Positions 1 through 64,000 of a stretch of DNA of 64,000 bases are shown here, one piece after another. The translations under genes and the position numbers were made by a program. The stretch comes from Candidatus Neomarinimicrobiota bacterium (lineage in GTDB: Bacteria > Fidelibacterota > Marinisomatia > Marinisomatales > S15-B10): the NCBI GenBank assembly GCA_036476315.1, contig JAZGBI010000008.1, forward strand, positions 45,791-109,790, read 5' to 3'. Each line of letters opens with the position of its first letter. Position 1 is the stretch's first letter. The notes below the pieces were generated by a model. That model made no database searches. It was given only the letters and a program-made list of their open reading frames with translations, and was not told the origin of the DNA.

Positions 1-76
1 ACCTTGGTAAGTATTGTTTGATCCAATTATCAACTTGAATCGCAATTCATAATCTGTGCATTGGTTATTAACATAA

Positions 77-373
77 AGACAACAATGGAGAAAGTCCTCA
101 AGTTCTTTTTTTGCTGATAGTGATGGGGATATAAACATTTCCTCCCCAGTTGATTACGATATCAAAAGTGGTCTTGAAATTCCAGTGGAAGAACGCTCTC
201 CGGAGGAGGTGACAAGGATTAAGGGAATTCAGTTTACGATTGAGGATATCGATGTGGCAACACCTCCCTCTGATGTGACTCCTGCTGAATCAATCAAAGG
301 GATAATAACAGAAAAAGGAATTGCTGGATATCCTTACATTAGATCGTTGCAGGAACAAAAAAATGAGAGATAA
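77..373 (+). pseudogene. mtnA: 3' remnant of methylthioribose-1-phosphate isomerase
   Basis: The open frame ending at 373 reads through a segment typical of the MtnA C-terminus: ...EIPVEERSPEEVTRIKG followed by DVTPAESIKGIITEKGI, like the family's EIPIEERDPEEVT and DVTPNELITAIITEKG. The match begins near base 140. Upstream the frame closes at a TAA (74-76), and no frame of bases 1-139 gives the expected NGDVANKIGT region, so about three quarters of the gene is missing. A GTG at 185 could start a 62-residue product, but it would lack the catalytic core. MtnA isomerises the product of MtnP, whose gene overlaps it by 11 bases. I infer a decayed gene or a rearrangement or assembly junction just left of base 140. 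Confidence 0.6.
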
Positions 374-1157
374 AATCAAAGTAGGTATCATTGGAGGTTC
401 TGGACTTGAGGACCCAGCATTCATTGATAATTATTCATCTGCTAAAGTATCTACCCCATATGGAGAGCCAAGTTCTGAACTTATTCTCGGTAGAATCTCA
501 GATATTCCGGTAGTAATAATCTCCAGACATGGAAAGGGCCATACAATTACTCCATCTAATGTGAACTACCGTGGGAATCTTTGGTCTCTAAAAGATCAGG
601 GATGTACTCATGTCTTAGCCACGACTGCCTGTGGCTCATTGAGAGAAGATATCAAACGAGGGGACTTTGTTCTTCCTGATCAATTCTTTGATCGCACCAC
701 AAAACGTGAAAGTACGTTTTATGATGAATCAAATGTTCAACATGTACCTATGGGATCACCTTTCTGTGAAAAGACACGTGCAGTTTTACAAAATCAAGCA
801 CAAAAATTAGAATTGAAATATCATCTGGGAGGAACCATAGTCACAATTGAAGGTCCCAGATTTAGCACTAAAGCGGAAAGTATGCTGTTCAGGTCATGGG
901 GTTGCGATGTAATTAATATGTCGACGGTTCCTGAAGTGGTCTTAGCCCGTGAGCTTGGTATGTGCTACCAAAGTATTGCAATGAGTACTGATTATGACTG
1001 TTGGCATGAAAGCGAAGAAGAAGTATCGATGGAGATGATATTTGCAGTTATGGCAGAAAATGCTGAAAATGTTAAGAAACTAGTTATGAATACAATTCCA
1101 TCTTTATCAACAGGAGAATGCAAGTGCCAATCGTTTCATAGGAGTGCCAGTGAATAA
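363..1157 (+). CDS. mtnP: S-methyl-5'-thioadenosine phosphorylase, eukaryote-like
   Basis: It splits methylthioadenosine with phosphate into adenine and methylthioribose-1-phosphate, in the cytosol. The 264-residue protein has the PNP/MTAP family 2 marks: GIIGGSG (8-14), phosphate-site RHGKGH (55-60), TTACGS (87-92), INMSTVPE (184-191) and TDYDCW (209-214), the last typical of enzymes that prefer 6-aminopurines. From memory the similarity to animal MTAP is striking along the whole length. The frame is open to 321, but the ATG at 363 puts the Gly-rich strand at the N-terminus as in the family. The gene overlaps the mtnA remnant and overlaps apt by 14 bases, so product adenine can go straight to AMP. 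The segment is A+T-richer than what follows. Confidence 0.9.
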   Translation: MRDKIKVGIIGGSGLEDPAFIDNYSSAKVSTPYGEPSSELILGRISDIPVVIISRHGKGHTITPSNVNYRGNLWSLKDQGCTHVLATTACGSLREDIKRGDFVLPDQFFDRTTKRESTFYDESNVQHVPMGSPFCEKTRAVLQNQAQKLELKYHLGGTIVTIEGPRFSTKAESMLFRSWGCDVINMSTVPEVVLARELGMCYQSIAMSTDYDCWHESEEEVSMEMIFAVMAENAENVKKLVMNTIPSLSTGECKCQSFHRSASE

Positions 1158-1671
1158 TAGAAAATTAAGGAATAAGATAAGAACGATTCCAGATTTTCCC
1201 AAAACCGGGATACAATTCAGGGACATCACAACTCTTTTATTGGATAATGATGCATTCACGGAATCCATTGACATTTTTTGCGACGAGTTTAAGGACAAGG
1301 AAATCGATGTTATTGTAGGTATTGAAAGCAGAGGCTTCATTTTTGCTTCTCCATTGGCTCTGAAACTTGGGTGTGCTCTAGCTATAGCAAGAAAACCCGG
1401 TAAGCTACCTGGTAACAAAATATCAGTAGAATATGATCTTGAGTATGGAACTGACACAATTGAGATGCATACAGATGCTGTAAAAAAGGGAAACAGAGTA
1501 TTGATAGTTGATGACTTACTTGCAACCGGTGGCACAGCGAAAGCTGTTGGGGAATTGGTTAGAAAATTAAAGGGTGATATAGTCAGCTTTGCATTTCTAA
1601 TAAATCTTCTGGAGTTAAAAGGTGTTAATTTACTTAAACCCCACCCGATTTTTTACATTGTTGAATATTAA
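1144..1671 (+). CDS. apt: Adenine phosphoribosyltransferase
   Basis: It converts adenine and PRPP to AMP, recovering the base released by MtnP. The 175-residue protein begins with the typical IRTIPDFPKTGIQFRDIT, carries the ESRGFIF loop near 61-67, RKPGKLPG at 83-90, and the PRPP-binding motif IVDDLLATGGTA at 121-132, all standard for Apt. Length matches the family. The GTG at 1144 is used here; a second GTG at 1150 is equally possible, and both overlap the end of mtnP. It is the last gene of the salvage cluster, and 640 bases without an intact gene follow. Confidence 0.93.
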   Translation: MPVNNRKLRNKIRTIPDFPKTGIQFRDITTLLLDNDAFTESIDIFCDEFKDKEIDVIVGIESRGFIFASPLALKLGCALAIARKPGKLPGNKISVEYDLEYGTDTIEMHTDAVKKGNRVLIVDDLLATGGTAKAVGELVRKLKGDIVSFAFLINLLELKGVNLLKPHPIFYIVEY

Positions 1672-2001
1672 ATAGGTCAAAGAAATGCCACCAAAGTCAG
1701 TAATTATGGAAATGATGAAGTTGTAACTCGGTGGGAGAGAGGTTCTTGCGCATTTCTATTAACGATTCATAATTCTGTTCATCGCAGCAGCAACCAGAAT
1801 CTGAGAGCAACCTCGCAAAGGATTATTGGCAGAAAACCAGGCACCATCCAAACAAGTGACATATTGAGATCGGCAGGTTCTGGCCAGGTTCCTGCGACCT
1901 TCAGGAGATGAAGTTTCTATCTTGACATTTCAAGAAATCTCCGCCAAGAATAACGGAAAGTTTCCGATTGATAATATGATATCAGAATGGTAGTGTCAAT
2001 C
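1672..2001. other. Intergenic stretch without a recognisable gene
   Basis: No frame here has a recognisable protein or a well-placed start. A TTGACA at 1922-1927 and A+T-rich GATAATATGAT at 1970-1980 lie upstream of the riboswitch and may form part of its promoter, but no pair has good spacing. Base composition changes within this stretch from the A+T-rich salvage genes to the richer G+C of the rest of the window. Confidence 0.5.
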
Positions 2002-2085
2002 AAAAGGGGTGTTATTCCGCCGAGGGTGGGATGGCTGAGATTAGACTCTTAGAACCTGAACTGGGTAATGCCAGCGGAGGAAATG
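2002..2085 (+). promoter_or_regulatory. TPP riboswitch (THI element)
   Basis: The conserved core is present in order: GGGGTG at 2006-2011, CTGAGA at 2035-2040, GAACCTGA at 2052-2059, and CTGGGTAATGCCAGCGGAGG at 2061-2080. These match the pyrimidine-sensing and pyrophosphate-sensing loops of thiamine pyrophosphate aptamers. A Rho-independent terminator starts 18 bases later, the usual arrangement for transcriptional attenuation by TPP. No thiamine biosynthesis or transport gene follows in this window, so its present target is unclear. Confidence 0.9.
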
Positions 2086-2102
2086 AGAAAACAGACTATC
2101 AG

Positions 2103-2131
2103 AATCCTCTTCGGTTTGAAGGGGATTTTTT
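2103..2131 (+). terminator. Rho-independent terminator (riboswitch expression platform)
   Basis: AATCCTCTTC (2103-2112) pairs with GAAGGGGATT (2118-2127) through a GGTTT loop, with one G-U pair, and runs into six T (2126-2131). Its place right after the TPP aptamer suggests it is the switch's OFF structure. As no intact thiamine gene lies beyond, it may now simply end transcription. Confidence 0.8.
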
Positions 2132-2245
2132 CTGATTCTCACACTGCTAGGCAAAATTGCACGTCGTATAGTCCCTGCAATACAAGAAGCCAATGAATCT
2201 CGGTGTCTCGGTATTTATATGTTACAATTGAGGTACAATCAGTAG
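2132..2245 (+). pseudogene. Possible Gfo/Idh/MocA N-terminal remnant
   Basis: The frame ending at the TAG at 2243-2245 contains GKIARRIVPAIQEANES (from 2150), which resembles the start of the Rossmann fold in Gfo/Idh/MocA oxidoreductases (GKIARR..IPAIQEAE). There is no start codon in a sensible place, no G-x-G in front, and the frame closes soon after. It may be a degraded gene once under the TPP switch, or a chance resemblance. The short match keeps confidence low. Confidence 0.3.
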
Positions 2246-2313
2246 TTATTCGGCATCCCAGCTAACTAAGGGTGGTTGTATTTCGCCAATCTCGATCTGA
2301 AAGGGGGCTGATC

Positions 2314-3174
2314 ATGCGGAGCATTCTCGCAGATATTGAATTGTACATACTTCTAATCGCTATTCTCGATGTGGGAGCTATGATTTCAGGCTGTTCCCTG
2401 GTTTCTTCTGGAGGAGATGAAACGACGGCTCTGAAGCAAGCTTCTACTTTGATTGCTGAACGGGGAGACACAACTTGGGATCTCGTTGCATTGGGTGATT
2501 CCACCCCAACAGGATCTGGTGTTAGCGCAGACCTCTCATATGTCCAAGTCTATTCAGCATACATTGAGGAGGATCTTGGGGTCGATGTAGTAGTCAAGAA
2601 CTGGGCCACGAATATGACCCAGACCGTTGCAGACCACGTTGAGGCGGTCCGTAGTGGTGAGGAATTGCGCGAGGATCTACGAAATGCAGAGGTCATTACC
2701 ATCTGGCTGGGATGGCATGACTTGATCCCCAATATCGGTATCGGGAGAGGTGGTCCCTGCTACGAGCGTGCCGATGAAGTAGATGTGGACTGTCTTGGTG
2801 AAGTGACAAATCCTATGCGGGAGGGTTTCGATAAGCTCTTGTCAGAGATTGTGTCTCTTGCAAGCCCAGATGAAACGTTAATCCTGATAGCTGATGTTGG
2901 AATTCCGTCTCTTTTCGTGGCGAGATGGAAAGAGTACGGCACTTTGGATGTATTGAAACGGGATGCCTATGAGGTATGGCGCGAATACATTATTCAAGCT
3001 GCCCGCAAGTATCAGGTCCACGTTGTCAATACATATGAGGTGCTTAATGGACCGAACGGCGATCAGGAGACGCCACCCCAGTATATGCAGTCCGATGGCC
3101 TTCATTTCAATGAACAAGGGCATAAGTTGATTGCTGATCTTCATCGCAGGGTGGGATACGAATACTCCCGATAA
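2314..3174 (+). CDS. SGNH/GDSL-family hydrolase, predicted lipoprotein
   Basis: This is a predicted esterase or lipase-like hydrolase of the SGNH superfamily, substrate unknown. The N-terminus is a lipoprotein signal with lipobox ISGC (Cys27). Block I is ALGDST (Ser63), block III reads LGWHD (132-136) where most members have G-x-N-D, and block V is DGLHFNEQGH (Asp261, His264). The frame runs back to a GTG at 2272, but the ATG at 2314 has a GGGGG ribosome site seven bases before it and places the signal peptide properly. It is a single gene, 140 bases or more from its neighbours, downstream of the TPP riboswitch and terminator. The Asn-to-His change in block III is unusual for the family. Confidence 0.8.
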   Translation: MRSILADIELYILLIAILDVGAMISGCSLVSSGGDETTALKQASTLIAERGDTTWDLVALGDSTPTGSGVSADLSYVQVYSAYIEEDLGVDVVVKNWATNMTQTVADHVEAVRSGEELREDLRNAEVITIWLGWHDLIPNIGIGRGGPCYERADEVDVDCLGEVTNPMREGFDKLLSEIVSLASPDETLILIADVGIPSLFVARWKEYGTLDVLKRDAYEVWREYIIQAARKYQVHVVNTYEVLNGPNGDQETPPQYMQSDGLHFNEQGHKLIADLHRRVGYEYSR

Positions 3175-3512
3175 TTCGAACTTGACCTGACGTGCAAGGC
3201 TATGGTGTAATTGTCAGAGTCTCTTCTCTCTCCGAAATGGCCTTCACACGATCTTGAATGTCCCAGTCAATTCTGCAATGTCATTTTCCTCCGTTAAGTC
3301 TGGATACACAGTTTGTAAATGGGATTCCCGATTATGGTAACGTGAGCAAAACGTGACCAAAAACAACACACAATGGTACACAGAACTTCACCAGTCAACA
3401 CAGTGAGAAATCACTATCGCTCGTCGGAAAACCTGGTTTCTCGTCGCATGATGGATGGATTCATATTGACCAAAGTTTCGAGTGTTTCTCCTGGGGGTCC
3501 CATGTAACTTTC
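3175..3512. other. Intergenic region upstream of pyrF
   Basis: No coding frame with a sensible start or recognisable product is visible. A small hairpin AGTGA-GAAA-TCACT lies near 3401-3414. It presumably holds the promoter of the pyrF-pyrE operon, but I found no convincing -35/-10 pair. Confidence 0.5.
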
Positions 3513-4343
3513 ATGGACGTGCAATCCTTCTCAGATATCCTCGATCATCAAGTTCGCGCGGTGGATTCCCGGTTGTGTGTGGGGCTGGACCTGGACGCAA
3601 ACAGAGTCAGTTCAGGCGGATCGACGTCATTTGAGAATCTGAGGGATTTCGGACGGATGGTCATCGACGCCACTCTCAAGTTTGCGGCAGCATTCAAACT
3701 CAATTTCGCCTTTTTTGAGCGCCATGGAAGTGCGGGATTTCGATGGTTGGAGGACATTCTGAGTCAGATCGATGGTCGGAGGCTCACCATAGGGGATGGA
3801 AAGTGGGGCGACATTTCCAATTCGGCGGAACATTACGCCTCCGCCATATTCGATAAGTTTGGATTTGATGCCGCAACGGTGAATCCATACATGGGTCGTG
3901 ATGCCATTATTCCATTTCTTGAAAGATCGGAAAAGGGAGCATTTGTCCTCTGCTTGACATCCAATGACAGCGCATCAGATCTACAATATCAGAAGGTGGG
4001 GAACGCGAGGTTGTACGGGAGAGTTGTATCGCTGACAAGAGAATTGAATGTAAACAACAACTGTGGTCTTGTGGTTGGAGCAACCAGGGAAGCAGAACTT
4101 GGATATGTGCGGGAACGAGCAGGGAATATGCCCTTTCTTATCCCGGGCGTCGGCGCCCAGGGTGGAAATCTGGAAGCAAGCGTCCGGATTGGGAATAGAG
4201 GCGGCGTTGCACTTATCAGTGTTTCCAGGAGCATTCTGTATGCGGGGGACCAAAGTGAGGAGGCGATCCGCAAAGCAGCAAAGGAATACAGCCACCGGAT
4301 CAATGCCTCTCTCGAGCATGGAAACTCCCCCAGCGGGTCTTGA
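3513..4343 (+). CDS. pyrF: Orotidine 5'-phosphate decarboxylase (subfamily 2)
   Basis: It makes UMP from OMP, the last step of de novo pyrimidine synthesis. The 276-residue length and order fit the second OMPDC subfamily: VGLDLD (23-28), FKLNFAFFE with Lys62, the catalytic DGKWGDI (Asp95, Lys97, Asp100), and a Gly-rich PGVGAQGG phosphate loop in the last quarter. The charged Lys-Asp-Lys-Asp network is kept, but the residue after the catalytic Lys is Trp98 where the family nearly always has Arg (DAKRGDI). It is the first gene of a plus-strand run; pyrE follows one base after its stop. Confidence 0.9.
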   Translation: MDVQSFSDILDHQVRAVDSRLCVGLDLDANRVSSGGSTSFENLRDFGRMVIDATLKFAAAFKLNFAFFERHGSAGFRWLEDILSQIDGRRLTIGDGKWGDISNSAEHYASAIFDKFGFDAATVNPYMGRDAIIPFLERSEKGAFVLCLTSNDSASDLQYQKVGNARLYGRVVSLTRELNVNNNCGLVVGATREAELGYVRERAGNMPFLIPGVGAQGGNLEASVRIGNRGGVALISVSRSILYAGDQSEEAIRKAAKEYSHRINASLEHGNSPSGS

Positions 4344-4344
4344 A

Positions 4345-4923
4345 ATGAAGAGTATTCTTGAGGTGATGAAGTCGACCGGCGCCATTACGGAAGGTCACTT
4401 TCTTCTCACCTCCGGTCGACACAGCGGTGTCTATCTGGAAAAATTCCGCCTGCTGGAAAATCCAGAGATCCTGGATGATGTGGGTCGGCTCATGGCTGAG
4501 GCGTTTGGAGAGGAAGAAACAGACGTTGTTCTCGGAGCCGCAGTTGGTGGAGTTCTGTTGAGTTACGCCACGGCACGGGTACTTAAGAAACGGGGAATCT
4601 TCGCGGAGAGGGTGGATGGAAGACTGGACCTGAGGCGCGGCTTCGTTCTGCACCAGAATGAAAGGGTCCTTATCGTCGAGGATATTGTGACCACCGGTGG
4701 CTCCGTGGAAGAGTTGATCCAGGTTGTAGAGGGACACAGGGCCAGGCTGGTAGGGATTGCGTGTCTGGTGGACAGGACAGAAAAAGGGGTCGATTTCGGA
4801 CATCTTACAAAGCCCCTCTTAAGATATCCTTCAGTATCCTGGGAGTCCCGTGATTGCCCGCTCTGCAAAAGTGGTATTCCCATTGAATCGAGAGGCCGAA
4901 CGGGAAAGGAAGAAGAATCGTGA
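4345..4923 (+). CDS. pyrE: Orotate phosphoribosyltransferase
   Basis: It joins orotate to PRPP to give OMP, the substrate of PyrF encoded just upstream. The 192-residue protein opens with ILEVMKSTGAITEGHFLLTS and GRHS (25-28), has the PRPP motif VLIVEDIVTTGGS (108-120), and ends with CPLCKSGIP, seen in Thermus/Deinococcus-type PyrE. The frame is open far upstream through pyrF; the ATG at 4345 is chosen because it follows the pyrF stop by one base and gives the family's normal N-terminus. The stop overlaps the next gene by four bases (GTGA), which argues for coupled translation. Confidence 0.93.
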   Translation: MKSILEVMKSTGAITEGHFLLTSGRHSGVYLEKFRLLENPEILDDVGRLMAEAFGEEETDVVLGAAVGGVLLSYATARVLKKRGIFAERVDGRLDLRRGFVLHQNERVLIVEDIVTTGGSVEELIQVVEGHRARLVGIACLVDRTEKGVDFGHLTKPLLRYPSVSWESRDCPLCKSGIPIESRGRTGKEEES

Positions 4924-5567
4924 GATTCTCGATGCTTCCCTGGTCGCTATTCTGGCTCTGGGTGGCTTGCGGTGAGAAGCCCACGGAATTGGCCGTCATT
5001 AACACAGATTTCGGGAAAACAGTGGTACGATTCTATGACGACGTGGCACCAAAACATGTTGAGAGTTTCAAAATACTTGTGTCCCAAGGATACTTCGACG
5101 GAACCACATTTCACAGGGTCATACCGGGATTTGTGATTCAAGGAGGTGATCCCAACACCAGAGATGAGGATCGAGCGAATGATGGTCAGGGGGGCCATGC
5201 GGGGAAATACTATGGGATAGGCGATGAGGAGGATCCAAATACCTGGCAGCTCCCTGCTGAGTTTAGCAAAAGGCGACACGTGCGTGGTGCCCTATCCATG
5301 GCCAGGTCCGATAATCCCAACAGTGCGGGAAGTCAGTTCTTCATCTGTGTGGAACCCGTTTTTCGCCTGGACGGTAGATACACCGTCTTCGGCCAGATTG
5401 TTGAGGGAATGGACTTTATTGACAGAATTGTGAACGTGGACACACCCGGAAAACTCGATCCCAATTATCAAGGACGCGACAAGGACAATCCATTGGTACC
5501 CGTGCCTGTGACAATTCGTCTCAGTACTGATCGGGAACTTAGGATCGAGATTCAAGGAAATTCATGA
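4920..5567 (+). CDS. Cyclophilin-type peptidyl-prolyl isomerase, lipoprotein
   Basis: It is predicted to catalyse proline isomerisation in protein folding outside the cytoplasm. A short hydrophobic signal ends in a lipobox-like WVAC (Cys17). The cyclophilin fold follows: FHRVIPGFVIQGGDP (about 58-72), then RGALSMAR and the active-site GSQFFIC. The start is a GTG overlapping the pyrE stop. A small loop around GQGGHAGKYYG replaces the usual short turn, as in many bacterial secreted cyclophilins. The downstream patatin gene overlaps by four bases. Sitting in the same run as dsbD and a TlpA-like protein, it fits envelope protein folding. Confidence 0.88.
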   Translation: MRFSMLPWSLFWLWVACGEKPTELAVINTDFGKTVVRFYDDVAPKHVESFKILVSQGYFDGTTFHRVIPGFVIQGGDPNTRDEDRANDGQGGHAGKYYGIGDEEDPNTWQLPAEFSKRRHVRGALSMARSDNPNSAGSQFFICVEPVFRLDGRYTVFGQIVEGMDFIDRIVNVDTPGKLDPNYQGRDKDNPLVPVPVTIRLSTDRELRIEIQGNS

Positions 5568-6484
5568 GTCGGCGGCTGAGAATCGGACTGGCGCTGGCCG
5601 GCGGAGGGGCCAGGGGAGCAGCACATATTGGGGTCCTTCAGGTTTTCCATGATCACGGCATTTCCATTGACGCCGTAGCCGGAAGTTCAGCTGGAGCGGT
5701 GATCGGAGCCATGTATGCCGCGACCCTCGATCCCGTTTGGGTGGAGAACCGATATCGTGAGTATCTGAACAGCGCCTGTTTTAGGGACTTGGGTTTGCAT
5801 CACTTAAAAAACGGGTCTAACCGGGGTGATTCATTTCTTGAACAGGTCAGTCGTTTTGTCAAAGACAGACTGGTGATTACGTTAGCCCTGAATCGAAAAG
5901 GAATTATTGAAAGAGCGAAGCTGGAGAAGAGTATTGAGTTCCTTCTCCCCGTGAAAGATTTTTCGGATTTGAAGATTCCCCTCTCCGTTGTTGTCACCGA
6001 TTTGAATGCGGGCTCCGAACTCGCTATTTCATCGGGTGATCTCATTGACGCTGTGGTTCACAGTTCCTCCATTCCAGGTTTCATCTCTCCTTCCCAGAAG
6101 GATGGACAGATTCTTGTGGACGGAGGCGTTGCCGCGCCCATTCCCATAAATCACTTGCCAAAATGGGCTGTCGATTTTACAATTGCCGTCGATATTGCAT
6201 TGCGGGAAGTCGATAGCCTGGGGGATTTCAATTTGATTGAACTTATGACCCGGACAAAGCTGGTTACGGGCGTCAAGCTCGCTGATGAACTCGCCAGAAG
6301 GGCTAACTTCGTCATTGAACCGGAAGTGGCGGGCGCGCATTGGTCCGAATTCCAGCGTACGGAAGAGCTGCTGGAAAGCGGACGCAGAGCTGCAGTGTCC
6401 GCCCTCCCTTCTCTTCGGGAACAGATCAACCTGAGAAATCGTTGGACTTTCAAGCTCATGAAAAGGTTCAGAAACAGCGCATGA
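5564..6484 (+). CDS. Patatin-like phospholipase (RssA/NTE type)
   Basis: This is a predicted lipid acyl hydrolase with a Ser-Asp dyad. The 306-residue protein starts with the oxyanion loop GGGARGAAH (13-21), has the nucleophile elbow GSSAG (Ser42), and the DGG motif at 186-188 that supplies the catalytic Asp. There is no signal peptide, so it is likely cytosolic or peripheral to the inner membrane, like E. coli RssA. Start and stop each overlap a neighbour by four bases (ATGA), placing it firmly in the pyrF-to-dsbD transcription unit. The substrate cannot be told from the sequence. Confidence 0.88.
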   Translation: MSRRLRIGLALAGGGARGAAHIGVLQVFHDHGISIDAVAGSSAGAVIGAMYAATLDPVWVENRYREYLNSACFRDLGLHHLKNGSNRGDSFLEQVSRFVKDRLVITLALNRKGIIERAKLEKSIEFLLPVKDFSDLKIPLSVVVTDLNAGSELAISSGDLIDAVVHSSSIPGFISPSQKDGQILVDGGVAAPIPINHLPKWAVDFTIAVDIALREVDSLGDFNLIELMTRTKLVTGVKLADELARRANFVIEPEVAGAHWSEFQRTEELLESGRRAAVSALPSLREQINLRNRWTFKLMKRFRNSA

Positions 6485-8397
6485 GACGGGAAGGACTAAA
6501 TAAGTACCACCATCTGGCATTCGGCTTGCTTCTCGGCTCGATCCTCTTCGCTCAGGTTGACTCACCAGTCAACGTTACTGCCCGGTTGGACCCTTCTACG
6601 TTGCGGGCGGGAGAGGTACTGATGGTTTTCGTCGCGGCCCAGATGGAGCCCGGGTGGCATATCTATTCGGTCAATCGATTTTCCGAAGGCCCTATCCCCT
6701 CGAGAATAACCGTGGAAGGGGAAGGAGTCATCGATCTGGTCGGTCCCACGATGGAACCTGAACCGGTCACCAAATTCGATGAAGGGTTTCAGACGGAGAC
6801 GCACCACCATGAGGGCACGGTGACTTTTGAGACTCCCGTCAGGATTCTCTCCTCATTGGATCCAGGCAGTTACTCTCTTGAGGCAAAACTTCTCTATCAG
6901 GCATGTGATCCAACGATCTGTTACCCCCCCCGCACAGTATCATTCATGCTGAGTTTTACGGTGGAACCGGGGGAGGCCCGAATCGAGGAGACATCGATCA
7001 CCGCCTTCCCAACAACTGGGAGTGGCAGCAATACCGACGTACGGGCGGCGATTCGACAGGGAGGTGGGTCGTACTTATTGCTGGCTGTCTCCATGGGCTT
7101 TCTGGCACTTCTGACTCCGTGTGTTTTCCCGATGATTCCCATCACGGTCTCTTATTTCACGAAGCGGGAGGTCACCAGAAAGCGGGCAGTAGGTGAAGCG
7201 GGACTCTATGGCATCGGCATAATTCTCACCTTTACTCTCATCGGTTTCGTACTCACCTTTCTTTTCGGGGCTGGCGGAATTAACCGGCTGGCTGCCAGTC
7301 CGGTAGTCAATAGTGCGATTGCTCTCATTTTCATTCTGTTCGCATTCAGCCTGTTCGGGTTGCTGGAGATTCGTCTCCCTTCCAGCTGGATAAATGCCAT
7401 CAACCGTAAATCGTCTGCAACGGGTGGTGTGATAGGCATTGTACTGATGGCATTCACGTTTTCTTTAACAACGTTTACCTGCACAGTACCATTCGTGGGA
7501 ACGGTTATGGTGGCGGCGCTCCACGGTGATATCTTCTGGTCACTGCTCGGAGTGACAAGTTTCGCTTCCGTATTCGCCGCTCCGTTCTTCCTTCTGGCTC
7601 TGTTTCCTTCCTGGCTCAAGTCCATGCCCAAGAGCGGAAACTGGATGAACTCGGTCAAGATCACCATGGGCTTCCTGGAACTCGCCGCCGCTTTGAAATT
7701 CGTGAGCAATGTCGATCTTGTCCATCAATGGGAGATTGTCACCCGCCCGGTGTTTATCTCGATCTGGCTTGCGATTGCCCTTGTTATGACCTACTATCTA
7801 TTGGGTAGATTCCGATTCCCCCATGAGACAGCAACCCAATCGATTGGAGCTCTCAGAGTCGTCTTCGCAACATTCTTTCTGACAATATCTTTGTACCTGT
7901 TCCGGGGACTTTTTGGATTTCCTCTTGGTGAACTGGATGCTTTCCTGCCGCCGAGAGATTACGGCAATCCCGCATCCATATCGATGTTTTCTGCAGCAGC
8001 GGTGGGAGAAGAAGAGAGATGGCTCACGAATTACGCAGAAGCTCTCTCTCTGGCAAGAACTGAAAACCGGTCGATTTTTGTCGACTTTACCGGATATACG
8101 TGCACCAATTGCCGATGGATGGAATCCAATGTGTTCACCCGGCCCGAGATAAAGAGTCTTTTCGAGCAGTTGATTCTTGTGAAACTCTATACCGATGGAC
8201 CCAAGCCGGAACATGAAGAGAACCTTCGCTTTGAGCAGGAGCGGTTTGGCACTATCGCGTTGCCATTTTACGCGCTCATGTCTCCAGAGGACCTGATCAT
8301 TGATACTTTGCCCGGCCTCACGAGGAATGTTGACAAATTTACCAATTTCCTCAGGAAAGGAATCCGCAAGGGCCAGCTCGCAACCTTTTCAGAATGA
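6481..8397 (+). CDS. dsbD: Thiol:disulfide interchange protein DsbD
   Basis: It carries reducing equivalents from cytosolic thioredoxin across the inner membrane to periplasmic thiol proteins. All three parts are visible in 638 residues: a signal peptide and N-terminal alpha domain with Cys142/Cys147 (CDPTIC), a polytopic core with the paired cysteines in TPCVFP (Cys214) and FTCTVPF (Cys334), and a C-terminal thioredoxin-like domain with CTNC (Cys541/Cys544). The frame is open further upstream inside the patatin gene; the ATG at 6481 overlaps that gene's stop and starts a normal signal peptide. The next gene, a TlpA-like thioredoxin, is a plausible partner. Confidence 0.95.
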
Positions 8398-8448
8398 GGT
8401 CTGGCATCATATACTTCGGACCGGGGTATTTCCATGAGGAAGTGAAAA

Positions 8449-9003
8449 ATGCTTAACACCAGAAAGCTCTTACTTCTGGCATCCGCACTCACTATTCTCC
8501 TTGTCGCCGGGATTATCGCGACGGAGAAGGAATGGTCCGGAGAACTGGATGCCTCCGGGGCGACAATGAATCTCCCTGGAAGCGCGGATGTCGCGGGGAC
8601 AAAGGCACCGGATTTCACTCTGACCGACCTGGAGGGGGATTCCGTGTCATTGTCTGACTTCAAAGGCAAGGTGGTCATATTGAACTTTTGGGCCACCTGG
8701 TGTGCCCCGTGCCGTGAGGAGATACCAGGGTTCATAGATCTCCAAACGAAATATGAAGATGACATCGTCATCCTGGGCATTTCTGTAGATGAGGATGGTT
8801 CCGAAGTGGTTCCTCGCTTTGTCGAGAGATTTGGAGTCAACTACCCCGTCCTTTACGCAAGCGCAAAAGTAATAAGCGATTACGGTGGCATTACAGGTAT
8901 CCCAACTTCATTTGTCCTGGACCGCGACCTCCTCATACAACGCCTCTATGTGGGATATCGGCCGTTGTTCATGTTCGAGCGGGATATTGAGTTACTGATC
9001 TAG
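8449..9003 (+). CDS. TlpA/ResA-like membrane-anchored thioredoxin
   Basis: It is predicted to be a periplasmic thiol-disulfide oxidoreductase held by an N-terminal membrane segment (about residues 5-25). The redox domain has the AhpC/TSA-thioredoxin layout: [12 protein letters not shown], then [12 protein letters not shown] with the active pair Cys85/Cys88, and the cis-proline GIPTSF near 157-162. The 184-residue length fits ResA/TlpA proteins used in cytochrome c maturation or general thiol reduction. An AGGAAG ribosome site precedes the ATG. It follows dsbD by 51 bases, so DsbD probably keeps it reduced. Its client could include the seven-haem cytochrome in this window, which is inference. 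Confidence 0.9.
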
Positions 9004-9145
9004 TCTAAAGGTCTGGAGTACAGCACAAATCGTTCAGCTCAATAAGAGAATCTCAGTTTCTATTTTCGTCCTTTGCTGCCTCATCTGGCTGCCGGGCAGT
9101 AAGTCAGGTCTAACGGACTACTGGCAACAGTGGGTCCATTACGAC

Positions 9146-11995
9146 ATGGAGGTTCACCTCGATCCAGATCAACATCTTCTGAAAGGTGAATCCACCATTA
9201 CTTACGCAAATAACTCTCCCGATACGCTTGACAGTATTTACTTGCACCTGTATCCCAACGCTTTTCAGGAAGGCTCTGTCAAATATCGTGAATTCCAAAG
9301 GGTACGGTTTGCGGGCGGTATATCGCAAGATAATCCAAGCTACATAGAGGTCCTTGATTTCGAAATAGCCGGGGAGAACGGTCTCCTTTCGTCTGATTTC
9401 AAGATTGATGATAGTATCCTCTCTGCCACGTTACCTCAACCTGCGGCGCCTGGCGATACTTTGGTGGTCACGTTGTCCTGGGAACACAAAATACGTGAAC
9501 GGGCGGGGCGAATGGGATACTCCGGGGAGCAGTACGACATGGCTCAATGGTACCCGAAGATGGTGGTATACGATGACAAGGGTTGGCACAACGTTCCATT
9601 TCATGCCATAGGGGAATTCTACGGCGAGTTCGGAGATTATGATGTTACGATTGGTATTCCTGAAAAATACATTGTGGGAGCTACGGGAGTAGTGGTACAG
9701 GGAGACCCCGGCTGGACGTCAGTGAGTGTGGACACGGCGATGGAGTTTTCGGAGTGGCTCGCGTCCCGGGACACAGTAGAGAGGGATTCGGCGGCACGGC
9801 GAATTGTCACGTTTCACGGAGAGGACATTCACGACTTCGCCTGGATTGCATCTCCCACGTTTGTCTACGAGCCTGGTGAATGGAACGGTATCGACGTTCA
9901 TGTTCTTTACAATGCATCGGTAGGAGAAAAATGGACCCGAGTGGTTCGGGAACGGTCCGAAAGGGCTCTGGAATGGCTGAGTACGAGGTTTGGTCCCTAT
10001 CCATATCCCCAGGTGACCGTGACACACGCCATGCGCGGCGGTGGAATGGAATATCCCATGCTGGTCATGAATGGAACCGAATCAGAAGGATTGATTGTTC
10101 ACGAGATAGGTCATATCTGGTTTTACGGGATTCTCGGGAATAATGAGGTAGATGAGCCGTGGCTGGACGAAGGATTCACTACGTTTCAAACTCGATGGTA
10201 TCTGGAAGATCGATATCCGCCGTATGGTCTTGATCTGGAAAGTTCGAGTCGATACAACGATTTTCAGAAGCGGTTCTGGAGTTTCAACTCGATTTCTGAA
10301 AGGTCGCAGTGGAGCGTAATCCGTTTCATGACGAGTGGACATGATAGACCTATAGCGACCAAGTCTTACCATTCTCCAGGATACAACGTCTACCGCCAGA
10401 ATGCCTACACCAAACCGTCCCTGATGCTCCAATCCCTTCGGTCCGCTCTGGGGGAAGAAGTATTCGACGAAGCAATGAAAACCTACTATGCGCGATGGAA
10501 GCTTAAGCATCCCAACGAAAAAAGATTTCGCGATACTATGGAAGAGGTGAGCGGACAGGATCTCGACTGGTTTTTTGACTCCTGGCTTCACAGCACATTC
10601 CAATGCGACTACGCTCTCAAAGGCTGGAAGAAGAAGCGCCTGGAAGATGGAAGCTATGAGGTGACTGCTACCATTGTCAATCGGGCCAATATGTTTTACC
10701 CTCTGGAAATTGATGTCGCTCTCGCGAACGGCGATACGTTCCGAACCCGTTGGACGGACTATCTCTGGCGCTGGAAGGATGAGGTCACGTTTGCGGTCCC
10801 CTCAAGACCTGAAAGAATTGTCCTCGATCCTGATAATGAAACGCTCGACATGAACCTTTTGAACAATTCTTCGGGTCTTCCCCCTTATAGAGTCGTCTTC
10901 AACTGGCCCGGGATGGCCTTTTCGCCAAGGGATGGTTATGCGTTAAAGTGGAATCCTCTCCTATGGTACCACAAGAATGATGGCCTCAAGCCGGGACTAT
11001 CCCTACTGAGGACTTACGGTCATTGGACTCGGTTGGAAATGTCCCTCACAGCCGGGGTGAAGTCCAAACGGGTTCACGGTAAGGCTCATTATTCGAAATC
11101 GTTAAGCTTTTTCCTGCCTTCACTCACGTTTTCTGCCAGTGGATACAGTTTGGAGGGCGTCAGGGGTGCCGGTCTGGATTTGGATTACAGATGGAACAGA
11201 TATTACGGTTATCCACCGCACCATACCGCTCACTTCGGTCTCTACGTAACAGATGCGGATGGTACTGACTACACTGATCTGTACGAATCTGGAACCGTCA
11301 CGGTTTTCTATGGAAAGTACGCCGCTCGGGCGGATCTGGGACAATTTGGTGGGATTCTCAATCTTGGAGTTTTCTCCGCTCCGGGGGGTTTGGGAGATTG
11401 GACCTTTGCCCGCCTTGTATCCGATCTTGAACTGCGTGGCCGAGCGTCAGGATTCAGTTTTGCGGGCAGGTTCATCGCCGGCTACAGCCTCGCGAACAGT
11501 GGGGGGCTGCCGGTCCAGGAAAAGTTCACCGTCCATGGGGCCGGTTCCGGTGACTATTTCTCGAAACCGTATCTTCGTCATTCCTCCTCCATGTACAACA
11601 TCGAACTTGGTGAGAACGATTTTCTGAGAAATCATTTTCACCTTTACGGAGACGCAAATCTCCGGGGGTATTATGAGCACGGATTCGAAGGTGCAGAGAA
11701 TCTGGTAGCGGCGACGGCTGAGCTCTCCCGTTCTCTTCCAATTCCGGTTCTGAATTCATCTGCCCGTCTGTTTTTCGACGGGGGTTGGCTCTGGAGTGAG
11801 GTGGATAATCTTGATGGCCAGCTGCTCACAGACTCGGGATTCGGGTTCACATTGAGAAAACGAGTTATTGGAGCCGATTTGAAGTTCCGGATAGATTTCC
11901 CGTTCTGGCTAAACACGGAGGCCGACGCGCCGGAAGGGATCAGAAAGATCGACTTCTCCCGGTGGGTGTTCGGGTTTGATGCTGGTCTCCCATGA
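9146..11995 (+). CDS. M1-family metallopeptidase fused to a predicted outer-membrane barrel
   Basis: The first half is an M1 aminopeptidase-like domain: substrate motif GGGMEYPML, zinc motif HEIGH (319-323) and the third ligand Glu342 in EPWLDEG, spaced as HExxH-x18-E. From about residue 590 the protein changes to alternating, Gly/aromatic-rich strands typical of an Omp85-like beta-barrel, ending in WVFGFDAGLP. I infer a protease held at the outer membrane by its own barrel. The first standard start is the ATG at 9146, but the same frame stays open back to 8999 and encodes a clear signal peptide (RISVSIFVLCCLIWLPGS) with no ATG, GTG or TTG. The real start is therefore upstream and non-standard, or one base is wrong. 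Confidence 0.85.
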   Translation: MEVHLDPDQHLLKGESTITYANNSPDTLDSIYLHLYPNAFQEGSVKYREFQRVRFAGGISQDNPSYIEVLDFEIAGENGLLSSDFKIDDSILSATLPQPAAPGDTLVVTLSWEHKIRERAGRMGYSGEQYDMAQWYPKMVVYDDKGWHNVPFHAIGEFYGEFGDYDVTIGIPEKYIVGATGVVVQGDPGWTSVSVDTAMEFSEWLASRDTVERDSAARRIVTFHGEDIHDFAWIASPTFVYEPGEWNGIDVHVLYNASVGEKWTRVVRERSERALEWLSTRFGPYPYPQVTVTHAMRGGGMEYPMLVMNGTESEGLIVHEIGHIWFYGILGNNEVDEPWLDEGFTTFQTRWYLEDRYPPYGLDLESSSRYNDFQKRFWSFNSISERSQWSVIRFMTSGHDRPIATKSYHSPGYNVYRQNAYTKPSLMLQSLRSALGEEVFDEAMKTYYARWKLKHPNEKRFRDTMEEVSGQDLDWFFDSWLHSTFQCDYALKGWKKKRLEDGSYEVTATIVNRANMFYPLEIDVALANGDTFRTRWTDYLWRWKDEVTFAVPSRPERIVLDPDNETLDMNLLNNSSGLPPYRVVFNWPGMAFSPRDGYALKWNPLLWYHKNDGLKPGLSLLRTYGHWTRLEMSLTAGVKSKRVHGKAHYSKSLSFFLPSLTFSASGYSLEGVRGAGLDLDYRWNRYYGYPPHHTAHFGLYVTDADGTDYTDLYESGTVTVFYGKYAARADLGQFGGILNLGVFSAPGGLGDWTFARLVSDLELRGRASGFSFAGRFIAGYSLANSGGLPVQEKFTVHGAGSGDYFSKPYLRHSSSMYNIELGENDFLRNHFHLYGDANLRGYYEHGFEGAENLVAATAELSRSLPIPVLNSSARLFFDGGWLWSEVDNLDGQLLTDSGFGFTLRKRVIGADLKFRIDFPFWLNTEADAPEGIRKIDFSRWVFGFDAGLP

Positions 11996-12159
11996 TGATT
12001 TCCACGTGATTGCTCCAACGGGGTCATGCCATTCAACCTGCACAACGACTTTCCCGCAGGCCTTGCCGCCGGCGCCCCGGCATAAGACGCACCACCTAAA
12101 TTTTCCCTGAAACTTTCGTTTAGGTTTTACATTGAACATGTGGATTTGAAGGAGAAGAT

Positions 12160-13572
12160 ATGAAAAAACAGCTAACAGTTGCTTTCACAACACTCTTTTC
12201 CGTATCGCTTTGGGCACAGCTACCGTCACAAAAGGAGTTCAGCCAGATGTTCTCTCAAGTGGTAAAAGAAGTGGGCCCGGCGGTGGTTACCATCACGAGT
12301 GCCAAGATTGTCAAGAGGGAAGGACGGAGGTTCCGTCACCAATTCGAAGATTTTTTCGGTGAAGATTTCTTCCGCTTCTATTACGACAACCCGGACGGAG
12401 ATATGAGAAGCACCGTTCTGGGTTCTGGTGTCATCGTGGATGCTGAGAACGGATACGTTCTCACAAACAACCATGTGGTTGAAAATGCTGATGAGATTAC
12501 TGTACTTCTCATGGACGAGAGGGAGTTTTCCGCCGAAATTGTGGGCAGGGATTCACAAAGTGAAGTTGCGGTTCTTCGCATCGACGCGGACGATTTGACA
12601 GCGGCAAGAATGGGAGATTCCGACCGATTGGGTGTGGGAGAATGGGTTCTTGCCATCGGCAGCCCTTTCTCGCAGAATTTAAGTCACACCGTTACCGCGG
12701 GGATAGTGAGCGCCAAGGGCCGAAGTCAAGTTCTGGGGGGCGTTAATTACCAGGACTTCATTCAAACTGATGCAGCCATCAATCCTGGCAACAGTGGTGG
12801 TGCTCTCGTAAATCTGGAGGGGGAACTGGTGGCGATCAATACTGCCATCGCAACCGGAGGCTTTTCCCGCGGGAACGTGGGAATTGGCTTCGCCATCCCC
12901 ATCAATCTGGCGAAAACCATCATGACGGATCTGATTACTGAAGGACGCGTCATCAGGGCCTGGCTGGGCGTCTACATTCAGGACGTAAATGACGGTATTG
13001 CGAAAGCGCTGGGACTCTCTGACCGTGAGGGCGTTGTTGTTCTGAGAGTTCAAGATGATAGTCCTGCTGAAGATGCGGGGATCGAAGTGGAAGATGTGAT
13101 TGTTGAATTCAACGGTGCAAAGGTGAGGGATGTGGCTCATCTGAAGAACCTGGTGTCTACAACTCGTCCGGGGACGCGGGTTGCACTGGAGTTGATTCGT
13201 AGCGGTAAACCAAAGACGTTGCGCGTGCGTCTCGATGAATTCCCTTCGGAAGAGAAGGTTCTCGCTTCCAGCGAGAGAATGTCACCGGAGCTGGGTGTCA
13301 GGGTGGAGGACATTACCCCCACGTACGCGAGAAGATTGAACCTCGATGAAGATAAGTCCGGTGTAGTTGTGGCTGAAGTCAGCCCAAACAGCGCCGCCGC
13401 CCGGGCGGGAATACAAACCGGTGACCTGATTACCCGCATCGGGGGAAAGGACATTTCTTCCAGGCGAGAATTCCAGAAAGCCGTAAAACAGCAGAAAAAA
13501 GGATCTACAATTCTTTTCCTCGTCTACAGACCTGGCAGAGGGTCGATGTTCATACCTGTTGAGAATCAATAG
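12160..13572 (+). CDS. HtrA/DegP-type serine protease with two PDZ domains
   Basis: It is predicted to degrade or refold damaged proteins in the periplasm. A signal peptide ends near residue 20 (SLWAQ). The trypsin-like domain has His105 in TNNHVV and Ser212 in NPGNSGG; two PDZ domains follow at about 265-355 and 370-465. The third member of the triad is normally Asp in S/T-D-[IL]-A; here the codon gives Glu135 in SQSEVAVL. Length (470) matches the DegP family. A strong GGAGA ribosome site lies before the ATG, and the terminator at 13605 ends the unit. The Asp-to-Glu change may lower or alter proteolysis. Confidence 0.93.
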   Translation: MKKQLTVAFTTLFSVSLWAQLPSQKEFSQMFSQVVKEVGPAVVTITSAKIVKREGRRFRHQFEDFFGEDFFRFYYDNPDGDMRSTVLGSGVIVDAENGYVLTNNHVVENADEITVLLMDEREFSAEIVGRDSQSEVAVLRIDADDLTAARMGDSDRLGVGEWVLAIGSPFSQNLSHTVTAGIVSAKGRSQVLGGVNYQDFIQTDAAINPGNSGGALVNLEGELVAINTAIATGGFSRGNVGIGFAIPINLAKTIMTDLITEGRVIRAWLGVYIQDVNDGIAKALGLSDREGVVVLRVQDDSPAEDAGIEVEDVIVEFNGAKVRDVAHLKNLVSTTRPGTRVALELIRSGKPKTLRVRLDEFPSEEKVLASSERMSPELGVRVEDITPTYARRLNLDEDKSGVVVAEVSPNSAAARAGIQTGDLITRIGGKDISSRREFQKAVKQQKKGSTILFLVYRPGRGSMFIPVENQ

Positions 13573-13604
13573 TCGCAGTTTCTAGTCCCCGGGTTCAATC
13601 TCAT

Positions 13605-13625
13605 AGAGCTCCTTGGAGCTCTTTT
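13605..13625 (+). terminator. Rho-independent terminator after the htrA-type gene
   Basis: AGAGCTCC (13605-13612) and GGAGCTCT (13615-13622) form a perfect inverted repeat with a very short loop, followed by four T (13622-13625). It lies 32 bases after the protease stop codon. Confidence 0.75.
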
Positions 13626-13847
13626 GCTATTCCCCGAAAGAAGAGGTGGTTCATGGCCGGATTTAGAAATACGTCTGGGAGTTTAGAGTGCCTTACGCTA
13701 ATTTGGCAGTGGCCGGTTCAAGACCTGATTCTGACCGGTTCGTAACGATGCAAACCACTCATGTTCAGCGAATTGGTCTCCCATGAATCGCTCTGAATTT
13801 CTGGGGCTTCCTTTACGGGCGAGGGAGGCTCTCTCTGATGAATTTTC

Positions 13848-14600
13848 TTGAGGACAAGCAAGACCCCGAGTCATAATGTGGACCTGTCCATCATTATTCC
13901 CGTTTTCAACGAACGTGAAAAAATAGGAAAAGACGTAGAAGCGGCCGTTGCTTTCCTGAAGGCCCACGATTTCTCCGGGGAGGTCATCGTTGTGGATGAC
14001 GGAAGTTCGGACGGAACCCCCGATCTGGTCAACACACTGCTCCCTCCTTCTGACATACCCGTCAAAATTATTCGTTATGCCCATCGTGGAAAGGGATTCA
14101 CCTTGCGCAACGGGGTTATCAATGGACAGGGTGACTACATTATGTATACCGATAGCGGGGGCTGCGTACCCTTCGAGAATATTCTGCCCGGAATGGTCAT
14201 GCTGAAAGAAGGACGATGCGATCTGGCTCATGGCTCCAGGAGGCTCAACGAAAGCAAGATTCTGCGACCCCATTCGTGGCATCGGCGAATTCTGTCCAGG
14301 ATTTTCCGGTGGTTCATGATTAGCTGGATGAGAATCCCCGGCGAACTGACGGATACCCAGTGTGGTTTCAAGATCTACACGGGAAATGTGGCCCGGGATC
14401 TTTTTGGGACGTGCATTTCAAACGGTTTCATGTTTGAAGTGGAGATTATCATACGAGCCATGAGGCGAGGCTTTCGCATCAAGGAGTTCCCGGTTGAATG
14501 GATGGCAGACAGGGATAGCCGATTAAGACTGTGGAAGAATCTCCCACAAGGCTGGCTGGAACTCGTGAGAATCAGGAAGGTGCTACGGGGACAGAAGTAG
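13848..14600 (+). CDS. Family 2 glycosyltransferase, dolichyl-phosphate glucosyltransferase-like
   Basis: The fold and motif order resemble transferases that load a sugar onto a polyprenyl phosphate: LSIIIPVFNE (13-22), VVDDGSSDGT (48-57), HRGKGFTLRNG (79-89), and DTQCGFKIY. The metal-binding DxD position reads TDSGG (Asp102, Gly104), so the second Asp is missing. There is no C-terminal membrane pair. The start is uncertain: TTG at 13848 or GTG at 13878. A GGGAGG ribosome site instead fits an ATG at 13838 that opens a 12-codon frame (MNFLEDKQDPES) closing at 13876; a translated leader or a one-base sequence error near 13870 could explain this. It converges on the apbE-like gene 23 bases away. 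Confidence 0.85.
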   Translation: MRTSKTPSHNVDLSIIIPVFNEREKIGKDVEAAVAFLKAHDFSGEVIVVDDGSSDGTPDLVNTLLPPSDIPVKIIRYAHRGKGFTLRNGVINGQGDYIMYTDSGGCVPFENILPGMVMLKEGRCDLAHGSRRLNESKILRPHSWHRRILSRIFRWFMISWMRIPGELTDTQCGFKIYTGNVARDLFGTCISNGFMFEVEIIIRAMRRGFRIKEFPVEWMADRDSRLRLWKNLPQGWLELVRIRKVLRGQK

Positions 14601-14623
14601 TGTCTTCAAAACGAACAGCTATT

Positions 14624-15538
14624 CTATTGCGAGATGGAATGATCGCTCCAGGAACCGAACCGGAGCACTCTCTCTTCAACAGTATCCGGATTGTCTTCGA
14701 GAACGATCATAGAGAAGACGTCCTCGTGTCGAACACAGAAATCCTTGACATCTTCCAGTGACATCACCATGAAGGCGGTGGAGAGTGCGTCGCTGGTAGC
14801 GGCAATACTGGCAGAAGCCCATGCTGCGGTTCGACCCTGAGCCGGTCTTGCCCTCTGGGAGTCAATGATATGCTGTCCCTTTTCCAAACCAGAACCGCTA
14901 ATGGCTCGATCCTTGAGCTCCAATTGCGCAAGCACTTCCTCCCGGTTATCAGGATGACTCGTCGTAATGGGCCATCCGGATCTTCCCGGTGGTGCACCTA
15001 GTGCGAGAACGGAACTGAATCCTGCATGAATAAGGGCTCGTTCCATATCCCAGTCGCGCAAAATGTCAGCCATTCGATCGACCGCATATCCTTTTCCAAA
15101 GCCTCCGAGATCTATACTCACCTGTGGCGACAGAACTCGTACCGAGTGGTCTCTTTCGTTTAGTTCAAGGCAAAAGCCCGCGGGGGGAGGGGACTGGGAA
15201 CCAGCCGTAATATCGAATGCACCACCCGTTTCCTCGTACAGAGTCGAGCACATTTTCAGGCATTCGAATGTATCGGGACCGATCCGGATTGAGCGACCCG
15301 GTGAGAGGTTGTTGAGGCGTGAGATATCGCTGTTTTCAATGAAACGACTGATCTCCTGTTCCAGCTGTTGGATTTCCTCGAACGCTTGCCAGGCCGCCTG
15401 CTCGGCATACTGGATATCTTCATGAAGGACGTATATCTCAAACATGGATCCCATAAGCTTGCGGGCACTGCGGTGTATTCCGGTAGTGTAATCAAGGTCT
15501 CCCATGCCGGAAATCACGGGCTTGAACGATCGGTTCAT
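14624..15538 (-). CDS. ApbE-family FAD:protein FMN transferase
   Basis: ApbE attaches FMN covalently to a Thr/Ser of flavoproteins such as NqrC/RnfG-type FMN-binding domains. The 304-residue protein shows KLMGSMFEIYV near the N-terminus, EISRFIENSDISRLN (62-76), DLGGFGKGYAVD (143-154) and HIIDSQRARPA followed by SDALSTAFMV, all ApbE marks. The usual lipoprotein signal is absent, so it looks cytosolic or uses another start. The middle segment between FDITAG and DLGG is shorter than normal. It is the last gene of the minus-strand cluster and overlaps the Agl23-like gene by four bases. No FMN-binding acceptor protein is encoded in the window. Confidence 0.85.
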   Translation of the reverse strand: MNRSFKPVISGMGDLDYTTGIHRSARKLMGSMFEIYVLHEDIQYAEQAAWQAFEEIQQLEQEISRFIENSDISRLNNLSPGRSIRIGPDTFECLKMCSTLYEETGGAFDITAGSQSPPPAGFCLELNERDHSVRVLSPQVSIDLGGFGKGYAVDRMADILRDWDMERALIHAGFSSVLALGAPPGRSGWPITTSHPDNREEVLAQLELKDRAISGSGLEKGQHIIDSQRARPAQGRTAAWASASIAATSDALSTAFMVMSLEDVKDFCVRHEDVFSMIVLEDNPDTVEERVLRFGSWSDHSISQ

Positions 15539-17121
15539 TGTCTCTCCAACCGCTCCAGCAAATCGTTCCGGATGTAGCCGCGCAGTTCAACGCCGGGACG
15601 GAGCTCGATGTAGGAGTCGAAAAGGGGTACATACAGGTGTACCTCTCCTGGACCGGCCGATCCGTAGAGTTTGCTGACGAGATCTGTCTCGACCTCGGGA
15701 GAGGCGATTATGAGAGGAGCGTTTGGCGCGCTTTCATCAACCGTATTCCACCAGCCCACATTGGAGAAAGACCGCAAGTACCATGGAAGAGGCCAGTAGT
15801 CGTCCCCAGGCCAGATGACCTGAATGGGCAGATCCTCCCCAGAGGGATGGGCGCGGGAGACTGCTTCCACTCGACGGGCAACGGCTATGACATCGTTTCG
15901 TGGGTGAGCGTACACATACGGGTTTACGGGATCTGAAGAATACCGAAAGTTCGCAAGGTATGTCTGCCTCACAAGTTGGATGGCGCCGGCTGTCAGCAAA
16001 ACTGCTACCACGATTCGCATATGATAACTCTTCTGCGACCTGATAATTACCGTCGCTCCCAGCCCGGCCAAGAGGATCATCCCGTAATGAAATGTCAGCA
16101 AATTCCAGGGCGTCTTGTACGGAATTGCTGAGAATATAGCAGTCATGATCAGTGTAAAGTAGGCGATGTAGCGGCCAAAAGGCGCACTCACCCCAGCGAT
16201 TCCTGATTTGGTCATCAACGCAACGATTCCACAGAGGGCCAGAATGATGATGAGTCCCTCGCTCCACACCGGGCCCGAGCCAAAGCGTGAGTAAAGGAGA
16301 ATCTTCAGGTAGTAATACCATGAATGAATATGCCAATCGCTCTGAGTTCCCCGGCTGAGGTAGGCGCCGTATGATCGAAAAGCGTCCACGAATCCCTCGG
16401 GATTGGAAAGAAATGATGAATGGAATAACCCGGAGACGAGTGCTCCCACCAGAATCGCGATTGCTCCATGGCGAAGGTTCACCTTTTCCATGTTTCCAAA
16501 TGATATCGCTCCCCCCCGTTCCGTCCTTTTACGTGATACTGTCAAGATGAAAGCCAGAACCATCGAGGAAAAGACGACCAGACTTGTCTCCTTGGTTGCG
16601 TGTGTCAGTCCGAAAAAAAGACCGGTGAGAACGGCCCAGATCGATGTCCTGTTCTTGGTATACCGGAACGCAGATATGACTGTGCCGAATGTGAAGAAGA
16701 CAAATAAAGTTTCCTGGATATAGTAGCGACTGAAGAAAACCATGGCAGGAGAAATGGCGGCAATAAAGGAAGAGATAATGACTGCGCGGAGGCTTAAGCC
16801 ATCGATCAACAGGAAGGGCAAAACGGCAAGAAGCACTCCAAAGAAAACAGGTACTATTCGGAGAACCGTCTCATTGAGGTCCTTTAATTCTCGGACGCCA
16901 GATAGACGGGCGGGGATAAGGGTAACGTAGTTGAGCGTTGGTCCGTGGAATTCCTGGGGATTATACCGGTAGTAGCCGTCTTCGAGAAGGCGCCCCAGTT
17001 TCACCGCGTGAATCGCTTCGTCTCCGTGCATGGGTCGATCTTCCAGCTTGGGGAGACGAAGCGACAGTGCAACCAAGGAAGAAAGGAGAATGAAGATAAC
17101 CGGTGTTCTCTGCCATTTCAC
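15535..17121 (-). CDS. Agl23-like membrane protein (TIGR03663), GT-C glycosyltransferase fold
   Basis: The protein resembles the 'flippase activity-associated' Agl23 family, related to dolichyl-phosphate-mannose protein mannosyltransferases. Near the N-terminus, after one membrane helix, it has RPMHGDEAIHAVKLG and EFHGPTLNY; the acidic pair in the first periplasmic loop is the catalytic signature of GT-C enzymes. About ten to twelve hydrophobic helices follow, then a soluble C-terminal part of roughly 150 residues. Length is 528. It starts by overlapping the stop of the F5/8C gene and ends overlapping apbE, so the three are probably made together. A role in surface glycan assembly is inferred from the fold only. 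Confidence 0.8.
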   Translation of the reverse strand: MKWQRTPVIFILLSSLVALSLRLPKLEDRPMHGDEAIHAVKLGRLLEDGYYRYNPQEFHGPTLNYVTLIPARLSGVRELKDLNETVLRIVPVFFGVLLAVLPFLLIDGLSLRAVIISSFIAAISPAMVFFSRYYIQETLFVFFTFGTVISAFRYTKNRTSIWAVLTGLFFGLTHATKETSLVVFSSMVLAFILTVSRKRTERGGAISFGNMEKVNLRHGAIAILVGALVSGLFHSSFLSNPEGFVDAFRSYGAYLSRGTQSDWHIHSWYYYLKILLYSRFGSGPVWSEGLIIILALCGIVALMTKSGIAGVSAPFGRYIAYFTLIMTAIFSAIPYKTPWNLLTFHYGMILLAGLGATVIIRSQKSYHMRIVVAVLLTAGAIQLVRQTYLANFRYSSDPVNPYVYAHPRNDVIAVARRVEAVSRAHPSGEDLPIQVIWPGDDYWPLPWYLRSFSNVGWWNTVDESAPNAPLIIASPEVETDLVSKLYGSAGPGEVHLYVPLFDSYIELRPGVELRGYIRNDLLERLERQ

Positions 17122-17849
17122 ATCTTGCCCACGGGTTTACCGTAGATTTCCACTTCGACATAGTGATTCAGGTCGTTGCCCGTGTTACCGTTGCTGTAGA
17201 GGCGTACATATTGAGCTTTCACGCCTTTCGCGTCGATCAATTTTCCTTCGGCAGTCTCCACATAATGGAGGTCCTGGCCTGTTCCCAGACCCGATGAGTT
17301 GTCATGATCGTTGTTAAACAGGGTCTTCACATTTGTGTCAAACTCGGGGTCGTCAGCGACCTGAATCACAACATCAAAATAGACGCGGGGATTCTTGTGG
17401 AAATGCCACAAAAGTACTGCGTAGATGTCATGGGGAGCTCCGAGATCTATGGTGATGTGTTGCAGGAAAGGACCGAGTTCCACATAACTTCCTTCGGTAC
17501 CTTTCTTATCCCCGTCAGTGCACAGTTCAAGCTCTCCGATGATAGGTTCTCTATCGCTGCTGTCCACCGGTCTGCCGAGAGCGACATTTCTTGTCCCTGA
17601 TGGAGCATAAAATGGCGGACGGGGTTTTCCCAGCGGCTTCTCAAGTTTGGGAACCCGCATATCCTGAGGGGTACCGATGAACATGGGTTTGGGCAGCTCA
17701 ATATCCAGGGGCGCCATTTGTTGACCCGTTGTATCGGAAGGTGTTTGACTTGCGGAATAGGCTTCATCTTTATTCGGACAGGGTACAATCAAGGCCAATG
17801 AGACCAGGGATAGTGCGCTCATATTGACGCGGATGCCTCTCTCCATCAT
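17118..17849 (-). CDS. Secreted F5/8 type C (discoidin)-like carbohydrate-binding protein
   Basis: The 243-residue protein begins with a signal-like hydrophobic stretch (MSALSLVSLALIVPC), possibly a poor lipobox, then a Pro-rich linker (about 45-80). The rest matches a galactose-binding-like F5/8C fold: NVALGRPVDSSD near 88, then ITIDLGAPHDIYAVLLWH, and the closing strands AQYVRLYSNGNT and VEVEIYG. Such domains bind sugars or lipids. No catalytic motif is seen. It lies 17 bases after the MFS transporter and overlaps the Agl23-like gene, so it may serve as the surface or periplasmic binding part of the same sugar pathway; this is inference from context. Confidence 0.72.
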   Translation of the reverse strand: MMERGIRVNMSALSLVSLALIVPCPNKDEAYSASQTPSDTTGQQMAPLDIELPKPMFIGTPQDMRVPKLEKPLGKPRPPFYAPSGTRNVALGRPVDSSDREPIIGELELCTDGDKKGTEGSYVELGPFLQHITIDLGAPHDIYAVLLWHFHKNPRVYFDVVIQVADDPEFDTNVKTLFNNDHDNSSGLGTGQDLHYVETAEGKLIDAKGVKAQYVRLYSNGNTGNDLNHYVEVEIYGKPVGKM

Positions 17850-17866
17850 GTTGTTCTTCTCCTCAT

Positions 17867-19417
17867 CTAGACATTCCGAATATCCGGAGATTCTCCCTTT
17901 TCTGGAGTTAGCTCCACGGCTTTGTACCCCCCCTTCGCTCTGAAGTAGAAGATAAGGATCAGGTAACAGACGAGCATTGCGGCGGGGAAAAAGGCGACTT
18001 TTGCCAGGGCATTCTTCTTCGCTCCGTCACTGATTCTTTGGATCACTTCCCTTTCCCCGTTGCGTAGCCCCTCAACCTTTTCCTGGTCAATGGGTTGGTA
18101 GGTCCCGAACACGCTCAGTTTCTCCTCTCCCACAACCTGTGAATGGAGGGCGGGATTCTCTTTTTCAAGTTCCGTTTCGATGGCTTTGTCCTGAATATTT
18201 CCCAGGAATGCTGCCCCGATGACCCCGACGCTGAGCATCCCTACTCCACCTATCGCATTGATAGTAAGAGCACCCCCTCTGGGAAATCTCTCAGAGGCGA
18301 CACCCAGCATGGTTGGCCAGAAAAACGCTTTTCCCAGACCATAAACCGTGGCAGCCAGAAATATGAGAATTCCCGCAGCCTTCGAAAGGAAAATGAGTCC
18401 CAGGGTGGCAATCGTACTGCTCACCGCCAACAAGCCAAGGGGCTTCAGCCTGTGAACGATCGGTCCGGCAAGGAATCTCAGTCCCATCATGAGAAATGCG
18501 GTATAGACCAGGACCCACCCCGGTTGGATTCCAATATCTTTTACAACGGGGGTGACCAATTCCGTTATCCAACTGTCAGTGCCCAGTTCAGTTGTGGCCA
18601 GGGGAATCATGATGAGAAGGAGGAAAATGAATATTGACCGCCCCACGTTTCGCGTGTAGGAGCCATAGGCAATAATCAGCACGAGCGACACAATGCTCTT
18701 TGCCGCCAAGGACCATTGAAATATCCGGCCGATTTCAGCAACCATGATAACCACGACGATAGCGGCTCCGACGACACCTGCCTCCTGGAGCATGGCCTTG
18801 TAGGGTATACCCGCCTTTACTCGTTCATGGACAGGAAACTCTGCACGGATCATCATCAGTCCATACATCAGCGCCGGAATTAAGACAAGTCCTACTTTCC
18901 ATTTCCAGCCGAGTCCCGGCATCAAGATCAGTATGAGAAGTCCACCCAAAACCATTCCGCCGGGCCAGCCGGCATGAAGAATGTTCAGCCACTTCGTTTT
19001 TTCTTTTGAGTAAACAGTGGCAACAACGGGATTGATCACCGCCTCCACAGTGCCATTTCCCAGCGCCAGGATGAATGTGCCCAGGTAAAGCATCCAGTAG
19101 CCATTCGCGAGAATCGTAATGACCGCCGAAGCCACATGACATACCCACGCAAAAACCAGAGCCCTCCCGTAGCCAATCTTGTCAATCACAAGGCTGAACA
19201 GGATAATGCTTAAAGCAAAAGGCCACAATCCCACGCCAAGGAGCTCTCCTTTCTGAGTTTCGCTCAGATTGAACTCTGCGCCCCAGGCACCAATAACGTT
19301 TGCTCTAATAATAAACCCAAATGATGTGGCCACAAGTGCGATAAAGCACGTCCAGAAAAGCCACCTCTCTGCGGTGAAGCGACTGGCGACCGCGGGGTTG
19401 GAGGTTGAGTTAATCAT
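17867..19417 (-). CDS. Major facilitator superfamily transporter
   Basis: The 516-residue protein has about twelve hydrophobic helices, the loop-2/3 signature area VIDKIGYGRAL (about 80-90), and a central break after helix six (RAEFPVHERVKAG). Features such as LALGNGTVEAVINPVVATVYSKEKTKWLN and HAGWPGGMVLGG resemble sugar-type MFS carriers from Planctomycetes, Verrucomicrobia and FCB bacteria. An extra hydrophilic loop of about 70 residues lies near the C-terminus before the last helix. It is encoded between the cytochrome b gene (138 bases upstream) and the F5/8C gene, inside a sugar-oxidation cluster, so uptake of a sugar or keto-sugar is a reasonable guess. Confidence 0.85.
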   Translation of the reverse strand: MINSTSNPAVASRFTAERWLFWTCFIALVATSFGFIIRANVIGAWGAEFNLSETQKGELLGVGLWPFALSIILFSLVIDKIGYGRALVFAWVCHVASAVITILANGYWMLYLGTFILALGNGTVEAVINPVVATVYSKEKTKWLNILHAGWPGGMVLGGLLILILMPGLGWKWKVGLVLIPALMYGLMMIRAEFPVHERVKAGIPYKAMLQEAGVVGAAIVVVIMVAEIGRIFQWSLAAKSIVSLVLIIAYGSYTRNVGRSIFIFLLLIMIPLATTELGTDSWITELVTPVVKDIGIQPGWVLVYTAFLMMGLRFLAGPIVHRLKPLGLLAVSSTIATLGLIFLSKAAGILIFLAATVYGLGKAFFWPTMLGVASERFPRGGALTINAIGGVGMLSVGVIGAAFLGNIQDKAIETELEKENPALHSQVVGEEKLSVFGTYQPIDQEKVEGLRNGEREVIQRISDGAKKNALAKVAFFPAAMLVCYLILIFYFRAKGGYKAVELTPEKGESPDIRNV

Positions 19418-19555
19418 GGTATCACCGTTCGGCTAGTGGAAGAATTGATCCAGGATATCATCCCTGAAAGTTTGGACTTGAAAAGAGAGTGCCAACCTTC
19501 AAATAAGTTAAGAGGTTGCGGCATCTCTGCAAACGGATAGTTGGAGAATCAGTTC

Positions 19556-20293
19556 TCAATGTGGCTCGTTCTTTGATTTCGATTTCTTTGCAAGTTTTTC
19601 ATATTCCATTGGATGATCGTTCATCATCTCTTCCCCTGTGGTCCTCCCGTGCCACCACGAGAGGGAGCCGGGGAATCGTGAAGGCTTGAAATGGACGTTG
19701 TAGAAGTGCCAGACGAATAGGGCCACTGCTGCAAGGACAGCTTCATCCGCATGAATCTCAACCGCCAAAGTGTAGGTTAACCAGGGCAGATATCTCTCGG
19801 TGATCTCCGGGAACCAAAGAACAGTGCCCGTGCCGATCATGATCACACATCCCCAGTAAACTGCCCAGTAGTCAAACTTTTCATAGTAGGTGTAACGGTC
19901 AAATCGAGGCTTCACCTTACGGAGGCCCAGAAAGTACAACGAATTCTGACCTAAGTCTGTGAAATCCTTCCACCTGGGTAGCAGTTCGGCGAATTCACGG
20001 CGTCCTTCCCTCACAAAAATGAGGTACGTGAGATGCCACAATGAGACCATTATCAAAGCGATGGCTGCAATCAAGTGAATTTGTCGATATATGGTAATTC
20101 CTCCGAGCGCTCGAATTGTATCCTGGCTCCAGCGAATATCTCCAGGCGTACCAAGGGAAAACCACAAGGGTATCCCCGTGAGGATCAGAGCGATAACGCT
20201 CAGGAACAAAACGATATGTTGGATACGAAAGTGAAGACTGAATCGTTGAAAGGATTCGGTTTCCGTAGTTTTCTTATCCCTCGATGATCTCAT
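19556..20293 (-). CDS. Membrane cytochrome b (FdnI/NrfD-partner or b561-like)
   Basis: The 245-residue protein has four main membrane helices with histidines placed as haem b ligands: RIQHIVLFL (helix 1), RQIHLIAAIALIMVSLWH (helix 2), and EIHADEAVLAAVALFVWHFYNVHF (helix 4). This layout is that of di-haem cytochrome b subunits that exchange electrons between quinones and periplasmic partners, such as formate dehydrogenase gamma. The N-terminus is charged and the tail is Lys-rich. It starts 36 bases after the seven-haem cytochrome c gene, so the two probably form one quinone-linked complex. The direction of electron flow cannot be read from the sequence. Confidence 0.82.
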   Translation of the reverse strand: MRSSRDKKTTETESFQRFSLHFRIQHIVLFLSVIALILTGIPLWFSLGTPGDIRWSQDTIRALGGITIYRQIHLIAAIALIMVSLWHLTYLIFVREGRREFAELLPRWKDFTDLGQNSLYFLGLRKVKPRFDRYTYYEKFDYWAVYWGCVIMIGTGTVLWFPEITERYLPWLTYTLAVEIHADEAVLAAVALFVWHFYNVHFKPSRFPGSLSWWHGRTTGEEMMNDHPMEYEKLAKKSKSKNEPH

Positions 20294-20329
20294 ATGTCCT
20301 CGCCGTCCTCTTTTCAGATATTCTTCGGT

Positions 20330-22222
20330 TCATCTCCTGTTTCTGCGAATGGTGCTTTGAATCAAATCTCCGAGGATATGAAGTCCCAGGAATCCCACCA
20401 TGACGACGATGGCCCACTTGAAGAACCTTCTTACCTGCAGGCGCTGCGTCTCTTCGAGGCCCTGCATTTCGTGCATGAGTACGATCTGTCCGGCCTCTGT
20501 TTCAACCGGAGTTTGAATGTCCACCTTGCCAAAGAAGAAGGGAGCGTCGGTGGCGTGGCAATCTTCGCAACCTCGAACGCCCAGTGATTGAACGGCGGGT
20601 CCAACATCATGAGCATAGGCCCAGGAATAGGGCCGGGCAGAGCGATGATCCTCTGAAATAAGCCCACGGGAGCCTGCCAGGCGGTGGATCTTACCCCCGG
20701 TGACATAGACGGGAACGCCTGGGACCTTGGCGTGAGATTCAAGTTCCGACAGAACTGTGGCCATCTGCTCTTGGGATAGAACAGGGAGTGCTTCCGCACT
20801 GATGGGCTGATCGCCGGAGATAAGCTGTCCTGCGACAGACCAGACGACGTCGGGGATTATGGGGACCACGGAATCTCCGTCCAGAATAGCCCAGTAGGAA
20901 GGCCAGAATAGCTTATGCGGAGCGATTCTCCCATTTTCTTGTCGGACAAAAACGGGATACACAACATGTGGCAACACCCTGTCAGCTTTGTTAACTCCCT
21001 GGACACCGAGGGCATGGAGTCTGGAGGTTTTCACCCCTTGAATCTTCAGTTCAGGCCAGGGTCCGGAATGACAGGCGGTACAGGTGAGCTTTTCAAAATG
21101 AATCGAAGGAATACCGGGATGTTCCGGCTGGGGCGATCCCATTCTTCCAGAGATGGGTACCGTGGATAACTGATCCGGAAGGTGGCATCCCTCACACGAC
21201 AAGGTTGCTGCGAAGGGGTTATTCTCGGATGAGAGTTCTCCTTCGTTCCCGCGCACCATCTTATGATCGAGTCCATTCCGGTGGCAATCGACGCAGGTCA
21301 TACCGAGCGATAGGTGCACATCTTCATCCAGATGCCACTTCTCGGGACTTTCGGAACCTATTTCGCCGAGTGGTTTATTGGAATGGCAGAAGTAACATCG
21401 CTCGGCCGGGGCCTTGCGCACGATGTTGAAGAAAACTTTCCCTTTGGGATTGAAACGACTTCTGTCATATTCAATGGATGGAGGCACCAAACCTGGCCGA
21501 TCCAAGAGTCCCCCCAGAAACGGATCCCAGGTGTCGGGCATATTCCTGGCTGAACCTTCCACCCAGGCGAAACCACTCGAGGCGGCGGCGGCCCAGCGAA
21601 AATTCTCCCGGGCTATTTGAGATGCATAATCCGACTGATCGTGTGACGGTTCAGCATCATGACAACTTAGACAATTGATCTCAAGGCGACCCGAGACTGT
21701 CCAGCGGAAAAAGAACTCAGGTGACTGAACTGCCTCCTCCTCGCCCACAGTTCCTCCCGGTAAATGGCGGCCGAACCGTTTCAGATAAAGCCACGGCACG
21801 AGGCCGATCTCTTGCGGTCTGAAAGTGCCGGGCCAGGGCCTGTAGGAGACAGGAATCTGCGTGGCTGTCTTCTGGTCCACAAAAATCCAGGGTTCTCCCG
21901 GGCGACCCGGAGCCACGTCGGGATCTGATGCATTGAAATGCCATCCCGAGCTTATTTTGTCATAGTCATGACAGTCAGCCCCGCAGGTCTCACGGGTGGA
22001 AAACGGCATTAGTGGCTCGTCATCAGGTAGAACTACGGAGCCATTTTCATCATACAGGTGGATGAGGTGAACCGGAATGGAGCGACTACCGTCACTCACA
22101 TCGCCAATCAATTCTTCCTGTGCCCGGAGTTGAAGAGAGAAGATTATGAAAGCCGCGACCGAGGGATAGGAGAAACCGCGCTTGTGGAAAAACGTCTTTC
22201 TTATTTCCGCATGAAAACCCAT
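20330..22222 (-). CDS. Seven-haem membrane-anchored cytochrome c
   Basis: The 630-residue protein has an N-terminal signal (SVAAFIIFSLQLRAQ) and a single C-terminal helix (WAIVVMVGFLGLHILGDLI), so the haem part faces the periplasm. Haem sites in order are CGADCH, CLSCH, CYFCH, CVDCH, CEGCH, CTACH and CEDCH. The first has three residues between the cysteines (CX3CH) and the other six are standard. Several further histidines (for example GLDHKM, HLDEDVH) could be distal ligands. The gene begins 17 bases after a Tat-exported Gfo/Idh/MocA gene and ends 36 bases before the cytochrome b gene. I infer a periplasmic electron carrier between a sugar dehydrogenase and the membrane; its exact family is not recognised. 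Confidence 0.85.
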   Translation of the reverse strand: MGFHAEIRKTFFHKRGFSYPSVAAFIIFSLQLRAQEELIGDVSDGSRSIPVHLIHLYDENGSVVLPDDEPLMPFSTRETCGADCHDYDKISSGWHFNASDPDVAPGRPGEPWIFVDQKTATQIPVSYRPWPGTFRPQEIGLVPWLYLKRFGRHLPGGTVGEEEAVQSPEFFFRWTVSGRLEINCLSCHDAEPSHDQSDYASQIARENFRWAAAASSGFAWVEGSARNMPDTWDPFLGGLLDRPGLVPPSIEYDRSRFNPKGKVFFNIVRKAPAERCYFCHSNKPLGEIGSESPEKWHLDEDVHLSLGMTCVDCHRNGLDHKMVRGNEGELSSENNPFAATLSCEGCHLPDQLSTVPISGRMGSPQPEHPGIPSIHFEKLTCTACHSGPWPELKIQGVKTSRLHALGVQGVNKADRVLPHVVYPVFVRQENGRIAPHKLFWPSYWAILDGDSVVPIIPDVVWSVAGQLISGDQPISAEALPVLSQEQMATVLSELESHAKVPGVPVYVTGGKIHRLAGSRGLISEDHRSARPYSWAYAHDVGPAVQSLGVRGCEDCHATDAPFFFGKVDIQTPVETEAGQIVLMHEMQGLEETQRLQVRRFFKWAIVVMVGFLGLHILGDLIQSTIRRNRR

Positions 22223-22239
22223 CTGTTAGCCGATGGAGA

Positions 22240-23601
22240 TCAAATCTTGAAATCGTCAGGATTGAATTCAACTTTCATTCCAGCGTCCAGAGCTTCGTGG
22301 ATTTTCAATACTGTGACAGCCGTCTCGTAACCCACATCTTCGGGACAATTGAGGTTCGCCCTCCCCCGAATGGCATCGAAGAAATTCTCCAGGTGGGGTT
22401 TGTGATAGGGTTCATTGAAGTCAACTGCCAGTTTGTGTTCAGGAGGAGCCATGGTCTCTCTCACGTCTATGATGGCGCCCGTTTGTACCGTTTCTTTCTC
22501 CTCGACTGGTGCCTTCAGATAGCCCCTCTCAATCCATTTTGTCCAGTCAGGTGAAGATGGCTCACGGTAAATCCCTTCTCTTCCTGCAGCCTCTGATATG
22601 AGCAGGGTACCCTGGTCTCCCATGAAATGCTCATAATATCCTTCACTGCTATTGGAGTTTATGGTTTGATAGAAGGCCTTCACAGCTCCCTGATTAGGTT
22701 CATACTCATAGATAACCATAACGGTGTCATCCCACTGATGCGTTTTCGTGTCATAGTAATAGTTGCCGCCACTGGCAAGAACAGATCTTGGGGGCGTTTC
22801 CAGGAACCAGTTGAAAATGTCAATCTGGTGCGAGCCCAAATCGACCACGGGCCCACCTCCCAGGTGACGGTACCAACGCCAGTTTCGGAATTCATGCATG
22901 GACTCGTAGCCATACCTTTCCAGAGTTGCCTGGTCGATGGCCGCTTTCTTGGGCCAGCCAAGGTCCGGTTGGGCGGAGCGATTCCATTGCCCACTGATGG
23001 TAGTGATCTTGCCCAGGATTCTGGCTTCCTTTATGAGCTTATGATAACAGTGAAGGTATCTCGGGTTGCTTCGACGTTGATGTCCAATCTGGAGATGCCT
23101 CCCCGTCTGTCGTGCAGTCTGAACCATTCTCCGTGCACCGTCAACCGTTTTGGACATTTCCTTTTCGCAATACACATGAAGACCGGCTCTCAAACAATGA
23201 ACCGTTTGGTCAGCATGCCAGAAATCGGGCGTGGCAATAATGACTGCATCAAGATCGTTTTCCTTGTCCAGCATTTCTCTGTAGTCGACATATTCGCCCA
23301 CGTTATGACCGTATTTTCTCAGCAGGCCGGAAGCCCTTTTGAGATTGTATGCTTCCCAGATATCGCACACAGCCTTGAAACGTATTCCCGACGTCTTCAG
23401 GCACGCGTTTAGAAGAATCTGGCCTTGTGCTCCAACTCCAAGCAAGGCAATATTCAAATCGTTAGAATTTCCCATGCGAACACGGGCAATACTTTTTGGT
23501 GCCAACACCAGCCCTGCCCCTGCTGCCGTTGTCATTCGTAGAAAACTTCGCCGGTCCACCTGTTTTTCTTTGTCACGTTTTTTCTCGTTCACTCCGGCCA
23601 T
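22240..23601 (-). CDS. Tat-exported Gfo/Idh/MocA-family oxidoreductase (EKE type)
   Basis: A twin-arginine signal (DRRSFLRM, then a hydrophobic stretch) starts this 453-residue protein, so it works in the periplasm, probably with a cofactor bound before export. The Rossmann part is NIALLGVGAQGQ; the active-site strand reads CEKEMSKT where most relatives have EKP; the catalytic region is DLGSHQIDIFNWF. The frame extends to 23649, but an AGGAGGTGAT ribosome site four bases before the ATG at 23601 fixes the start. It lies 17 bases upstream of the seven-haem cytochrome c. Relatives with EKE occur in glycoside-oxidation loci of Bacteroidetes and Planctomycetes (from memory). The substrate is unknown. 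Confidence 0.87.
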   Translation of the reverse strand: MAGVNEKKRDKEKQVDRRSFLRMTTAAGAGLVLAPKSIARVRMGNSNDLNIALLGVGAQGQILLNACLKTSGIRFKAVCDIWEAYNLKRASGLLRKYGHNVGEYVDYREMLDKENDLDAVIIATPDFWHADQTVHCLRAGLHVYCEKEMSKTVDGARRMVQTARQTGRHLQIGHQRRSNPRYLHCYHKLIKEARILGKITTISGQWNRSAQPDLGWPKKAAIDQATLERYGYESMHEFRNWRWYRHLGGGPVVDLGSHQIDIFNWFLETPPRSVLASGGNYYYDTKTHQWDDTVMVIYEYEPNQGAVKAFYQTINSNSSEGYYEHFMGDQGTLLISEAAGREGIYREPSSPDWTKWIERGYLKAPVEEKETVQTGAIIDVRETMAPPEHKLAVDFNEPYHKPHLENFFDAIRGRANLNCPEDVGYETAVTVLKIHEALDAGMKVEFNPDDFKI

Positions 23602-23742
23602 ATCACCTCCTGTTTTCTTGATCCGCTGCGGGTTGACCACTGTTCGCACTGAAAGATGCCGGATGTATCACCCGGTGACTGCAGAGCTTTGACTTCAAAC
23701 CTAACCTATGACGATTGAGTGGTTACGCGGGGACGCCACAGA

Positions 23743-25125
23743 CTATAATGTCCACCCGTCGCGGTATTCCCGGTGTACGAGTTCGTTAGCGTCAGGTACG
23801 TTCATGATTTCCATTTTCTCACCATCCCACTGCAGTTTCTGCCCCGTTTTGATCGCAATATTCCCGAGCAATACCATTTCGGTTAATGGTCCTGAAATGG
23901 AGAAATTCGAACTCGCCTCTTTTCCTCCCTTGCATGCCTCAATCCATTCCTCGTGAATCCCCTGAACCCGGGGAATGGTTTTTGGTGGCAGTGTGTACTC
24001 CTGCATTTTTGTTTCCGGGATAAGACGTGGATTCAACCCGTACGTTCCGCACATGAGTTTCCCTCTATCTCCCACGAAAATTACCCCACCACCGGAGTCG
24101 CCCATCCGTCTGCCTTCTTCAAGTTCTTCAGGTCGTGGTGGCAACAGACCGCCGGAATACCAGGTCAGCTTAACGGGGGGCTTTTCGTCACGGGCTGGAA
24201 AGCTGTATCGAACGACGGCGGCGTGAGGATATGTCTCCTCATTGAGTGGCGTTGAACTCGCTTCGACACCAGTGGGATGGCTCAGTTTGAGAGCCCAGAA
24301 AGGCGAGTCAATAATATGACATCCCATATCACCCAGTGCCCCCGTGCCGAAATCTCCCCATCCCCGCCACTTGAATGGTGCGTAGGCGGGGTGATATGGT
24401 CGGAATGGGGCAGGACCGAGCCACAGATCCCAGTCGATGGTGGCGGGAGTGGGAGGAGATTCCTTGGGCCTCGGAATCCCCTGAGGCCAAATGGGTCGGT
24501 TCGTCCATGTATGGACTTCACGCACCGGGCCTATTGCACCGTCCCAGATCCATTCACAGATGAGACGGTTGCCCTCCCCGGCATGCCCCTGGTTGCCCAT
24601 CTGACTGGCAATCCCGGCTTCATGGGCAGCCTCGGCAAGCTTTCGAGCTTCATATACTGTGTGGGTCAATGGCTTCTGGCAAAAGACATGCTTGCCCAAC
24701 TGAATCGCCATCATGGCAATCACAGCATGGGTATGATCGGGCGTCGCAATGACGACCGCATCAACCCCTTTCTCATTTTCCAGTAATCTTCGAAAATCCC
24801 GGTACCTTTCGGCATCGGGATATGTCTCGAATACTTCAGCAGCGTAGCCGTCATCCACATCGCAGAGAGCCACGATGTTCTCACTGGTCAGGGAGGCTAT
24901 GTTGTTTCTTCCCATCCCCCCGAAACCGATGGCGGCGATATTGAGCCTGTCGCTGGGTGGTGTGGAACCGCTCCCGCCCAGCACAGACCGGGGGACGATC
25001 ATGAACGCAGCAGCAGCCGCCGTCCCCGTCAGGAAATCCCGCCGTGACATGAGCCGCCGACCATCTTTCCGAACTATCCCCCCCCCTCTGTCTCTGTTCT
25101 TCTCAGTTTTGGAATCTTTTTTCAT
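23743..25125 (-). CDS. Tat-exported Gfo/Idh/MocA-family oxidoreductase (QKP type)
   Basis: The 460-residue protein carries a Tat signal (MSRRDFLTG followed by an Ala-rich stretch) after a 25-residue charged leader; a start at the inner Met26 is also possible. The Rossmann motif is NIAAIGFGGMGRNN, the active-site strand CQKPLTHT, and the catalytic region DMGCHIIDSPFW. A loop rich in Trp and Pro (TWTNRPIWPQGIPRP) is typical of the long planctomycete/FCB subgroup. It lies between the DUF1080 gene and the EKE-type oxidoreductase gene on the same strand. A role in oxidising a sugar hydroxyl in the periplasm fits the family and the neighbours. Confidence 0.87.
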   Translation of the reverse strand: MKKDSKTEKNRDRGGGIVRKDGRRLMSRRDFLTGTAAAAAFMIVPRSVLGGSGSTPPSDRLNIAAIGFGGMGRNNIASLTSENIVALCDVDDGYAAEVFETYPDAERYRDFRRLLENEKGVDAVVIATPDHTHAVIAMMAIQLGKHVFCQKPLTHTVYEARKLAEAAHEAGIASQMGNQGHAGEGNRLICEWIWDGAIGPVREVHTWTNRPIWPQGIPRPKESPPTPATIDWDLWLGPAPFRPYHPAYAPFKWRGWGDFGTGALGDMGCHIIDSPFWALKLSHPTGVEASSTPLNEETYPHAAVVRYSFPARDEKPPVKLTWYSGGLLPPRPEELEEGRRMGDSGGGVIFVGDRGKLMCGTYGLNPRLIPETKMQEYTLPPKTIPRVQGIHEEWIEACKGGKEASSNFSISGPLTEMVLLGNIAIKTGQKLQWDGEKMEIMNVPDANELVHREYRDGWTL

Positions 25126-25182
25126 GACGTCTGAAATCTAACAAAGAACTGCAATTCTACCCATTCCTTTGATGACAGATGA

Positions 25183-26286
25183 TCACTCGCCGATCTCTTC
25201 CAGCCAGACATTGCGGTACCGCACCCGGTTTCCGTGATCCTGGAAGAAAATTCCTCCCGCCTGGGAAATGTCACTGTCCACTTCTCCACCCGTCGGAAAG
25301 TCTACTTCCACATCTTTGTGTATTTCCACTCCGTTGTGGAGGACCGTCACGGTGGCGCTCCTGATTTTCTTTTTGTTGGAGTCAAAGCGTGGAGAGCGGA
25401 AAGAGATATCGTAGGTTTGCCATTGAAGTGGAGGGGCACACATATTGATACGGGGATTCGCCACCTTGTAAATTCCCCCGCATTCATTGTCCCGCCCTTC
25501 AAGGCCGTAACTGTCCAAAACCTGAATCTCGTACCGTCCCTGGAGATAGACGCCGCTGTTCCCCCGGTCCTGTCCCCGGGCTTCGGGCATAAAGGGAGTC
25601 CGGAATTCGACGTGGAGCCGGAAATCAGTGAATTTCCTCCTGGTAACGATTGAGCCCGAGCCTGGTTTGACTTCCATCGCACCATCAACAAGCCTCCACT
25701 GAACCCGTTTTTTTCTGAGATTGTTCAGGATGCGGTTGAGGAGACCTCGTGAGGATGGAAGTTGCTCCCATTCCAGGAAATCGGTGCCGTCAAATAATGT
25801 GATGGCTTCTTCCGATGTTTTTGCCCCCAGGGTGGCGGAGAGACGTTTGACTTTTTCCATCTGAAATACGCCCGCTTCGCCGCTCCCGGACTTGAGAGAA
25901 CCACTGAATTGTTCTTGCCGAATGCTGCCCGTCAATTCGAGTCCGGTGTACTCCCCCTGCTCGATGATTCCTCCAAATACCACCGCATCGTCTTTCTCCT
26001 CACCATCGAGTATGGCACCCAGCTCTTCCCACTCCCCGAACACTCGAGACACCCTGGCTCTGTACTCTCCGTTACCCATAGCGACAACCTGGGCGGCCAG
26101 TGGTGCTTCTGTGCCGTCATTCATCGAAGAGTAGCCCTCATAATCGCCCATCACCGCAACCGGATCTTCAGCCGCCACACGTCGGAGTGATTCCTGATCC
26201 CACGGGTCTCTTGCCTCGTGCGAGGGGGTTAGTAGCGTAAAGGTGGCGGCAAGGGCAATCATGGAGCGGTGGCTTCTCATTCTCAT
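25183..26286 (-). CDS. Secreted DUF1080 (3-keto-disaccharide hydrolase-type) protein with extra N-terminal domain
   Basis: DUF1080 proteins have a concanavalin-like fold; characterised members cleave or modify 3-keto-glycosides made by Gfo/Idh/MocA oxidoreductases. This 367-residue protein has a signal peptide (SMIALAATFTLLTPSHEA), an N-terminal beta-rich domain (about 30-155), then the DUF1080 domain from ITLFDGTDFLEWEQL with DFRLHVEFRTPF, GNSGVYLQGRYEIQVLDSYG and a final GGIFFQDHGNRVRYRNVWLEE. The last motif is highly typical. An AAGGAGG ribosome site precedes the ATG. Two exported oxidoreductases lie just downstream, which supports a linked oxidise-then-cleave scheme outside the cytosol. 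Confidence 0.87.
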   Translation of the reverse strand: MRMRSHRSMIALAATFTLLTPSHEARDPWDQESLRRVAAEDPVAVMGDYEGYSSMNDGTEAPLAAQVVAMGNGEYRARVSRVFGEWEELGAILDGEEKDDAVVFGGIIEQGEYTGLELTGSIRQEQFSGSLKSGSGEAGVFQMEKVKRLSATLGAKTSEEAITLFDGTDFLEWEQLPSSRGLLNRILNNLRKKRVQWRLVDGAMEVKPGSGSIVTRRKFTDFRLHVEFRTPFMPEARGQDRGNSGVYLQGRYEIQVLDSYGLEGRDNECGGIYKVANPRINMCAPPLQWQTYDISFRSPRFDSNKKKIRSATVTVLHNGVEIHKDVEVDFPTGGEVDSDISQAGGIFFQDHGNRVRYRNVWLEEIGE

Positions 26287-26426
26287 GGTTGATCATACCT
26301 CCTTACTTTGGTTTGCTTCGGGGACGGTCTGAGAATTTCGCAAATAACACATTGTTCGCCACCACAGTCCGGAGGGCACGGTCCGCACTTCGAGAGTGGG
26401 TACGGCATCCCATCTGAATCCGGACC

Positions 26427-27422
26427 TCACGATCGCTCAAAAGATGCGTCAAATGCAACCGCAGAGGGAGTGAAGTCGATTTCTCTGGCAAATTCACACG
26501 CCTCTCTGGCCCCGTGCTCACGGTCCATCCCGCTGTCTTCCCATTCCACGGAGAGCGGTCCTGAATATCCCAGGCTGTTGAGTCTACGTATAATTTCTTC
26601 GAAATTGATGCTGCCGCGACCCAGGGAGCGAAAATCCCAGCCCCTATTGGGATCACCGAAATTCAGGTGCGATCCGAGAATACTCGTTCTGCCGTTCAGT
26701 TGCAGTTCCGCGTCCTTCAGATGAACATGATAAATCCTATCGGGAAATTCCGAGAGAAAGAAGAGAGGGTCGATCATTTGCCAGTGGAAGTGACTCGGAT
26801 CGAAGTTGAATCCAAAGGATTTGCGGTTCTCCAGGGACTCCAGGGCTCTACGTGCCGTAATTATGTCAAAGGCGATCTCAGTTGGGTGAACTTCCAGGGC
26901 GAACCGCACACCACATTCCTCAAATACATCGAGTATAGGATTCCACATCTTCGCGAAAAATGAAAATCCCTCCCCAATCGTGTTCTCCTCCAGAGGGGGA
27001 AAAGAGTAGATCAGATGCCAGATGGAAGATCCGGTGAAACCGTTGACCGTCCCGATTCCGAGGTTTTGGGCAGCCTTGGCTGTCTTCTTCATTGTTTCAA
27101 CGGCCCACTGCCGCTTTTTCTCAGGATCTCCTGCATACGCCTTCGGCGCGAGGGCGTCGGACCGACCGTCGTTGTTCGGGTCACAGACCAACTGTCCCGC
27201 AAGATGGTTACTGATGGCATAAAGCTTCAGATTGTTTTCCCTCAGTATTTCGAGTTGCCTTTTGCAGTAATCCACATCCGCTGCTGCCTTTTCCACTTCC
27301 AGATGGTCTCCCCAGCATGCCAGTTCCAGACCATCATATCCCCAATCTGCCGCCTTTTTCGCTAACTCCTTCAGCGGTACATCTGCAAACTGCCCCGTGA
27401 AAAGGGTTATGGGTCTAGTCAT
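26427..27422 (-). CDS. Sugar phosphate isomerase/epimerase-like TIM barrel (AP endonuclease 2 superfamily)
   Basis: The 331-residue protein follows the IolE/xylose-isomerase-like TIM-barrel plan. Expected metal ligands are seen in order: [28 protein letters not shown] and LSVEWEDSG. The N-terminal strand [28 protein letters not shown] is typical. There is no signal peptide, so it acts in the cytosol. In known keto-sugar pathways such proteins isomerise, epimerise or dehydrate the oxidised sugar. It sits 76 bases after the cytosolic Gfo/Idh/MocA gene and 140 bases before the DUF1080 gene. The reaction cannot be fixed from the sequence. Confidence 0.86.
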
Positions 27423-27498
27423 TTGTCGTTCCCCTTTCGTTCACCGTTTGGTTGACTGAAATCTCCGCTCAAAAGGTGAAGCCTTTCGCCGCCTCTTT

Positions 27499-28671
27499 TC
27501 ACTTTTCCACTGCGGTCCATTTTTTCTCACTTTTCGAGCTGGCGAGAACGGCCTCAATGAATTGGATGCTCCTGACACCATCCTCAACGGACGGGAAATC
27601 AAGGGCAAGTTCGTCAGGTTCCACTCCTTCAAGCTGTGCCAGGAGCGTTTCGGCGAAGTTGCGGTATATATTGGCGAATGCCTCGATGTAACCTTCAGGG
27701 TGACCGGATGGAAGGCGTGTGGCTCGAGCCGCTCCTGGACTGATCCGGTGGACATATTCGTTCCCGCGGGACCAAGTTTGTGCGGGTCCGTCGAGCTCCT
27801 TGACCTTAAGGTGATCGGGATGTTCCTGGTGCCACTCCACACTCTTCTTTTCGCCATACACCCGAATGGCCAGATCGTTCTCTTCTCCCACGGAAATCTG
27901 GCTTGTGTGCAAGACGCCCTTTGCTCCACTGTCGAATCTCAGAAGACAGTTCCCATCATCATCCAATCTGCGGTCTTCCACGAAAGTGGTGAGATCTGCA
28001 CAGACGTGGGTAATCTTGAGTCCAGTAACGTATTCTGTCAGATTTCCGGCGTGAGTACCGATGTCACCCATGCATCCCGACGGCCCGCTCTGCTCCGGAT
28101 CCGTTCTCCAGGCGGCCTGCTTATTCCCTGTCTGTTCCAGCGGAGTGGAAAGCCATCCCTGAGGGTACGTCACCACTGCTTTCCGAATCTTGCCTATTTC
28201 TCTTCTACGAATCAGATCCCTTGCCAGCTTCACCATGGGATAGCCGGTATAGTTGTGTGTCACGGCAAACAGTCTCAGGGATTCCTCCACAATTCCTCTC
28301 AGCTCTTTTGCCTCTTGTACACTCACCGTCATGGGTTTGTCACACACCACATGAAAGCCCTTTTTCAGAAAGTCGCGAGCGACAGGAAAATGAAGATTAT
28401 TGGGAGTCACGATCGAGACGAAATCTATCCGGATTCCTTCGGGCAGCCTGCTTTCCTTCTCAATCATCTCAATGTAGTTCCCGTAGGCTCGACCGCCCTC
28501 GAGAAAAAGCTCCCGGGCCATCGGTTTTGACTTTTCAGGGTCTCTGCTAAACGCCCCGGCTACCAAATCTATCTTGCCATTCATGAGTGCTGCTTTTCGG
28601 TGGACGTCTCCTATGAATGCTCCGGGGCCACCGCCCACCATTCCCATTTTCAACTTCCGTTCAATTCTCAT
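27499..28671 (-). CDS. Cytosolic Gfo/Idh/MocA-family oxidoreductase (DKP type)
   Basis: The 390-residue protein is a NAD(P)-dependent sugar oxidoreductase with Rossmann motif GMVGGGPGAFIGDVHR, a long first loop (AGAFSRDPEKS), active-site strand CDKPMTVS and catalytic region MGDIGTHAGNL. It lacks a signal peptide, unlike its two paralogues downstream. Such proteins in keto-sugar clusters often reduce or oxidise C3 or C4 of the imported sugar. It is the first gene of the minus-strand unit; a GGGGG ribosome site lies before the ATG. No clear promoter was found in the region upstream. Confidence 0.87.
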   Translation of the reverse strand: MRIERKLKMGMVGGGPGAFIGDVHRKAALMNGKIDLVAGAFSRDPEKSKPMARELFLEGGRAYGNYIEMIEKESRLPEGIRIDFVSIVTPNNLHFPVARDFLKKGFHVVCDKPMTVSVQEAKELRGIVEESLRLFAVTHNYTGYPMVKLARDLIRRREIGKIRKAVVTYPQGWLSTPLEQTGNKQAAWRTDPEQSGPSGCMGDIGTHAGNLTEYVTGLKITHVCADLTTFVEDRRLDDDGNCLLRFDSGAKGVLHTSQISVGEENDLAIRVYGEKKSVEWHQEHPDHLKVKELDGPAQTWSRGNEYVHRISPGAARATRLPSGHPEGYIEAFANIYRNFAETLLAQLEGVEPDELALDFPSVEDGVRSIQFIEAVLASSKSEKKWTAVEK

Positions 28672-28903
28672 CCTTCCCCCTGAATGACGTATGGTTTTCG
28701 TCTGGATTTGATGTTCGAGAGGGCTTGAGGATGTTTCTTTTCATCAGAATGTCCTTGTTTCCGAGAAAACCCCCTTTAACATTAAGCAATTTGTGACATC
28801 CCAACAACCGAATATGCAGGCCTCTTTTCACTGGGCAGCAGCCAATTTCGGAGGTATCCATATGAATCTGATTGAGCTGCCAGTTACATTGGGGCGAAAT
28901 GGA
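28672..28903. other. Divergent intergenic region with a small open frame
   Basis: This stretch separates the minus-strand sugar cluster from the plus-strand ileS unit, so it should hold promoters for both. The plus-strand one is clear (see 28904-28932). A weak TTGTTG and TAATGT pair can be drawn on the minus strand near 28775-28810. A 26-codon frame, MNLIELPVT... with Arg-rich end, starts at 28862 behind an excellent GGAGG (28852-28856) and stops at 28942; it has no known relative and overlaps the promoter. Confidence 0.4.
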
Positions 28904-28932
28904 TTGACTTTCAGACGGACGAGAGGTAAAAT
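28904..28932 (+). promoter_or_regulatory. Sigma-70-type promoter for the DUF2905-ileS unit
   Basis: TTGACT (28904-28909) and TAAAAT (28927-28932) are separated by exactly 17 bases. Transcription would begin near 28939, about 20 bases before the DUF2905 start codon. Confidence 0.7.
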
Positions 28933-28960
28933 TTCTGGCTAAAAAGCAAAGAGAGTTTTC

Positions 28961-29179
28961 ATGACAGGCAAGCTGTTTTTCATCCTGAGCGCTGTTTTTT
29001 TTATCTTGTGGATAGTCACGACTTCTGGCTCGCAGGTTCCCTTTTTTGGGAAGCTGGGACATCTGCCGGGTGACATCCAGATTCAGAGGGACAACTTTTC
29101 TTTGTACCTTCCCATTGGCTCATCTATACTTGTGAGCGTAGTTCTCACGTTTTTGCTCCGGTTGTTCTCCAGATTCTGA
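28961..29179 (+). CDS. DUF2905 small membrane protein
   Basis: This 72-residue protein has two hydrophobic helices (about 4-21 and 50-69) joined by FFGKLGHLPGDIQIQRDNFSLYLPIG. The linker L-G-x-L-P-G-D-I-x-I-x-R-x-N-F is the DUF2905 signature, and the length is normal. Its function is not known. It follows the promoter directly and ends three bases before ileS, so the two are co-transcribed. Confidence 0.88.
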   Translation: MTGKLFFILSAVFFILWIVTTSGSQVPFFGKLGHLPGDIQIQRDNFSLYLPIGSSILVSVVLTFLLRLFSRF

Positions 29180-29182
29180 GCC

Positions 29183-32100
29183 ATGCTTGAGAAAGTCCAG
29201 CCCCGCGTAGACTTTATCAGAGTTGAGCACGAGATGCTCGATTTCTGGAGAAGCGAGAAGATTTTTCGGGCGCGAATGACGGCCAACCAGGGAAATCGAA
29301 AATGGTCTTTCATTGATGGCCCCATCACGGCTAACAATCCCATGGGAGTTCACCATGCGTGGGGGAGGACGTACAAGGACATTTTTCAGCGCTTTCATGC
29401 AATGAAGGGCTATGATCAGAGGTATCAGAACGGATTTGACTGCCAGGGTCTGTGGGTTGAGGTTGAGGTGGAAAAGGAGCTTGGGTTCAAGTCCAAGACA
29501 GACATTGAGGAATTTGGCATTGAGAACTTCGTGAACGCCTGCAAAGACCGAGTGGACCGATTCTCGAAGATTCAGACAGATCAATCGATACGACTTGGAT
29601 ACTGGATGGACTGGGAGAACTCATACTACACGATGTCCGATGAGAATAATTACACGATCTGGAGTTTTCTCAAGCAATGCCATAAGAAGGGCTGGATTTA
29701 CAAGGGGAACGATGTGTTGCCCTGGTGTATCGATTGCGGTGCTGCGTTGAGTGAACACGAGATCGCCACGGAAGGGTATGCGGAGAGAAGACATCTCTCT
29801 CTTTATGTTCGTTTCCCTCTGAAGGATGCCAAAAATGAATCATTATTGATCTGGACGACGACTCCCTGGACGCTTTCGTCCAATGTTGCTGCCGCCGTGC
29901 ATCCGGAAATGACTTACGTAAAGGTGGAGCAGGGGGATGAAATCCTTTACCTCTCTGAAAGTCGAATCCACGTTCTGGAAAGTAAGGGGAAATATCGTGT
30001 TGTGGACAGGATGAAGGGAGTGGACCTTCTGGGAACAGTTTATCTGGGCCCGTTCGATGATTTCCAGGCACTTGAGGGTGTTCAACATTCCGTTCTGTCG
30101 TGGGATGAAGTGAACGCCGACGAAGGGACGGGAATTGTCCACGTAGCCCCCGGATGCGGTCATGAAGATTTGCTGATTGCTCAGGAATCCGGGTTGCCTG
30201 TTGTAGCTCCCCTTGATCAATTTGGAGATTTTATCGATGGTTTTGGCTGGCTTTCGGGCAAAAGCGTGAGAGATGTGGGAAAAGAGATTGTTGAAGCATT
30301 GGAGAAGGGTGATCAGCTCTACAGGCAGGAGTATTATACCCACCGGTATCCCATCTGCTGGCGCCACAAGACAGATCTTGTATTCCGACTTGTGGATGAA
30401 TGGTTCATTTCCATGGATGAATTCCGGCATGACATAATGGCAGTAGCGAAGGAGATTCGATGGATTCCGGAGTGGGGTCTTGCCAGTGAGCTGGACTGGT
30501 TGAGGAACATGGACGACTGGATGATTTCCAAGAAGAGATATTGGGGTCTATCACTTCCCATTTACGAATGTGAGGAGTGCGGTCATCTGATTGTCATCGG
30601 TAGTAAGGAAGAGCTTCAAGAACGAGCCGTTGAAGGATGGGACGAATTTGAGGGCCATTCTCCTCACCGGCCGTGGGTCGATGCTGTGAAGATCCGGTGC
30701 GAAGATTGCGGAGCAACCGTTTCGCGCATTCCCGATGTAGGGAACCCGTGGCTGGACGCAGGTATTGTCCCCTACTCGACTCTTCACTATGTCACCGATC
30801 GGGACTATTGGAAGGAGTGGTTCCCTGCAGATTTCATTACCGAAAATCTCGCGGGGCAGTTTCGGAACTGGTTTTATTCACTCCTCGCCATGAGTGCCGC
30901 TCTGGAGCAGAAGCCTCCTTTCAAGACGGTTCTTGGCCACGCTCTTGTCAAGGATGAACACGGTCGCGATATGCACAAAAGTTCGGGGAATGCCATCTGG
31001 TTCGACGACGCGGCGGAGCAGATGGGAGTGGACGTGATGAGATGGATGTTTGCGGAGCAGAATCCGGAACAGAATCTGCGTTTTGGATACGGATCGGCAA
31101 AGGAAATCAGAAAACGGCTCATTACGCTGTGGAATGTCTATTCCTTCTTCGTCACGTACGCCCGTCTGGACCGATTCGATCCCAATGAGCCTGATGTGGA
31201 TCAGTTTACAGAGCTTGATCGGTGGATTACTGCGCGCATGAACAGACTGATCCAGGTAGCTGACAATTCCTATAAATCATTTCGCGTTGACCGATTCATG
31301 AAACAAGTAGACAGGTTTCTGAACGATCTGTCGAACTGGTATGTGAGACGAAACCGGCGTCGTTTCTGGAAAAGTGAGAATGACAGTGACAAAAATGCAG
31401 CCTATTTTACGCTCTATGACGTTGTGAAGAGACTCATTATGATTCTGGCCCCGGTTCTCCCCTTTGTTACCGAAAAAATCTATCAGAATCTCATCCGGAA
31501 TCTTGAAACATCGGCACCGAAAAGTGTTCATCTATGCGATTTCCCCCCTGTGGAAGAATCTCTCATCGATGATGACATTATCCGTGAGATTGATACCGTG
31601 GTAAAGATCGTTGAGCTTGGCCGGTATGCACGCAATAAGGCAAACTTGAAGGTCAGGCAACCCCTGGCAAAACTCCAGTATGCGACCGATGACAAGAACA
31701 TTGCCGAGGCCATCCACCGGAACAAGGATCAGATTCTGGAGGAACTCAACGTGAAGGAAGTGGAACAGGTGGAATCGGTACACGAGCTGATCCGGTTCAG
31801 CATCAAGCCAAACCTTGCTGTTCTTGGCAAGAGGCTTGGAAGCGATCTGAATCAGGTGCGGGAAATGTTGGAGGACTTGTCGTACGAGGAGATTCAGGAA
31901 GAACTTGAGAAACATGACGGTTTTACACTATCGAACAACGGAAAAAGCTATCGGTTTTCGAAAGACGAAATTGTCGTGGAAACGACGCCCCATGATGGGA
32001 AATCGGCGGTCAGCGAATCATCGATGACCGTGGCGGTTACCACCGAACTGACCCCCCACCTGATTCAAGAAGGTCTCGTAAGAGATATGATCAGGCAGGT

Positions 32101-32329
32101 GCAGAACATGCGAAAAGAGGCCAATTTCGAGGTGGAAGATCGAATCGCCGTGACCTGTGAGCTAACGGAAGAATCGAAATCGGCCTTAGAGGCATTCGAG
32201 GACTATTTCCGCGATGAAGTGCTTGCAGCGGAGCTCCGGGTAGGAAATGTATCCGGTGAGTACACCAAGGAGATTATGGTGGGCGGTGAGAAGATGGCTA
32301 TCGGTATTGAGAGAATCCCCAACAACTAG
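29183..32329 (+). CDS. ileS: Isoleucyl-tRNA synthetase (type 2-like)
   Basis: It charges tRNA-Ile in the cytosol. The 1048-residue protein is a class I enzyme; the HIGH-type motif is NPMGVHHAWGRT (HHAWG at 57-61) and the KMSKS-type motif MHKSSGN (597-603), both as in a minor bacterial clade and longer than the E. coli form. Editing-domain residues such as TTTPWTLSSN are present, and Cys pairs (CIDCG, CEECG, CEDCG) suggest bound zinc. The C-terminal region has the MRKEANFEVEDRI tRNA-contact stretch. The ATG at 29183 starts four bases after the DUF2905 stop. Confidence 0.97.
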   Translation: MLEKVQPRVDFIRVEHEMLDFWRSEKIFRARMTANQGNRKWSFIDGPITANNPMGVHHAWGRTYKDIFQRFHAMKGYDQRYQNGFDCQGLWVEVEVEKELGFKSKTDIEEFGIENFVNACKDRVDRFSKIQTDQSIRLGYWMDWENSYYTMSDENNYTIWSFLKQCHKKGWIYKGNDVLPWCIDCGAALSEHEIATEGYAERRHLSLYVRFPLKDAKNESLLIWTTTPWTLSSNVAAAVHPEMTYVKVEQGDEILYLSESRIHVLESKGKYRVVDRMKGVDLLGTVYLGPFDDFQALEGVQHSVLSWDEVNADEGTGIVHVAPGCGHEDLLIAQESGLPVVAPLDQFGDFIDGFGWLSGKSVRDVGKEIVEALEKGDQLYRQEYYTHRYPICWRHKTDLVFRLVDEWFISMDEFRHDIMAVAKEIRWIPEWGLASELDWLRNMDDWMISKKRYWGLSLPIYECEECGHLIVIGSKEELQERAVEGWDEFEGHSPHRPWVDAVKIRCEDCGATVSRIPDVGNPWLDAGIVPYSTLHYVTDRDYWKEWFPADFITENLAGQFRNWFYSLLAMSAALEQKPPFKTVLGHALVKDEHGRDMHKSSGNAIWFDDAAEQMGVDVMRWMFAEQNPEQNLRFGYGSAKEIRKRLITLWNVYSFFVTYARLDRFDPNEPDVDQFTELDRWITARMNRLIQVADNSYKSFRVDRFMKQVDRFLNDLSNWYVRRNRRRFWKSENDSDKNAAYFTLYDVVKRLIMILAPVLPFVTEKIYQNLIRNLETSAPKSVHLCDFPPVEESLIDDDIIREIDTVVKIVELGRYARNKANLKVRQPLAKLQYATDDKNIAEAIHRNKDQILEELNVKEVEQVESVHELIRFSIKPNLAVLGKRLGSDLNQVREMLEDLSYEEIQEELEKHDGFTLSNNGKSYRFSKDEIVVETTPHDGKSAVSESSMTVAVTTELTPHLIQEGLVRDMIRQVQNMRKEANFEVEDRIAVTCELTEESKSALEAFEDYFRDEVLAAELRVGNVSGEYTKEIMVGGEKMAIGIERIPNN

Positions 32330-32346
32330 ACCCACGAAAGGCAGAC

Positions 32347-32733
32347 ATGGCTAAGAAAAAACTTACCAAAGCGAAACTCAATCATTTCAAGACAATAATC
32401 CTAGAGAAACAAGAAAAGGCTCTTGCAGAGATGGGATATATTCGAAAGAGCTCCCTTGACGATACGGGAAACCTGGACAAGACAGCCAGTGACTCCACCT
32501 ACGCTTACCACATGGCCGATGTTGGCACGGATTCCCAGGAGAGGGAAAAATCATTTCTATGGTACACGCGTGAGAACAACTTTATTCGCCACCTCGATAA
32601 TGCGCTGGAACGAATCAGACAGGGGACATACGGCTTCTGCGTCGAGTGTGGCAACCCGATTATGGAAGAACGATTGGAGGAAGTTCCGCATACCCAACAT
32701 TGCGTAAACTGTAAGAATCATCAGAATCGCTAA
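32347..32733 (+). CDS. DksA/TraR-type zinc-finger regulator
   Basis: The 128-residue protein has an N-terminal Lys-rich coiled-coil half (KLNHFKTIILEKQEKALAEM) and a C-terminal zinc finger with CVECG and CVNCK (C-x2-C-x17-C-x2-C), the DksA/TraR plan. The body ERIRQGTYGFCVECGNPI is nearly family consensus. DksA-type proteins bind the RNA polymerase secondary channel and tune the ppGpp response, but small relatives near lspA are common in Deltaproteobacteria and FCB and their exact role is less clear. It sits 17 bases after ileS and one base before lspA's TTG. Confidence 0.88.
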   Translation: MAKKKLTKAKLNHFKTIILEKQEKALAEMGYIRKSSLDDTGNLDKTASDSTYAYHMADVGTDSQEREKSFLWYTRENNFIRHLDNALERIRQGTYGFCVECGNPIMEERLEEVPHTQHCVNCKNHQNR

Positions 32734-32734
32734 G

Positions 32735-33226
32735 TTGTTCAGGCCTCTCGTCTATTCTGCCTTCGTAGTCAGCATTGATCAACTGGCAAAACATCTTGTC
32801 CGATCACGCATGTCCGTCCACGAATCGATTCCTGTTCTGGGCAACTTTTTCCACCTCACCTACGTAGAAAACTCAGGAGCAGCATTTGGCATAAACTTTC
32901 AGGGTGGTCCCGTAGTTTTCACGGTGGCGGCCCTCATGGCGACCGTCCTGGTTATCTGGTACTTGTGGAAATTGCGTGAGAAGGGCTTTGCCCTGAAACT
33001 GTCCCTTGCACTCATTTTGGGTGGTGCGGTAGGAAACCTTGCTGACAGATTGCTTTTCGGCAAGGTCGTTGATTTCTTTGATTTCGGAATCGGAGGCTAC
33101 CACTGGCCCGTATTCAACGTAGCCGATTCAGCGGTGACTGTTGGCATGTTTATTTTCCTTTTTCGATCCCTTTCTGGCGCCACGGGTCCCCAGAAAGGTA
33201 CTGCCGCGTTAAATGCCGATTCTTGA
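32735..33226 (+). CDS. lspA: Lipoprotein signal peptidase (signal peptidase II)
   Basis: It removes signal peptides from prolipoproteins in the inner membrane. The 163-residue protein has four helices and the family blocks YVENSGAAFG, GGAVGNLADRLLFGKVVDFFDF with Asp104, and FNVADSAV with Asp131, the two catalytic aspartates. The start is a TTG one base after the dksA-like stop; no better start exists before the first helix. It overlaps the rluD-like gene by 14 bases. Its clients here would include the cyclophilin, SGNH and 976-residue lipoproteins. Confidence 0.95.
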   Translation: MFRPLVYSAFVVSIDQLAKHLVRSRMSVHESIPVLGNFFHLTYVENSGAAFGINFQGGPVVFTVAALMATVLVIWYLWKLREKGFALKLSLALILGGAVGNLADRLLFGKVVDFFDFGIGGYHWPVFNVADSAVTVGMFIFLFRSLSGATGPQKGTAALNADS

Positions 33227-34172
33227 CCTGACAGCCCATCTCTCCAAGGTCCGCCTGGACAAATATCTTGCCGATGAAATTGAGGTGCTTTCACGGTCGA
33301 AAGCCAGAGAATGCATCGAATCCGATAATGTTTCCGTCGACGGGAAACGAGAAAAGCCGAGTTATATGCTGAAGGGTGGAGAGTCGATCCGGATTGAATT
33401 GCCCGTGGAGCCTCCGTTAGCCGTTGAAGGTGAGAATATTCCCCTGGATATTATTCATGAGGACGATGAACTTATCGTTATCAATAAGCCGGCCGGTCTT
33501 GTCGTTCACCCGGGGGCGGGGAACATTCAAGGCACTCTGGTAAATGCCCTGGTTTATCATTTTACCAGACTATCTTCCGTTCATGGTGACAGGCGTCCCG
33601 GAATCGTACATCGCCTGGATAAGGATACATCGGGAGTCCTTGTGGTAGCAAAAACAGATCAGTCGCATATGCACGTAGCGAAGCAATTCAGTTCGCACTC
33701 GGTTGAGAAAACCTATTGGGGAGTGGTGTGGGGAAAGTTTGACAGAAACGAAGGTGTTGTGGAAGGTCCCATAACCCGTCATCCCCGGGACCGGAAAAAG
33801 TTCGCGGTGGTGGAATATGGGAGACGGGCCGTCACCCGATACTGGGTGGAAAGGGAGTTTGACACTCTTACCCTCGTTGGACTGATGCCCGTAACAGGTC
33901 GTACTCATCAGCTGCGAGTTCACATGGCGCATGTTGGCCATCCCGTTTTCGCCGATGAGATCTATGGTGGTGGGAAATCCCGGCTGAAGGGATATTCCCC
34001 CCATCAAAGGGATTTCCTTATTTCCCTCTATTCTTCGATCCAGAGGCAAGCTCTGCACGCCCTGAGCATAACAGTGGTTCATCCGAAATCCCGCAAAGGA
34101 ATGACCTTCGAAGCCCCCGTCCCCGCCGATTTTCAAACAGTGATTGACACATTGGAACGACGGCATGGATGA
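33213..34172 (+). CDS. RluA/RluD-family 23S rRNA pseudouridine synthase
   Basis: The 319-residue protein has an N-terminal S4 RNA-binding domain (RLDKYLADEIEVLSRSKARECIES) and a pseudouridine synthase domain with VHRLDKDTSG (catalytic Asp136), VEKTYWGVVWG and LMPVTGRTHQLRVHMAH. This is the RluD type that modifies helix 69 of 23S rRNA in E. coli; the exact site here is not proven. Being next to lspA is a common arrangement. The start overlaps lspA by 14 bases and its end overlaps the recombinase gene by eight. Confidence 0.92.
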   Translation: MPILDLTAHLSKVRLDKYLADEIEVLSRSKARECIESDNVSVDGKREKPSYMLKGGESIRIELPVEPPLAVEGENIPLDIIHEDDELIVINKPAGLVVHPGAGNIQGTLVNALVYHFTRLSSVHGDRRPGIVHRLDKDTSGVLVVAKTDQSHMHVAKQFSSHSVEKTYWGVVWGKFDRNEGVVEGPITRHPRDRKKFAVVEYGRRAVTRYWVEREFDTLTLVGLMPVTGRTHQLRVHMAHVGHPVFADEIYGGGKSRLKGYSPHQRDFLISLYSSIQRQALHALSITVVHPKSRKGMTFEAPVPADFQTVIDTLERRHG

Positions 34173-35145
34173 AGAAAAATGGGAAATCGTTAGACAATTC
34201 CTGGATTATCTCGAAAAGGAGAGGCATTACTCACCCCATACTGTCAAGGCTTATGGCAACGACCTGCACCGGTTCGTGGAATTTCTTGAAGTTCCGGATT
34301 TTTCAAGGGTTGACCGAAACGTGGTTACGAAATTCTTGAGCGAGGAGTTGATCAAAAAAGGGTACGAGAAGCACTCCAGGGATGGAAAGACCATTAAGAA
34401 GGGGTACGACTCACGGTCAATCGCGCGAAAAGTCGCTACGTTGAAATCCTTTTTCAAGTATCTCCTCAGGGCTGAAATCATCCCTGTCAACCCCATTTCA
34501 TCCCTCAGAATCCCCAGGACGTCGAAGAAACTGCCAGATTATTTGGAAAGAAAGGTGGTAGAAGAATTGCTCAAAATGCCCATCGATCGTCCTCTGAAAA
34601 ATCGAAAATCGTGGGAGGCAGAGAGGGACAAGGCCATTCTTGAAATCTTCTACAGCACGGGGATGCGTCTGAACGAGCTCGTTACCCTCTCCATGGATGA
34701 CATGGACATGTCTGGAAACCTGGTGAAGGTTACGGGGAAAGGTGGCAGGGAGAGGATTATTCCGTTCGGGGACACCGCCAAAAAGGCGGTTCTGGCTTAC
34801 CTCGCCAAGTCGGGAAGATCGGACACAGGTAGGAAAGGAAAAGTGACATCCCATGGGGCGAGTCCAGGGGATCCTCTTTTCATCTCCAGCAGCGGCAAGA
34901 GAATTTCAGCCAGGACCATTGACGACAGGTTGAGGAGATACTTCAGGAAGCTGTCGGGATCAACGGGTTTCAGTCCCCATCGACTGAGGCATACATTTGC
35001 CACACACCTGCTCGATGCGGGCATGGATATACGAGCGGTGAAGGAACTCCTGGGTCATGCCAGCCTTTCTACTACCCAGGGCTATACCCATCTTCAGGTA
35101 GAGCAAATGAAAAAGGTATTTGATCAGGCACATCCGCACGCCTAG
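34165..35145 (+). CDS. XerC/XerD-type tyrosine recombinase
   Basis: The 326-residue protein has the SAM-like core-binding domain (about 1-95) and the catalytic domain with Arg168 (GMRLNE), HRLRHTFATH (His272, Arg275), LGHASLSTTQ and the nucleophile Tyr307 (GYTHL), so all key residues are present. The likely task is resolving chromosome dimers at dif. An inserted hydrophilic segment near residues 215-235 (RSDTGRKGKVTSHGASPGDP) and another near 70-80 (EKHSRDGKTIKKGYDS) are longer than in E. coli. The ATG at 34165 is preferred over a TTG at 34144. The housekeeping neighbours argue against a phage integrase. Confidence 0.9.
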   Translation: MDEEKWEIVRQFLDYLEKERHYSPHTVKAYGNDLHRFVEFLEVPDFSRVDRNVVTKFLSEELIKKGYEKHSRDGKTIKKGYDSRSIARKVATLKSFFKYLLRAEIIPVNPISSLRIPRTSKKLPDYLERKVVEELLKMPIDRPLKNRKSWEAERDKAILEIFYSTGMRLNELVTLSMDDMDMSGNLVKVTGKGGRERIIPFGDTAKKAVLAYLAKSGRSDTGRKGKVTSHGASPGDPLFISSSGKRISARTIDDRLRRYFRKLSGSTGFSPHRLRHTFATHLLDAGMDIRAVKELLGHASLSTTQGYTHLQVEQMKKVFDQAHPHA

Positions 35146-35158
35146 CCGAGGAAAAAGG

Positions 35159-36757
35159 ATGGATCTCACATATCTCGGGCTGTCGGGACAAAAGAATTTA
35201 AGCCGGAACGTGATTCCGGAGGTACTGATTGAAACGGCCCTGAAGCGGGGGGAGGGCGAACTGGGAATGCAGGGTGCTTTGATGGTGGATACGGGAAAGT
35301 ACACGGGTCGCTCCCCAAAAGACAGGTTCCTTGTAGATGAACCGACGACCTCTCCCAATATCTGGTGGGGCTCAGTCAATCAACCGGTTTCCCAGAAGGT
35401 GTTTGATCTTCTGTATGGCAAAATCATCGATTATTACAACAGGAACGAGGACGGTCTGGGTGCTTTCGTATTTGATGGGTTGAGTGGTGCGGAACCGGAA
35501 ACCTCGCTTCCTGTCAGATTTATCGCCAAGAAGGCCTGGCAGGCGATCTTCGTTAACAACATGTTCATCAGACCAACCCGGGAGGAACTTGGGGAATTTG
35601 CACCCGAGTTTACGATAATCAATGCTTCACCGATTATCGATGAAGAATGGAGGAAACATGGATTGCATTCGGAAACTTTTATCATATTTGATCTGAAGCG
35701 GAGTATAGGAATTATTGGCGGTTCCGAGTACGGCGGAGAAATGAAAAAGGGGATCTTTTCAATAATGAATTACTATTTGCCGCTGAAAGGGATACTCACT
35801 ATGCATTGCGCCGCCAACGTGGATCTGAACGGTGACGAGTCCGCCCTGTTTTTCGGTCTGTCTGGCACTGGAAAAACAACCCTTTCCACCGATCAGGACC
35901 GTCTGCTTGTCGGTGACGATGAACACGGTTGGTCGGACTCGGGGGTATTCAATCTTGAAGGAGGGTGCTATGCCAAGGCGATCAATCTCAGCAAGGAGGC
36001 TGAACCGGGAATTTGGAATGCCATCAGTCACGGGGCCCTTCTGGAGAACCTGGTTTATGATAAGAAGACAAGACAGATCGATTTCTCTAACGCCAGCAAG
36101 ACGGAGAATACACGCATCTGCTATCCCCTCAATCACATAGAGGCTTCCCTCTATTCCAAGGGCAAACCGAGCAGAGCGGACCATCCGAAAAGAATTCTCT
36201 TCCTTTCGTGCGATGCCTATGGCATACTCCCGCCAGTGGCACGGTTGACACCTGAACAGGCTATGTATCATTTCATCAGCGGGTATACGGCCAAGGTAGC
36301 CGGTACAGAAAGGGGAATAACGGAACCCCAGGCGACTTTCTCTCCCTGTTTTGGAGGACCGTTCTTAACTCTTCACCCCACGGTCTATGCCGAACTGTTC
36401 AGGAGAAAAATAAAGAAGCATGGGACCAAAGTGTACCTGGTCAACACGGGCTGGAGCGGGGGATCGGCGGTATCAGGTGCCAGTCGAATGCCCATAGGGG
36501 CGACAAGGCGCATGGTTACAGCCATATTGACGGGAGAAATTGAAGAGGCAGAGTTTGTCAAGGAGCCGGTCTTTGGTCTCGATGTTCCCACGGCGATTGG
36601 TGGAGTGGACGGCACCGTTCTCATGCCCCGGAGCACCTGGCCTGATGTAGATTCCTATGACAGGACGGCCCGAAAGCTGGCTGACAAGTTCAAAAACAAC
36701 TTCACCCTTTATGGAGACGAGGAACCGTCGTTGGAGGCCGCTGGTCCTCAAATCTGA
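35159..36757 (+). CDS. pckA: Phosphoenolpyruvate carboxykinase (ATP)
   Basis: It interconverts oxaloacetate plus ATP and PEP plus CO2, linking the TCA cycle to gluconeogenesis. The 532-residue protein has the substrate loop GKYTGRSPKDRF, the P-loop GLSGTGKTTLS (about 231-241), the metal-binding LLVGDDEHGW, and late TEPQATFSPCFGGPF and TGWSGG blocks, all as in ATP-type PckA. A GAGG ribosome site precedes the ATG at 35159; the frame's earlier start at 35120 lies inside the recombinase gene. It is separated by only 13 bases from that gene. Confidence 0.96.
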   Translation: MDLTYLGLSGQKNLSRNVIPEVLIETALKRGEGELGMQGALMVDTGKYTGRSPKDRFLVDEPTTSPNIWWGSVNQPVSQKVFDLLYGKIIDYYNRNEDGLGAFVFDGLSGAEPETSLPVRFIAKKAWQAIFVNNMFIRPTREELGEFAPEFTIINASPIIDEEWRKHGLHSETFIIFDLKRSIGIIGGSEYGGEMKKGIFSIMNYYLPLKGILTMHCAANVDLNGDESALFFGLSGTGKTTLSTDQDRLLVGDDEHGWSDSGVFNLEGGCYAKAINLSKEAEPGIWNAISHGALLENLVYDKKTRQIDFSNASKTENTRICYPLNHIEASLYSKGKPSRADHPKRILFLSCDAYGILPPVARLTPEQAMYHFISGYTAKVAGTERGITEPQATFSPCFGGPFLTLHPTVYAELFRRKIKKHGTKVYLVNTGWSGGSAVSGASRMPIGATRRMVTAILTGEIEEAEFVKEPVFGLDVPTAIGGVDGTVLMPRSTWPDVDSYDRTARKLADKFKNNFTLYGDEEPSLEAAGPQI

Positions 36758-36867
36758 GTCTGGCGGGAGATCTCCATCATGATCTGGTCGGTTGCATCGC
36801 GAATTCTTTTGACTGCATCAGTCTTGGAAGTCGATATCACGGGAAGAGATACCAGAAAGGTGAGTCT

Positions 36868-37158
36868 ATGATCATAGAGATTACCGTGCGCCACTTCAAT
36901 CCAGCGGAAAACGTTCGTGAGTATGCTCTGAAGAAAGTGAACAAGATCCATAAATATTTTCCGAAACCTATTAGCTGTCATGTAATTCTTACCCATGAGA
37001 GCAACGGGTACACCACGGACATCACCCTTGCCGTGTCGGGGAAAAAACTCTTTGTGAGCGAAACAAGCGACGATCTGTTCAAATCGATAGACGGTGCAGT
37101 GGACAAGTCGATAGCCCGCGCGCTGAAATTCAAGAGCACTCGGTACGCACATAAATAG
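36868..37158 (+). CDS. hpf: Ribosome hibernation-promoting factor, short form
   Basis: The 96-residue protein fits short HPF/YfiA: it begins IIEITVRHFNPAENVREYALKKVNKI, then ISCHVILTHESNGYTTDITL, and ends DDLFKSIDGAVDKSIARAL before a basic KFKSTRYAHK tail. Such proteins bind the 30S subunit in stationary phase and stop translation. A weak promoter can be drawn upstream (TTGACT 36809-36814, CGATAT 36832-36837, spacing 17). It stands alone 110 bases after pckA. Confidence 0.92.
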   Translation: MIIEITVRHFNPAENVREYALKKVNKIHKYFPKPISCHVILTHESNGYTTDITLAVSGKKLFVSETSDDLFKSIDGAVDKSIARALKFKSTRYAHK

Positions 37159-37230
37159 CCTGCACCTGAATCTGTCCCGAGTCCCGGACAACCTCTCATT
37201 TTGAAACCCATGAGAAATTCGAAGTAGGCG

Positions 37231-38142
37231 GTGAAAGTTATCATCCCCGTCGCTGGACGGGGCACGCGACTTCTTCCCTTTACCCAATCAAGGCAGAAAT
37301 GTCTCCTGCCGGTGGCGGGCAAACCTGTCATTGACCATATTCTTCCTCCCTTGATTGAACAAGGATTCGACGAGATCATTCTCGTGACGGGCTATCTGGA
37401 GGACCAGATAAGGGAGTACACAAGAAAGTATGATGCTTCCTTCCGCTTCGTTCGACAGGAAGAGCCCCTGGGACTTGGACACGCGGTCTACCAGGGTCTT
37501 GAGAACCGTGACGATCCTGTGCTGATCCAACTGGGTGACGTAATCTATCATCACGATTTCTCCAGCTTTTGCACTACCGATCACCACAGAATTGCCGTGG
37601 ACAGAGTGCCCGATCCAGAACGGTTTGGCATCGTTTCCGTCGAAGGTGGCCGGGTTATGCGGGTCTGGGAAAAACCTGAAAATCCCCCATCCAATCTGGC
37701 GGTAATCGGTCTTTACTACCTTTCGAACCAGCGGCCACTCTGGGAGGCGTTGACGTATCTGATTGATCATAATATTACGACAAAGGGGGAGATACAGTTG
37801 GCTGACGCTTTCCAGGAATTGATTGACTCGAAAGAAGTTGTCACGGTTGATTTCCTGCCGAACTGGTATGATTGTGGTATACCGGAGACATTTCTTTCAT
37901 CCAACAAGGCTCTTCTCACCTCATCCGGATTATCCATCGAGGGGTCAACCATTATTGAGCCCGTAAGCATCGGTTCCGGTTGCCATATTGAAAGTAGCAC
38001 CGTTGGTCCCTTCGTAACCATTATGGACGACTGCCAGGTCGTCAATTCCAGGTTGGACGATACCATCGTGCTATGGGATTCGGAGATCAGGGATGCCACA
38101 GTATCTCACGCAATCGTGGGAAACGGCCACCGATTGCCCTGA
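37231..38142 (+). CDS. Sugar-1-phosphate nucleotidyltransferase (RmlA/GlmU-like)
   Basis: The protein would activate a sugar phosphate with a nucleoside triphosphate for glycan synthesis. In 303 residues it has the NTP loop VIIPVAGRGTRLLPFT followed by KCLLPVAGKPVIDHIL, LIQLGDVI at the metal site, and WYDCGIPETFLSSN, seen in RmlA-type enzymes. The last 70 residues form hexapeptide-like turns (EGSTIIEPVSIGSGCHIESSTVG), a short left-handed beta helix. The start is a GTG. Which sugar or nucleotide is used cannot be told. Confidence 0.88.
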   Translation: MKVIIPVAGRGTRLLPFTQSRQKCLLPVAGKPVIDHILPPLIEQGFDEIILVTGYLEDQIREYTRKYDASFRFVRQEEPLGLGHAVYQGLENRDDPVLIQLGDVIYHHDFSSFCTTDHHRIAVDRVPDPERFGIVSVEGGRVMRVWEKPENPPSNLAVIGLYYLSNQRPLWEALTYLIDHNITTKGEIQLADAFQELIDSKEVVTVDFLPNWYDCGIPETFLSSNKALLTSSGLSIEGSTIIEPVSIGSGCHIESSTVGPFVTIMDDCQVVNSRLDDTIVLWDSEIRDATVSHAIVGNGHRLP

Positions 38143-38225
38143 CGGGAATATTCTGTTGTATTTCCTGAGACAAGTGAGCTAACTTAACTTTTAGTGATCG
38201 TTATTCCTGGAGTGGAGGAGAAGAG

Positions 38226-39383
38226 GTGAGGCGGAGAATTTTTACATCCGAATCCGTGACGGAAGGTCATCCGGATAAAATCTGTGATCAGATTTCAGAT
38301 TCCATTCTCGATGACATCATCCGGCAGGATCCGGAAGCGAGGGTAGCTTGCGAGGTGTTGACCACTACCGGTTTGGTCCTCGTGGCAGGGGAAATCACCA
38401 CGAGCTGCTATTCGGATATTCCCAACGTGGTTCGATCTACCCTGAGGGATATTGGGTATACGGATCCTGAATTCGGTCTCGATTATCAGGATTGCTCTGT
38501 TCTTATATCCGTGCATGAGCAGAGTGGCAACATTGCCGCAGGTGTAGATGAGAGCGAGGGTCATGAGCAGGGGGCCGGTGATCAAGGATTGATGTTCGGC
38601 TACGCTTGCAGCGAAACGGACGTCCTAATGCCCCTTCCCATACATCTGGCCCACGCGCTGGCGAGGCGGTTGGCACAGGTTCGTAAGGAGGGCATTCTGC
38701 CATGGGTCCGACCCGACGGAAAAACTCAGGTGTCGGTCCTGTATGAAGATTCAAAACCTGTGAGCGTCGAGAAGGTTGTCATCGCCGTTCAGCACGACCC
38801 TGCTATTCCCGTCGAGGAGATCCATTCCGAAATAGAGCAGAAAGTAATCCTGCCTGTCTGCGGGAGTTGGGCGCATGACCGGACCGAGTATTTCATCAAT
38901 TCCACAGGCATTTTTGAGAAGGGGGGACCGGAAGCCGACACGGGGCTCACGGGCCGGAAAATTATTGTCGACACGTACGGCGGAATGGGTCGCCACGGAG
39001 GGGGCTGTTTTTCCGGAAAGGACCCGAGCAAAGTCGACCGTTCGGCCTCATACATGGCAAGATACATTGCGAAAAACATTGTTGCTTCGGGTCTTGCGGA
39101 CCGGTGTGAAATCCAGTTTGCCTATTCCATCGGCGAAGCCAAACCTGTCGGTCTATTTGTGGATAGCTTCGGGACCGGGAAGATACCCGATAGGAAGCTG
39201 GTAGAGATCACCAAGGAACATTTCCCGGCAACCCCGAAGGAGATCATCGAGTATCTGGATCTCAAAAGGCCCATTTACCGGAAAACGGCGGCCTACGGTC
39301 ATTTCGGAAGGGAAGAGGAAGGTTTCACCTGGGAAAAACTGGACAAGGTTGAGGAACTCAAGCGGTACTCGAAAGGGAAGTAA
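38226..39383 (+). CDS. metK: S-adenosylmethionine synthase
   Basis: It makes SAM from methionine and ATP. The 385-residue protein has [14 protein letters not shown] (13-26), [27 protein letters not shown] and the phosphate loop [18 protein letters not shown], where the residue before Phe is Cys rather than the usual Ala. A GGAGG ribosome site lies nine bases before the GTG start. It shares its last base with ahcY's ATG (TAATG), so SAM production and removal of its by-product are translated together. Confidence 0.96.
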
Positions 39384-40645
39384 TGACTATGGTAGACCAC
39401 GACGTTCAAGACTTGGAACTGGCCGAGAGGGGGAAACGACGGATCCTGTGGGCTGAAAGGAATATGCCTGTACTGGTTTCCATACATGACCGGCTGTCCG
39501 AAGAAGTGCCTCTGAAGGACGTTCGTCTGTCCGCTTGCCTGCATGTGACGGCGGAAACGGCAAATCTCATGAGGGCTCTAAAAGCCGGCGGGGCCGAGGT
39601 GGTTCTTTGCGCAAGTAATCCACTTTCCACCCAGGATGACGTCGCAGCATCTCTGGTCAAGGACTTCGATATTCGAGTCTATGCCGTCAATGGCGAAGAT
39701 ACGGAGACGTACTACGATCATATTCGAGCAGCTCTTGATAACGAACCGCTGATTACTCTTGACGACGGAGCCGATCTTGTGAGTACGCTCCATTCAAAAT
39801 ATCCACAAAATACGTCTAAAGTCAGTTGCAGCATGGAAGAGACAACTACCGGTGTCATACGACTGAGAGCCATGGAGAAATCGGGTGCTCTAAAGATCCC
39901 CATTGTGGCCGTGAATGACGCCGATACTAAGCATCTGTTCGATAATCGCTATGGGACGGGCCAGTCGACGCTCGATGGGATTATTCGTGCCACGGGTATC
40001 CTTCTGGCGGGCAAAGTTTTCGTCGTGGCAGGATACGGGATGTGCGGTCGCGGACTTGCAAGCCGAGCCAGGGGCATGGGAGCCCACGTCGTCGTCACAG
40101 AAGTTGATCCCCTTAGGGCTCTGGAAGCATCTCTGGATGGATTTCAAGTGATGCCTATGAGTCAGGCCGCCCCTTTGGGTGACATATTTTGTACCGTGAC
40201 AGGTGACACCACAGTTCTGAATCTGAGCCATTTTGAACAAATGAAAGATGGAGCAATCGTGGCAAACTCTGGCCATTTTAACGTGGAAATCGATGTAGAA
40301 GCCCTGGATATGCTTGCGACAGAAGTAAACCGGAACGTGAGAGACTTCGTTGATGAATACGTTATGGCAGACAACCGTCGCATTTACCTGCTCTGCGAGG
40401 GGAGACTCATCAATCTCGTGGCTGCCGAGGGTCACCCTGCTTCTGTCATGGATATGAGCTTTTCTCTTCAGGCTCTCATGGCGGAGTACGCCGTCAAGAA
40501 TGAACTTCCCGTTGCCGTCCACAAAGTGCCCCGAGAGATCGACGAGCTCGTGGCATCACTCAAGCTTAAGGCCATGGGCATCAATATTGACTCACTTTCT
40601 GAGGAACAGAAGGACTACCTGGCTTCCTGGGAAGTGGGAACATAG
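39383..40645 (+). CDS. ahcY: Adenosylhomocysteinase
   Basis: It hydrolyses S-adenosylhomocysteine to adenosine and homocysteine, relieving product inhibition of methyltransferases. The 420-residue length matches archaeal/thermophilic-type enzymes without the long insertion. Visible motifs are LHVTAETANL, SMEETTTGVIRL, NDADTKHLFDNRYGTGQST and the NAD site VVAGYGMCGRGLA, plus NSGHFNVEIDVEAL. The C-terminal region lacks the KPDHYRY tail typical of the eukaryotic form, as usual for this shorter group. It is coupled to metK by a one-base overlap. Confidence 0.95.
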   Translation: MTMVDHDVQDLELAERGKRRILWAERNMPVLVSIHDRLSEEVPLKDVRLSACLHVTAETANLMRALKAGGAEVVLCASNPLSTQDDVAASLVKDFDIRVYAVNGEDTETYYDHIRAALDNEPLITLDDGADLVSTLHSKYPQNTSKVSCSMEETTTGVIRLRAMEKSGALKIPIVAVNDADTKHLFDNRYGTGQSTLDGIIRATGILLAGKVFVVAGYGMCGRGLASRARGMGAHVVVTEVDPLRALEASLDGFQVMPMSQAAPLGDIFCTVTGDTTVLNLSHFEQMKDGAIVANSGHFNVEIDVEALDMLATEVNRNVRDFVDEYVMADNRRIYLLCEGRLINLVAAEGHPASVMDMSFSLQALMAEYAVKNELPVAVHKVPREIDELVASLKLKAMGINIDSLSEEQKDYLASWEVGT

Positions 40646-40665
40646 TTTCTCCCTTACTTTAACCT

Positions 40666-43596
40666 ATGCTTAAGCGAATTCCCTGTATCTTCGCTATCAT
40701 TTCTATCTGGCTCAACACGAGTTGCGATTTTCAAAGTCCGTCCGATTTCGAGGTACCCATCTGGAACATGAATCTCACGATCCCTCTTCTGCACGAGAAA
40801 TACCCACTGGGGAATATTGTTAACGACTCCACCATCCACGCCGGCGGTGACACCATCTTTCTTCAATTTGAAGGGGAATTGCCTGCCGACTCAGTGAATG
40901 GAGACTACCTTCAGATACCTTTGAGTGTGAGCAGGGGCGGTGTAACCACGATTACTCCGCCGGTGGTATCGGACTATTTTGACAGCCTGAGTTTGCCTTT
41001 TTCGTTTCCGGCTGTTCCCGTGGGAGCAATTATGGTAGCCAGGGCAATTCAAAATGTTGCCGCCGACCCTGCGGTCCCTGTCATATTTCCTTCCTCCGAA
41101 GTTCAGAAAATAGTAGCCTCAGACTGGAATGATGTGGCGAGCGAGATCGAGGCCGCCTTTGGTCGCTTCGATACCTCTCTTACGGTTCTCGATTTTGGCC
41201 AGCTTTTCGCAAGCATCCCTTTTGTTCAAGCTCAGGGCATCGTCATCGGAGGCGAAGAAGAGGACAACTTTTTCGAGTCCAGCATTGAAAATGTGGACCT
41301 TCCCTTGGACATGGATAGCACGTGGGCCGATCTGCTGAGCAATGAGAAGTACCTGGCCAGACACGACACCATTGATCTTGGAACGGGCTCTCCATTTGAT
41401 AGTACCACGGATCTTGTGGGAGACACTCTTACGGAAGCGCTTGAAATTCGATTTGGCTTCAATATGGGAAGGGCTACGGACACCGTAACAATAGACGCAA
41501 ACTCTGAGCCGGAAATCCTGATGCAGTTCAGCATGAAAATCACCGATCTGGAGAAGGCTATCCTCGAAGTGTCGGAGCAATCTCTTGTCCCTGATCTCGA
41601 CCCTATCTCGTTCCAGGATGCATCCGTGGGCGCGGAAGATTGCGCGGTGAACGGTATTTATGGCGGTGACTTCGACACAGGGACACCATCAGGGATCAAT
41701 CAAATCGGCATTTCAAATGTTCTCAGTTCGTTTCCTTTCGACATCGATTTCGGAATTGATTTCGCCAACTTCGTCTCTCCCGAAAGCGATACATTGAGCT
41801 TTGGGGACACTCTAAGTAGTGGGGATCGTCCCCTGGAGGATAGTCAAGATCTGGACGGGTGGTCCTTTGCGAATCCCATTGACCCGAATCAAGTGGTGGA
41901 AGAAATATCTGTGAAGGTGACGGCAAACAGCGTGCCAGACACGGTGGAGATCTTCCTGGATGGAACAGAGCCCGACTGGACACTATCCATGGGAGTCGAT
42001 GTCGCCCCCCTCTACTTCGAGCGCCTGGAACTCGATCTGGAGTGCCCGTTCCCAACGCAAACCCAAGAGATAGGAAATGTCCCTCAGGGATTCACGGGGA
42101 TGAGATTCGAGGAGCTGATTTTGAAGTTCACGATGTACAATGAGATTCGACTGCCTATTGTTTTGAATCTTGATATCATCGGTGTATCCGAGACCGGAGA
42201 TTCTGTCCGCGTGGAATTGGATTCTGCTGCGCTGGCGATTCCCGACACCGGTGCGGGAGGACAAGGGGACACAGCCAGGACAGTGCTGAAGCTAGGTAGG
42301 TTAGGAACGGAAGTTAAAATTTACAGCAGTGCAGGCAATCTTGTTCCGGATTCCACGTACACAATCTCTAAAGGGGAGGGGGGCTCTATTGTCGACTTGC
42401 TGAATATCGGTCCTTCTGAAATCAATGTGGATGCCGCGGCCGGAATTAACGGTAGGGGTGATATCGAAACTGACAAGGCCATCTGGGGAGAATATGAACT
42501 CATCGCTCCTTTTATCGTGGGTCTGGATACCATGACCTTCCTTCCCGCCACATCAACGCAAATGGACGAAATGCCCAATGAAACACGAAACCAGCTCAGG
42601 AACTCTGTTAAGGGTGCAGGGATAACGACGCGGATTGTTAACAGTATGCCCGCTGAGGGAGAACTGGCCATGCTGTTCTCTGATCGCAATCTGTTTCCAC
42701 TGGACAGAAAGAGTGAAACGTTGGCGTCCGTCAGAGACAGTCTGGGGTGGCTCCCCACAGACTCGCTTTATATCCTGACCTCCTGCGATTCCTTAACGCC
42801 CACCAACCCGGACATGTACATCTTTTCCGTTCTGGCGGATTCATCGGACTGCGTCGAAGGGGTGGGGTATTTGGTCAGAGGAGTTGAAGGGGCCGTCGAC
42901 ACCATCTATTCGTATGTGGATACTCTCCTCAAAGTGCCGCTGCCTCTTCCAAAGGAGTTCTACGCCGAGTCAGACTCGGGAGGAGCACCTGGCATGACGA
43001 AAGTCCCAGGGGACACCACCGTTGTGACTGAAATAGATACAAACACGATTGCTCTTCTCACAGATCTAGGGGATCACTATATCAATACGCGAAGCCAATT
43101 CTATGGCTCAGAGAAGACAGTCTTTTTCTCAATGAGAGATACCCTGGAGGTGTTCTCATTTATGACATTTCTTATAAAAAGTACCGGACTTTTGGGGGAG
43201 CCTGAGGACGAGATTGTCATCATCTATCCGAACGGGGGTGAGACCTTCTCTATTGGAGAGGAGGTATCGATCCGATGGAGGTCTCTGGGTAATGAAATCA
43301 GGAACGATCTCGTGGAAGTCTTTCTTTCTACAACGGGCAGTCCTGATATTGATGATGAAGGTGATTGGGGGACAATTCAGGGGCCTCTCGCCAATGTAGA
43401 TTCTACACTGTGGACTCCCGCTACTACTGCTGACAGCCTGTGGCTGAGAATCTGCAATGAAGATGGATCCATATGTGACAAGAGTGGTTGGTTTTTTGAC
43501 GTGACTTCAGGTTTGGGAAGAATCATCGCCGGCGATGGAAGGGCGAATGTGAACTCCAAATTGCGAGAATCCAGGCTGAGAAAAAAGGGCCGATGA
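40666..43596 (+). CDS. Large surface lipoprotein with C-terminal Kre9-like Ig domain, unknown function
   Basis: The 976-residue protein has a lipoprotein signal ending LNTSC (Cys20). The long middle is rich in Asp, Ser and Thr and in beta-strand-like repeats such as DTVTIDANSEPEIL and SDTLSFGDTLSSG, with no known catalytic motif. Residues about 845-945 form a Kre9/KNH-like Ig domain: IYPNGGETFSIGEEVSIRW, often found in secreted FCB proteins. The next gene, a DUF5723 barrel, overlaps by four bases, so the pair probably acts together at the outer membrane. I do not recognise the main part of the protein. Confidence 0.8.
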   Translation: MLKRIPCIFAIISIWLNTSCDFQSPSDFEVPIWNMNLTIPLLHEKYPLGNIVNDSTIHAGGDTIFLQFEGELPADSVNGDYLQIPLSVSRGGVTTITPPVVSDYFDSLSLPFSFPAVPVGAIMVARAIQNVAADPAVPVIFPSSEVQKIVASDWNDVASEIEAAFGRFDTSLTVLDFGQLFASIPFVQAQGIVIGGEEEDNFFESSIENVDLPLDMDSTWADLLSNEKYLARHDTIDLGTGSPFDSTTDLVGDTLTEALEIRFGFNMGRATDTVTIDANSEPEILMQFSMKITDLEKAILEVSEQSLVPDLDPISFQDASVGAEDCAVNGIYGGDFDTGTPSGINQIGISNVLSSFPFDIDFGIDFANFVSPESDTLSFGDTLSSGDRPLEDSQDLDGWSFANPIDPNQVVEEISVKVTANSVPDTVEIFLDGTEPDWTLSMGVDVAPLYFERLELDLECPFPTQTQEIGNVPQGFTGMRFEELILKFTMYNEIRLPIVLNLDIIGVSETGDSVRVELDSAALAIPDTGAGGQGDTARTVLKLGRLGTEVKIYSSAGNLVPDSTYTISKGEGGSIVDLLNIGPSEINVDAAAGINGRGDIETDKAIWGEYELIAPFIVGLDTMTFLPATSTQMDEMPNETRNQLRNSVKGAGITTRIVNSMPAEGELAMLFSDRNLFPLDRKSETLASVRDSLGWLPTDSLYILTSCDSLTPTNPDMYIFSVLADSSDCVEGVGYLVRGVEGAVDTIYSYVDTLLKVPLPLPKEFYAESDSGGAPGMTKVPGDTTVVTEIDTNTIALLTDLGDHYINTRSQFYGSEKTVFFSMRDTLEVFSFMTFLIKSTGLLGEPEDEIVIIYPNGGETFSIGEEVSIRWRSLGNEIRNDLVEVFLSTTGSPDIDDEGDWGTIQGPLANVDSTLWTPATTADSLWLRICNEDGSICDKSGWFFDVTSGLGRIIAGDGRANVNSKLRESRLRKKGR

Positions 43597-44969
43597 AGAA
43601 ACGTAGACCGGACTTTCTGGTATCCATACTGCTGATTGCAGCGTCTGTCTCTCTTGTGGGACAGGCCAAGCGCGATCCGAGGATGGTCGCACTCGGGGGT
43701 GCTTACACGACGATCGCCGACGGCGTCTATGCGGTGGGCGTCAATCCCGCGAATCTTGCTTACCAGCACGATAAACCTTTCATGTGGCAAATGGGCACAT
43801 TGAATATTGGAATAGTAAACAGTTTCTTTTCACTGGAGAACTGGACGGGGTTGAGCGGCGCGAATCTTGAACGAAACCGACAGGAGAAGAAGCTGGAGAT
43901 CTTCAATCAGGTGAGAGACGGGCTGAGGTTCACAGTCGACACCCATCTGGCGTTGCCCGCGTTGAACTACTCATCGGGAAACATGGCCTTCACGAGTGAC
44001 CTGATAGTTGTGGGAGACATGGCCTTTCCCGAGGACCTTTTTCACTTGATCCTCGAAGGAAACGAGGTTGACAAGCCTTTTGACATGGCGCTAAAATTTG
44101 AGTCCATTGGCCTGATGGAATTTGGCTTCTCGTTTGCTGTGCCATACGAGAAATTCTCCTGGGGTGTAACGCTAAAATATCTTCTTGGGGGATTCTACCT
44201 CGGAATTGATCCTGATTCCAGCTACTCTAATCTCGTTACTGACACGACGGCGTTCTACGGTGGTGGGCGCTATTTTATTCGCCAGGGTATCGGGGGCAGC
44301 GGATTTGGACTCGACATTGGGTTTTCAACGGGTGAGTATAACGGGTGGAAGGCGGGATGTTCTCTGATCAATGCCCTGGGGACCATCCACTGGAATCGAG
44401 GGTCCTTTATCAAAGATATGCTGGGGGTGAATGACTCAACCGGACTTGTCACCTGGGGCGGCGAGGAGGTACCTGAAAGGTCCGCCATGATTTATGAATT
44501 CACGATCGACAGCCTCAACGCCATAAACATGACAGAGCTGGATATGGATTCGATATTTGTCTCGAGCAAGAGCGTGGTAAGGGATACGATTGCAGGAGGC
44601 AAGCCAAGACCGTTCACTGTCCGGTATCCCGCTTTTTTCAGGCTGGGCGTTTCAAGACAGGTTGACCCGGACCTGCTCGTGGTTTCTGATCTTGTGGCTG
44701 GTTTTCAGGATCGGCTCTACGTCCAGAGACGGTGGAAATGGTCCTTCGGAGTGCAATTCACACGGTTTCGGAGTTTTCCACTGCGGCTGGGTTACAGTTG
44801 GGGGGGGAAATACTTGAAAGAACTCGGATTCGGATTTGGGCTACACAAAGGGCCTCTCATTTTCGATTTTGCTCTGGCATTCCGCAACGGTATCTGGATT
44901 CACAGTATGAAAGGGATCACGCTCTCCATGGGATTATCCCTGACAAGCTTTAGAAGCCGAAAGGAATAA
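43593..44969 (+). CDS. DUF5723/PorV-like outer-membrane beta-barrel protein
   Basis: The 458-residue protein has a signal peptide (FLVSILLIAASVSLVGQA) followed by the typical opening RDPRMVALGGAYTTIADGVYAVGVNPANLA, shared by PorV/FadL-like and DUF5723 proteins of the FCB group. Alternating strands (FGFSFAVPYEKFSWGVTLKYLLGGFYLG) and aromatic girdles run to the end, and the last strand is MKGITLSMGLSLTS. Transport or surface-attachment scaffolding is possible. The ATG overlaps the lipoprotein gene's stop, and the gene converges on lptG. Confidence 0.83.
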   Translation: MKKRRPDFLVSILLIAASVSLVGQAKRDPRMVALGGAYTTIADGVYAVGVNPANLAYQHDKPFMWQMGTLNIGIVNSFFSLENWTGLSGANLERNRQEKKLEIFNQVRDGLRFTVDTHLALPALNYSSGNMAFTSDLIVVGDMAFPEDLFHLILEGNEVDKPFDMALKFESIGLMEFGFSFAVPYEKFSWGVTLKYLLGGFYLGIDPDSSYSNLVTDTTAFYGGGRYFIRQGIGGSGFGLDIGFSTGEYNGWKAGCSLINALGTIHWNRGSFIKDMLGVNDSTGLVTWGGEEVPERSAMIYEFTIDSLNAINMTELDMDSIFVSSKSVVRDTIAGGKPRPFTVRYPAFFRLGVSRQVDPDLLVVSDLVAGFQDRLYVQRRWKWSFGVQFTRFRSFPLRLGYSWGGKYLKELGFGFGLHKGPLIFDFALAFRNGIWIHSMKGITLSMGLSLTSFRSRKE

Positions 44970-44992
44970 TGCGAAAAGCACCCGATTCTGAA

Positions 44993-46084
44993 TTATTTTC
45001 TGGCTGATAGAAGCAGGAGTATCCCTCCGAAGGAGAAAACCAGATTTCCAAGCCACGCCGCTAAGACCGGTTCCAGAATTCCTTTGTAGCCGAGTGTCTG
45101 TCCAAATCGTATGAAAGCAGTGTAGCCCAATATGACAAAAAGACTCATCCCTGCTCCGAACGCAAGACCGCTTTTCCTCCGTGTTGCCACGAGGGGAAAT
45201 GAAAAGAGGACCACGATAAGGTTGGTGAAAGCGAAGGAGATTTTTGCCTGGAGATTCACCTCCCAGCGCGTGGTGTCGATTCCGCTATCAGCCAGTTCCT
45301 CAATAAATATTTTGAGTTGGCTGTAGTTCTTTTCTTCCGGTGAAATGGCCTCACGAGAGATATCCATAGGCCCGAAGTTTACCGACAGCAATGTATCCCC
45401 CCGGGAGAAGTGAACCTTGGACTCAAAACCGTCCGGGTGGAACTCTCTCACCGCGAACGTGTGAGCTGTCCAGGCCTTTTTTTCCTCGTCCCACGCCATC
45501 CAGTTGGCATCGATCCTCTTCACGAGTTGGCCGTCCTGAAGAAACTGCAAGGCGACCCCTGTTGCTTTGTTCTGTTTTGCCTCGTACCGGTCGATGGCAA
45601 TGTGGAAACTTTCCGATTTCTGGAGGAAGATATTCCGTTTGCGCGCGCGGTAAGGTTTCTTGGAGGAGCGTATGACATGTTCCTGTTCAATAAGATGACG
45701 TTTTTTGTTTCCTTTGGCCACTACCTGATCATCGAAAAAAAATGAGGCAATGCTGATGATGATCGCGCTTGCAATGAGTGGCGTCGCGATTCGATACAGG
45801 GAGATACCGGAGGCTTTCATGGCCGTTAACTCGTTTCGCCTGGCGAGAAGTCCCGTTGCAGAGACAGTGGAGATCAACACGGCCATGGGAAGGCCAATCT
45901 TTACGAACCACGGACAGGAATAGAGATAATACATTCCAATAACTCTCACCGGAGCATCTGCATCGATGAACCTGTCCAGATTCTCAACGAGGTCCATAAT
46001 AACAAAGAGTACGAGAAATGTGATGAGCGACATGATCAAAATCCAGGAAAACTGGCGAATGATGTACAGGTCGATATTCTTCAT
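44993..46084 (-). CDS. lptG: LPS export permease LptF/LptG family
   Basis: The protein forms part of the inner-membrane LptBFG pump that extracts LPS. The 363-residue chain has three N-terminal helices with DLYIIRQF at the start and FVIMDLVENLDRF, the ARRNELTAMKASGISLYRI coupling helix, a periplasmic beta-jellyroll (about 120-265), and three C-terminal helices including LIVVLFSFPLVATRRKSG. It is a single gene here, without the second permease or LptB next to it. The call between LptF and LptG rests on the overall look, so the symbol is tentative. Confidence 0.85.
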   Translation of the reverse strand: MKNIDLYIIRQFSWILIMSLITFLVLFVIMDLVENLDRFIDADAPVRVIGMYYLYSCPWFVKIGLPMAVLISTVSATGLLARRNELTAMKASGISLYRIATPLIASAIIISIASFFFDDQVVAKGNKKRHLIEQEHVIRSSKKPYRARKRNIFLQKSESFHIAIDRYEAKQNKATGVALQFLQDGQLVKRIDANWMAWDEEKKAWTAHTFAVREFHPDGFESKVHFSRGDTLLSVNFGPMDISREAISPEEKNYSQLKIFIEELADSGIDTTRWEVNLQAKISFAFTNLIVVLFSFPLVATRRKSGLAFGAGMSLFVILGYTAFIRFGQTLGYKGILEPVLAAWLGNLVFSFGGILLLLSARK

Positions 46085-46173
46085 ATCTTTGTCAAATTAC
46101 ACCGGGACTCTCGAATTATGCAGCCAAAAATTGCTTTTCTCGGTGGCATGTTTCCCCTAGTTTGTCGCTTCTG

Positions 46174-47847
46174 ATGAGCAGGCGAAACAAAGCAGTTTTT
46201 CTCTTCACACTTCTTTTCCTTCTCGTTGGGTGGGAAGTCCTGATACCTGGAAGAGTTCAGCTTTCCGAGCCAGGTCCCAGCATTACCTCTCTTCTTCCGC
46301 CGCTGATTGCCATCACCATGGCTCTCATCACTCGAGAGGTGATCCTATCTCTCTTCAGCGGTGTCTGGATTGGTGCGACCATCCTGGCAGGCTATCGTCC
46401 CTTTCAGGGACTGGCCACTGCTCTGGACACGTACCTGGTGGAATCACTTGCCGATATGAGTCACTCCGCGATCATCCTTTTCAGTCTCGGTTTCGGCGGT
46501 ATTATTGGCGTCATAGGGGCCAACGGAGGAATGAAGGGAATCGTGCAAAAGGCATCCCAGTACGCCCGTACCGCCCGAAGCAGCCAGATAGCCACCATGT
46601 TGATGGGGATACTCATCTTTTTCGACGACTATGCAAACACCCTGTTGGTGGGAAACATGATGCGACCTTTTACGGATAGACTGAAGGTATCGCGTGAGAA
46701 ATTGGCATATCTGGTGGATTCCACAGCTGCGCCAGTTGCCAGTCTGGCCCTGATAAGCACCTGGTCCGTATTCCAGATGTCCCTTCTGGAGGAGCCTTAT
46801 CGCGAATTTGGAATTACGGGGAGTCCCTATATCACTTTTCTTCAATCCATACCCTATTCATTCTACTGTATTCTGACTTTGATATTCATGTTTCTTCTAC
46901 TCTGGTCCCGCAGGGACTACGGTCAAATGTTCCAAGCCGAGCGACGGGCCCGGGTTGAGGGGAAAGTGCTGGCAGATGATGCCAGACCGCTGGCCAACAC
47001 GGAGCTGTTCGACAGTGAAGATCTCAAGGTGAAAGAGAGCCATTGGTCCGATGCCATGATTCCCATCGCTACCGTCATTGCGGTAACTTTGCTCGGGTTG
47101 TACATCACGGGGAAAAGAGGTCTGGCACCCGAGGATGAACTGAATCTGAGAAACATTATTGGTGCCTCGAATTCGTATGCCAGCCTTATGTGGGGGTCAT
47201 TCACCGCAGGATTCACTGCCATCGTTGTGTCAGTCGCAAGGGGAGTGCTGTCACTGAGAGAATCGATTGAATCGTGGCTCACTGGAGTCCGTTCCATGGT
47301 TCTTGCCTGCATCGTTCTGGTTCTCGCATGGAGTCTGGGAAAGATTTGTGGTGATGTTCATACTGCCGATTACATTGTGAATATGACCGGGACATTTCTT
47401 TCTCCATTTCTTCTTCCCGCCGTGACATTCATCACAGCAGCCCTCATCAGCTTTTCCACGGGGACTTCCTGGGGTACCATGTCCATTCTCGTTCCGATTA
47501 TCGTTCCCATGCAGCTCAGAATGGTGGGGGGCGATCCCAATATGATCATTGGACAGCCCTTGTTTCTTGCAACATTTGCCTCAGTCCTGTCCGGCGCCGT
47601 ATTCGGAGATCACTGTTCCCCCATATCCGATACCACTATTCTCTCTTCCACGGCCTCCGGGTCTGATCATATCGATCACGTGAAGACGCAACTCCCGTAC
47701 GCCATCACGACAGCAGTTATCAGTGTCCTCGCTGGTTATCTGTTGGTGGGACTGGGTGTGCCCTGGATTGTCATGGCAGTGACGGGAGTCGGAGCCGTCG
47801 TGGGGGCTGTCTGGCTTCTGGGGAAACGTCAAGAGGCGGAGGATTAA
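46174..47847 (+). CDS. NhaC-type Na+/H+ antiporter
   Basis: The 557-residue polytopic protein resembles the NhaC family of sodium/proton (or malate/lactate) antiporters: LITREVILSLFSGVWIGA, GILIFFDDYANTLLVGNMMRPFTDR, DSTAAPVASLALISTWS and a late SFSTGTSWGTMSILVPI with GAVFGDHCSPISDTTILSSTASG are family blocks. Eleven to twelve helices can be counted. The ATG at 46174 is chosen; a TTG at 46162 is in frame. The gene diverges from lptG across 89 bases and its stop overlaps the convergent CNNM gene by four bases. The actual ion couple cannot be deduced. Confidence 0.9.
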   Translation: MSRRNKAVFLFTLLFLLVGWEVLIPGRVQLSEPGPSITSLLPPLIAITMALITREVILSLFSGVWIGATILAGYRPFQGLATALDTYLVESLADMSHSAIILFSLGFGGIIGVIGANGGMKGIVQKASQYARTARSSQIATMLMGILIFFDDYANTLLVGNMMRPFTDRLKVSREKLAYLVDSTAAPVASLALISTWSVFQMSLLEEPYREFGITGSPYITFLQSIPYSFYCILTLIFMFLLLWSRRDYGQMFQAERRARVEGKVLADDARPLANTELFDSEDLKVKESHWSDAMIPIATVIAVTLLGLYITGKRGLAPEDELNLRNIIGASNSYASLMWGSFTAGFTAIVVSVARGVLSLRESIESWLTGVRSMVLACIVLVLAWSLGKICGDVHTADYIVNMTGTFLSPFLLPAVTFITAALISFSTGTSWGTMSILVPIIVPMQLRMVGGDPNMIIGQPLFLATFASVLSGAVFGDHCSPISDTTILSSTASGSDHIDHVKTQLPYAITTAVISVLAGYLLVGLGVPWIVMAVTGVGAVVGAVWLLGKRQEAED

Positions 47848-49049
47848 GCCCTTTTGATGAGATGCAATCGCTTCAAGCGACTGGGGCTGGACGACAGAAT
47901 CTTGATCCGGAATGTATCGAAGTCCAGCATTTCTCCAGTCCGGGGAATTCGCCCCATTCTCGATAGAATGAATCCTCCCACCGTTTCGTAATCCCCCAGT
48001 GGGATCCCGAATCCGAATCTTCTTCTCAGTTCGTCCACTTCAACCAGGCTGTCTACAATCAGGCTTCCATCGGGCACCCGCGTAATTTTCCGTCCCTCTG
48101 CATCGAAGACGTCCTCAAATTCCCCAAACAGTTCTTCCACCAGATCCTCGACTGTCACCAGTCCTGCAGTCCTTCCACCCAATTCCACTACGATGGCGAT
48201 ACTTGACTTCTGCCGTTTGAGCTCTTGCAGGGCTCCGTTGGCCGGCATCGATTCGGAAATATACACGGGTGTTTTGAGAATTGAGGCCAGTGACTCCGGG
48301 CGGGCGAAAAGATCGTGCAGGAAGACGATTCCCACGATATGGTCCAAGTCCCGCTCGTACACAGGAAGTTTTGAGAGACCTGTATCGGACATCGCCTGAA
48401 TGGCTCCATCAACGGAGTAATCTGTGGTGATGGCAACCACATCCGGTCGAGCTGTCATCGCTAACTGAACGGGCCGCAACCCGAATTCAAAGATCCTTGA
48501 TATGACTTCTTTCTCCCCCTCTTCATATTCCTCTCGCGTCCCTAACTCCGTGAAAAGGATCTTCAAGTCTTCCCGGTTGAAAAGGCTCACGGCAGGGTCA
48601 CTTCCGGTAGGACTCAGCAAACGCGAGTAGCTCTTCACTAGCCTTACGAGAGGTGACAGAAAGAATTCCGTGAGATGGAGCAGAGGCGTTATCCTTACGG
48701 CAAGTTTGTTGGCCTGTTCTCCGAAAACCATCTTGGGGATGATTTCACCAAAAACGAGGATGATGAAGGCGATTATGAAGACGGCCCATGACCGGGGGAT
48801 GCCAAAATGTAGAAGCGAGATTGTGGCATAGGACGACGTGAGAACGTTCGCGAAGTTCGTTCCAACAAGGACAGTTGTAAGAAACCTCTCAGGTTCTTGC
48901 AAGTATTTGAACGTTCTTGGAGCCGTCCTCCACCCTTGCTTCTCCCACACCTTCATCTGAAGAGGATTTGCCCGAACGAAGGCAATTTCACTCCCGGAGA
49001 AAAATGCCGAAAGGACAAGTCCTGCAAGAGCGAGGAACGTTTCTGTCAC
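47844..49049 (-). CDS. CNNM/CorC (HlyC) family membrane protein with CBS pair
   Basis: The 401-residue protein has the DUF21 (CNNM) membrane domain at about 1-180 (GSEIAFVRANPLQM, then FGEIIPKMVFG), a CBS pair at about 195-315 (VVAITTDYSVDGAIQAM, LVTVEDLVEELFGE) and a CorC_HlyC transporter-associated domain at the end (GSLIVDSLVEVDELRRRFG). This layout is that of magnesium or cobalt efflux and resistance proteins; older annotations call them hemolysins. Its upstream region is shared with the divergent murQ gene. Confidence 0.92.
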   Translation of the reverse strand: MTETFLALAGLVLSAFFSGSEIAFVRANPLQMKVWEKQGWRTAPRTFKYLQEPERFLTTVLVGTNFANVLTSSYATISLLHFGIPRSWAVFIIAFIILVFGEIIPKMVFGEQANKLAVRITPLLHLTEFFLSPLVRLVKSYSRLLSPTGSDPAVSLFNREDLKILFTELGTREEYEEGEKEVISRIFEFGLRPVQLAMTARPDVVAITTDYSVDGAIQAMSDTGLSKLPVYERDLDHIVGIVFLHDLFARPESLASILKTPVYISESMPANGALQELKRQKSSIAIVVELGGRTAGLVTVEDLVEELFGEFEDVFDAEGRKITRVPDGSLIVDSLVEVDELRRRFGFGIPLGDYETVGGFILSRMGRIPRTGEMLDFDTFRIKILSSSPSRLKRLHLIKRA

Positions 49050-49222
49050 GGCTTACACCGGCTGGAAGTTGGATGTCTGGACAAATCTATGCAAGAGAAT
49101 CATTTTGAGTAAATGAAAACTCCCCGGGTGGGGCTACGATTGCCCCGTCCTGAATCTGCTTCTCATCCTTCCCGTCGTCTTCTTAACTTCGAGCAGGTCC
49201 TGTTGGCCTTTCGCAAGGAAGA

Positions 49223-50149
49223 ATGAAAAATCGCCTCAAGAGGGAGACTCTTTCCACTGAGCAACAGAATGTTCGCTCCATGGACATCGATGCAAAGAGC
49301 ATCCTCGAGATTCTGAAGATTATCAATGAAGAGGACAAAGCCGTTGCTTTCGCGGTGGAGAAAGTAGTGCCAGACATTGAAAAGGTGGTCAGTTTTGCAG
49401 TGGAAGCCATAAAGGAAGGGAGACATATCTTCTATATCGGAGCCGGTACGAGCGGACGACTGGGTGTGCTCGATGCAGCTGAATGTCCCCCCACATTCTC
49501 CGCCCCTCGGGACATGTTCCAGGGGGTGATTGCGGGAGGGGACGAGGCGTTGAGGAGGTCCGTAGAAGGAGCTGAAGATAAGCCTCGGGAGGCCGTTCGG
49601 GATCTTGAACGATCGGGGCTCAACTCGGGAGATGTCCTCATAGGCATCGCGAGCAGCAGCACTACACCGTACGTTTTGAGAGCACTGGAATACGGGGCAT
49701 CCACCGGGTGCAGGACGGCCTTCATCATATGCAATCCTTCACCTCTTCTCCCCGTGAAGGTGGATGTGCTGATTCCCATCGATGTGGGACAGGAGGTGAT
49801 TACGGGTTCCACTCGCATGAAATCGGCCACGGCGACAAAGCTGGTGCTCAATATGATTTCTACGGCCACGATGGTCAGATTGGGAAAAGTGTACGGTAAT
49901 CTGATGGTGGATTTGACCGCGGTGAATGAAAAGCTCGTGGATCGCGGCACCCGCATCATCTCACAACTTACATCACTTTCCTACGAGAGGTCAAAAACAG
50001 TCCTTGAAAATGCAAACAGGGAAGTCAAGACAGCAATTGTAATGCACGTGCGACAGTGCGGCTACGAGAGGGCAACTGAACTTCTGGAAGAAAGCGAGGG
50101 CTTTCTCAGGCCATTCCTCGAGTCGGAGTCAGCGGGATCCGATTCCTAG
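49223..50149 (+). CDS. murQ: N-acetylmuramic acid 6-phosphate etherase
   Basis: It cleaves the lactyl ether of MurNAc-6-phosphate to give GlcNAc-6-phosphate, in peptidoglycan recycling. The 308-residue protein has the SIS-domain opening FYIGAGTSGRLGVLDAAECP and PTFSAP (about 71-96), GIASSSTTPYVLRAL and GSTRMKSATATKLVLNMIST, all family blocks. The AAGGAAG ribosome site precedes the ATG. AnmK, which makes its substrate from anhydro-MurNAc, is encoded 17 bases downstream, so the two form a recycling pair. Confidence 0.95.
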   Translation: MKNRLKRETLSTEQQNVRSMDIDAKSILEILKIINEEDKAVAFAVEKVVPDIEKVVSFAVEAIKEGRHIFYIGAGTSGRLGVLDAAECPPTFSAPRDMFQGVIAGGDEALRRSVEGAEDKPREAVRDLERSGLNSGDVLIGIASSSTTPYVLRALEYGASTGCRTAFIICNPSPLLPVKVDVLIPIDVGQEVITGSTRMKSATATKLVLNMISTATMVRLGKVYGNLMVDLTAVNEKLVDRGTRIISQLTSLSYERSKTVLENANREVKTAIVMHVRQCGYERATELLEESEGFLRPFLESESAGSDS

Positions 50150-50166
50150 GAAGTGTCGGCGGAAGA

Positions 50167-51312
50167 GTGCCTGTGAAAATCGAGACGGTTCAGAAGCTGA
50201 ACAAGAAACGACCTCTCAGGATGGCGGGTCTCATGTCCGGTACCTCCATGGACGGACTGGATATTTGCGTGGCCGATGTTGGTTTCCAGGGAGATTCTGC
50301 CGAGTTCGTCATAAAGGCCGCCGGATCGTTTCCCTTCCCTGGTTCATTGAGAAAAGCCATCCGTCAGTCATTAACGGGATCCGCGGAACAGGTGTGTAGG
50401 ACTCATTATGATCTCGGCCGATTCTATGAAGAAAAGACCGTTCTGTTTCTCCGTGACTCTTCCCTGGGTGAAATAGACGCGGTTGGTATGCATGGGCAGA
50501 CGGTTTATCACATTAGCGGTGAAGCCACGCTTCAGGTGGGTGAACCCTCATTCCTTGCTGAGCAACTCGGAATCCCTGTTGTCTCGGACTTCAGAGCTCG
50601 GGATATTTCGGTGGGCGGAACCGGAGCCCCTCTCATTCCCATTATCGATAAGTGGATCTTTCAGAAAGATCACGAGAGGGTGGTCTGTCTGAATCTTGGC
50701 GGTATTGCCAACCTCAGTGTAGTTCCGCCAAGGATAGCTGGCGAGTTGGTAGGGGGGTTTGACACGGGTCCCGGAATGGCTCTACTTGATGAGGCGATCT
50801 ACGAGCTTTCTGGAAAGCGGGCCGATGATGACGGGAAGCTGGCCTCAAAGGGGATCCCCGACGAGGAGTCGCTGAAGAGGTGGATGGAAGATCAGTTTGT
50901 TAACCGGATTCCCCCGAAATCCACCGGCCGGGATTATTTTGGCTCCGAGTGGTTGCACGGGCGGATCAAGAACATGAGGGAGTGGAGGCTCGAACATCTG
51001 CTGGCCACATTATCTCTTTTTACGGCTCGATCGGTGGCTGTAAATTGCCAGAGATTTGTCGACCTGAGTGGAGCCAGGACACTGATTGTAAGCGGCGGCG
51101 GCGTTCATCACTCCGCCGTCATGAAGATGCTGTCGCAGGAACTTCCCACCCTGAACGTAATCTCGTCTCAGGCCTTCGGTGTGGATCCCGATGTGAAGGA
51201 AGCACTGGGGATGGCAATCCTGGGAGCGGCCTATTTCAAGGAAATTCCCGGAAACATTCCCTCCGTAACGGGTGCGGGCCGGGAAGTTGTTCTGGGCAAG
51301 CTTACCTTGTGA
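50167..51312 (+). CDS. anmK: Anhydro-N-acetylmuramic acid kinase
   Basis: It opens and phosphorylates 1,6-anhydro-MurNAc to MurNAc-6-phosphate, the MurQ substrate. The 381-residue length fits. It starts with MAGLMSGTSMDGLDICVADV (the ATP/sugar site), then AVGMHGQTVYH, VSDFRARDISVGGTGAPLIP, LNLGGIANLSV and GFDTGPGMALLDEAI, and ends with VSGGGVHHSAVMK. The start is a GTG at 50167, with another GTG at 50173. Lytic transglycosylases, not seen in this window, would supply anhydro-MurNAc. Confidence 0.94.
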   Translation: MPVKIETVQKLNKKRPLRMAGLMSGTSMDGLDICVADVGFQGDSAEFVIKAAGSFPFPGSLRKAIRQSLTGSAEQVCRTHYDLGRFYEEKTVLFLRDSSLGEIDAVGMHGQTVYHISGEATLQVGEPSFLAEQLGIPVVSDFRARDISVGGTGAPLIPIIDKWIFQKDHERVVCLNLGGIANLSVVPPRIAGELVGGFDTGPGMALLDEAIYELSGKRADDDGKLASKGIPDEESLKRWMEDQFVNRIPPKSTGRDYFGSEWLHGRIKNMREWRLEHLLATLSLFTARSVAVNCQRFVDLSGARTLIVSGGGVHHSAVMKMLSQELPTLNVISSQAFGVDPDVKEALGMAILGAAYFKEIPGNIPSVTGAGREVVLGKLTL

Positions 51313-51321
51313 GAGGAATTC

Positions 51322-52695
51322 ATGTCCGTTAATCCTTACGTTTTTCGAGAGTACGACATCCGGGGAAGGGTCGCTGAAGATTTCCCGGACGAACTCGTCA
51401 GAGATCTGGGTCGAGCTTTCGGGACCTTTGTCAGAAGACGCGGAGGCAGGGAAATCAGTCTCAGCGGTGACGTTCGTCTGTCCACTCCGGGGCTAAAAGA
51501 GATGTTCAAGGAGGGCGTTCTCGATACTTCGACCGACGTCCTTGATATCGGTACGGTTCCGACACCCGTGAATTACTACAGCATGTGGAAACTCAATGTC
51601 GCCGGGGCTGTGCAGATCACGGGCAGTCACAATCCTCCGGAAATGAACGGCTTCAAAATGTCTTTTGGCAAGGGGGCCGTCTACGGCGCACAGATTCAGG
51701 AATTACGCCAGCTCGTCGAAAGCCACGATTTCGAGTCGGGAACCGGAACGGAAATAAGCTATCCCATCCTTGAGGATTATATGGAAATGATTCTGGATAA
51801 GATCAACCTGGAGCGAAAGTTGAAGGTGGCAATGGATTGCGGCAATGCTGCTGCGTGTCTCGTGGCACCCAGGCTTTTCCGGGAACTGGGTATCGCTCTG
51901 GAGGAATTGTACTGCGATGCAGACGGATCTTTTCCCAATCATCACCCGGATCCCACGATTCCGGAAAATCTGAGTGATCTTACTGATTTGATGAGTGAGG
52001 GGAGTTTTGACGTTGGCGTGGCTTATGATGGGGACGCGGATCGAATTGGGGTGGTGGACGAGAACGGAAACATAGTGTGGGCGGACAAAATCATGTGTCT
52101 TTTTCTTCCCGAAATTGTCGAACCGGGCGATGAGATTCTTTTTGACGTTAAGTGCTCACAAGCTCTCGAAGAGGAAATCCTCCGGCATAAAGGAAAACCG
52201 GTCATATGGAAGACCGGACATTCCCTGATCAAGCAAAAGATGAAAGAGTTGGGGTGTAAATTCGGTGGAGAGATGAGCGGTCATCTGTTCATGGCGGACG
52301 ACTACTTCGGGTACGACGACGCCGTATATGTTTCGGTCCGGTTGATTCAGACATTATCTCGCCAGGGGAAGAAGCTCTCTGAGCTGATTGGTGAATTACC
52401 CCGGTACTATTCCACGCCTGAGATGAGGTTGGAATGTCCGACCGACGAAGAGAAGTTTCGAATCGCCGAGCGAGCATCTGACTTTTTCAAATCGAACTAT
52501 GACTGTCTCGATATTGACGGTGTGCGAGTCAAGTTCCGTGACGGCTGGGGTCTGGTTCGGGCCTCAAATACTCAGCCGGTCATTGTCTGCAGATTCGAGG
52601 CGAACTCACAAGAACGCATGGAAGAAATCAAGTCCTTGGTACTTGGAAAGATTCAGGAGATGGGGGAGATCTCCATACCGGATGAATCCCACTGA
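51322..52695 (+). CDS. Phosphomannomutase/phosphoglucomutase (AlgC type)
   Basis: It is predicted to swap phosphate between C1 and C6 of mannose or glucose. The 457-residue protein has all four alpha-D-phosphohexomutase sites: the phosphoserine loop TGSHNPPEMNG (Ser102), the metal loop DGDADRIG (from 236), the sugar loop GEMSGH, and the phosphate-binding RASNTQPVIVCRFEA near the end. FREYDIRG at the start is typical of dual-specificity AlgC-like enzymes. Together with the PGI/PMI downstream it would connect fructose-6-P, mannose-6-P and the 1-phosphates needed for glycans. Confidence 0.92.
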   Translation: MSVNPYVFREYDIRGRVAEDFPDELVRDLGRAFGTFVRRRGGREISLSGDVRLSTPGLKEMFKEGVLDTSTDVLDIGTVPTPVNYYSMWKLNVAGAVQITGSHNPPEMNGFKMSFGKGAVYGAQIQELRQLVESHDFESGTGTEISYPILEDYMEMILDKINLERKLKVAMDCGNAAACLVAPRLFRELGIALEELYCDADGSFPNHHPDPTIPENLSDLTDLMSEGSFDVGVAYDGDADRIGVVDENGNIVWADKIMCLFLPEIVEPGDEILFDVKCSQALEEEILRHKGKPVIWKTGHSLIKQKMKELGCKFGGEMSGHLFMADDYFGYDDAVYVSVRLIQTLSRQGKKLSELIGELPRYYSTPEMRLECPTDEEKFRIAERASDFFKSNYDCLDIDGVRVKFRDGWGLVRASNTQPVIVCRFEANSQERMEEIKSLVLGKIQEMGEISIPDESH

Positions 52696-53659
52696 ATTTC
52701 AATCAACGATACGTGACTATCGGTCTCGGATTGACACGGAGCTGAGATCACTCGTCCGAAGCCAGGAACCGGACTATCTTTACGGTCCCGTCCAATATGT
52801 GCTCAAGGGACAAGGGAAGCGTCTACGGCCCACCCTTCTATTACTTGTGGCCAGATTGTTTAGAGTGTCCGAGGACGTCGCACTGCCCGCTGCTCTCTCA
52901 GTGGAGATTCTTCACAATTTCTCACTGATTCATGACGATATCATGGATCAGGACGATTTACGCCACGGTCTGCCTTCTGTCTTCCGAAAGTGGGATGAAT
53001 CGACGGCAATCCTCACAGGTGACGTACTTTTTGCAATGGCCTACGGAGAGTTGGCCAAGGTGAAGTCGAATCCTCTCGCATGTGTCCGGGCCTTGAACGT
53101 GGCAACGGTGAAACTGTGCGAAGGTCAGGCGCTCGATAAATCTTTCGAATCACGCGAGGACGTGATACTGAAAGAGTATCTCAACATGATACGACTGAAA
53201 ACAGCCACCCTCCTCTCGCTCTGTTGCCAGTTGGGTGCAATACTCGGAAAAGCGTCACAGGAGAAGGAAAGGGAGATCGGCCTGTTTGGAGAGCTGCTGG
53301 GTCAGGCTTTTCAGATTCAAGATGATGTCCTGGAGATTTATTCCGATGTTGAGACGATGGGAAAGAGCCTGGGAAGCGATGTGGCCACGGGGAAAAAAAC
53401 TTATCTCACGTGCAGGGCGCTTGAAAAAGATTCCGACGCCTGGAATCGGTTGATGACATCCTTGAAAGGAGAAAACCTCGAGTCGGAAGCACTCCCCGCA
53501 ATGCGGGTCTACTTTGAAGAATCCGGAGTGATGGGGGAGGCCAAAAATGAGATCAGGCGAATTCTCAGCCTTTCGCGGGCCAAACTGGATCTATTCCCTG
53601 TAGAGGCCAGGCAGAATCTCGATCATTTTGTGAATATGCTCATGGCGAGAGAGAGGTGA
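52682..53659 (+). CDS. Polyprenyl (trans-isoprenyl) diphosphate synthase
   Basis: It elongates prenyl diphosphates with IPP. The 325-residue protein has GKRLRPTLLLL, the first Asp-rich motif HDDIMDQDDLRHG (Asp85, Asp86, Asp89), and the second FQIQDDVLE (Asp214, Asp215), where the usual last Asp is Glu. The positions before the first motif carry no bulky block beyond Phe/Ser/Leu, so a long-chain product (quinone side chain) is plausible but unproven. The frame opens earlier, but the ATG at 52682, overlapping the mutase by 14 bases, gives the normal N-terminus. Confidence 0.9.
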   Translation: MNPTEFQSTIRDYRSRIDTELRSLVRSQEPDYLYGPVQYVLKGQGKRLRPTLLLLVARLFRVSEDVALPAALSVEILHNFSLIHDDIMDQDDLRHGLPSVFRKWDESTAILTGDVLFAMAYGELAKVKSNPLACVRALNVATVKLCEGQALDKSFESREDVILKEYLNMIRLKTATLLSLCCQLGAILGKASQEKEREIGLFGELLGQAFQIQDDVLEIYSDVETMGKSLGSDVATGKKTYLTCRALEKDSDAWNRLMTSLKGENLESEALPAMRVYFEESGVMGEAKNEIRRILSLSRAKLDLFPVEARQNLDHFVNMLMARER

Positions 53660-54714
53660 GAGGCGCCGTGCTGGCTGAAAACTTCCGGTCCATCGATCAA
53701 GACGACATGTTTGGCCTGATCTACAATTTCCCCGACCAGATGGATGAAGCAATGGAGATCGGGAGGAAGATCAAGCCTCATGAGGATTACAAATCTGATG
53801 GGGGCCTGGCCATAGCGGGAATGGGGGGATCGGCAATCGCCGGTGATATGATGGCATTTCTCATTTCACTGGCTTCAGATATCCCCGTCACCGTGACCCG
53901 GAATTACCGTCTGCCGCCCTGGGTCGATGACACTAACCTTGTCATTCTGCTGAGCTATTCGGGCAATACGGAAGAGACGTTATCCTGCCTTGACGATGCC
54001 TTGAACCGAAAGGCTAAATTGGTGGGGATTACATCCGGGGGAAGGTTGAAGAGAAGATTGAAGGGTCGAAGCGACCTTGTGATTACGATTCCGCCAGGTC
54101 TTCCTCCGAGGGCCTCACTGGGTTATTTGGTGATTCCGGGACTTTACTTCCTCAGGAGAATCGGCTTAGTCTCAGCTGACGTTGAGGTGTCGCTATCCGC
54201 AGCAGCTGAGAACTTGAGATTCTGGCGGAATGAATTCAGCGAGCCCCATGAAAAGAACCTGGCGTACACGATTGCCAGGACGATATACGATAGTGTGCCG
54301 GTGATTTACGGCGTGGCGGACGAAACATCCATTGTAGCCCTCCGATGGAGAACGCAACTTGAGGAAAACGGCAAGATGGTTGCATTTCACCATTCGTTAC
54401 CGGAGATGAATCACAACGAGATTGTGGGATTTGAAAACAACCCTGATTTGCTCAAGAAGATGTGCATCATCTGGATATCAGACAGTGGTGATCATCCCCG
54501 AATTCAGCGTCGACAGGAACTGACTCGAGAAATCATCGGGAATGGGGTGAAGTCCCAGATCAGTGTTCAGAGTCGCGGGGAGACGCGGATGGAGAGGCTA
54601 TTCTATCTTGTCTACCTGGGTGACTGGGTCAGTTTCTGGGTGGCCATGCTGCACCGTACCGATCCCACGCCAGTGGTAAGAATCGACCGGCTCAAAGGCT
54701 TACTCTCGGGCTGA
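53656..54714 (+). CDS. Bifunctional phosphoglucose/phosphomannose isomerase (SIS domain)
   Basis: It interconverts fructose-6-P with glucose-6-P and mannose-6-P. The 352-residue protein belongs to the archaeal-type PGI/PMI family: AIAGMGGSAIAGDMM, LLSYSGNTEETLSC, the PPRASLGYL signature near 150, and LPEMNHNEIVGFE with the likely catalytic Glu/His. It is shorter than the classic PGI. The GTG start overlaps the prenyl synthase stop. Being beside the phosphohexomutase supports a role in sugar-phosphate supply for envelope glycans. Confidence 0.92.
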   Translation: MRGAVLAENFRSIDQDDMFGLIYNFPDQMDEAMEIGRKIKPHEDYKSDGGLAIAGMGGSAIAGDMMAFLISLASDIPVTVTRNYRLPPWVDDTNLVILLSYSGNTEETLSCLDDALNRKAKLVGITSGGRLKRRLKGRSDLVITIPPGLPPRASLGYLVIPGLYFLRRIGLVSADVEVSLSAAAENLRFWRNEFSEPHEKNLAYTIARTIYDSVPVIYGVADETSIVALRWRTQLEENGKMVAFHHSLPEMNHNEIVGFENNPDLLKKMCIIWISDSGDHPRIQRRQELTREIIGNGVKSQISVQSRGETRMERLFYLVYLGDWVSFWVAMLHRTDPTPVVRIDRLKGLLSG

Positions 54715-54740
54715 GAAATGGCCTTTCGCGCCAAATAACA

Positions 54741-54769
54741 TTGCATCCAGTGCTTGGGCGTCCTATATT
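54741..54769 (+). promoter_or_regulatory. Sigma-70-type promoter for the bifunctional nuclease gene
   Basis: TTGCAT (54741-54746) and TATATT (54764-54769) are spaced by 17 bases, about 25 bases before the ATG at 54797. This suggests the gene has its own transcript apart from the sugar-phosphate operon. Confidence 0.6.
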
Positions 54770-54796
54770 AATTTAAGTCTTTTTGAAACACGTTCA

Positions 54797-55357
54797 ATGA
54801 TTCCAGTCGAGGTCACAAAAATTTCCTTTTATCCCCCAAGCAAGGGGTATGCCGTCGTTCTTCAGGAAATAGGGGGACAGGGGAGGAAGCTTCCCGTGAT
54901 TGTGGGTTCCTTCGAGGCCCAGGCAATTGCTCTCGCCCTGGAAAACGTGGAAACCCCCAGACCCATGACACACGATCTTATCAGCACAATCCTGGAGGAA
55001 GTGGAAGTCAACATAAAGCAGGTAGTCATCACGCATCTTTCTGACGGCACCTTTTTCGCGGAGATCAGGGTCGAGTCAGATCACTCCGGCCGTTGTGACA
55101 TTGACACCAGGCCAAGCGATGCCATTGCCATCGCTCTTCGCCTGGATTCCCCTATTTTCGTCTCAGAGATGGTCATGGGGGAGGCAGGTGTCGAGGAGGG
55201 GGCTGAGACAGGTTTGAGTTTCGAAGAACTGCGCCACGGTAGCGAGAATTCCAGGCACTACCTTGAAGAACAGTTACAGAAGGCGATTGAAGAAGAGGAA
55301 TATGAAGCCGCTGCCGAGTTAAGGGATAAAATTCTCAGGCTGGCTAAGAAGGAATAG
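54797..55357 (+). CDS. Bifunctional nuclease family protein (DUF151) with UVR motif
   Basis: The 186-residue protein has the DUF151/BFN domain at about 1-130 (LPVIVGSFEAQAIALALENVETPRPMTHDL and DTRPSDAIAIALR) followed by a C-terminal UvrB/UvrC-type helix pair (LQKAIEEEEYEAAAELRDKI). This two-part build is common in FCB and Chlorobi. Some members have nuclease activity; the cellular role is unsettled. It converges on rnc and overlaps its 3' end by 14 bases. Confidence 0.9.
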   Translation: MIPVEVTKISFYPPSKGYAVVLQEIGGQGRKLPVIVGSFEAQAIALALENVETPRPMTHDLISTILEEVEVNIKQVVITHLSDGTFFAEIRVESDHSGRCDIDTRPSDAIAIALRLDSPIFVSEMVMGEAGVEEGAETGLSFEELRHGSENSRHYLEEQLQKAIEEEEYEAAAELRDKILRLAKKE

Positions 55358-56096
55358 GTTCCCAAAACCCGATAGATTCGAGGGCTATTTGAGCCGCCTG
55401 TTGTTCAGCGGCTTTTTTTGATTTTCCATTGCCCGGCTGAAACCTCTTCTTGCCAACTTGCACGCTTACCTCAAATACCTTCTGGTGCTCCGGTCCGGTC
55501 GTCTTCGTGACGAGGAAACGTGGGGCATCCATCTGTTTGGCTTGGCAGTACTCGATGAGGAGTCCTTTATGATTGATGCTGCGCCAGGCCTCCCGTCGGT
55601 GATTCCAAATTGACGTTTCCACAAGGCGTTCACAGGGCTTGATCCCTCCGTCAAGATAGATAGCGCCCACAATTGCCTCGAATACGTTAGCAAGCTGATT
55701 TTGAGAGACCTTCTCCTGATCCAGGTCCACGGAAGGCGCGGCCGAAATGGACGGTAGCAGGCCGAGTTTGTCCCCCATCTTCGCCAGAAATGTTTTCTGC
55801 ACAAGGGCAGAACGTTTCTCTGTCAACAGACCCTCGCTGCTCTCTGGAAACTCCTGCAGAAGCCTTTTCGATACAAGGTAATCGATGATGGCATCTCCCA
55901 GAAACTCCAGTTGTTCGTAGTTTTTTCTCAGATCTGAATGGACCGATTTGTGGGTGATGGATTGAACCAGAAGGTCGGAGCTGGAAAAGAAGTAACCGAG
56001 TTTATGCTGAAGCCGCGTAAGTTTCGACTTACGCGCAAAAAGACGACCCTTGAGGCGTCTCAAGGTCTTGCCGGGGAACGACCTTACATTTTCCAC
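55344..56096 (-). CDS. rnc: Ribonuclease III
   Basis: It cuts double-stranded RNA in rRNA processing and decay. The 250-residue protein has a basic N-terminal extension (about 1-28), the RIII domain with signature NYEQLEFLGDAI (59-70) and ANVFEAIVGAIYLDGG holding the second acidic pair, and a C-terminal double-stranded RNA-binding domain at about 175-245 (GNGKSKKAAEQQAAQIAL). The GTG start lies inside the end of fabF. It is the last gene of the fatty-acid operon, a common bacterial arrangement. Confidence 0.95.
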   Translation of the reverse strand: MENVRSFPGKTLRRLKGRLFARKSKLTRLQHKLGYFFSSSDLLVQSITHKSVHSDLRKNYEQLEFLGDAIIDYLVSKRLLQEFPESSEGLLTEKRSALVQKTFLAKMGDKLGLLPSISAAPSVDLDQEKVSQNQLANVFEAIVGAIYLDGGIKPCERLVETSIWNHRREAWRSINHKGLLIEYCQAKQMDAPRFLVTKTTGPEHQKVFEVSVQVGKKRFQPGNGKSKKAAEQQAAQIALESIGFWEPIPS

Positions 56097-57325
56097 CGTT
56101 TCAGGAGGAGAACGGCGTTGTGACCGCCGAATCCGAAGGTATTCGACATGACACAGTCAATGTCTTTCTTCACGGCTCTATTAGGCGTATAGTTTAGATC
56201 ACATTCCGGATCTGGTGTTTCGTAATTGATGGTGGGAGGGATCACGCCGTGGTTCATAGCGAGCAGTGAGGCGATAGCCTCGATCCCTCCACTGGCACCC
56301 AGAAGATGTCCGGTCATGGACTTAGTCGAACTCACACTGAGCCGGGCGGCGTGCTCACCAAACACTTCCTTAATCGCAATGGTCTCATTTTTGTCGTTAA
56401 GAGGGGTGGACGTTCCGTGGGCATTGACGTAGTCGACCTGGTCGAGATCAATTCCGGCGTCGGAGATCGCCCGTTGCATGGCCCGGATGGCCCCCTCTCC
56501 GCCCGGTGCCGGTGCCGTGACATGATAGGCATCCGCCGTGGCCCCGTAACCTATCAACTCACCGTAGATTCTTGCTCCCCGTTTCAGTGCATGCTCGGCC
56601 TCTTCCACGATCAAGAGTCCTGCTCCCTCGCTCATGACGAAACCGTCTCTGTCAGCATCGAACGGTCGAGATGCCTTTTGTGGTTCGTCGTTCCGGGCCG
56701 ATAATGCCCGCATTCTGGAGAAACCTGCGAAGGATAGTCGAGTGAGCGCCGCCTCGGCGCCCCCCGCGATGACCACGTCAGCATCCCCGTACTGGATTAA
56801 TCTCATGGCATTACCGATGGCGTGTGTGGCTGATGAGCATGCCGAAACGACACCGTAGTTCGGGCCTTTGAGTTCCCATTTCATCGAGATCTGACCTGCC
56901 GCGATGTCCGAAATGAATTTGGTGATGAAGAAGGGGGAAACGGCGCGCGGTCCCCGTTCCTTGAGCCGGATGCTCTGCTCTTCCATGGTCTCGAGACCCC
57001 CCACTCCAGACCCAACGATTGCACCGAAACGATCCATGTTCTCAATGCCGTCTTCCAGTTCACCATCCTTCAAAGTCTCGTCTGCGGCTACGAGAGCATA
57101 GATAGAAAAATCATCCAAGCGATCGATCTCTTTTCGGGACAGGAGCGCCTCTACATCAAGGTTCTTGACCTCTCCTCCGATTTTCACCGACATGTCGCTC
57201 ACGTCGATTTTGGTCACATGGTCAATACCACTGCGACCCGAGATCAAAGAGTCCCAGAACTCGTCTTTTCCCACACCGACAGGGGACACCACTCCCATGC
57301 CGGTGACCACCACTCTTTGCTTCAC
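56084..57325 (-). CDS. fabF: Beta-ketoacyl-ACP synthase II
   Basis: It condenses malonyl-ACP with growing acyl-ACP. The 413-residue protein opens RVVVTGMGVVSPVG and has the catalytic Cys163 in VSACSSATHAIG, His in NAHGTSTPLND, and His in KSMTGHLLGASGG, the Cys-His-His triad of KAS I/II. The end, NTFGFGGHNAVLLL, is typical. The ATG lies five bases after the acpP stop on the minus strand. Confidence 0.96.
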   Translation of the reverse strand: MKQRVVVTGMGVVSPVGVGKDEFWDSLISGRSGIDHVTKIDVSDMSVKIGGEVKNLDVEALLSRKEIDRLDDFSIYALVAADETLKDGELEDGIENMDRFGAIVGSGVGGLETMEEQSIRLKERGPRAVSPFFITKFISDIAAGQISMKWELKGPNYGVVSACSSATHAIGNAMRLIQYGDADVVIAGGAEAALTRLSFAGFSRMRALSARNDEPQKASRPFDADRDGFVMSEGAGLLIVEEAEHALKRGARIYGELIGYGATADAYHVTAPAPGGEGAIRAMQRAISDAGIDLDQVDYVNAHGTSTPLNDKNETIAIKEVFGEHAARLSVSSTKSMTGHLLGASGGIEAIASLLAMNHGVIPPTINYETPDPECDLNYTPNRAVKKDIDCVMSNTFGFGGHNAVLLLKRWKM

Positions 57326-57330
57326 CTCAT

Positions 57331-57567
57331 CTATTTTGATACGTGGGAATCGATATACTTCACAGCTTGTTCGACCGTCGTGAGCTTCTCGGCCTCTTCG
57401 TCTGGAATCTCAATGCCGAATTCCTCTTCAAGCTGCATGACCAATTCCACGGTATCGAGGGAATCCGCCCCAAGATCATCAACAAACGAGGCTTCGGGAG
57501 TGATCTTACTCTCCTCCGCCCCCAATTTGTCCATGATCACCTCTTTTACTTTTTCGAAACTGGACAT
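57331..57567 (-). CDS. acpP: Acyl carrier protein
   Basis: This 78-residue acidic protein carries the acyl chain on phosphopantetheine. The attachment site is Ser36 in [15 protein letters not shown], and helix III reads [17 protein letters not shown]. Length and charge are normal. It lies between fabG and fabF in the usual order, and a GGAGG ribosome site precedes the ATG. Confidence 0.97.
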
Positions 57568-57579
57568 CTGCCACCTCCT

Positions 57580-58329
57580 CTACATATGAAGTCCACCGTT
57601 TACTGAGATTGTCTGGCCGGTGATATATCCGGCCTCGTCCGAAGCCAGGAACAGGACGAGATCTGCCACGTCGTCGGGACGTCCAATCCTCTTCAAAGGT
57701 ATTTGGCTTGTAAGTTTTTCCTTAACGTTTTCGGGAATCCGATCTGTCAATTCCGTCTGTATATACCCAGGGGCGACGGCGTTGACCGTGATATTGCGGG
57801 ATGCGAGCTCTCTCGCAGCGGACTTTGTCAACCCGATAATCCCCGCCTTGGATGACGCGTAATTTGACTGCCCGGCATTTCCTGTCAGGCCAACCAGTGA
57901 AGTCACATTGATGATCCGGCCGTATCGGTTCTTTATCATGGCGGATGCAACGGCCCTGATCCCATGGAAACAGCCTTTGAGATTAACCTCAATAACCTCA
58001 TCCCAATCCTCTTCCCGCATTCGAAGTATAAGTTTGTCTCGGACAATTCCGGCGTTATTAACGAGAATGTGGACTGTACCGAATTTCTCAATGCCCTGCT
58101 GCACGCAGGATTCGAATTTCCGGAAATCTGTCACGTCCAGGGGAACAGCCGTGGCTTCTCCCCCGGCCTCTTCAATGGTTCCCACAACTTCCTCAAGATC
58201 GTCCATCGACCTGCTGGCGCATATGACTTTAATCCCCTTCCGACCCAATAGTTGGGCGATGGCCCGGCCAATACCTCGTGAAGCACCCGTCACAAGTGCC
58301 ACTCTTCCACCAGTCTCAGGCACAGGCAA
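57580..58329 (-). CDS. fabG: 3-oxoacyl-ACP reductase
   Basis: It is the NADPH-dependent first reduction of each fatty-acid cycle. The 249-residue short-chain dehydrogenase has GASRGIG (15-21), VNNAGIVRD, the catalytic SLVGLTGNAGQSNYASSKAG (Ser, Tyr, Lys) and the C-terminal ITGQTISVNGGLHM seen in nearly all FabG. The GTG start at 58329 overlaps the end of fabD by 14 bases; a second GTG lies at 58323. Confidence 0.96.
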   Translation of the reverse strand: MPVPETGGRVALVTGASRGIGRAIAQLLGRKGIKVICASRSMDDLEEVVGTIEEAGGEATAVPLDVTDFRKFESCVQQGIEKFGTVHILVNNAGIVRDKLILRMREEDWDEVIEVNLKGCFHGIRAVASAMIKNRYGRIINVTSLVGLTGNAGQSNYASSKAGIIGLTKSAARELASRNITVNAVAPGYIQTELTDRIPENVKEKLTSQIPLKRIGRPDDVADLVLFLASDEAGYITGQTISVNGGLHM

Positions 58330-59242
58330 CCTTTTCCAAGGTTTCCAACGATTCCACTCCCGAAGCAGAGAAAAAACTGTCTATTCGTCTGAGCAGGCCC
58401 CTCAGGACGTTTCCGGGACCTACCTCAATGCATTGAGTAACCCTCAGATCTTTCAACTCCTGTATGGTTTCCAGCCACCTGACCGGGTGATCGATCTGGT
58501 CTATCAAGTTTCGCCTGATTTCATCTGGGTCGGTTGTCCGTCTCGCCGTCACATTCATGACTACTGGAAATCTTGCCTCCCTTAATTCTATGTTTTCAAG
58601 GGCCTCTCTGACCGCTTTCTTCGCTGATGACATGAGCGGGGAATGAAAGGCGCCGCTAACTTTCAACTCAATCGCTCGGGCAGCTCCAGCCTCTTTGGCC
58701 AATTCGATTGCGTGTCGGACCGATTTCAGGTCGCCAGAAATTACAATCTGATTCTGAGAATTGAAATTGGCAGGTGCCACGACGCCTTCTCCGGACGATT
58801 CCTCGCATATTCTTGACACTTTTTCCTCATCCAGCCCTATAATGGCAGCCATCGTGCCCGGGTTCGAGGTACCAGAGTCCTGCATGCTTTGTCCCCGGAT
58901 TTTCACCAGTTTGAGAGCGTCTTCAAACGAAAAGACGGCCGCCGCCGTAAGAGCTGAGTACTCGCCCAGGCTGTGTCCTGCACCGCAATGTGGCACGCCG
59001 CCCCGTTCCATGAGAAGATTAGCCAGAATCACGCTCACAATGAAAATCGACGGTTGAGTGTATTCGGTCCGCATTAATGCCTCAGAAGGACCGTTGAAGG
59101 AGAGGGAAGCGATATCCATACCCATGATTTTGTTCGCTTTTTTGTACAGTTGTCTGCCCAGGGCGGTTTTGTCAAAAAGATCACGACCCATTCCCACCCT
59201 CTGAGATCCTTGTCCGGGAAAGAGAAAAGCAGTCTCGCTCAC
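58316..59242 (-). CDS. fabD: Malonyl-CoA:ACP transacylase
   Basis: It loads malonyl groups onto ACP. The 308-residue protein has FLFPGQGSQRVGMG at the start, the nucleophile elbow GHSLGEYSAL (Ser91), VSGAFHSPLM with the catalytic His, and QIDHPVRWLETI near the end. The frame is open to a GTG at 59257, but the GTG at 59242 overlaps the fabH stop by four bases (GTGA) and gives the family's short lead, so I use it. Confidence 0.95.
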   Translation of the reverse strand: MSETAFLFPGQGSQRVGMGRDLFDKTALGRQLYKKANKIMGMDIASLSFNGPSEALMRTEYTQPSIFIVSVILANLLMERGGVPHCGAGHSLGEYSALTAAAVFSFEDALKLVKIRGQSMQDSGTSNPGTMAAIIGLDEEKVSRICEESSGEGVVAPANFNSQNQIVISGDLKSVRHAIELAKEAGAARAIELKVSGAFHSPLMSSAKKAVREALENIELREARFPVVMNVTARRTTDPDEIRRNLIDQIDHPVRWLETIQELKDLRVTQCIEVGPGNVLRGLLRRIDSFFSASGVESLETLEKVACA

Positions 59243-60228
59243 TTGCAGTCCCCCCACCTGATAAGAACGCTTCCCCAGGTGAGTCCAGCCCCAAAGGCGG
59301 CCAGGATGACATACTCCCCGGAACCAAGCCGGTTGGTCTCAACGGCTTCGGCAAGGGCAATGGGGACGGTTCCCGCCGTTGTGTTTGCATAACGGTCGAT
59401 GTTGACAAGCACCTGGCCGGGTGATAGTCCCAGCCGTCTGCAGCATGCGTCAATGATCCTTTTGTTTGCCTGATGAGGCACGAACAACCGGATGTCTTCA
59501 CCGGTGAGTCCGTTGCGAGTCAGAATAACCTCCGTAGCCTCAGTCATTCCCTTGACTGCGAATTTGTAGACCTGACGCCCCCGTTGTTGCAGGAAATGCA
59601 TTCGTTTGTCCAGTGTATCCCGAGACGCGGGATGCAGACTCCCACCTGCGGGCATTTTGAGAAGATCACCTCCGCTCCCATCCAGATACAACAGCGAGTC
59701 GAGGATGCCGTCTTCTTCACCGGCAGGTTCCAGCAGAACGCCTCCCGCACCATCGCCAAAAAGGACACAGGTTTCCCGGTCTTCATAGTCTACAACGGAA
59801 CTCATGGTATCTGCCCCAATGACAATAACTTTCCTGTACTGACCCGATTCGATGAATTTTGCCCCTGTCTCAAGAGCAAATATGAATCCGGAACAGGCGG
59901 CCGAAAGATCGAATCCCCAGGCATTGCGTGCCCCAATATTGTCCTGAATGAGTGCCGCTGTGGAAGGAAACAGCATATCGGGGGTCACTGTGGCCACTAT
60001 GATTATCTCTACTTCTGAAGGGTCAACTCCGCTCTTCTCCAGCAATATTTTCGCCACTTCCGTACTCATAAATGAAGTGACTTCTCCTTTCGACGCGATG
60101 CGCCGTTCACGGATTCCTGTCCGGGAAATGATCCATTCGTCTGTGGTGTCCACCATTTTCTCCAAATCGGCATTAGACAGGATTCGATCGGGAGCATATT
60201 TTGCGGTTGCAGTAATGGACGCTCTCAT
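59239..60228 (-). CDS. fabH: Beta-ketoacyl-ACP synthase III
   Basis: It starts fatty-acid synthesis by joining an acyl-CoA primer to malonyl-ACP. The 329-residue protein has DEWIISRTGIRERRI, the catalytic Cys112 in LSAACSGFIF, His in FVPHQANKRI (about 249) and Asn in NIDRYANTTAGTVP (about 282), the full Cys-His-Asn triad. It sits between plsX and fabD, 15 bases after plsX. Confidence 0.96.
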   Translation of the reverse strand: MRASITATAKYAPDRILSNADLEKMVDTTDEWIISRTGIRERRIASKGEVTSFMSTEVAKILLEKSGVDPSEVEIIIVATVTPDMLFPSTAALIQDNIGARNAWGFDLSAACSGFIFALETGAKFIESGQYRKVIVIGADTMSSVVDYEDRETCVLFGDGAGGVLLEPAGEEDGILDSLLYLDGSGGDLLKMPAGGSLHPASRDTLDKRMHFLQQRGRQVYKFAVKGMTEATEVILTRNGLTGEDIRLFVPHQANKRIIDACCRRLGLSPGQVLVNIDRYANTTAGTVPIALAEAVETNRLGSGEYVILAAFGAGLTWGSVLIRWGDCK

Positions 60229-60243
60229 GAAAGGGTCTCTATC

Positions 60244-61263
60244 CTACCGGGATGATTTGAGAAGCGAAACTGTGCTGGAAATGTCTTCCCTTATGGACTC
60301 CACAAGATGCTCTTCCACCGATTTTCTTGCGGCCAGTATGGCGTTCTTGATGGCCCGGCGGGGAGAACTCCCGTGGCACACGATGCAGATCCCATTAACG
60401 CCAAGGAGGGGAACTCCCCCGTACTCCTCATACTCATATTCTCGCATCACCTGCGTGAAAAGGTTAGAAAGAATTTTCTTATCCGCTGCGGGCGGTCCAG
60501 TTTTATCCAGCTGCCGGAATACGGCCTGTCTCACGTGGCCAATCCAACCCTCTGCAAACTTGACCAGAGTGTTCCCCACAAAACCGTCGCAAACCGCGAC
60601 ATCCACCAGACCGTCGAGCAAGTGTCGACTTTCGATATTGCCTCGGAAGTTCGGAAGATTGTTCTTCAACAATTTATGAACTTCCAAGTAAACATCCGTC
60701 CCTTTCGTCGGTTCCACCCCAATGTTGAGAAGACCAATACGTGGGTATTCCACCTCCCAGATATGTTTTATGTACTCAGATGCCATAATGGCGAACTGAA
60801 GAAAATGCCGAGGTTTAGCTTCCACGTTTGCACCTATGTCACACAGTACAAGCCCGCGGGGCCTTACGGGAAAGTATACTCCCAGAGCAGGTCTGAGGAC
60901 TCCTTCGATACGTCCCAGCAGAAAAAGGGCGGATGATAGGACGGCGCCAGTGCTGCCCGCACTAACAAACGCAGCTCCTATTCCATCCCGAACCAGTCGA
61001 ATGCCTGTGACCAGTGAGGAGTCAGGTTTCTTTTTCACAACCTGTGAAGGAGGATCGGTCATCTCCACCTGTTGAGTCGTATGGTGGATTTCCAGATGTT
61101 CTGAAGTGAAATCGGCAGCACTCAATTCCTTCCTGATTAACTCTTCGCTTCCTGTCAGGAGTACGTCGAGTTCACCTCTGGTTTCCTTCAAGGCGTCTAT
61201 GGTTCCCTTAATAACGGCGTGGGGGGCATGATCCCCTCCCATGGAATCGATGACAATCTTCAT
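60244..61263 (-). CDS. plsX: Phosphate acyltransferase PlsX
   Basis: It makes acyl-phosphate from acyl-ACP for phospholipid synthesis. The 339-residue protein begins IVIDSMGGDHAPHAVIKGT and has SAGSTGAVLSSALFLLGR, DIGANVEAKPRHFLQFA, GLLNIGVEPTKGTD and VAVCDGFVGNTLVKFAEG, the standard PlsX blocks. It follows rpmF by 11 bases in the usual rpmF-plsX-fabH order. Confidence 0.96.
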   Translation of the reverse strand: MKIVIDSMGGDHAPHAVIKGTIDALKETRGELDVLLTGSEELIRKELSAADFTSEHLEIHHTTQQVEMTDPPSQVVKKKPDSSLVTGIRLVRDGIGAAFVSAGSTGAVLSSALFLLGRIEGVLRPALGVYFPVRPRGLVLCDIGANVEAKPRHFLQFAIMASEYIKHIWEVEYPRIGLLNIGVEPTKGTDVYLEVHKLLKNNLPNFRGNIESRHLLDGLVDVAVCDGFVGNTLVKFAEGWIGHVRQAVFRQLDKTGPPAADKKILSNLFTQVMREYEYEEYGGVPLLGVNGICIVCHGSSPRRAIKNAILAARKSVEEHLVESIREDISSTVSLLKSSR

Positions 61264-61274
61264 GCAAAAAGGGA

Positions 61275-61457
61275 CTAGCTACTGGATGGCGTGATCACGG
61301 GGCGTCCCCTGTAATATCCACAGTTGGGACAGGCCCTGTGAGGAATTTTGGGTTGGTTGCATTGAGGACATATCGTAATTGAAGGTTTCTTGGCCTTCCA
61401 GTGTGTTCTTCTCTTGCGCCCTCGGGCTCGGGAATGTCTCCTCTTGGGTAGTGCCAT
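61275..61457 (-). CDS. rpmF: 50S ribosomal protein L32
   Basis: The 60-residue basic protein starts MALPKRRHSRARGRKRRTHW and holds a zinc-ribbon with CPQC and CPNC, the zinc-binding form of L32. It lies four bases after the DUF177 gene and 11 bases before plsX, the classical order in many bacteria. Confidence 0.96.
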   Translation of the reverse strand: MALPKRRHSRARGRKRRTHWKAKKPSITICPQCNQPKIPHRACPNCGYYRGRPVITPSSS

Positions 61458-61461
61458 ACGG

Positions 61462-61953
61462 TTACTCCGTCCTCGATAAATTAATTTGCCTCAAAGCTGC
61501 CCACCTTTCATCAACCCCGTTTTCTCCACAATCACACGTATCCTGGTTAAGATTTGTGCCGCACTGGGGGCAGATGCCCCGGCACGTTTCGCTGCAGACC
61601 TGTTTCATGGACCGCTCGAGAAGGATAGCATCTCTAAGTGGAGGTCCCAGATTCAGTTCTTGCTCATTCGCAGGGAAAAAATAAATATCCGAATCCTTTC
61701 CCCCTTCGAGCAATAATTCCTTTTCTGTAAGCATGAGTTGAAATGTCACATCCATTCGACTGTCGAAGGGCGAAAGACATCTGTCACACGTCTCTCTTGC
61801 TACCAATGTGGCCCTGGCTCTCATGACAATATCTGATTCGGTCTGATTTACCCGCATTTCCACGGTAATCGTCTCGGAAACCAGATTCATGTCGTCGAGG
61901 CCAAGATCACTGGCATCCAGCATCAACGCGAGTGTCTCCGACTCTTCCAGCAT
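61462..61953 (-). CDS. DUF177 (YceD-like) protein
   Basis: YceD-family proteins are usually encoded beside rpmF and affect 23S rRNA processing or accumulation. The 163-residue protein has ARETCDRCLSPFDSRMDVTFQL in the middle and a Cys-rich end (CSETCRGICPQCGTNLN, CDC) that probably binds zinc. The frame opens at an ATG at 61974, but the second ATG at 61953 has a GAGAGG ribosome site seven bases before it and leaves a sensible 5' leader from the promoter at 61987-62015, so I choose it. It is the first gene of the fatty-acid operon. Confidence 0.88.
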   Translation of the reverse strand: MLEESETLALMLDASDLGLDDMNLVSETITVEMRVNQTESDIVMRARATLVARETCDRCLSPFDSRMDVTFQLMLTEKELLLEGGKDSDIYFFPANEQELNLGPPLRDAILLERSMKQVCSETCRGICPQCGTNLNQDTCDCGENGVDERWAALRQINLSRTE

Positions 61954-61986
61954 GTCTGTACCTCTCAACTTCATTTCAGCTGCGAA

Positions 61987-62015
61987 AGTTAATTTCCTCC
62001 TGGGCTGTCAGTCAA
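61987..62015 (-). promoter_or_regulatory. Sigma-70-type promoter for the DUF177-rpmF-fab operon
   Basis: On the minus strand TTGACT (62015-62010) and TTAACT (61992-61987) are separated by 17 bases. Transcription should begin near 61980, which leaves about 27 bases before the ATG at 61953. Confidence 0.65.
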
Positions 62016-62052
62016 GAAATCACTTTTCCTCTTTCAGGAGGAAAATCATAAG

Positions 62053-62074
62053 AAAAAGGGGCCATGAGGCCCCT
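62053..62074 (-). terminator. Rho-independent terminator after the membrane-protein gene
   Basis: Read on the minus strand, AGGGGCC (62074-62068) pairs with GGCCCCT (62063-62057) across a TCAT loop and is followed by five T. It lies about 30 bases past the stop of the gene at 62105-63307 and just before the fab promoter, so it separates the two units. Confidence 0.85.
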
Positions 62075-62104
62075 ATTGACTCGAAACATCGCTGACGATC
62101 CTAA

Positions 62105-63307
62105 TCACTTTTCACCTTCTTCCTTCCCTTCACTTTCTTCCCCGTTCTCACCCTCGGATGCTTTTTCCGCTTTGTCTTCCTCAGGCCATTCTGTCTGTTC
62201 CTGCTCCTCGGCTTCGAGTTCTTCTTCATCTTTTCTCTCGAGCAAGTCTTCCTCATCTGTCTTTTTCTTAAAGATGATTAGAGCGATCGTTTCCCCCACT
62301 ACCTCGATGGAGAGGGCATACGATATGAGAGTCGAACCCACGAGAAACAGCGAGACCGCGACAAAGAAACCTCCTACATATTCCAGAGGGCTTAGTGTGG
62401 CCGCGGCGTCGGGCAAACCGAAATGCCAGTGTGAACCCGGATGGAATCCCTGGAGCAATGATACGGGGGAGGAGTCCCCCAACACCGTGTCTGTTGCCCA
62501 ACCAACAATATGGGCCAACTTGGAGCCCATAAGCCACTTGTGCCCGAATACAGCGTTGATGAGGTCATAACCCGTTGTTAGAAACAGACCGAATACCACC
62601 GATCCAGCGTAAATCAGACAACCCAACAGGGGAAGATACAAAGCAATTCTCCAGGGTTGTGACCAGGTGATTGAGTAATTCTGAAAAACGGCTCCCATGG
62701 TGTCTTCTTCCAGAGTGGCAACAATGGCAGGTGTGAAAAAGAAGGAGATCGTCAACACAACACCTGTGTAGATGACAAATACCGAGCCGAATAACCAGAG
62801 GAGGTATGGGATACCGAAGAACAACTCACCTAAGTAAGGAATCTTTCCAATGAGGGCAAAGAGGGCGGCCATGACAACGAAGAATATTGCGATAACCACA
62901 ATTGACACGTGTGTGAATACCGGTGCATGCCAATGCTTCCTCACGAATTTCCAGGCGTCAGACGAGGAGTAGAATTCATCCCCTTTAAGCTGTTTATAGG
63001 TAACCCTTGCCACAGCCGTCGAGCCCAGAACCAGGGCGATAATCCAGACCAGAAGGCCGATTATCCACAGGGCATAGGCAATCCAGTTTGCCTCGTTTCC
63101 CACAAGACAGGGGTATAGACCGTATCGATGCCAAGCCTCACCTAATGGAATACCGGCAAGGCGGAGAGAAAGATAGGAAAATACCCAATAAGCGGCGTAT
63201 CCTGGTATGTTTGCCGAGAGCATTATCCATATCTTCTTACCGCTCAAGGCCAGTCGCGGAGCACGAAGAATATCTCGAACATCAAAGTATAGACTCATTG
63301 GACCCAT
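62105..63307 (-). CDS. Polytopic membrane protein with acidic tail, unknown function
   Basis: The 400-residue protein has about seven or eight hydrophobic helices, starting with a conserved-looking MSLYFDVRDILRAPRLALSGKKIW. The final 65 residues are strongly charged and Glu/Lys-rich (EEDLLERKDEEELEAEEQEQ and on), likely a disordered cytosolic tail. I do not recognise a family with certainty. It lies 13 bases after the SPOR-domain gene and ends at a terminator, so the two form one unit. Confidence 0.8.
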   Translation of the reverse strand: MGPMSLYFDVRDILRAPRLALSGKKIWIMLSANIPGYAAYWVFSYLSLRLAGIPLGEAWHRYGLYPCLVGNEANWIAYALWIIGLLVWIIALVLGSTAVARVTYKQLKGDEFYSSSDAWKFVRKHWHAPVFTHVSIVVIAIFFVVMAALFALIGKIPYLGELFFGIPYLLWLFGSVFVIYTGVVLTISFFFTPAIVATLEEDTMGAVFQNYSITWSQPWRIALYLPLLGCLIYAGSVVFGLFLTTGYDLINAVFGHKWLMGSKLAHIVGWATDTVLGDSSPVSLLQGFHPGSHWHFGLPDAAATLSPLEYVGGFFVAVSLFLVGSTLISYALSIEVVGETIALIIFKKKTDEEDLLERKDEEELEAEEQEQTEWPEEDKAEKASEGENGEESEGKEEGEK

Positions 63308-63320
63308 TTGACTACCCTCC

Positions 63321-64000
63321 TTAATCCTTTTGGATATCCGTTCGAACGTGATCTACCCATGTTGCCATATTTATTACCGACGAGATTTCAGAGGCTGCAT
63401 TCCGGGCGGCATCGTAGTTTGTAAATGTTCCGATCCTGACACGGTACCAAAACTCGTCCGTTTCTTCGAAATAAGCTTCCTGAACATAAGCATCAAACCC
63501 CAGATTCACCATTTCATCAGCCTGACGCCCCGCCTGTTCAAAAGTGGGCCAAGATGAAACCTGAATGGTCAGTTCGCCTTCGACCTTGGGTATCCTGGTC
63601 CCTCTGATGGGTTCAGGTGGTGGGGGAGGAGCCTGTGGTTCCTCCTCTCTCACTATCTCTGCCGTCGTTTCGACTCTTGCAGTGACCTCCTTGGAATCAT
63701 TTGCCGCATCCTCAAAGACTACTTCAGTCAGATCAGTCAACACCTTATCCGGCATGAATTCTTCCTCAGTCGTTGGCTCAGTCAAAACCGTATCCGGTAC
63801 CGCTTCCGCCACCGTTTCAATCTCCACTTCAGGTGGCTGTGCTCCAATGCGGAACTCGTAGGATTGAGAGGCTACTTTTTCTCCTTCTTCACCGGATACC
63901 ACCACATCGAAAACATATTCACCCAGTTGGTCAGCCTCGAAGGACATTTGTTTTCCACCATCCGTAATAATCAGATCGGAAAAACTCAGTTTGCTGCTGG
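63321..64000 (-). CDS. SPOR-domain protein, N-terminus outside the window
   Basis: The visible C-terminal part of about 226 residues begins with beta-rich sequence (FEADQLGEYVFDVVVSGEEG, an Ig/PKD-like repeat end), continues through an acidic, Thr/Val-rich linker and a Pro run (QAPPPPPEP), and ends in a SPOR domain: GELTIQVSSWPTFEQAGRQA, then FWYRVRIGTFTNYDAARNAA. SPOR domains bind denuded peptidoglycan glycan strands at the septum. The frame stays open to base 64000 past the ATG at 63947, so the gene continues to the right and its start is not seen. Confidence 0.85.
   Translation of the reverse strand, partial: SSKLSFSDLIITDGGKQMSFEADQLGEYVFDVVVSGEEGEKVASQSYEFRIGAQPPEVEIETVAEAVPDTVLTEPTTEEEFMPDKVLTDLTEVVFEDAANDSKEVTARVETTAEIVREEEPQAPPPPPEPIRGTRIPKVEGELTIQVSSWPTFEQAGRQADEMVNLGFDAYVQEAYFEETDEFWYRVRIGTFTNYDAARNAASEISSVINMATWVDHVRTDIQKD

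Follow-up and report, generated by a model that had tools for sequence, protein, structure and literature searches.

A cluster of eleven genes, all on the minus strand, runs from position 28671 to 14624 of the window, the 64,000-nucleotide stretch of Candidatus Neomarinimicrobiota DNA analyzed here (Table 1). The positions of the open reading frames bear out the one-direction cluster of a preliminary description: 17 bases separate the Tat-Gfo 2 gene from the cytochrome c gene, 36 bases lie between the cytochrome c and cytochrome b genes, and the final two junctions (F5/8C-like/Agl23 and Agl23/ApbE) are 4-base overlaps. A chance arrangement is excluded because related genomes show the same gene order. 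PF00535 genes that face ApbE also occur in loci L014, L017, and L018 and in genome G185. A cytochrome c query of a plasmid collection returned no match, Gfo matches there reached at most 32.5 % identity among 20 matches listed of 1026, and no relative of Tat-Gfo 2 was retrieved from IMG/VR.

Table 1. Features of the cluster and its convergent neighbor (positions within the window)
Feature	Position	Strand	Characteristics
GfoCyt, cytosolic Gfo/Idh/MocA oxidoreductase	27499..28671	-	PF01408, PF22725, PF02894
Xylose-isomerase-like TIM barrel	26427..27422	-	PF01261 146.7 bits; no signal peptide seen
DUF1080 protein	25183..26286	-	PF06439 '3-keto-disaccharide hydrolase' 135.3 bits, over cut-off 26.8
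Tat-Gfo 1, Tat-signal Gfo/Idh/MocA oxidoreductase	23743..25125	-	BT2158-like glycoside 3-dehydrogenase
Tat-Gfo 2, Tat-signal Gfo/Idh/MocA oxidoreductase	22240..23649	-	PF01408 64.9 bits; directly upstream of cytochrome c
Multihaem cytochrome c	20330..22222	-	Six CXXCH and one CX3CH (first site); C-terminal membrane anchor
Cytochrome b (b561/FdnI-like, DUF4405-like)	19556..20293	-	PF01292 41.6 bits (cut-off 30.1); PF14358 31.3 bits (over cut-off)
MFS transporter	17867..19417	-	PF07690 73.6 bits
F5/8C-like protein	17118..17849	-	N-terminal hydrophobic stretch; motif ELPKPMFIGTP
Agl23-type membrane protein	15535..17121	-	TIGR03663 207 bits, over cut-off 126.25
ApbE (FAD:protein FMN transferase family)	14624..15538	-	PF02424 145.1 bits, over cut-off 25.6; no signal peptide seen
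GT2 glycosyltransferase	13848..14600	+	PF00535 61.4 bits; converges on ApbE; not in the preliminary description

All three Gfo genes exceed the PF01408 cut-off and thus belong to the Gfo/Idh/MocA superfamily. Tat-Gfo 1 retrieved the PDB entries 8tdf (E 1.3e-128, similar over residues 53-457) and 8tdh (E 1.1e-125), and the curated cut-off of 750 for NF058561 (BT_2158_fam) was missed by both Tat-Gfo 1 (576 bits) and Tat-Gfo 2 (99.8 bits). The GxGxxG, EK, and DLGxH positions of Tat-Gfo 2 are invariant across 37 aligned sequences, and we take the glycine motif, the lysine, and the histidine to be Rossmann and active-site positions of the superfamily. The true start of this protein is perhaps Met-17 (23601); its database copy (P0121) has 453 residues. 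Export of the two Tat-Gfo proteins is predicted from their Tat signals, which score over the TIGR01409 cut-off of 16.7 (19.8 bits for Tat-Gfo 2 and 18.2 bits for Tat-Gfo 1) and match the Pfam Tat model PF10518 just under its cut-off. A search of GfoCyt for a hydrophobic stretch found none; its best NCBIfam model is levoglucosan dehydrogenase (118 bits, under the cut-off of 650), and it may serve to reduce a keto sugar after import. The TIM barrel bears a weak similarity to IolE (39.5 bits vs a cut-off of 290). With an N-terminus that looks signal-like by eye and a PDB match to 4qhz (E 1.1e-30), the DUF1080 protein is predicted to cleave a 3-keto-glycoside, and the MFS transporter, a relative of which (50 %) adjoins the set in L014, is predicted to carry the keto sugar or sugar. 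The lactose 3-dehydrogenase LacABC is a GMC-type FAD dehydrogenase; the Pfam family of such dehydrogenases had no match among the eleven cluster proteins, which places the cluster outside the LacABC type.

The cytochrome c, previously described as a seven-haem protein, does have seven predicted sites, only six of which follow the CXXCH pattern. Among 120 homologues listed, seven CXXCH motifs occur in 100 and six in 20, and the first haem site is CX2CH in 90, CX3CH in 18, CX4CH in three, and not recognized by the motif expression in nine. The protein matches PF14522 (34.1 bits) and is the single match in its own genome. A PDB sequence search with it gave one chance row (E 0.35), and it scored below the NCBIfam cut-offs for octahaem tetrathionate reductase (18.4 bits vs 375), the DmsE decahaem family (20.2 bits vs 192.2), and the methanogenesis multihaem family (20.3 bits vs 250). 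In the window, as in three of three scanned loci of a second phylum, the membrane protein that follows the cytochrome reaches the cut-off of PF01292; of five same-phylum relatives scanned, none does. Cytochrome c is fused to a PF01292 cytochrome b in all three proteins scanned from a distant, long-type version of the locus, as well as in the database protein P0119.

Examination of other genomes by tblastn demonstrated that the neighborhood pointed out in the preliminary description is kept as a Tat-Gfo/cytochrome unit. In 12 of the 13 short-type loci, which come from two phyla, the gene directly upstream of cytochrome c and on its strand is Tat-Gfo 2; the two frames, as listed, overlap by 4 bases in two of the 12. 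The order ApbE, Tat-type Gfo, cytochrome c/b recurs in all ten long-type loci with enough flank, whose proteins share ~26-38 % identity with those of the window. Taken together, 22 of the 23 informative loci, which fall into two divergent types, have a Gfo gene immediately beside the cytochrome on the same strand, and the link between oxidoreductase and cytochrome as a conserved unit is well supported. These counts exclude one short-type candidate (L022 in G238; 25 % identity, E 5e-11), where the match lies beside an eight-haem gene on a contig of 4,034 bases that carries no Gfo, and two long-type contigs that hold the cytochrome only (L104, 3,479 bases; L116, 3,724 bases); a Tat-Gfo 2 at a contig edge (G188:C94) was counted neither way. 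Contig sharing between database homologues of the oxidoreductase and the cytochrome is in agreement, at 16 of 119 cases vs 0.63 expected by chance and a maximum of 4 in 400 shifts. Across 245 genomes of the phylum, Tat-Gfo 2 was found in 10, cytochrome c in 10 (plus one weak match), and the F5/8C gene in 11, and the three co-occur in nine. PF06439 adjoins the set in six of nine same-phylum cytochrome loci (L013-L021), and two of the remaining three begin at a Gfo gene.

Two genomes speak against an obligate Gfo-cytochrome link. G185 (one contig, 95 % complete) carries two BT2158-like genes, a TIM-DUF1080 fusion, Tat-Gfo 2, and an MFS gene, along with F5/8C, Agl23, ApbE, and GT2 genes grouped together; a search of this genome for the cytochrome gave no match. 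In G031 the cytochrome occurs together with F5/8C, Agl23, and ApbE, and a search for Tat-Gfo 2 found none. The arrangement named beforehand as evidence against a functional link, the cytochrome pair and the sugar genes lying apart, was thus encountered for its cytochrome half at one of the 13 short-type loci, that of G031. Among the matches listed, relatives of Tat-Gfo 2 (6568 of 7999 scored, at E 1e-100) look commoner than relatives of the cytochrome (2192 of 7997, at E 1e-3), a rough comparison from which it follows that many of these oxidoreductases may work without a cytochrome.

ApbE enzymes attach flavin at a motif of the type D..[ST][SGA][AS][ST]. The ApbE of the cluster is the sole one found in its genome, and it hints at a flavin step. 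The strict motif is absent from the eleven cluster proteins, in which one loose match falls in the TIM barrel, and neither the Gfo nor the cytochrome proteins conserve such a motif, so that the search yielded no carrier for the hydride-to-haem step. Modification of a cluster protein by ApbE at a canonical site was dropped as an explanation for want of a conserved motif. In the long-type version, a looser expression gave a single match each in the L103 Gfo, the L115 Gfo, and the L106 cytochrome with its near twin L104, none conserved in its alignment; P0095, one of the 120 cytochrome homologues listed, also has a motif-like match. The two substrate domains searched for, FMN_bind (PF04205) and NqrB/RnfD (PF03116), were not found in the genome. 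At the four short-type cytochrome loci of the second phylum, three of which have little flank, no neighboring ApbE gene was seen. The F5/8C-like gene scores under Pfam cut-offs (23.9 bits vs 27.8 for PF22633; 20.2 vs 28.2), and some of its homologues carry PF00754/PF22633.

Judging from these assignments, we consider it probable that, in the periplasm, the Tat-exported Gfo enzymes convert glycosides to their 3-keto forms by oxidation and that the electrons pass through the seven-haem cytochrome c and cytochrome b to quinone. Tat-Gfo 1 would oxidize C3 of the glycoside with a nicotinamide held by the folded enzyme, and the DUF1080 protein would cleave the keto glycoside. The keto sugar would then be imported by the MFS carrier and reduced by GfoCyt in the cytosol, with the TIM barrel acting as epimerase or hydratase. 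Because the keto sugar would leave the compartment in this proposal, the exported enzyme could not regain its oxidized cofactor by re-reducing it; Tat-Gfo 2 and cytochrome c would take the electrons instead, which would run from enzyme-held nicotinamide via haem c and haem b to quinone. A haem-copper oxidase encoded elsewhere could end the chain, and COX1 is encoded in the genome (460.5 bits). A covalent flavin supplied by ApbE might connect hydride transfer, a two-electron step, with the one-electron chemistry of haem. More tentatively, and with the balance slightly against it, these loci may represent a widespread new class of respiratory dehydrogenase, in which a nicotinamide-keeping Tat-Gfo enzyme and an ApbE-attached flavin feed a dedicated seven-/eight-haem cytochrome c/b and thereby quinone.

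Glucose-fructose oxidoreductase and GH109 enzymes are redox-neutral and keep their nicotinamide. Structures of both are among the sequence matches of Tat-Gfo 2, and the Gfo enzymes here might likewise oxidize, cleave, and re-reduce, with the cytochrome rescuing enzyme stuck in the reduced state or serving a side branch. The sugar set without a cytochrome in G185 and the apparent excess of Gfo relatives among the matches listed would fit such a cycle, which we nonetheless judge unlikely, as the immediate same-strand linkage at nearly all informative loci fits a partner in the main route better than one called on for occasional rescue. Electrons might also flow in reverse, from quinol through cytochromes b and c to a periplasmic reduction of a Gfo-held keto sugar or another acceptor. 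The PF01292 match and the NapC/NirT and NrfB-like matches among the cytochromes, some of them below cut-off, fall in families that include quinol-oxidizing systems. The BT2158-like enzyme and DUF1080 point instead to oxidative cleavage, and in the nearest studied FAD system, as described in PMC9915066, a mono-haem cytochrome c accepts the electrons of a glucoside 3-dehydrogenase; reverse flow thus appears decidedly improbable.

The F5/8C, Agl23, glycosyltransferase, and ApbE genes could instead form a system for envelope glycosylation or modification, to which the sugar and cytochrome genes are mere neighbors. In the second phylum, 61 of 68 genomes have F5/8C, frequently as tandem copies, and Agl23 stands beside it in eight of 20 loci fetched, none of these eight with the cytochrome; G185 keeps the F5/8C-Agl23-ApbE-GT2 group with no cytochrome match. 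This separation into two systems, which is compatible with quinone reduction by the Gfo-cytochrome core, is in our estimate rather unlikely: it leaves unexplained both the pairing of Gfo with cytochrome and the long-type loci, in which ApbE adjoins Gfo and tblastn detected neither F5/8C nor Agl23.

Cleavage through 3-keto-glycosides is a recently recognized alternative to glycoside hydrolysis, and we know of no settled answer as to how an exported nicotinamide enzyme is re-oxidized in a compartment that lacks a soluble NAD pool. A Gfo-cytochrome c/b unit that is conserved would answer this directly, would provide a function for a large, mostly unnamed group of multihaem cytochromes, and would amount to a sugar-to-quinone enzyme open to experimental test. 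It is likely that these cells oxidize sugars outside the cytoplasm and pass the electrons straight into respiration; if the proposed class of respiratory Gfo enzymes is real, glycosides would be respired through C3 oxidation without soluble NAD. The genome also poses a sharp question about ApbE: one such enzyme was detected in it, and queries for two substrate domains gave no match. No report linking a Gfo enzyme to a multihaem cytochrome was found in the open-licence papers searched, which is no proof of absence.

Several characterized systems share parts of this chemistry. For Bacteroides thetaiotaomicron, PMC11300592 describes BT2158 as a glycoside 3-dehydrogenase of the periplasm, and PMC9007349 describes BT2157 as a 3-ketotrehalose hydrolase. 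The present cluster likewise has a DUF1080 partner and, in Tat-Gfo 1, a protein resembling NF058561 over most of its length. It differs in that Tat-Gfo 1 falls under the family cut-off and in containing the cytochrome c/b pair and ApbE, which to our knowledge the B. thetaiotaomicron operon lacks. Successive oxidation, elimination, hydration, and reduction, as outlined for the levoglucosan pathway (LgdA-LgdB1-LgdB2-LgdC; PMC7676230) and the Agrobacterium AtOGE set (PMC10628242), are a further likeness to the route proposed here. The AtOGE dehydrogenase was assayed with ferricyanide, and a Gfo-type enzyme, comparable to those here, reduces 3-keto-glucose with NADH, a result given as preliminary in that paper. 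Unlike in our cluster, the abstract of PMC7676230 names no multihaem partner, and the main text of PMC10628242 nowhere uses the word cytochrome. The combination of ApbE with a DUF4405-type membrane cytochrome recalls the flavinylation-associated cytochromes described in PMC11334425; unlike those systems, the genome here has no FMN_bind or NqrB/RnfD match and the cluster no strict motif. According to PMC9007349, the lactose 3-dehydrogenase LacABC of Caulobacter crescentus works with DUF1080, and lactose use draws on a neighboring transporter, epimerases, and a reductase. PMC9915066 describes for Rhizobium radiobacter an FAD glucoside 3-dehydrogenase with a mono-haem cytochrome c as acceptor. 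The predicted periplasmic C3 oxidation with DUF1080 is shared with the former, as are a transporter and putative epimerase and sugar reductase genes close by, and the proposed electron acceptance by a haem protein is shared with the latter; unlike both, the predicted oxidant here is a Tat-signal Gfo/Idh/MocA protein of nicotinamide fold, and the acceptor a multihaem cytochrome with a membrane partner. The layout parallels that of Caulobacter LacABC plus DUF1080, except that the oxidoreductase is of the nicotinamide type and the acceptor is multihaem.

Gene and domain checks confirmed the eleven-gene minus-strand cluster, running from 28671 to 14624, as it had been described, and its gene content, signals and linkage are established (see table below). 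The DUF1080 gene belongs to Pfam family PF06439. A plus-strand glycosyltransferase 2 gene faces ApbE, an arrangement also found as PF00535 genes facing ApbE in the same-phylum loci L014, L017 and L018 and in genome G185. Upstream, a 133-residue frame overlaps the start of the first gene; a Pfam search of it returned no match, and it is probably not a gene. Two further long frames in the window, of 976 and 400 residues, matched no Pfam family at E 0.01.

Features of the window, with the cluster in order of transcription (spacing in bases to the next cluster gene)
Feature	Coordinates	Strand	Spacing
Cytosolic Gfo/Idh/MocA oxidoreductase		-	76
TIM barrel		-	140
DUF1080 protein		-	57
Tat-Gfo 1 (Tat-signal Gfo/Idh/MocA)	23743-25125	-	93
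Tat-Gfo 2 (Tat-signal Gfo/Idh/MocA)	22240-23649	-	17
Cytochrome c (multihaem)	20330-22222	-	36
Cytochrome b	19556-20293	-	138
MFS carrier		-	17
F5/8C-like protein	17118-17849	-	-4
Agl23	15535-17121	-	-4
ApbE		-	
Glycosyltransferase 2	13848-14600	+	
133-residue frame	28661-29062		
976-residue frame	40666-43596		
400-residue frame	62105-63307		

A search of other genomes for Tat-Gfo and cytochrome genes side by side found that this neighborhood recurs in two phyla and in two versions, a short type with close cytochrome relatives and a distant long type in which cytochrome c is fused to b. Among 245 genomes of the same phylum, own genome included, cytochrome c was detected in 11 (one, G238, a weak match), Tat-Gfo 2 in 10 (E 1e-60), and the F5/8C-like protein in 11, with all three together in nine. 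In the second phylum, 4 of 68 genomes contain a close cytochrome (E < 1e-130) and 14 contain any match at E 1e-20; scanning named genome contigs yielded a single cytochrome locus, L012, under Candidatus Hydrogenedentes. Tat-Gfo 2 lies directly upstream of the cytochrome on the same strand in 12 of 13 short-type loci from the two phyla (window excluded). The exception is L016 (genome G031), where a RhuM/Fic-domain gene (15603-16601) abuts the cytochrome and the contig end is near. In the 11 short-type loci examined with enough contig beyond the cytochrome (all but L013, cut at its contig end, and L102), the next gene encodes a membrane protein. This partner exceeds the PF01292 cut-off in all three second-phylum loci scanned (L012, L084, L101) and in none of five same-phylum relatives (no match in L014, L015, L016 and L020; below cut-off in L018), so that in the same phylum it is named cytochrome b because of its position and recurring histidines.

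Twelve more second-phylum loci carry the longer cytochrome relative, at roughly 26-38 % identity to that of the window. The order ApbE, Tat-type Gfo, cytochrome c/b is kept on one strand in all ten of the twelve that have enough flank, the Pfam check comprising the Tat model on L103 and the ApbE domain on L103 and L105. PF01292 stands behind the haem domain in 3/3 long-type proteins scanned, and homologue P0119 (53 % identity) is likewise fused to a PF01292 domain; such fusions point to joint action of the c and b parts. Adjacency kept in two divergent versions is the strongest sign that the Gfo-cytochrome pair is functional, with locus counts not to be read as independent trials because the loci have common ancestry.

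Linkage was also assessed from lists of each protein's 120 top-ranking homologues, with longest contigs of equal size taken as a match. For 16 of 119 cytochromes, this size was also found for a Tat-Gfo 2 (mean 0.63 and maximum 4 in controls with sizes shifted 1 to 200 either way). Cytochrome and F5/8C gave 6/119 matches (expected 0.58), as did Tat-Gfo 2 and F5/8C (expected 0.80). Where the shared contig measures 3,362 to 4,174 bases, there is space for scarcely more than the two genes. Among the matches listed, the homologues include Planctomycetota, Sedimentisphaerales, Omnitrophota and KSB1.

The cytochrome c, which has one match in the own genome, had been designated a seven-haem protein. 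It has six CXXCH sites plus a first site (residue 80) that is a CX3CH, arising by a one-residue insertion. This site is relaxed elsewhere (18 CX3CH, 3 CX4CH and 9 unrecognized among 120 homologues listed), and CX2CH, CX3CH and CX4CH interchange within the family at the first site alone. Nine of the 12 long-type cytochromes have eight CXXCH sites. Locus L022 (G238) displays two adjacent multihaem genes with six and eight CXXCH, the first very distantly related to the window's cytochrome.

On the sugar side, Tat-Gfo 1 scores 576 bits against NF058561 (glycoside 3-dehydrogenase), under the 750 cut-off, and matches PDB entries 8tdf (E 1.3e-128) and 8tdh (E 1.1e-125). A passage in PMC11300592 describes BT2158 as a periplasmic glycoside 3-dehydrogenase required for disaccharide use. 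Tat-Gfo 2 belongs to another subfamily; in PDB it is matched best by DgpA-type proteins (E 2e-18), and glucose-fructose oxidoreductase ranks some rows lower. PF06439 is present in six of nine same-phylum cytochrome loci (L013-L021), unfused in L013, L014 and L017 and as a TIM-barrel fusion in L019, L020 and L021; it was not seen in L016, and L015 and L018 start at a Gfo gene.

The link is apparently not obligate. G185 encodes, on a single contig, two BT2158-like genes, a TIM-DUF1080 fusion, Tat-Gfo 2 and an MFS gene, with F5/8C, Agl23, ApbE and GT2 about 10 kb from this set, and a search of G185 returned no match to the window's cytochrome. The sugar set can thus, judging by this genome, manage without the cytochrome, either redox-neutrally or by another acceptor. 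G185 also holds a second Tat-Gfo 2 copy (L034, 9792-11249, 59 %), with none of the cluster's neighbors in the 20 kb fetched, and in G031 the cytochrome and F5/8C are present and Tat-Gfo 2 is absent. Tat-Gfo 2 relatives seem commoner than cytochrome relatives among the matches listed.

The cluster's ApbE is the sole one detected in the own genome (assembly 95.8 % complete), in which neither FMN_bind nor NqrB/RnfD was matched. No signal peptide was seen in the short-type ApbE alignment; several long-type ApbE proteins start with a hydrophobic or lipoprotein-like stretch. Since Tat substrates fold prior to export, a cytosolic ApbE could modify them. The canonical flavin attachment motif is not conserved in the Gfo or cytochrome proteins compared. 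ApbE is mentioned in PMC11334425 as accompanying DUF4405 cytochromes, and the DUF4405 model scores above its cut-off on the cytochrome b of the window. The F5/8C-like protein (motif ELPKPMFIGTP) occurs in 61/68 second-phylum genomes, often as tandem paralogues; the 20 loci fetched (L079-L098) are mostly without cytochrome, with Agl23 adjoining in eight and a GT2 gene also present at L082 and L092.

The earlier proposal that periplasmic sugar oxidation feeds the quinone pool is partly supported: conservation of the Gfo-cytochrome linkage (12/13 and 10/10 loci) strengthens it, and G185 argues against an obligate coupling. We infer each catalytic and electron-transfer step. Most likely, an enzyme-held nicotinamide would oxidize glycoside C3 in the periplasm, the DUF1080 protein would then cleave the product, and the keto sugar would be imported and reduced in the cytosol. 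Periplasmic electrons would pass via cytochrome c and cytochrome b to quinone and on to, for example, the haem-copper oxidase encoded in the own genome (COX1 match). A comparable layout exists in Caulobacter, in which LacABC and a DUF1080 protein act in lactose use and a transporter, epimerases and a reductase lie close by (PMC9007349). In Rhizobium radiobacter, a FAD glucoside 3-dehydrogenase passes electrons to a mono-haem cytochrome c, as stated in PMC9915066. The window's cluster differs from both in its oxidant and its multihaem acceptor.
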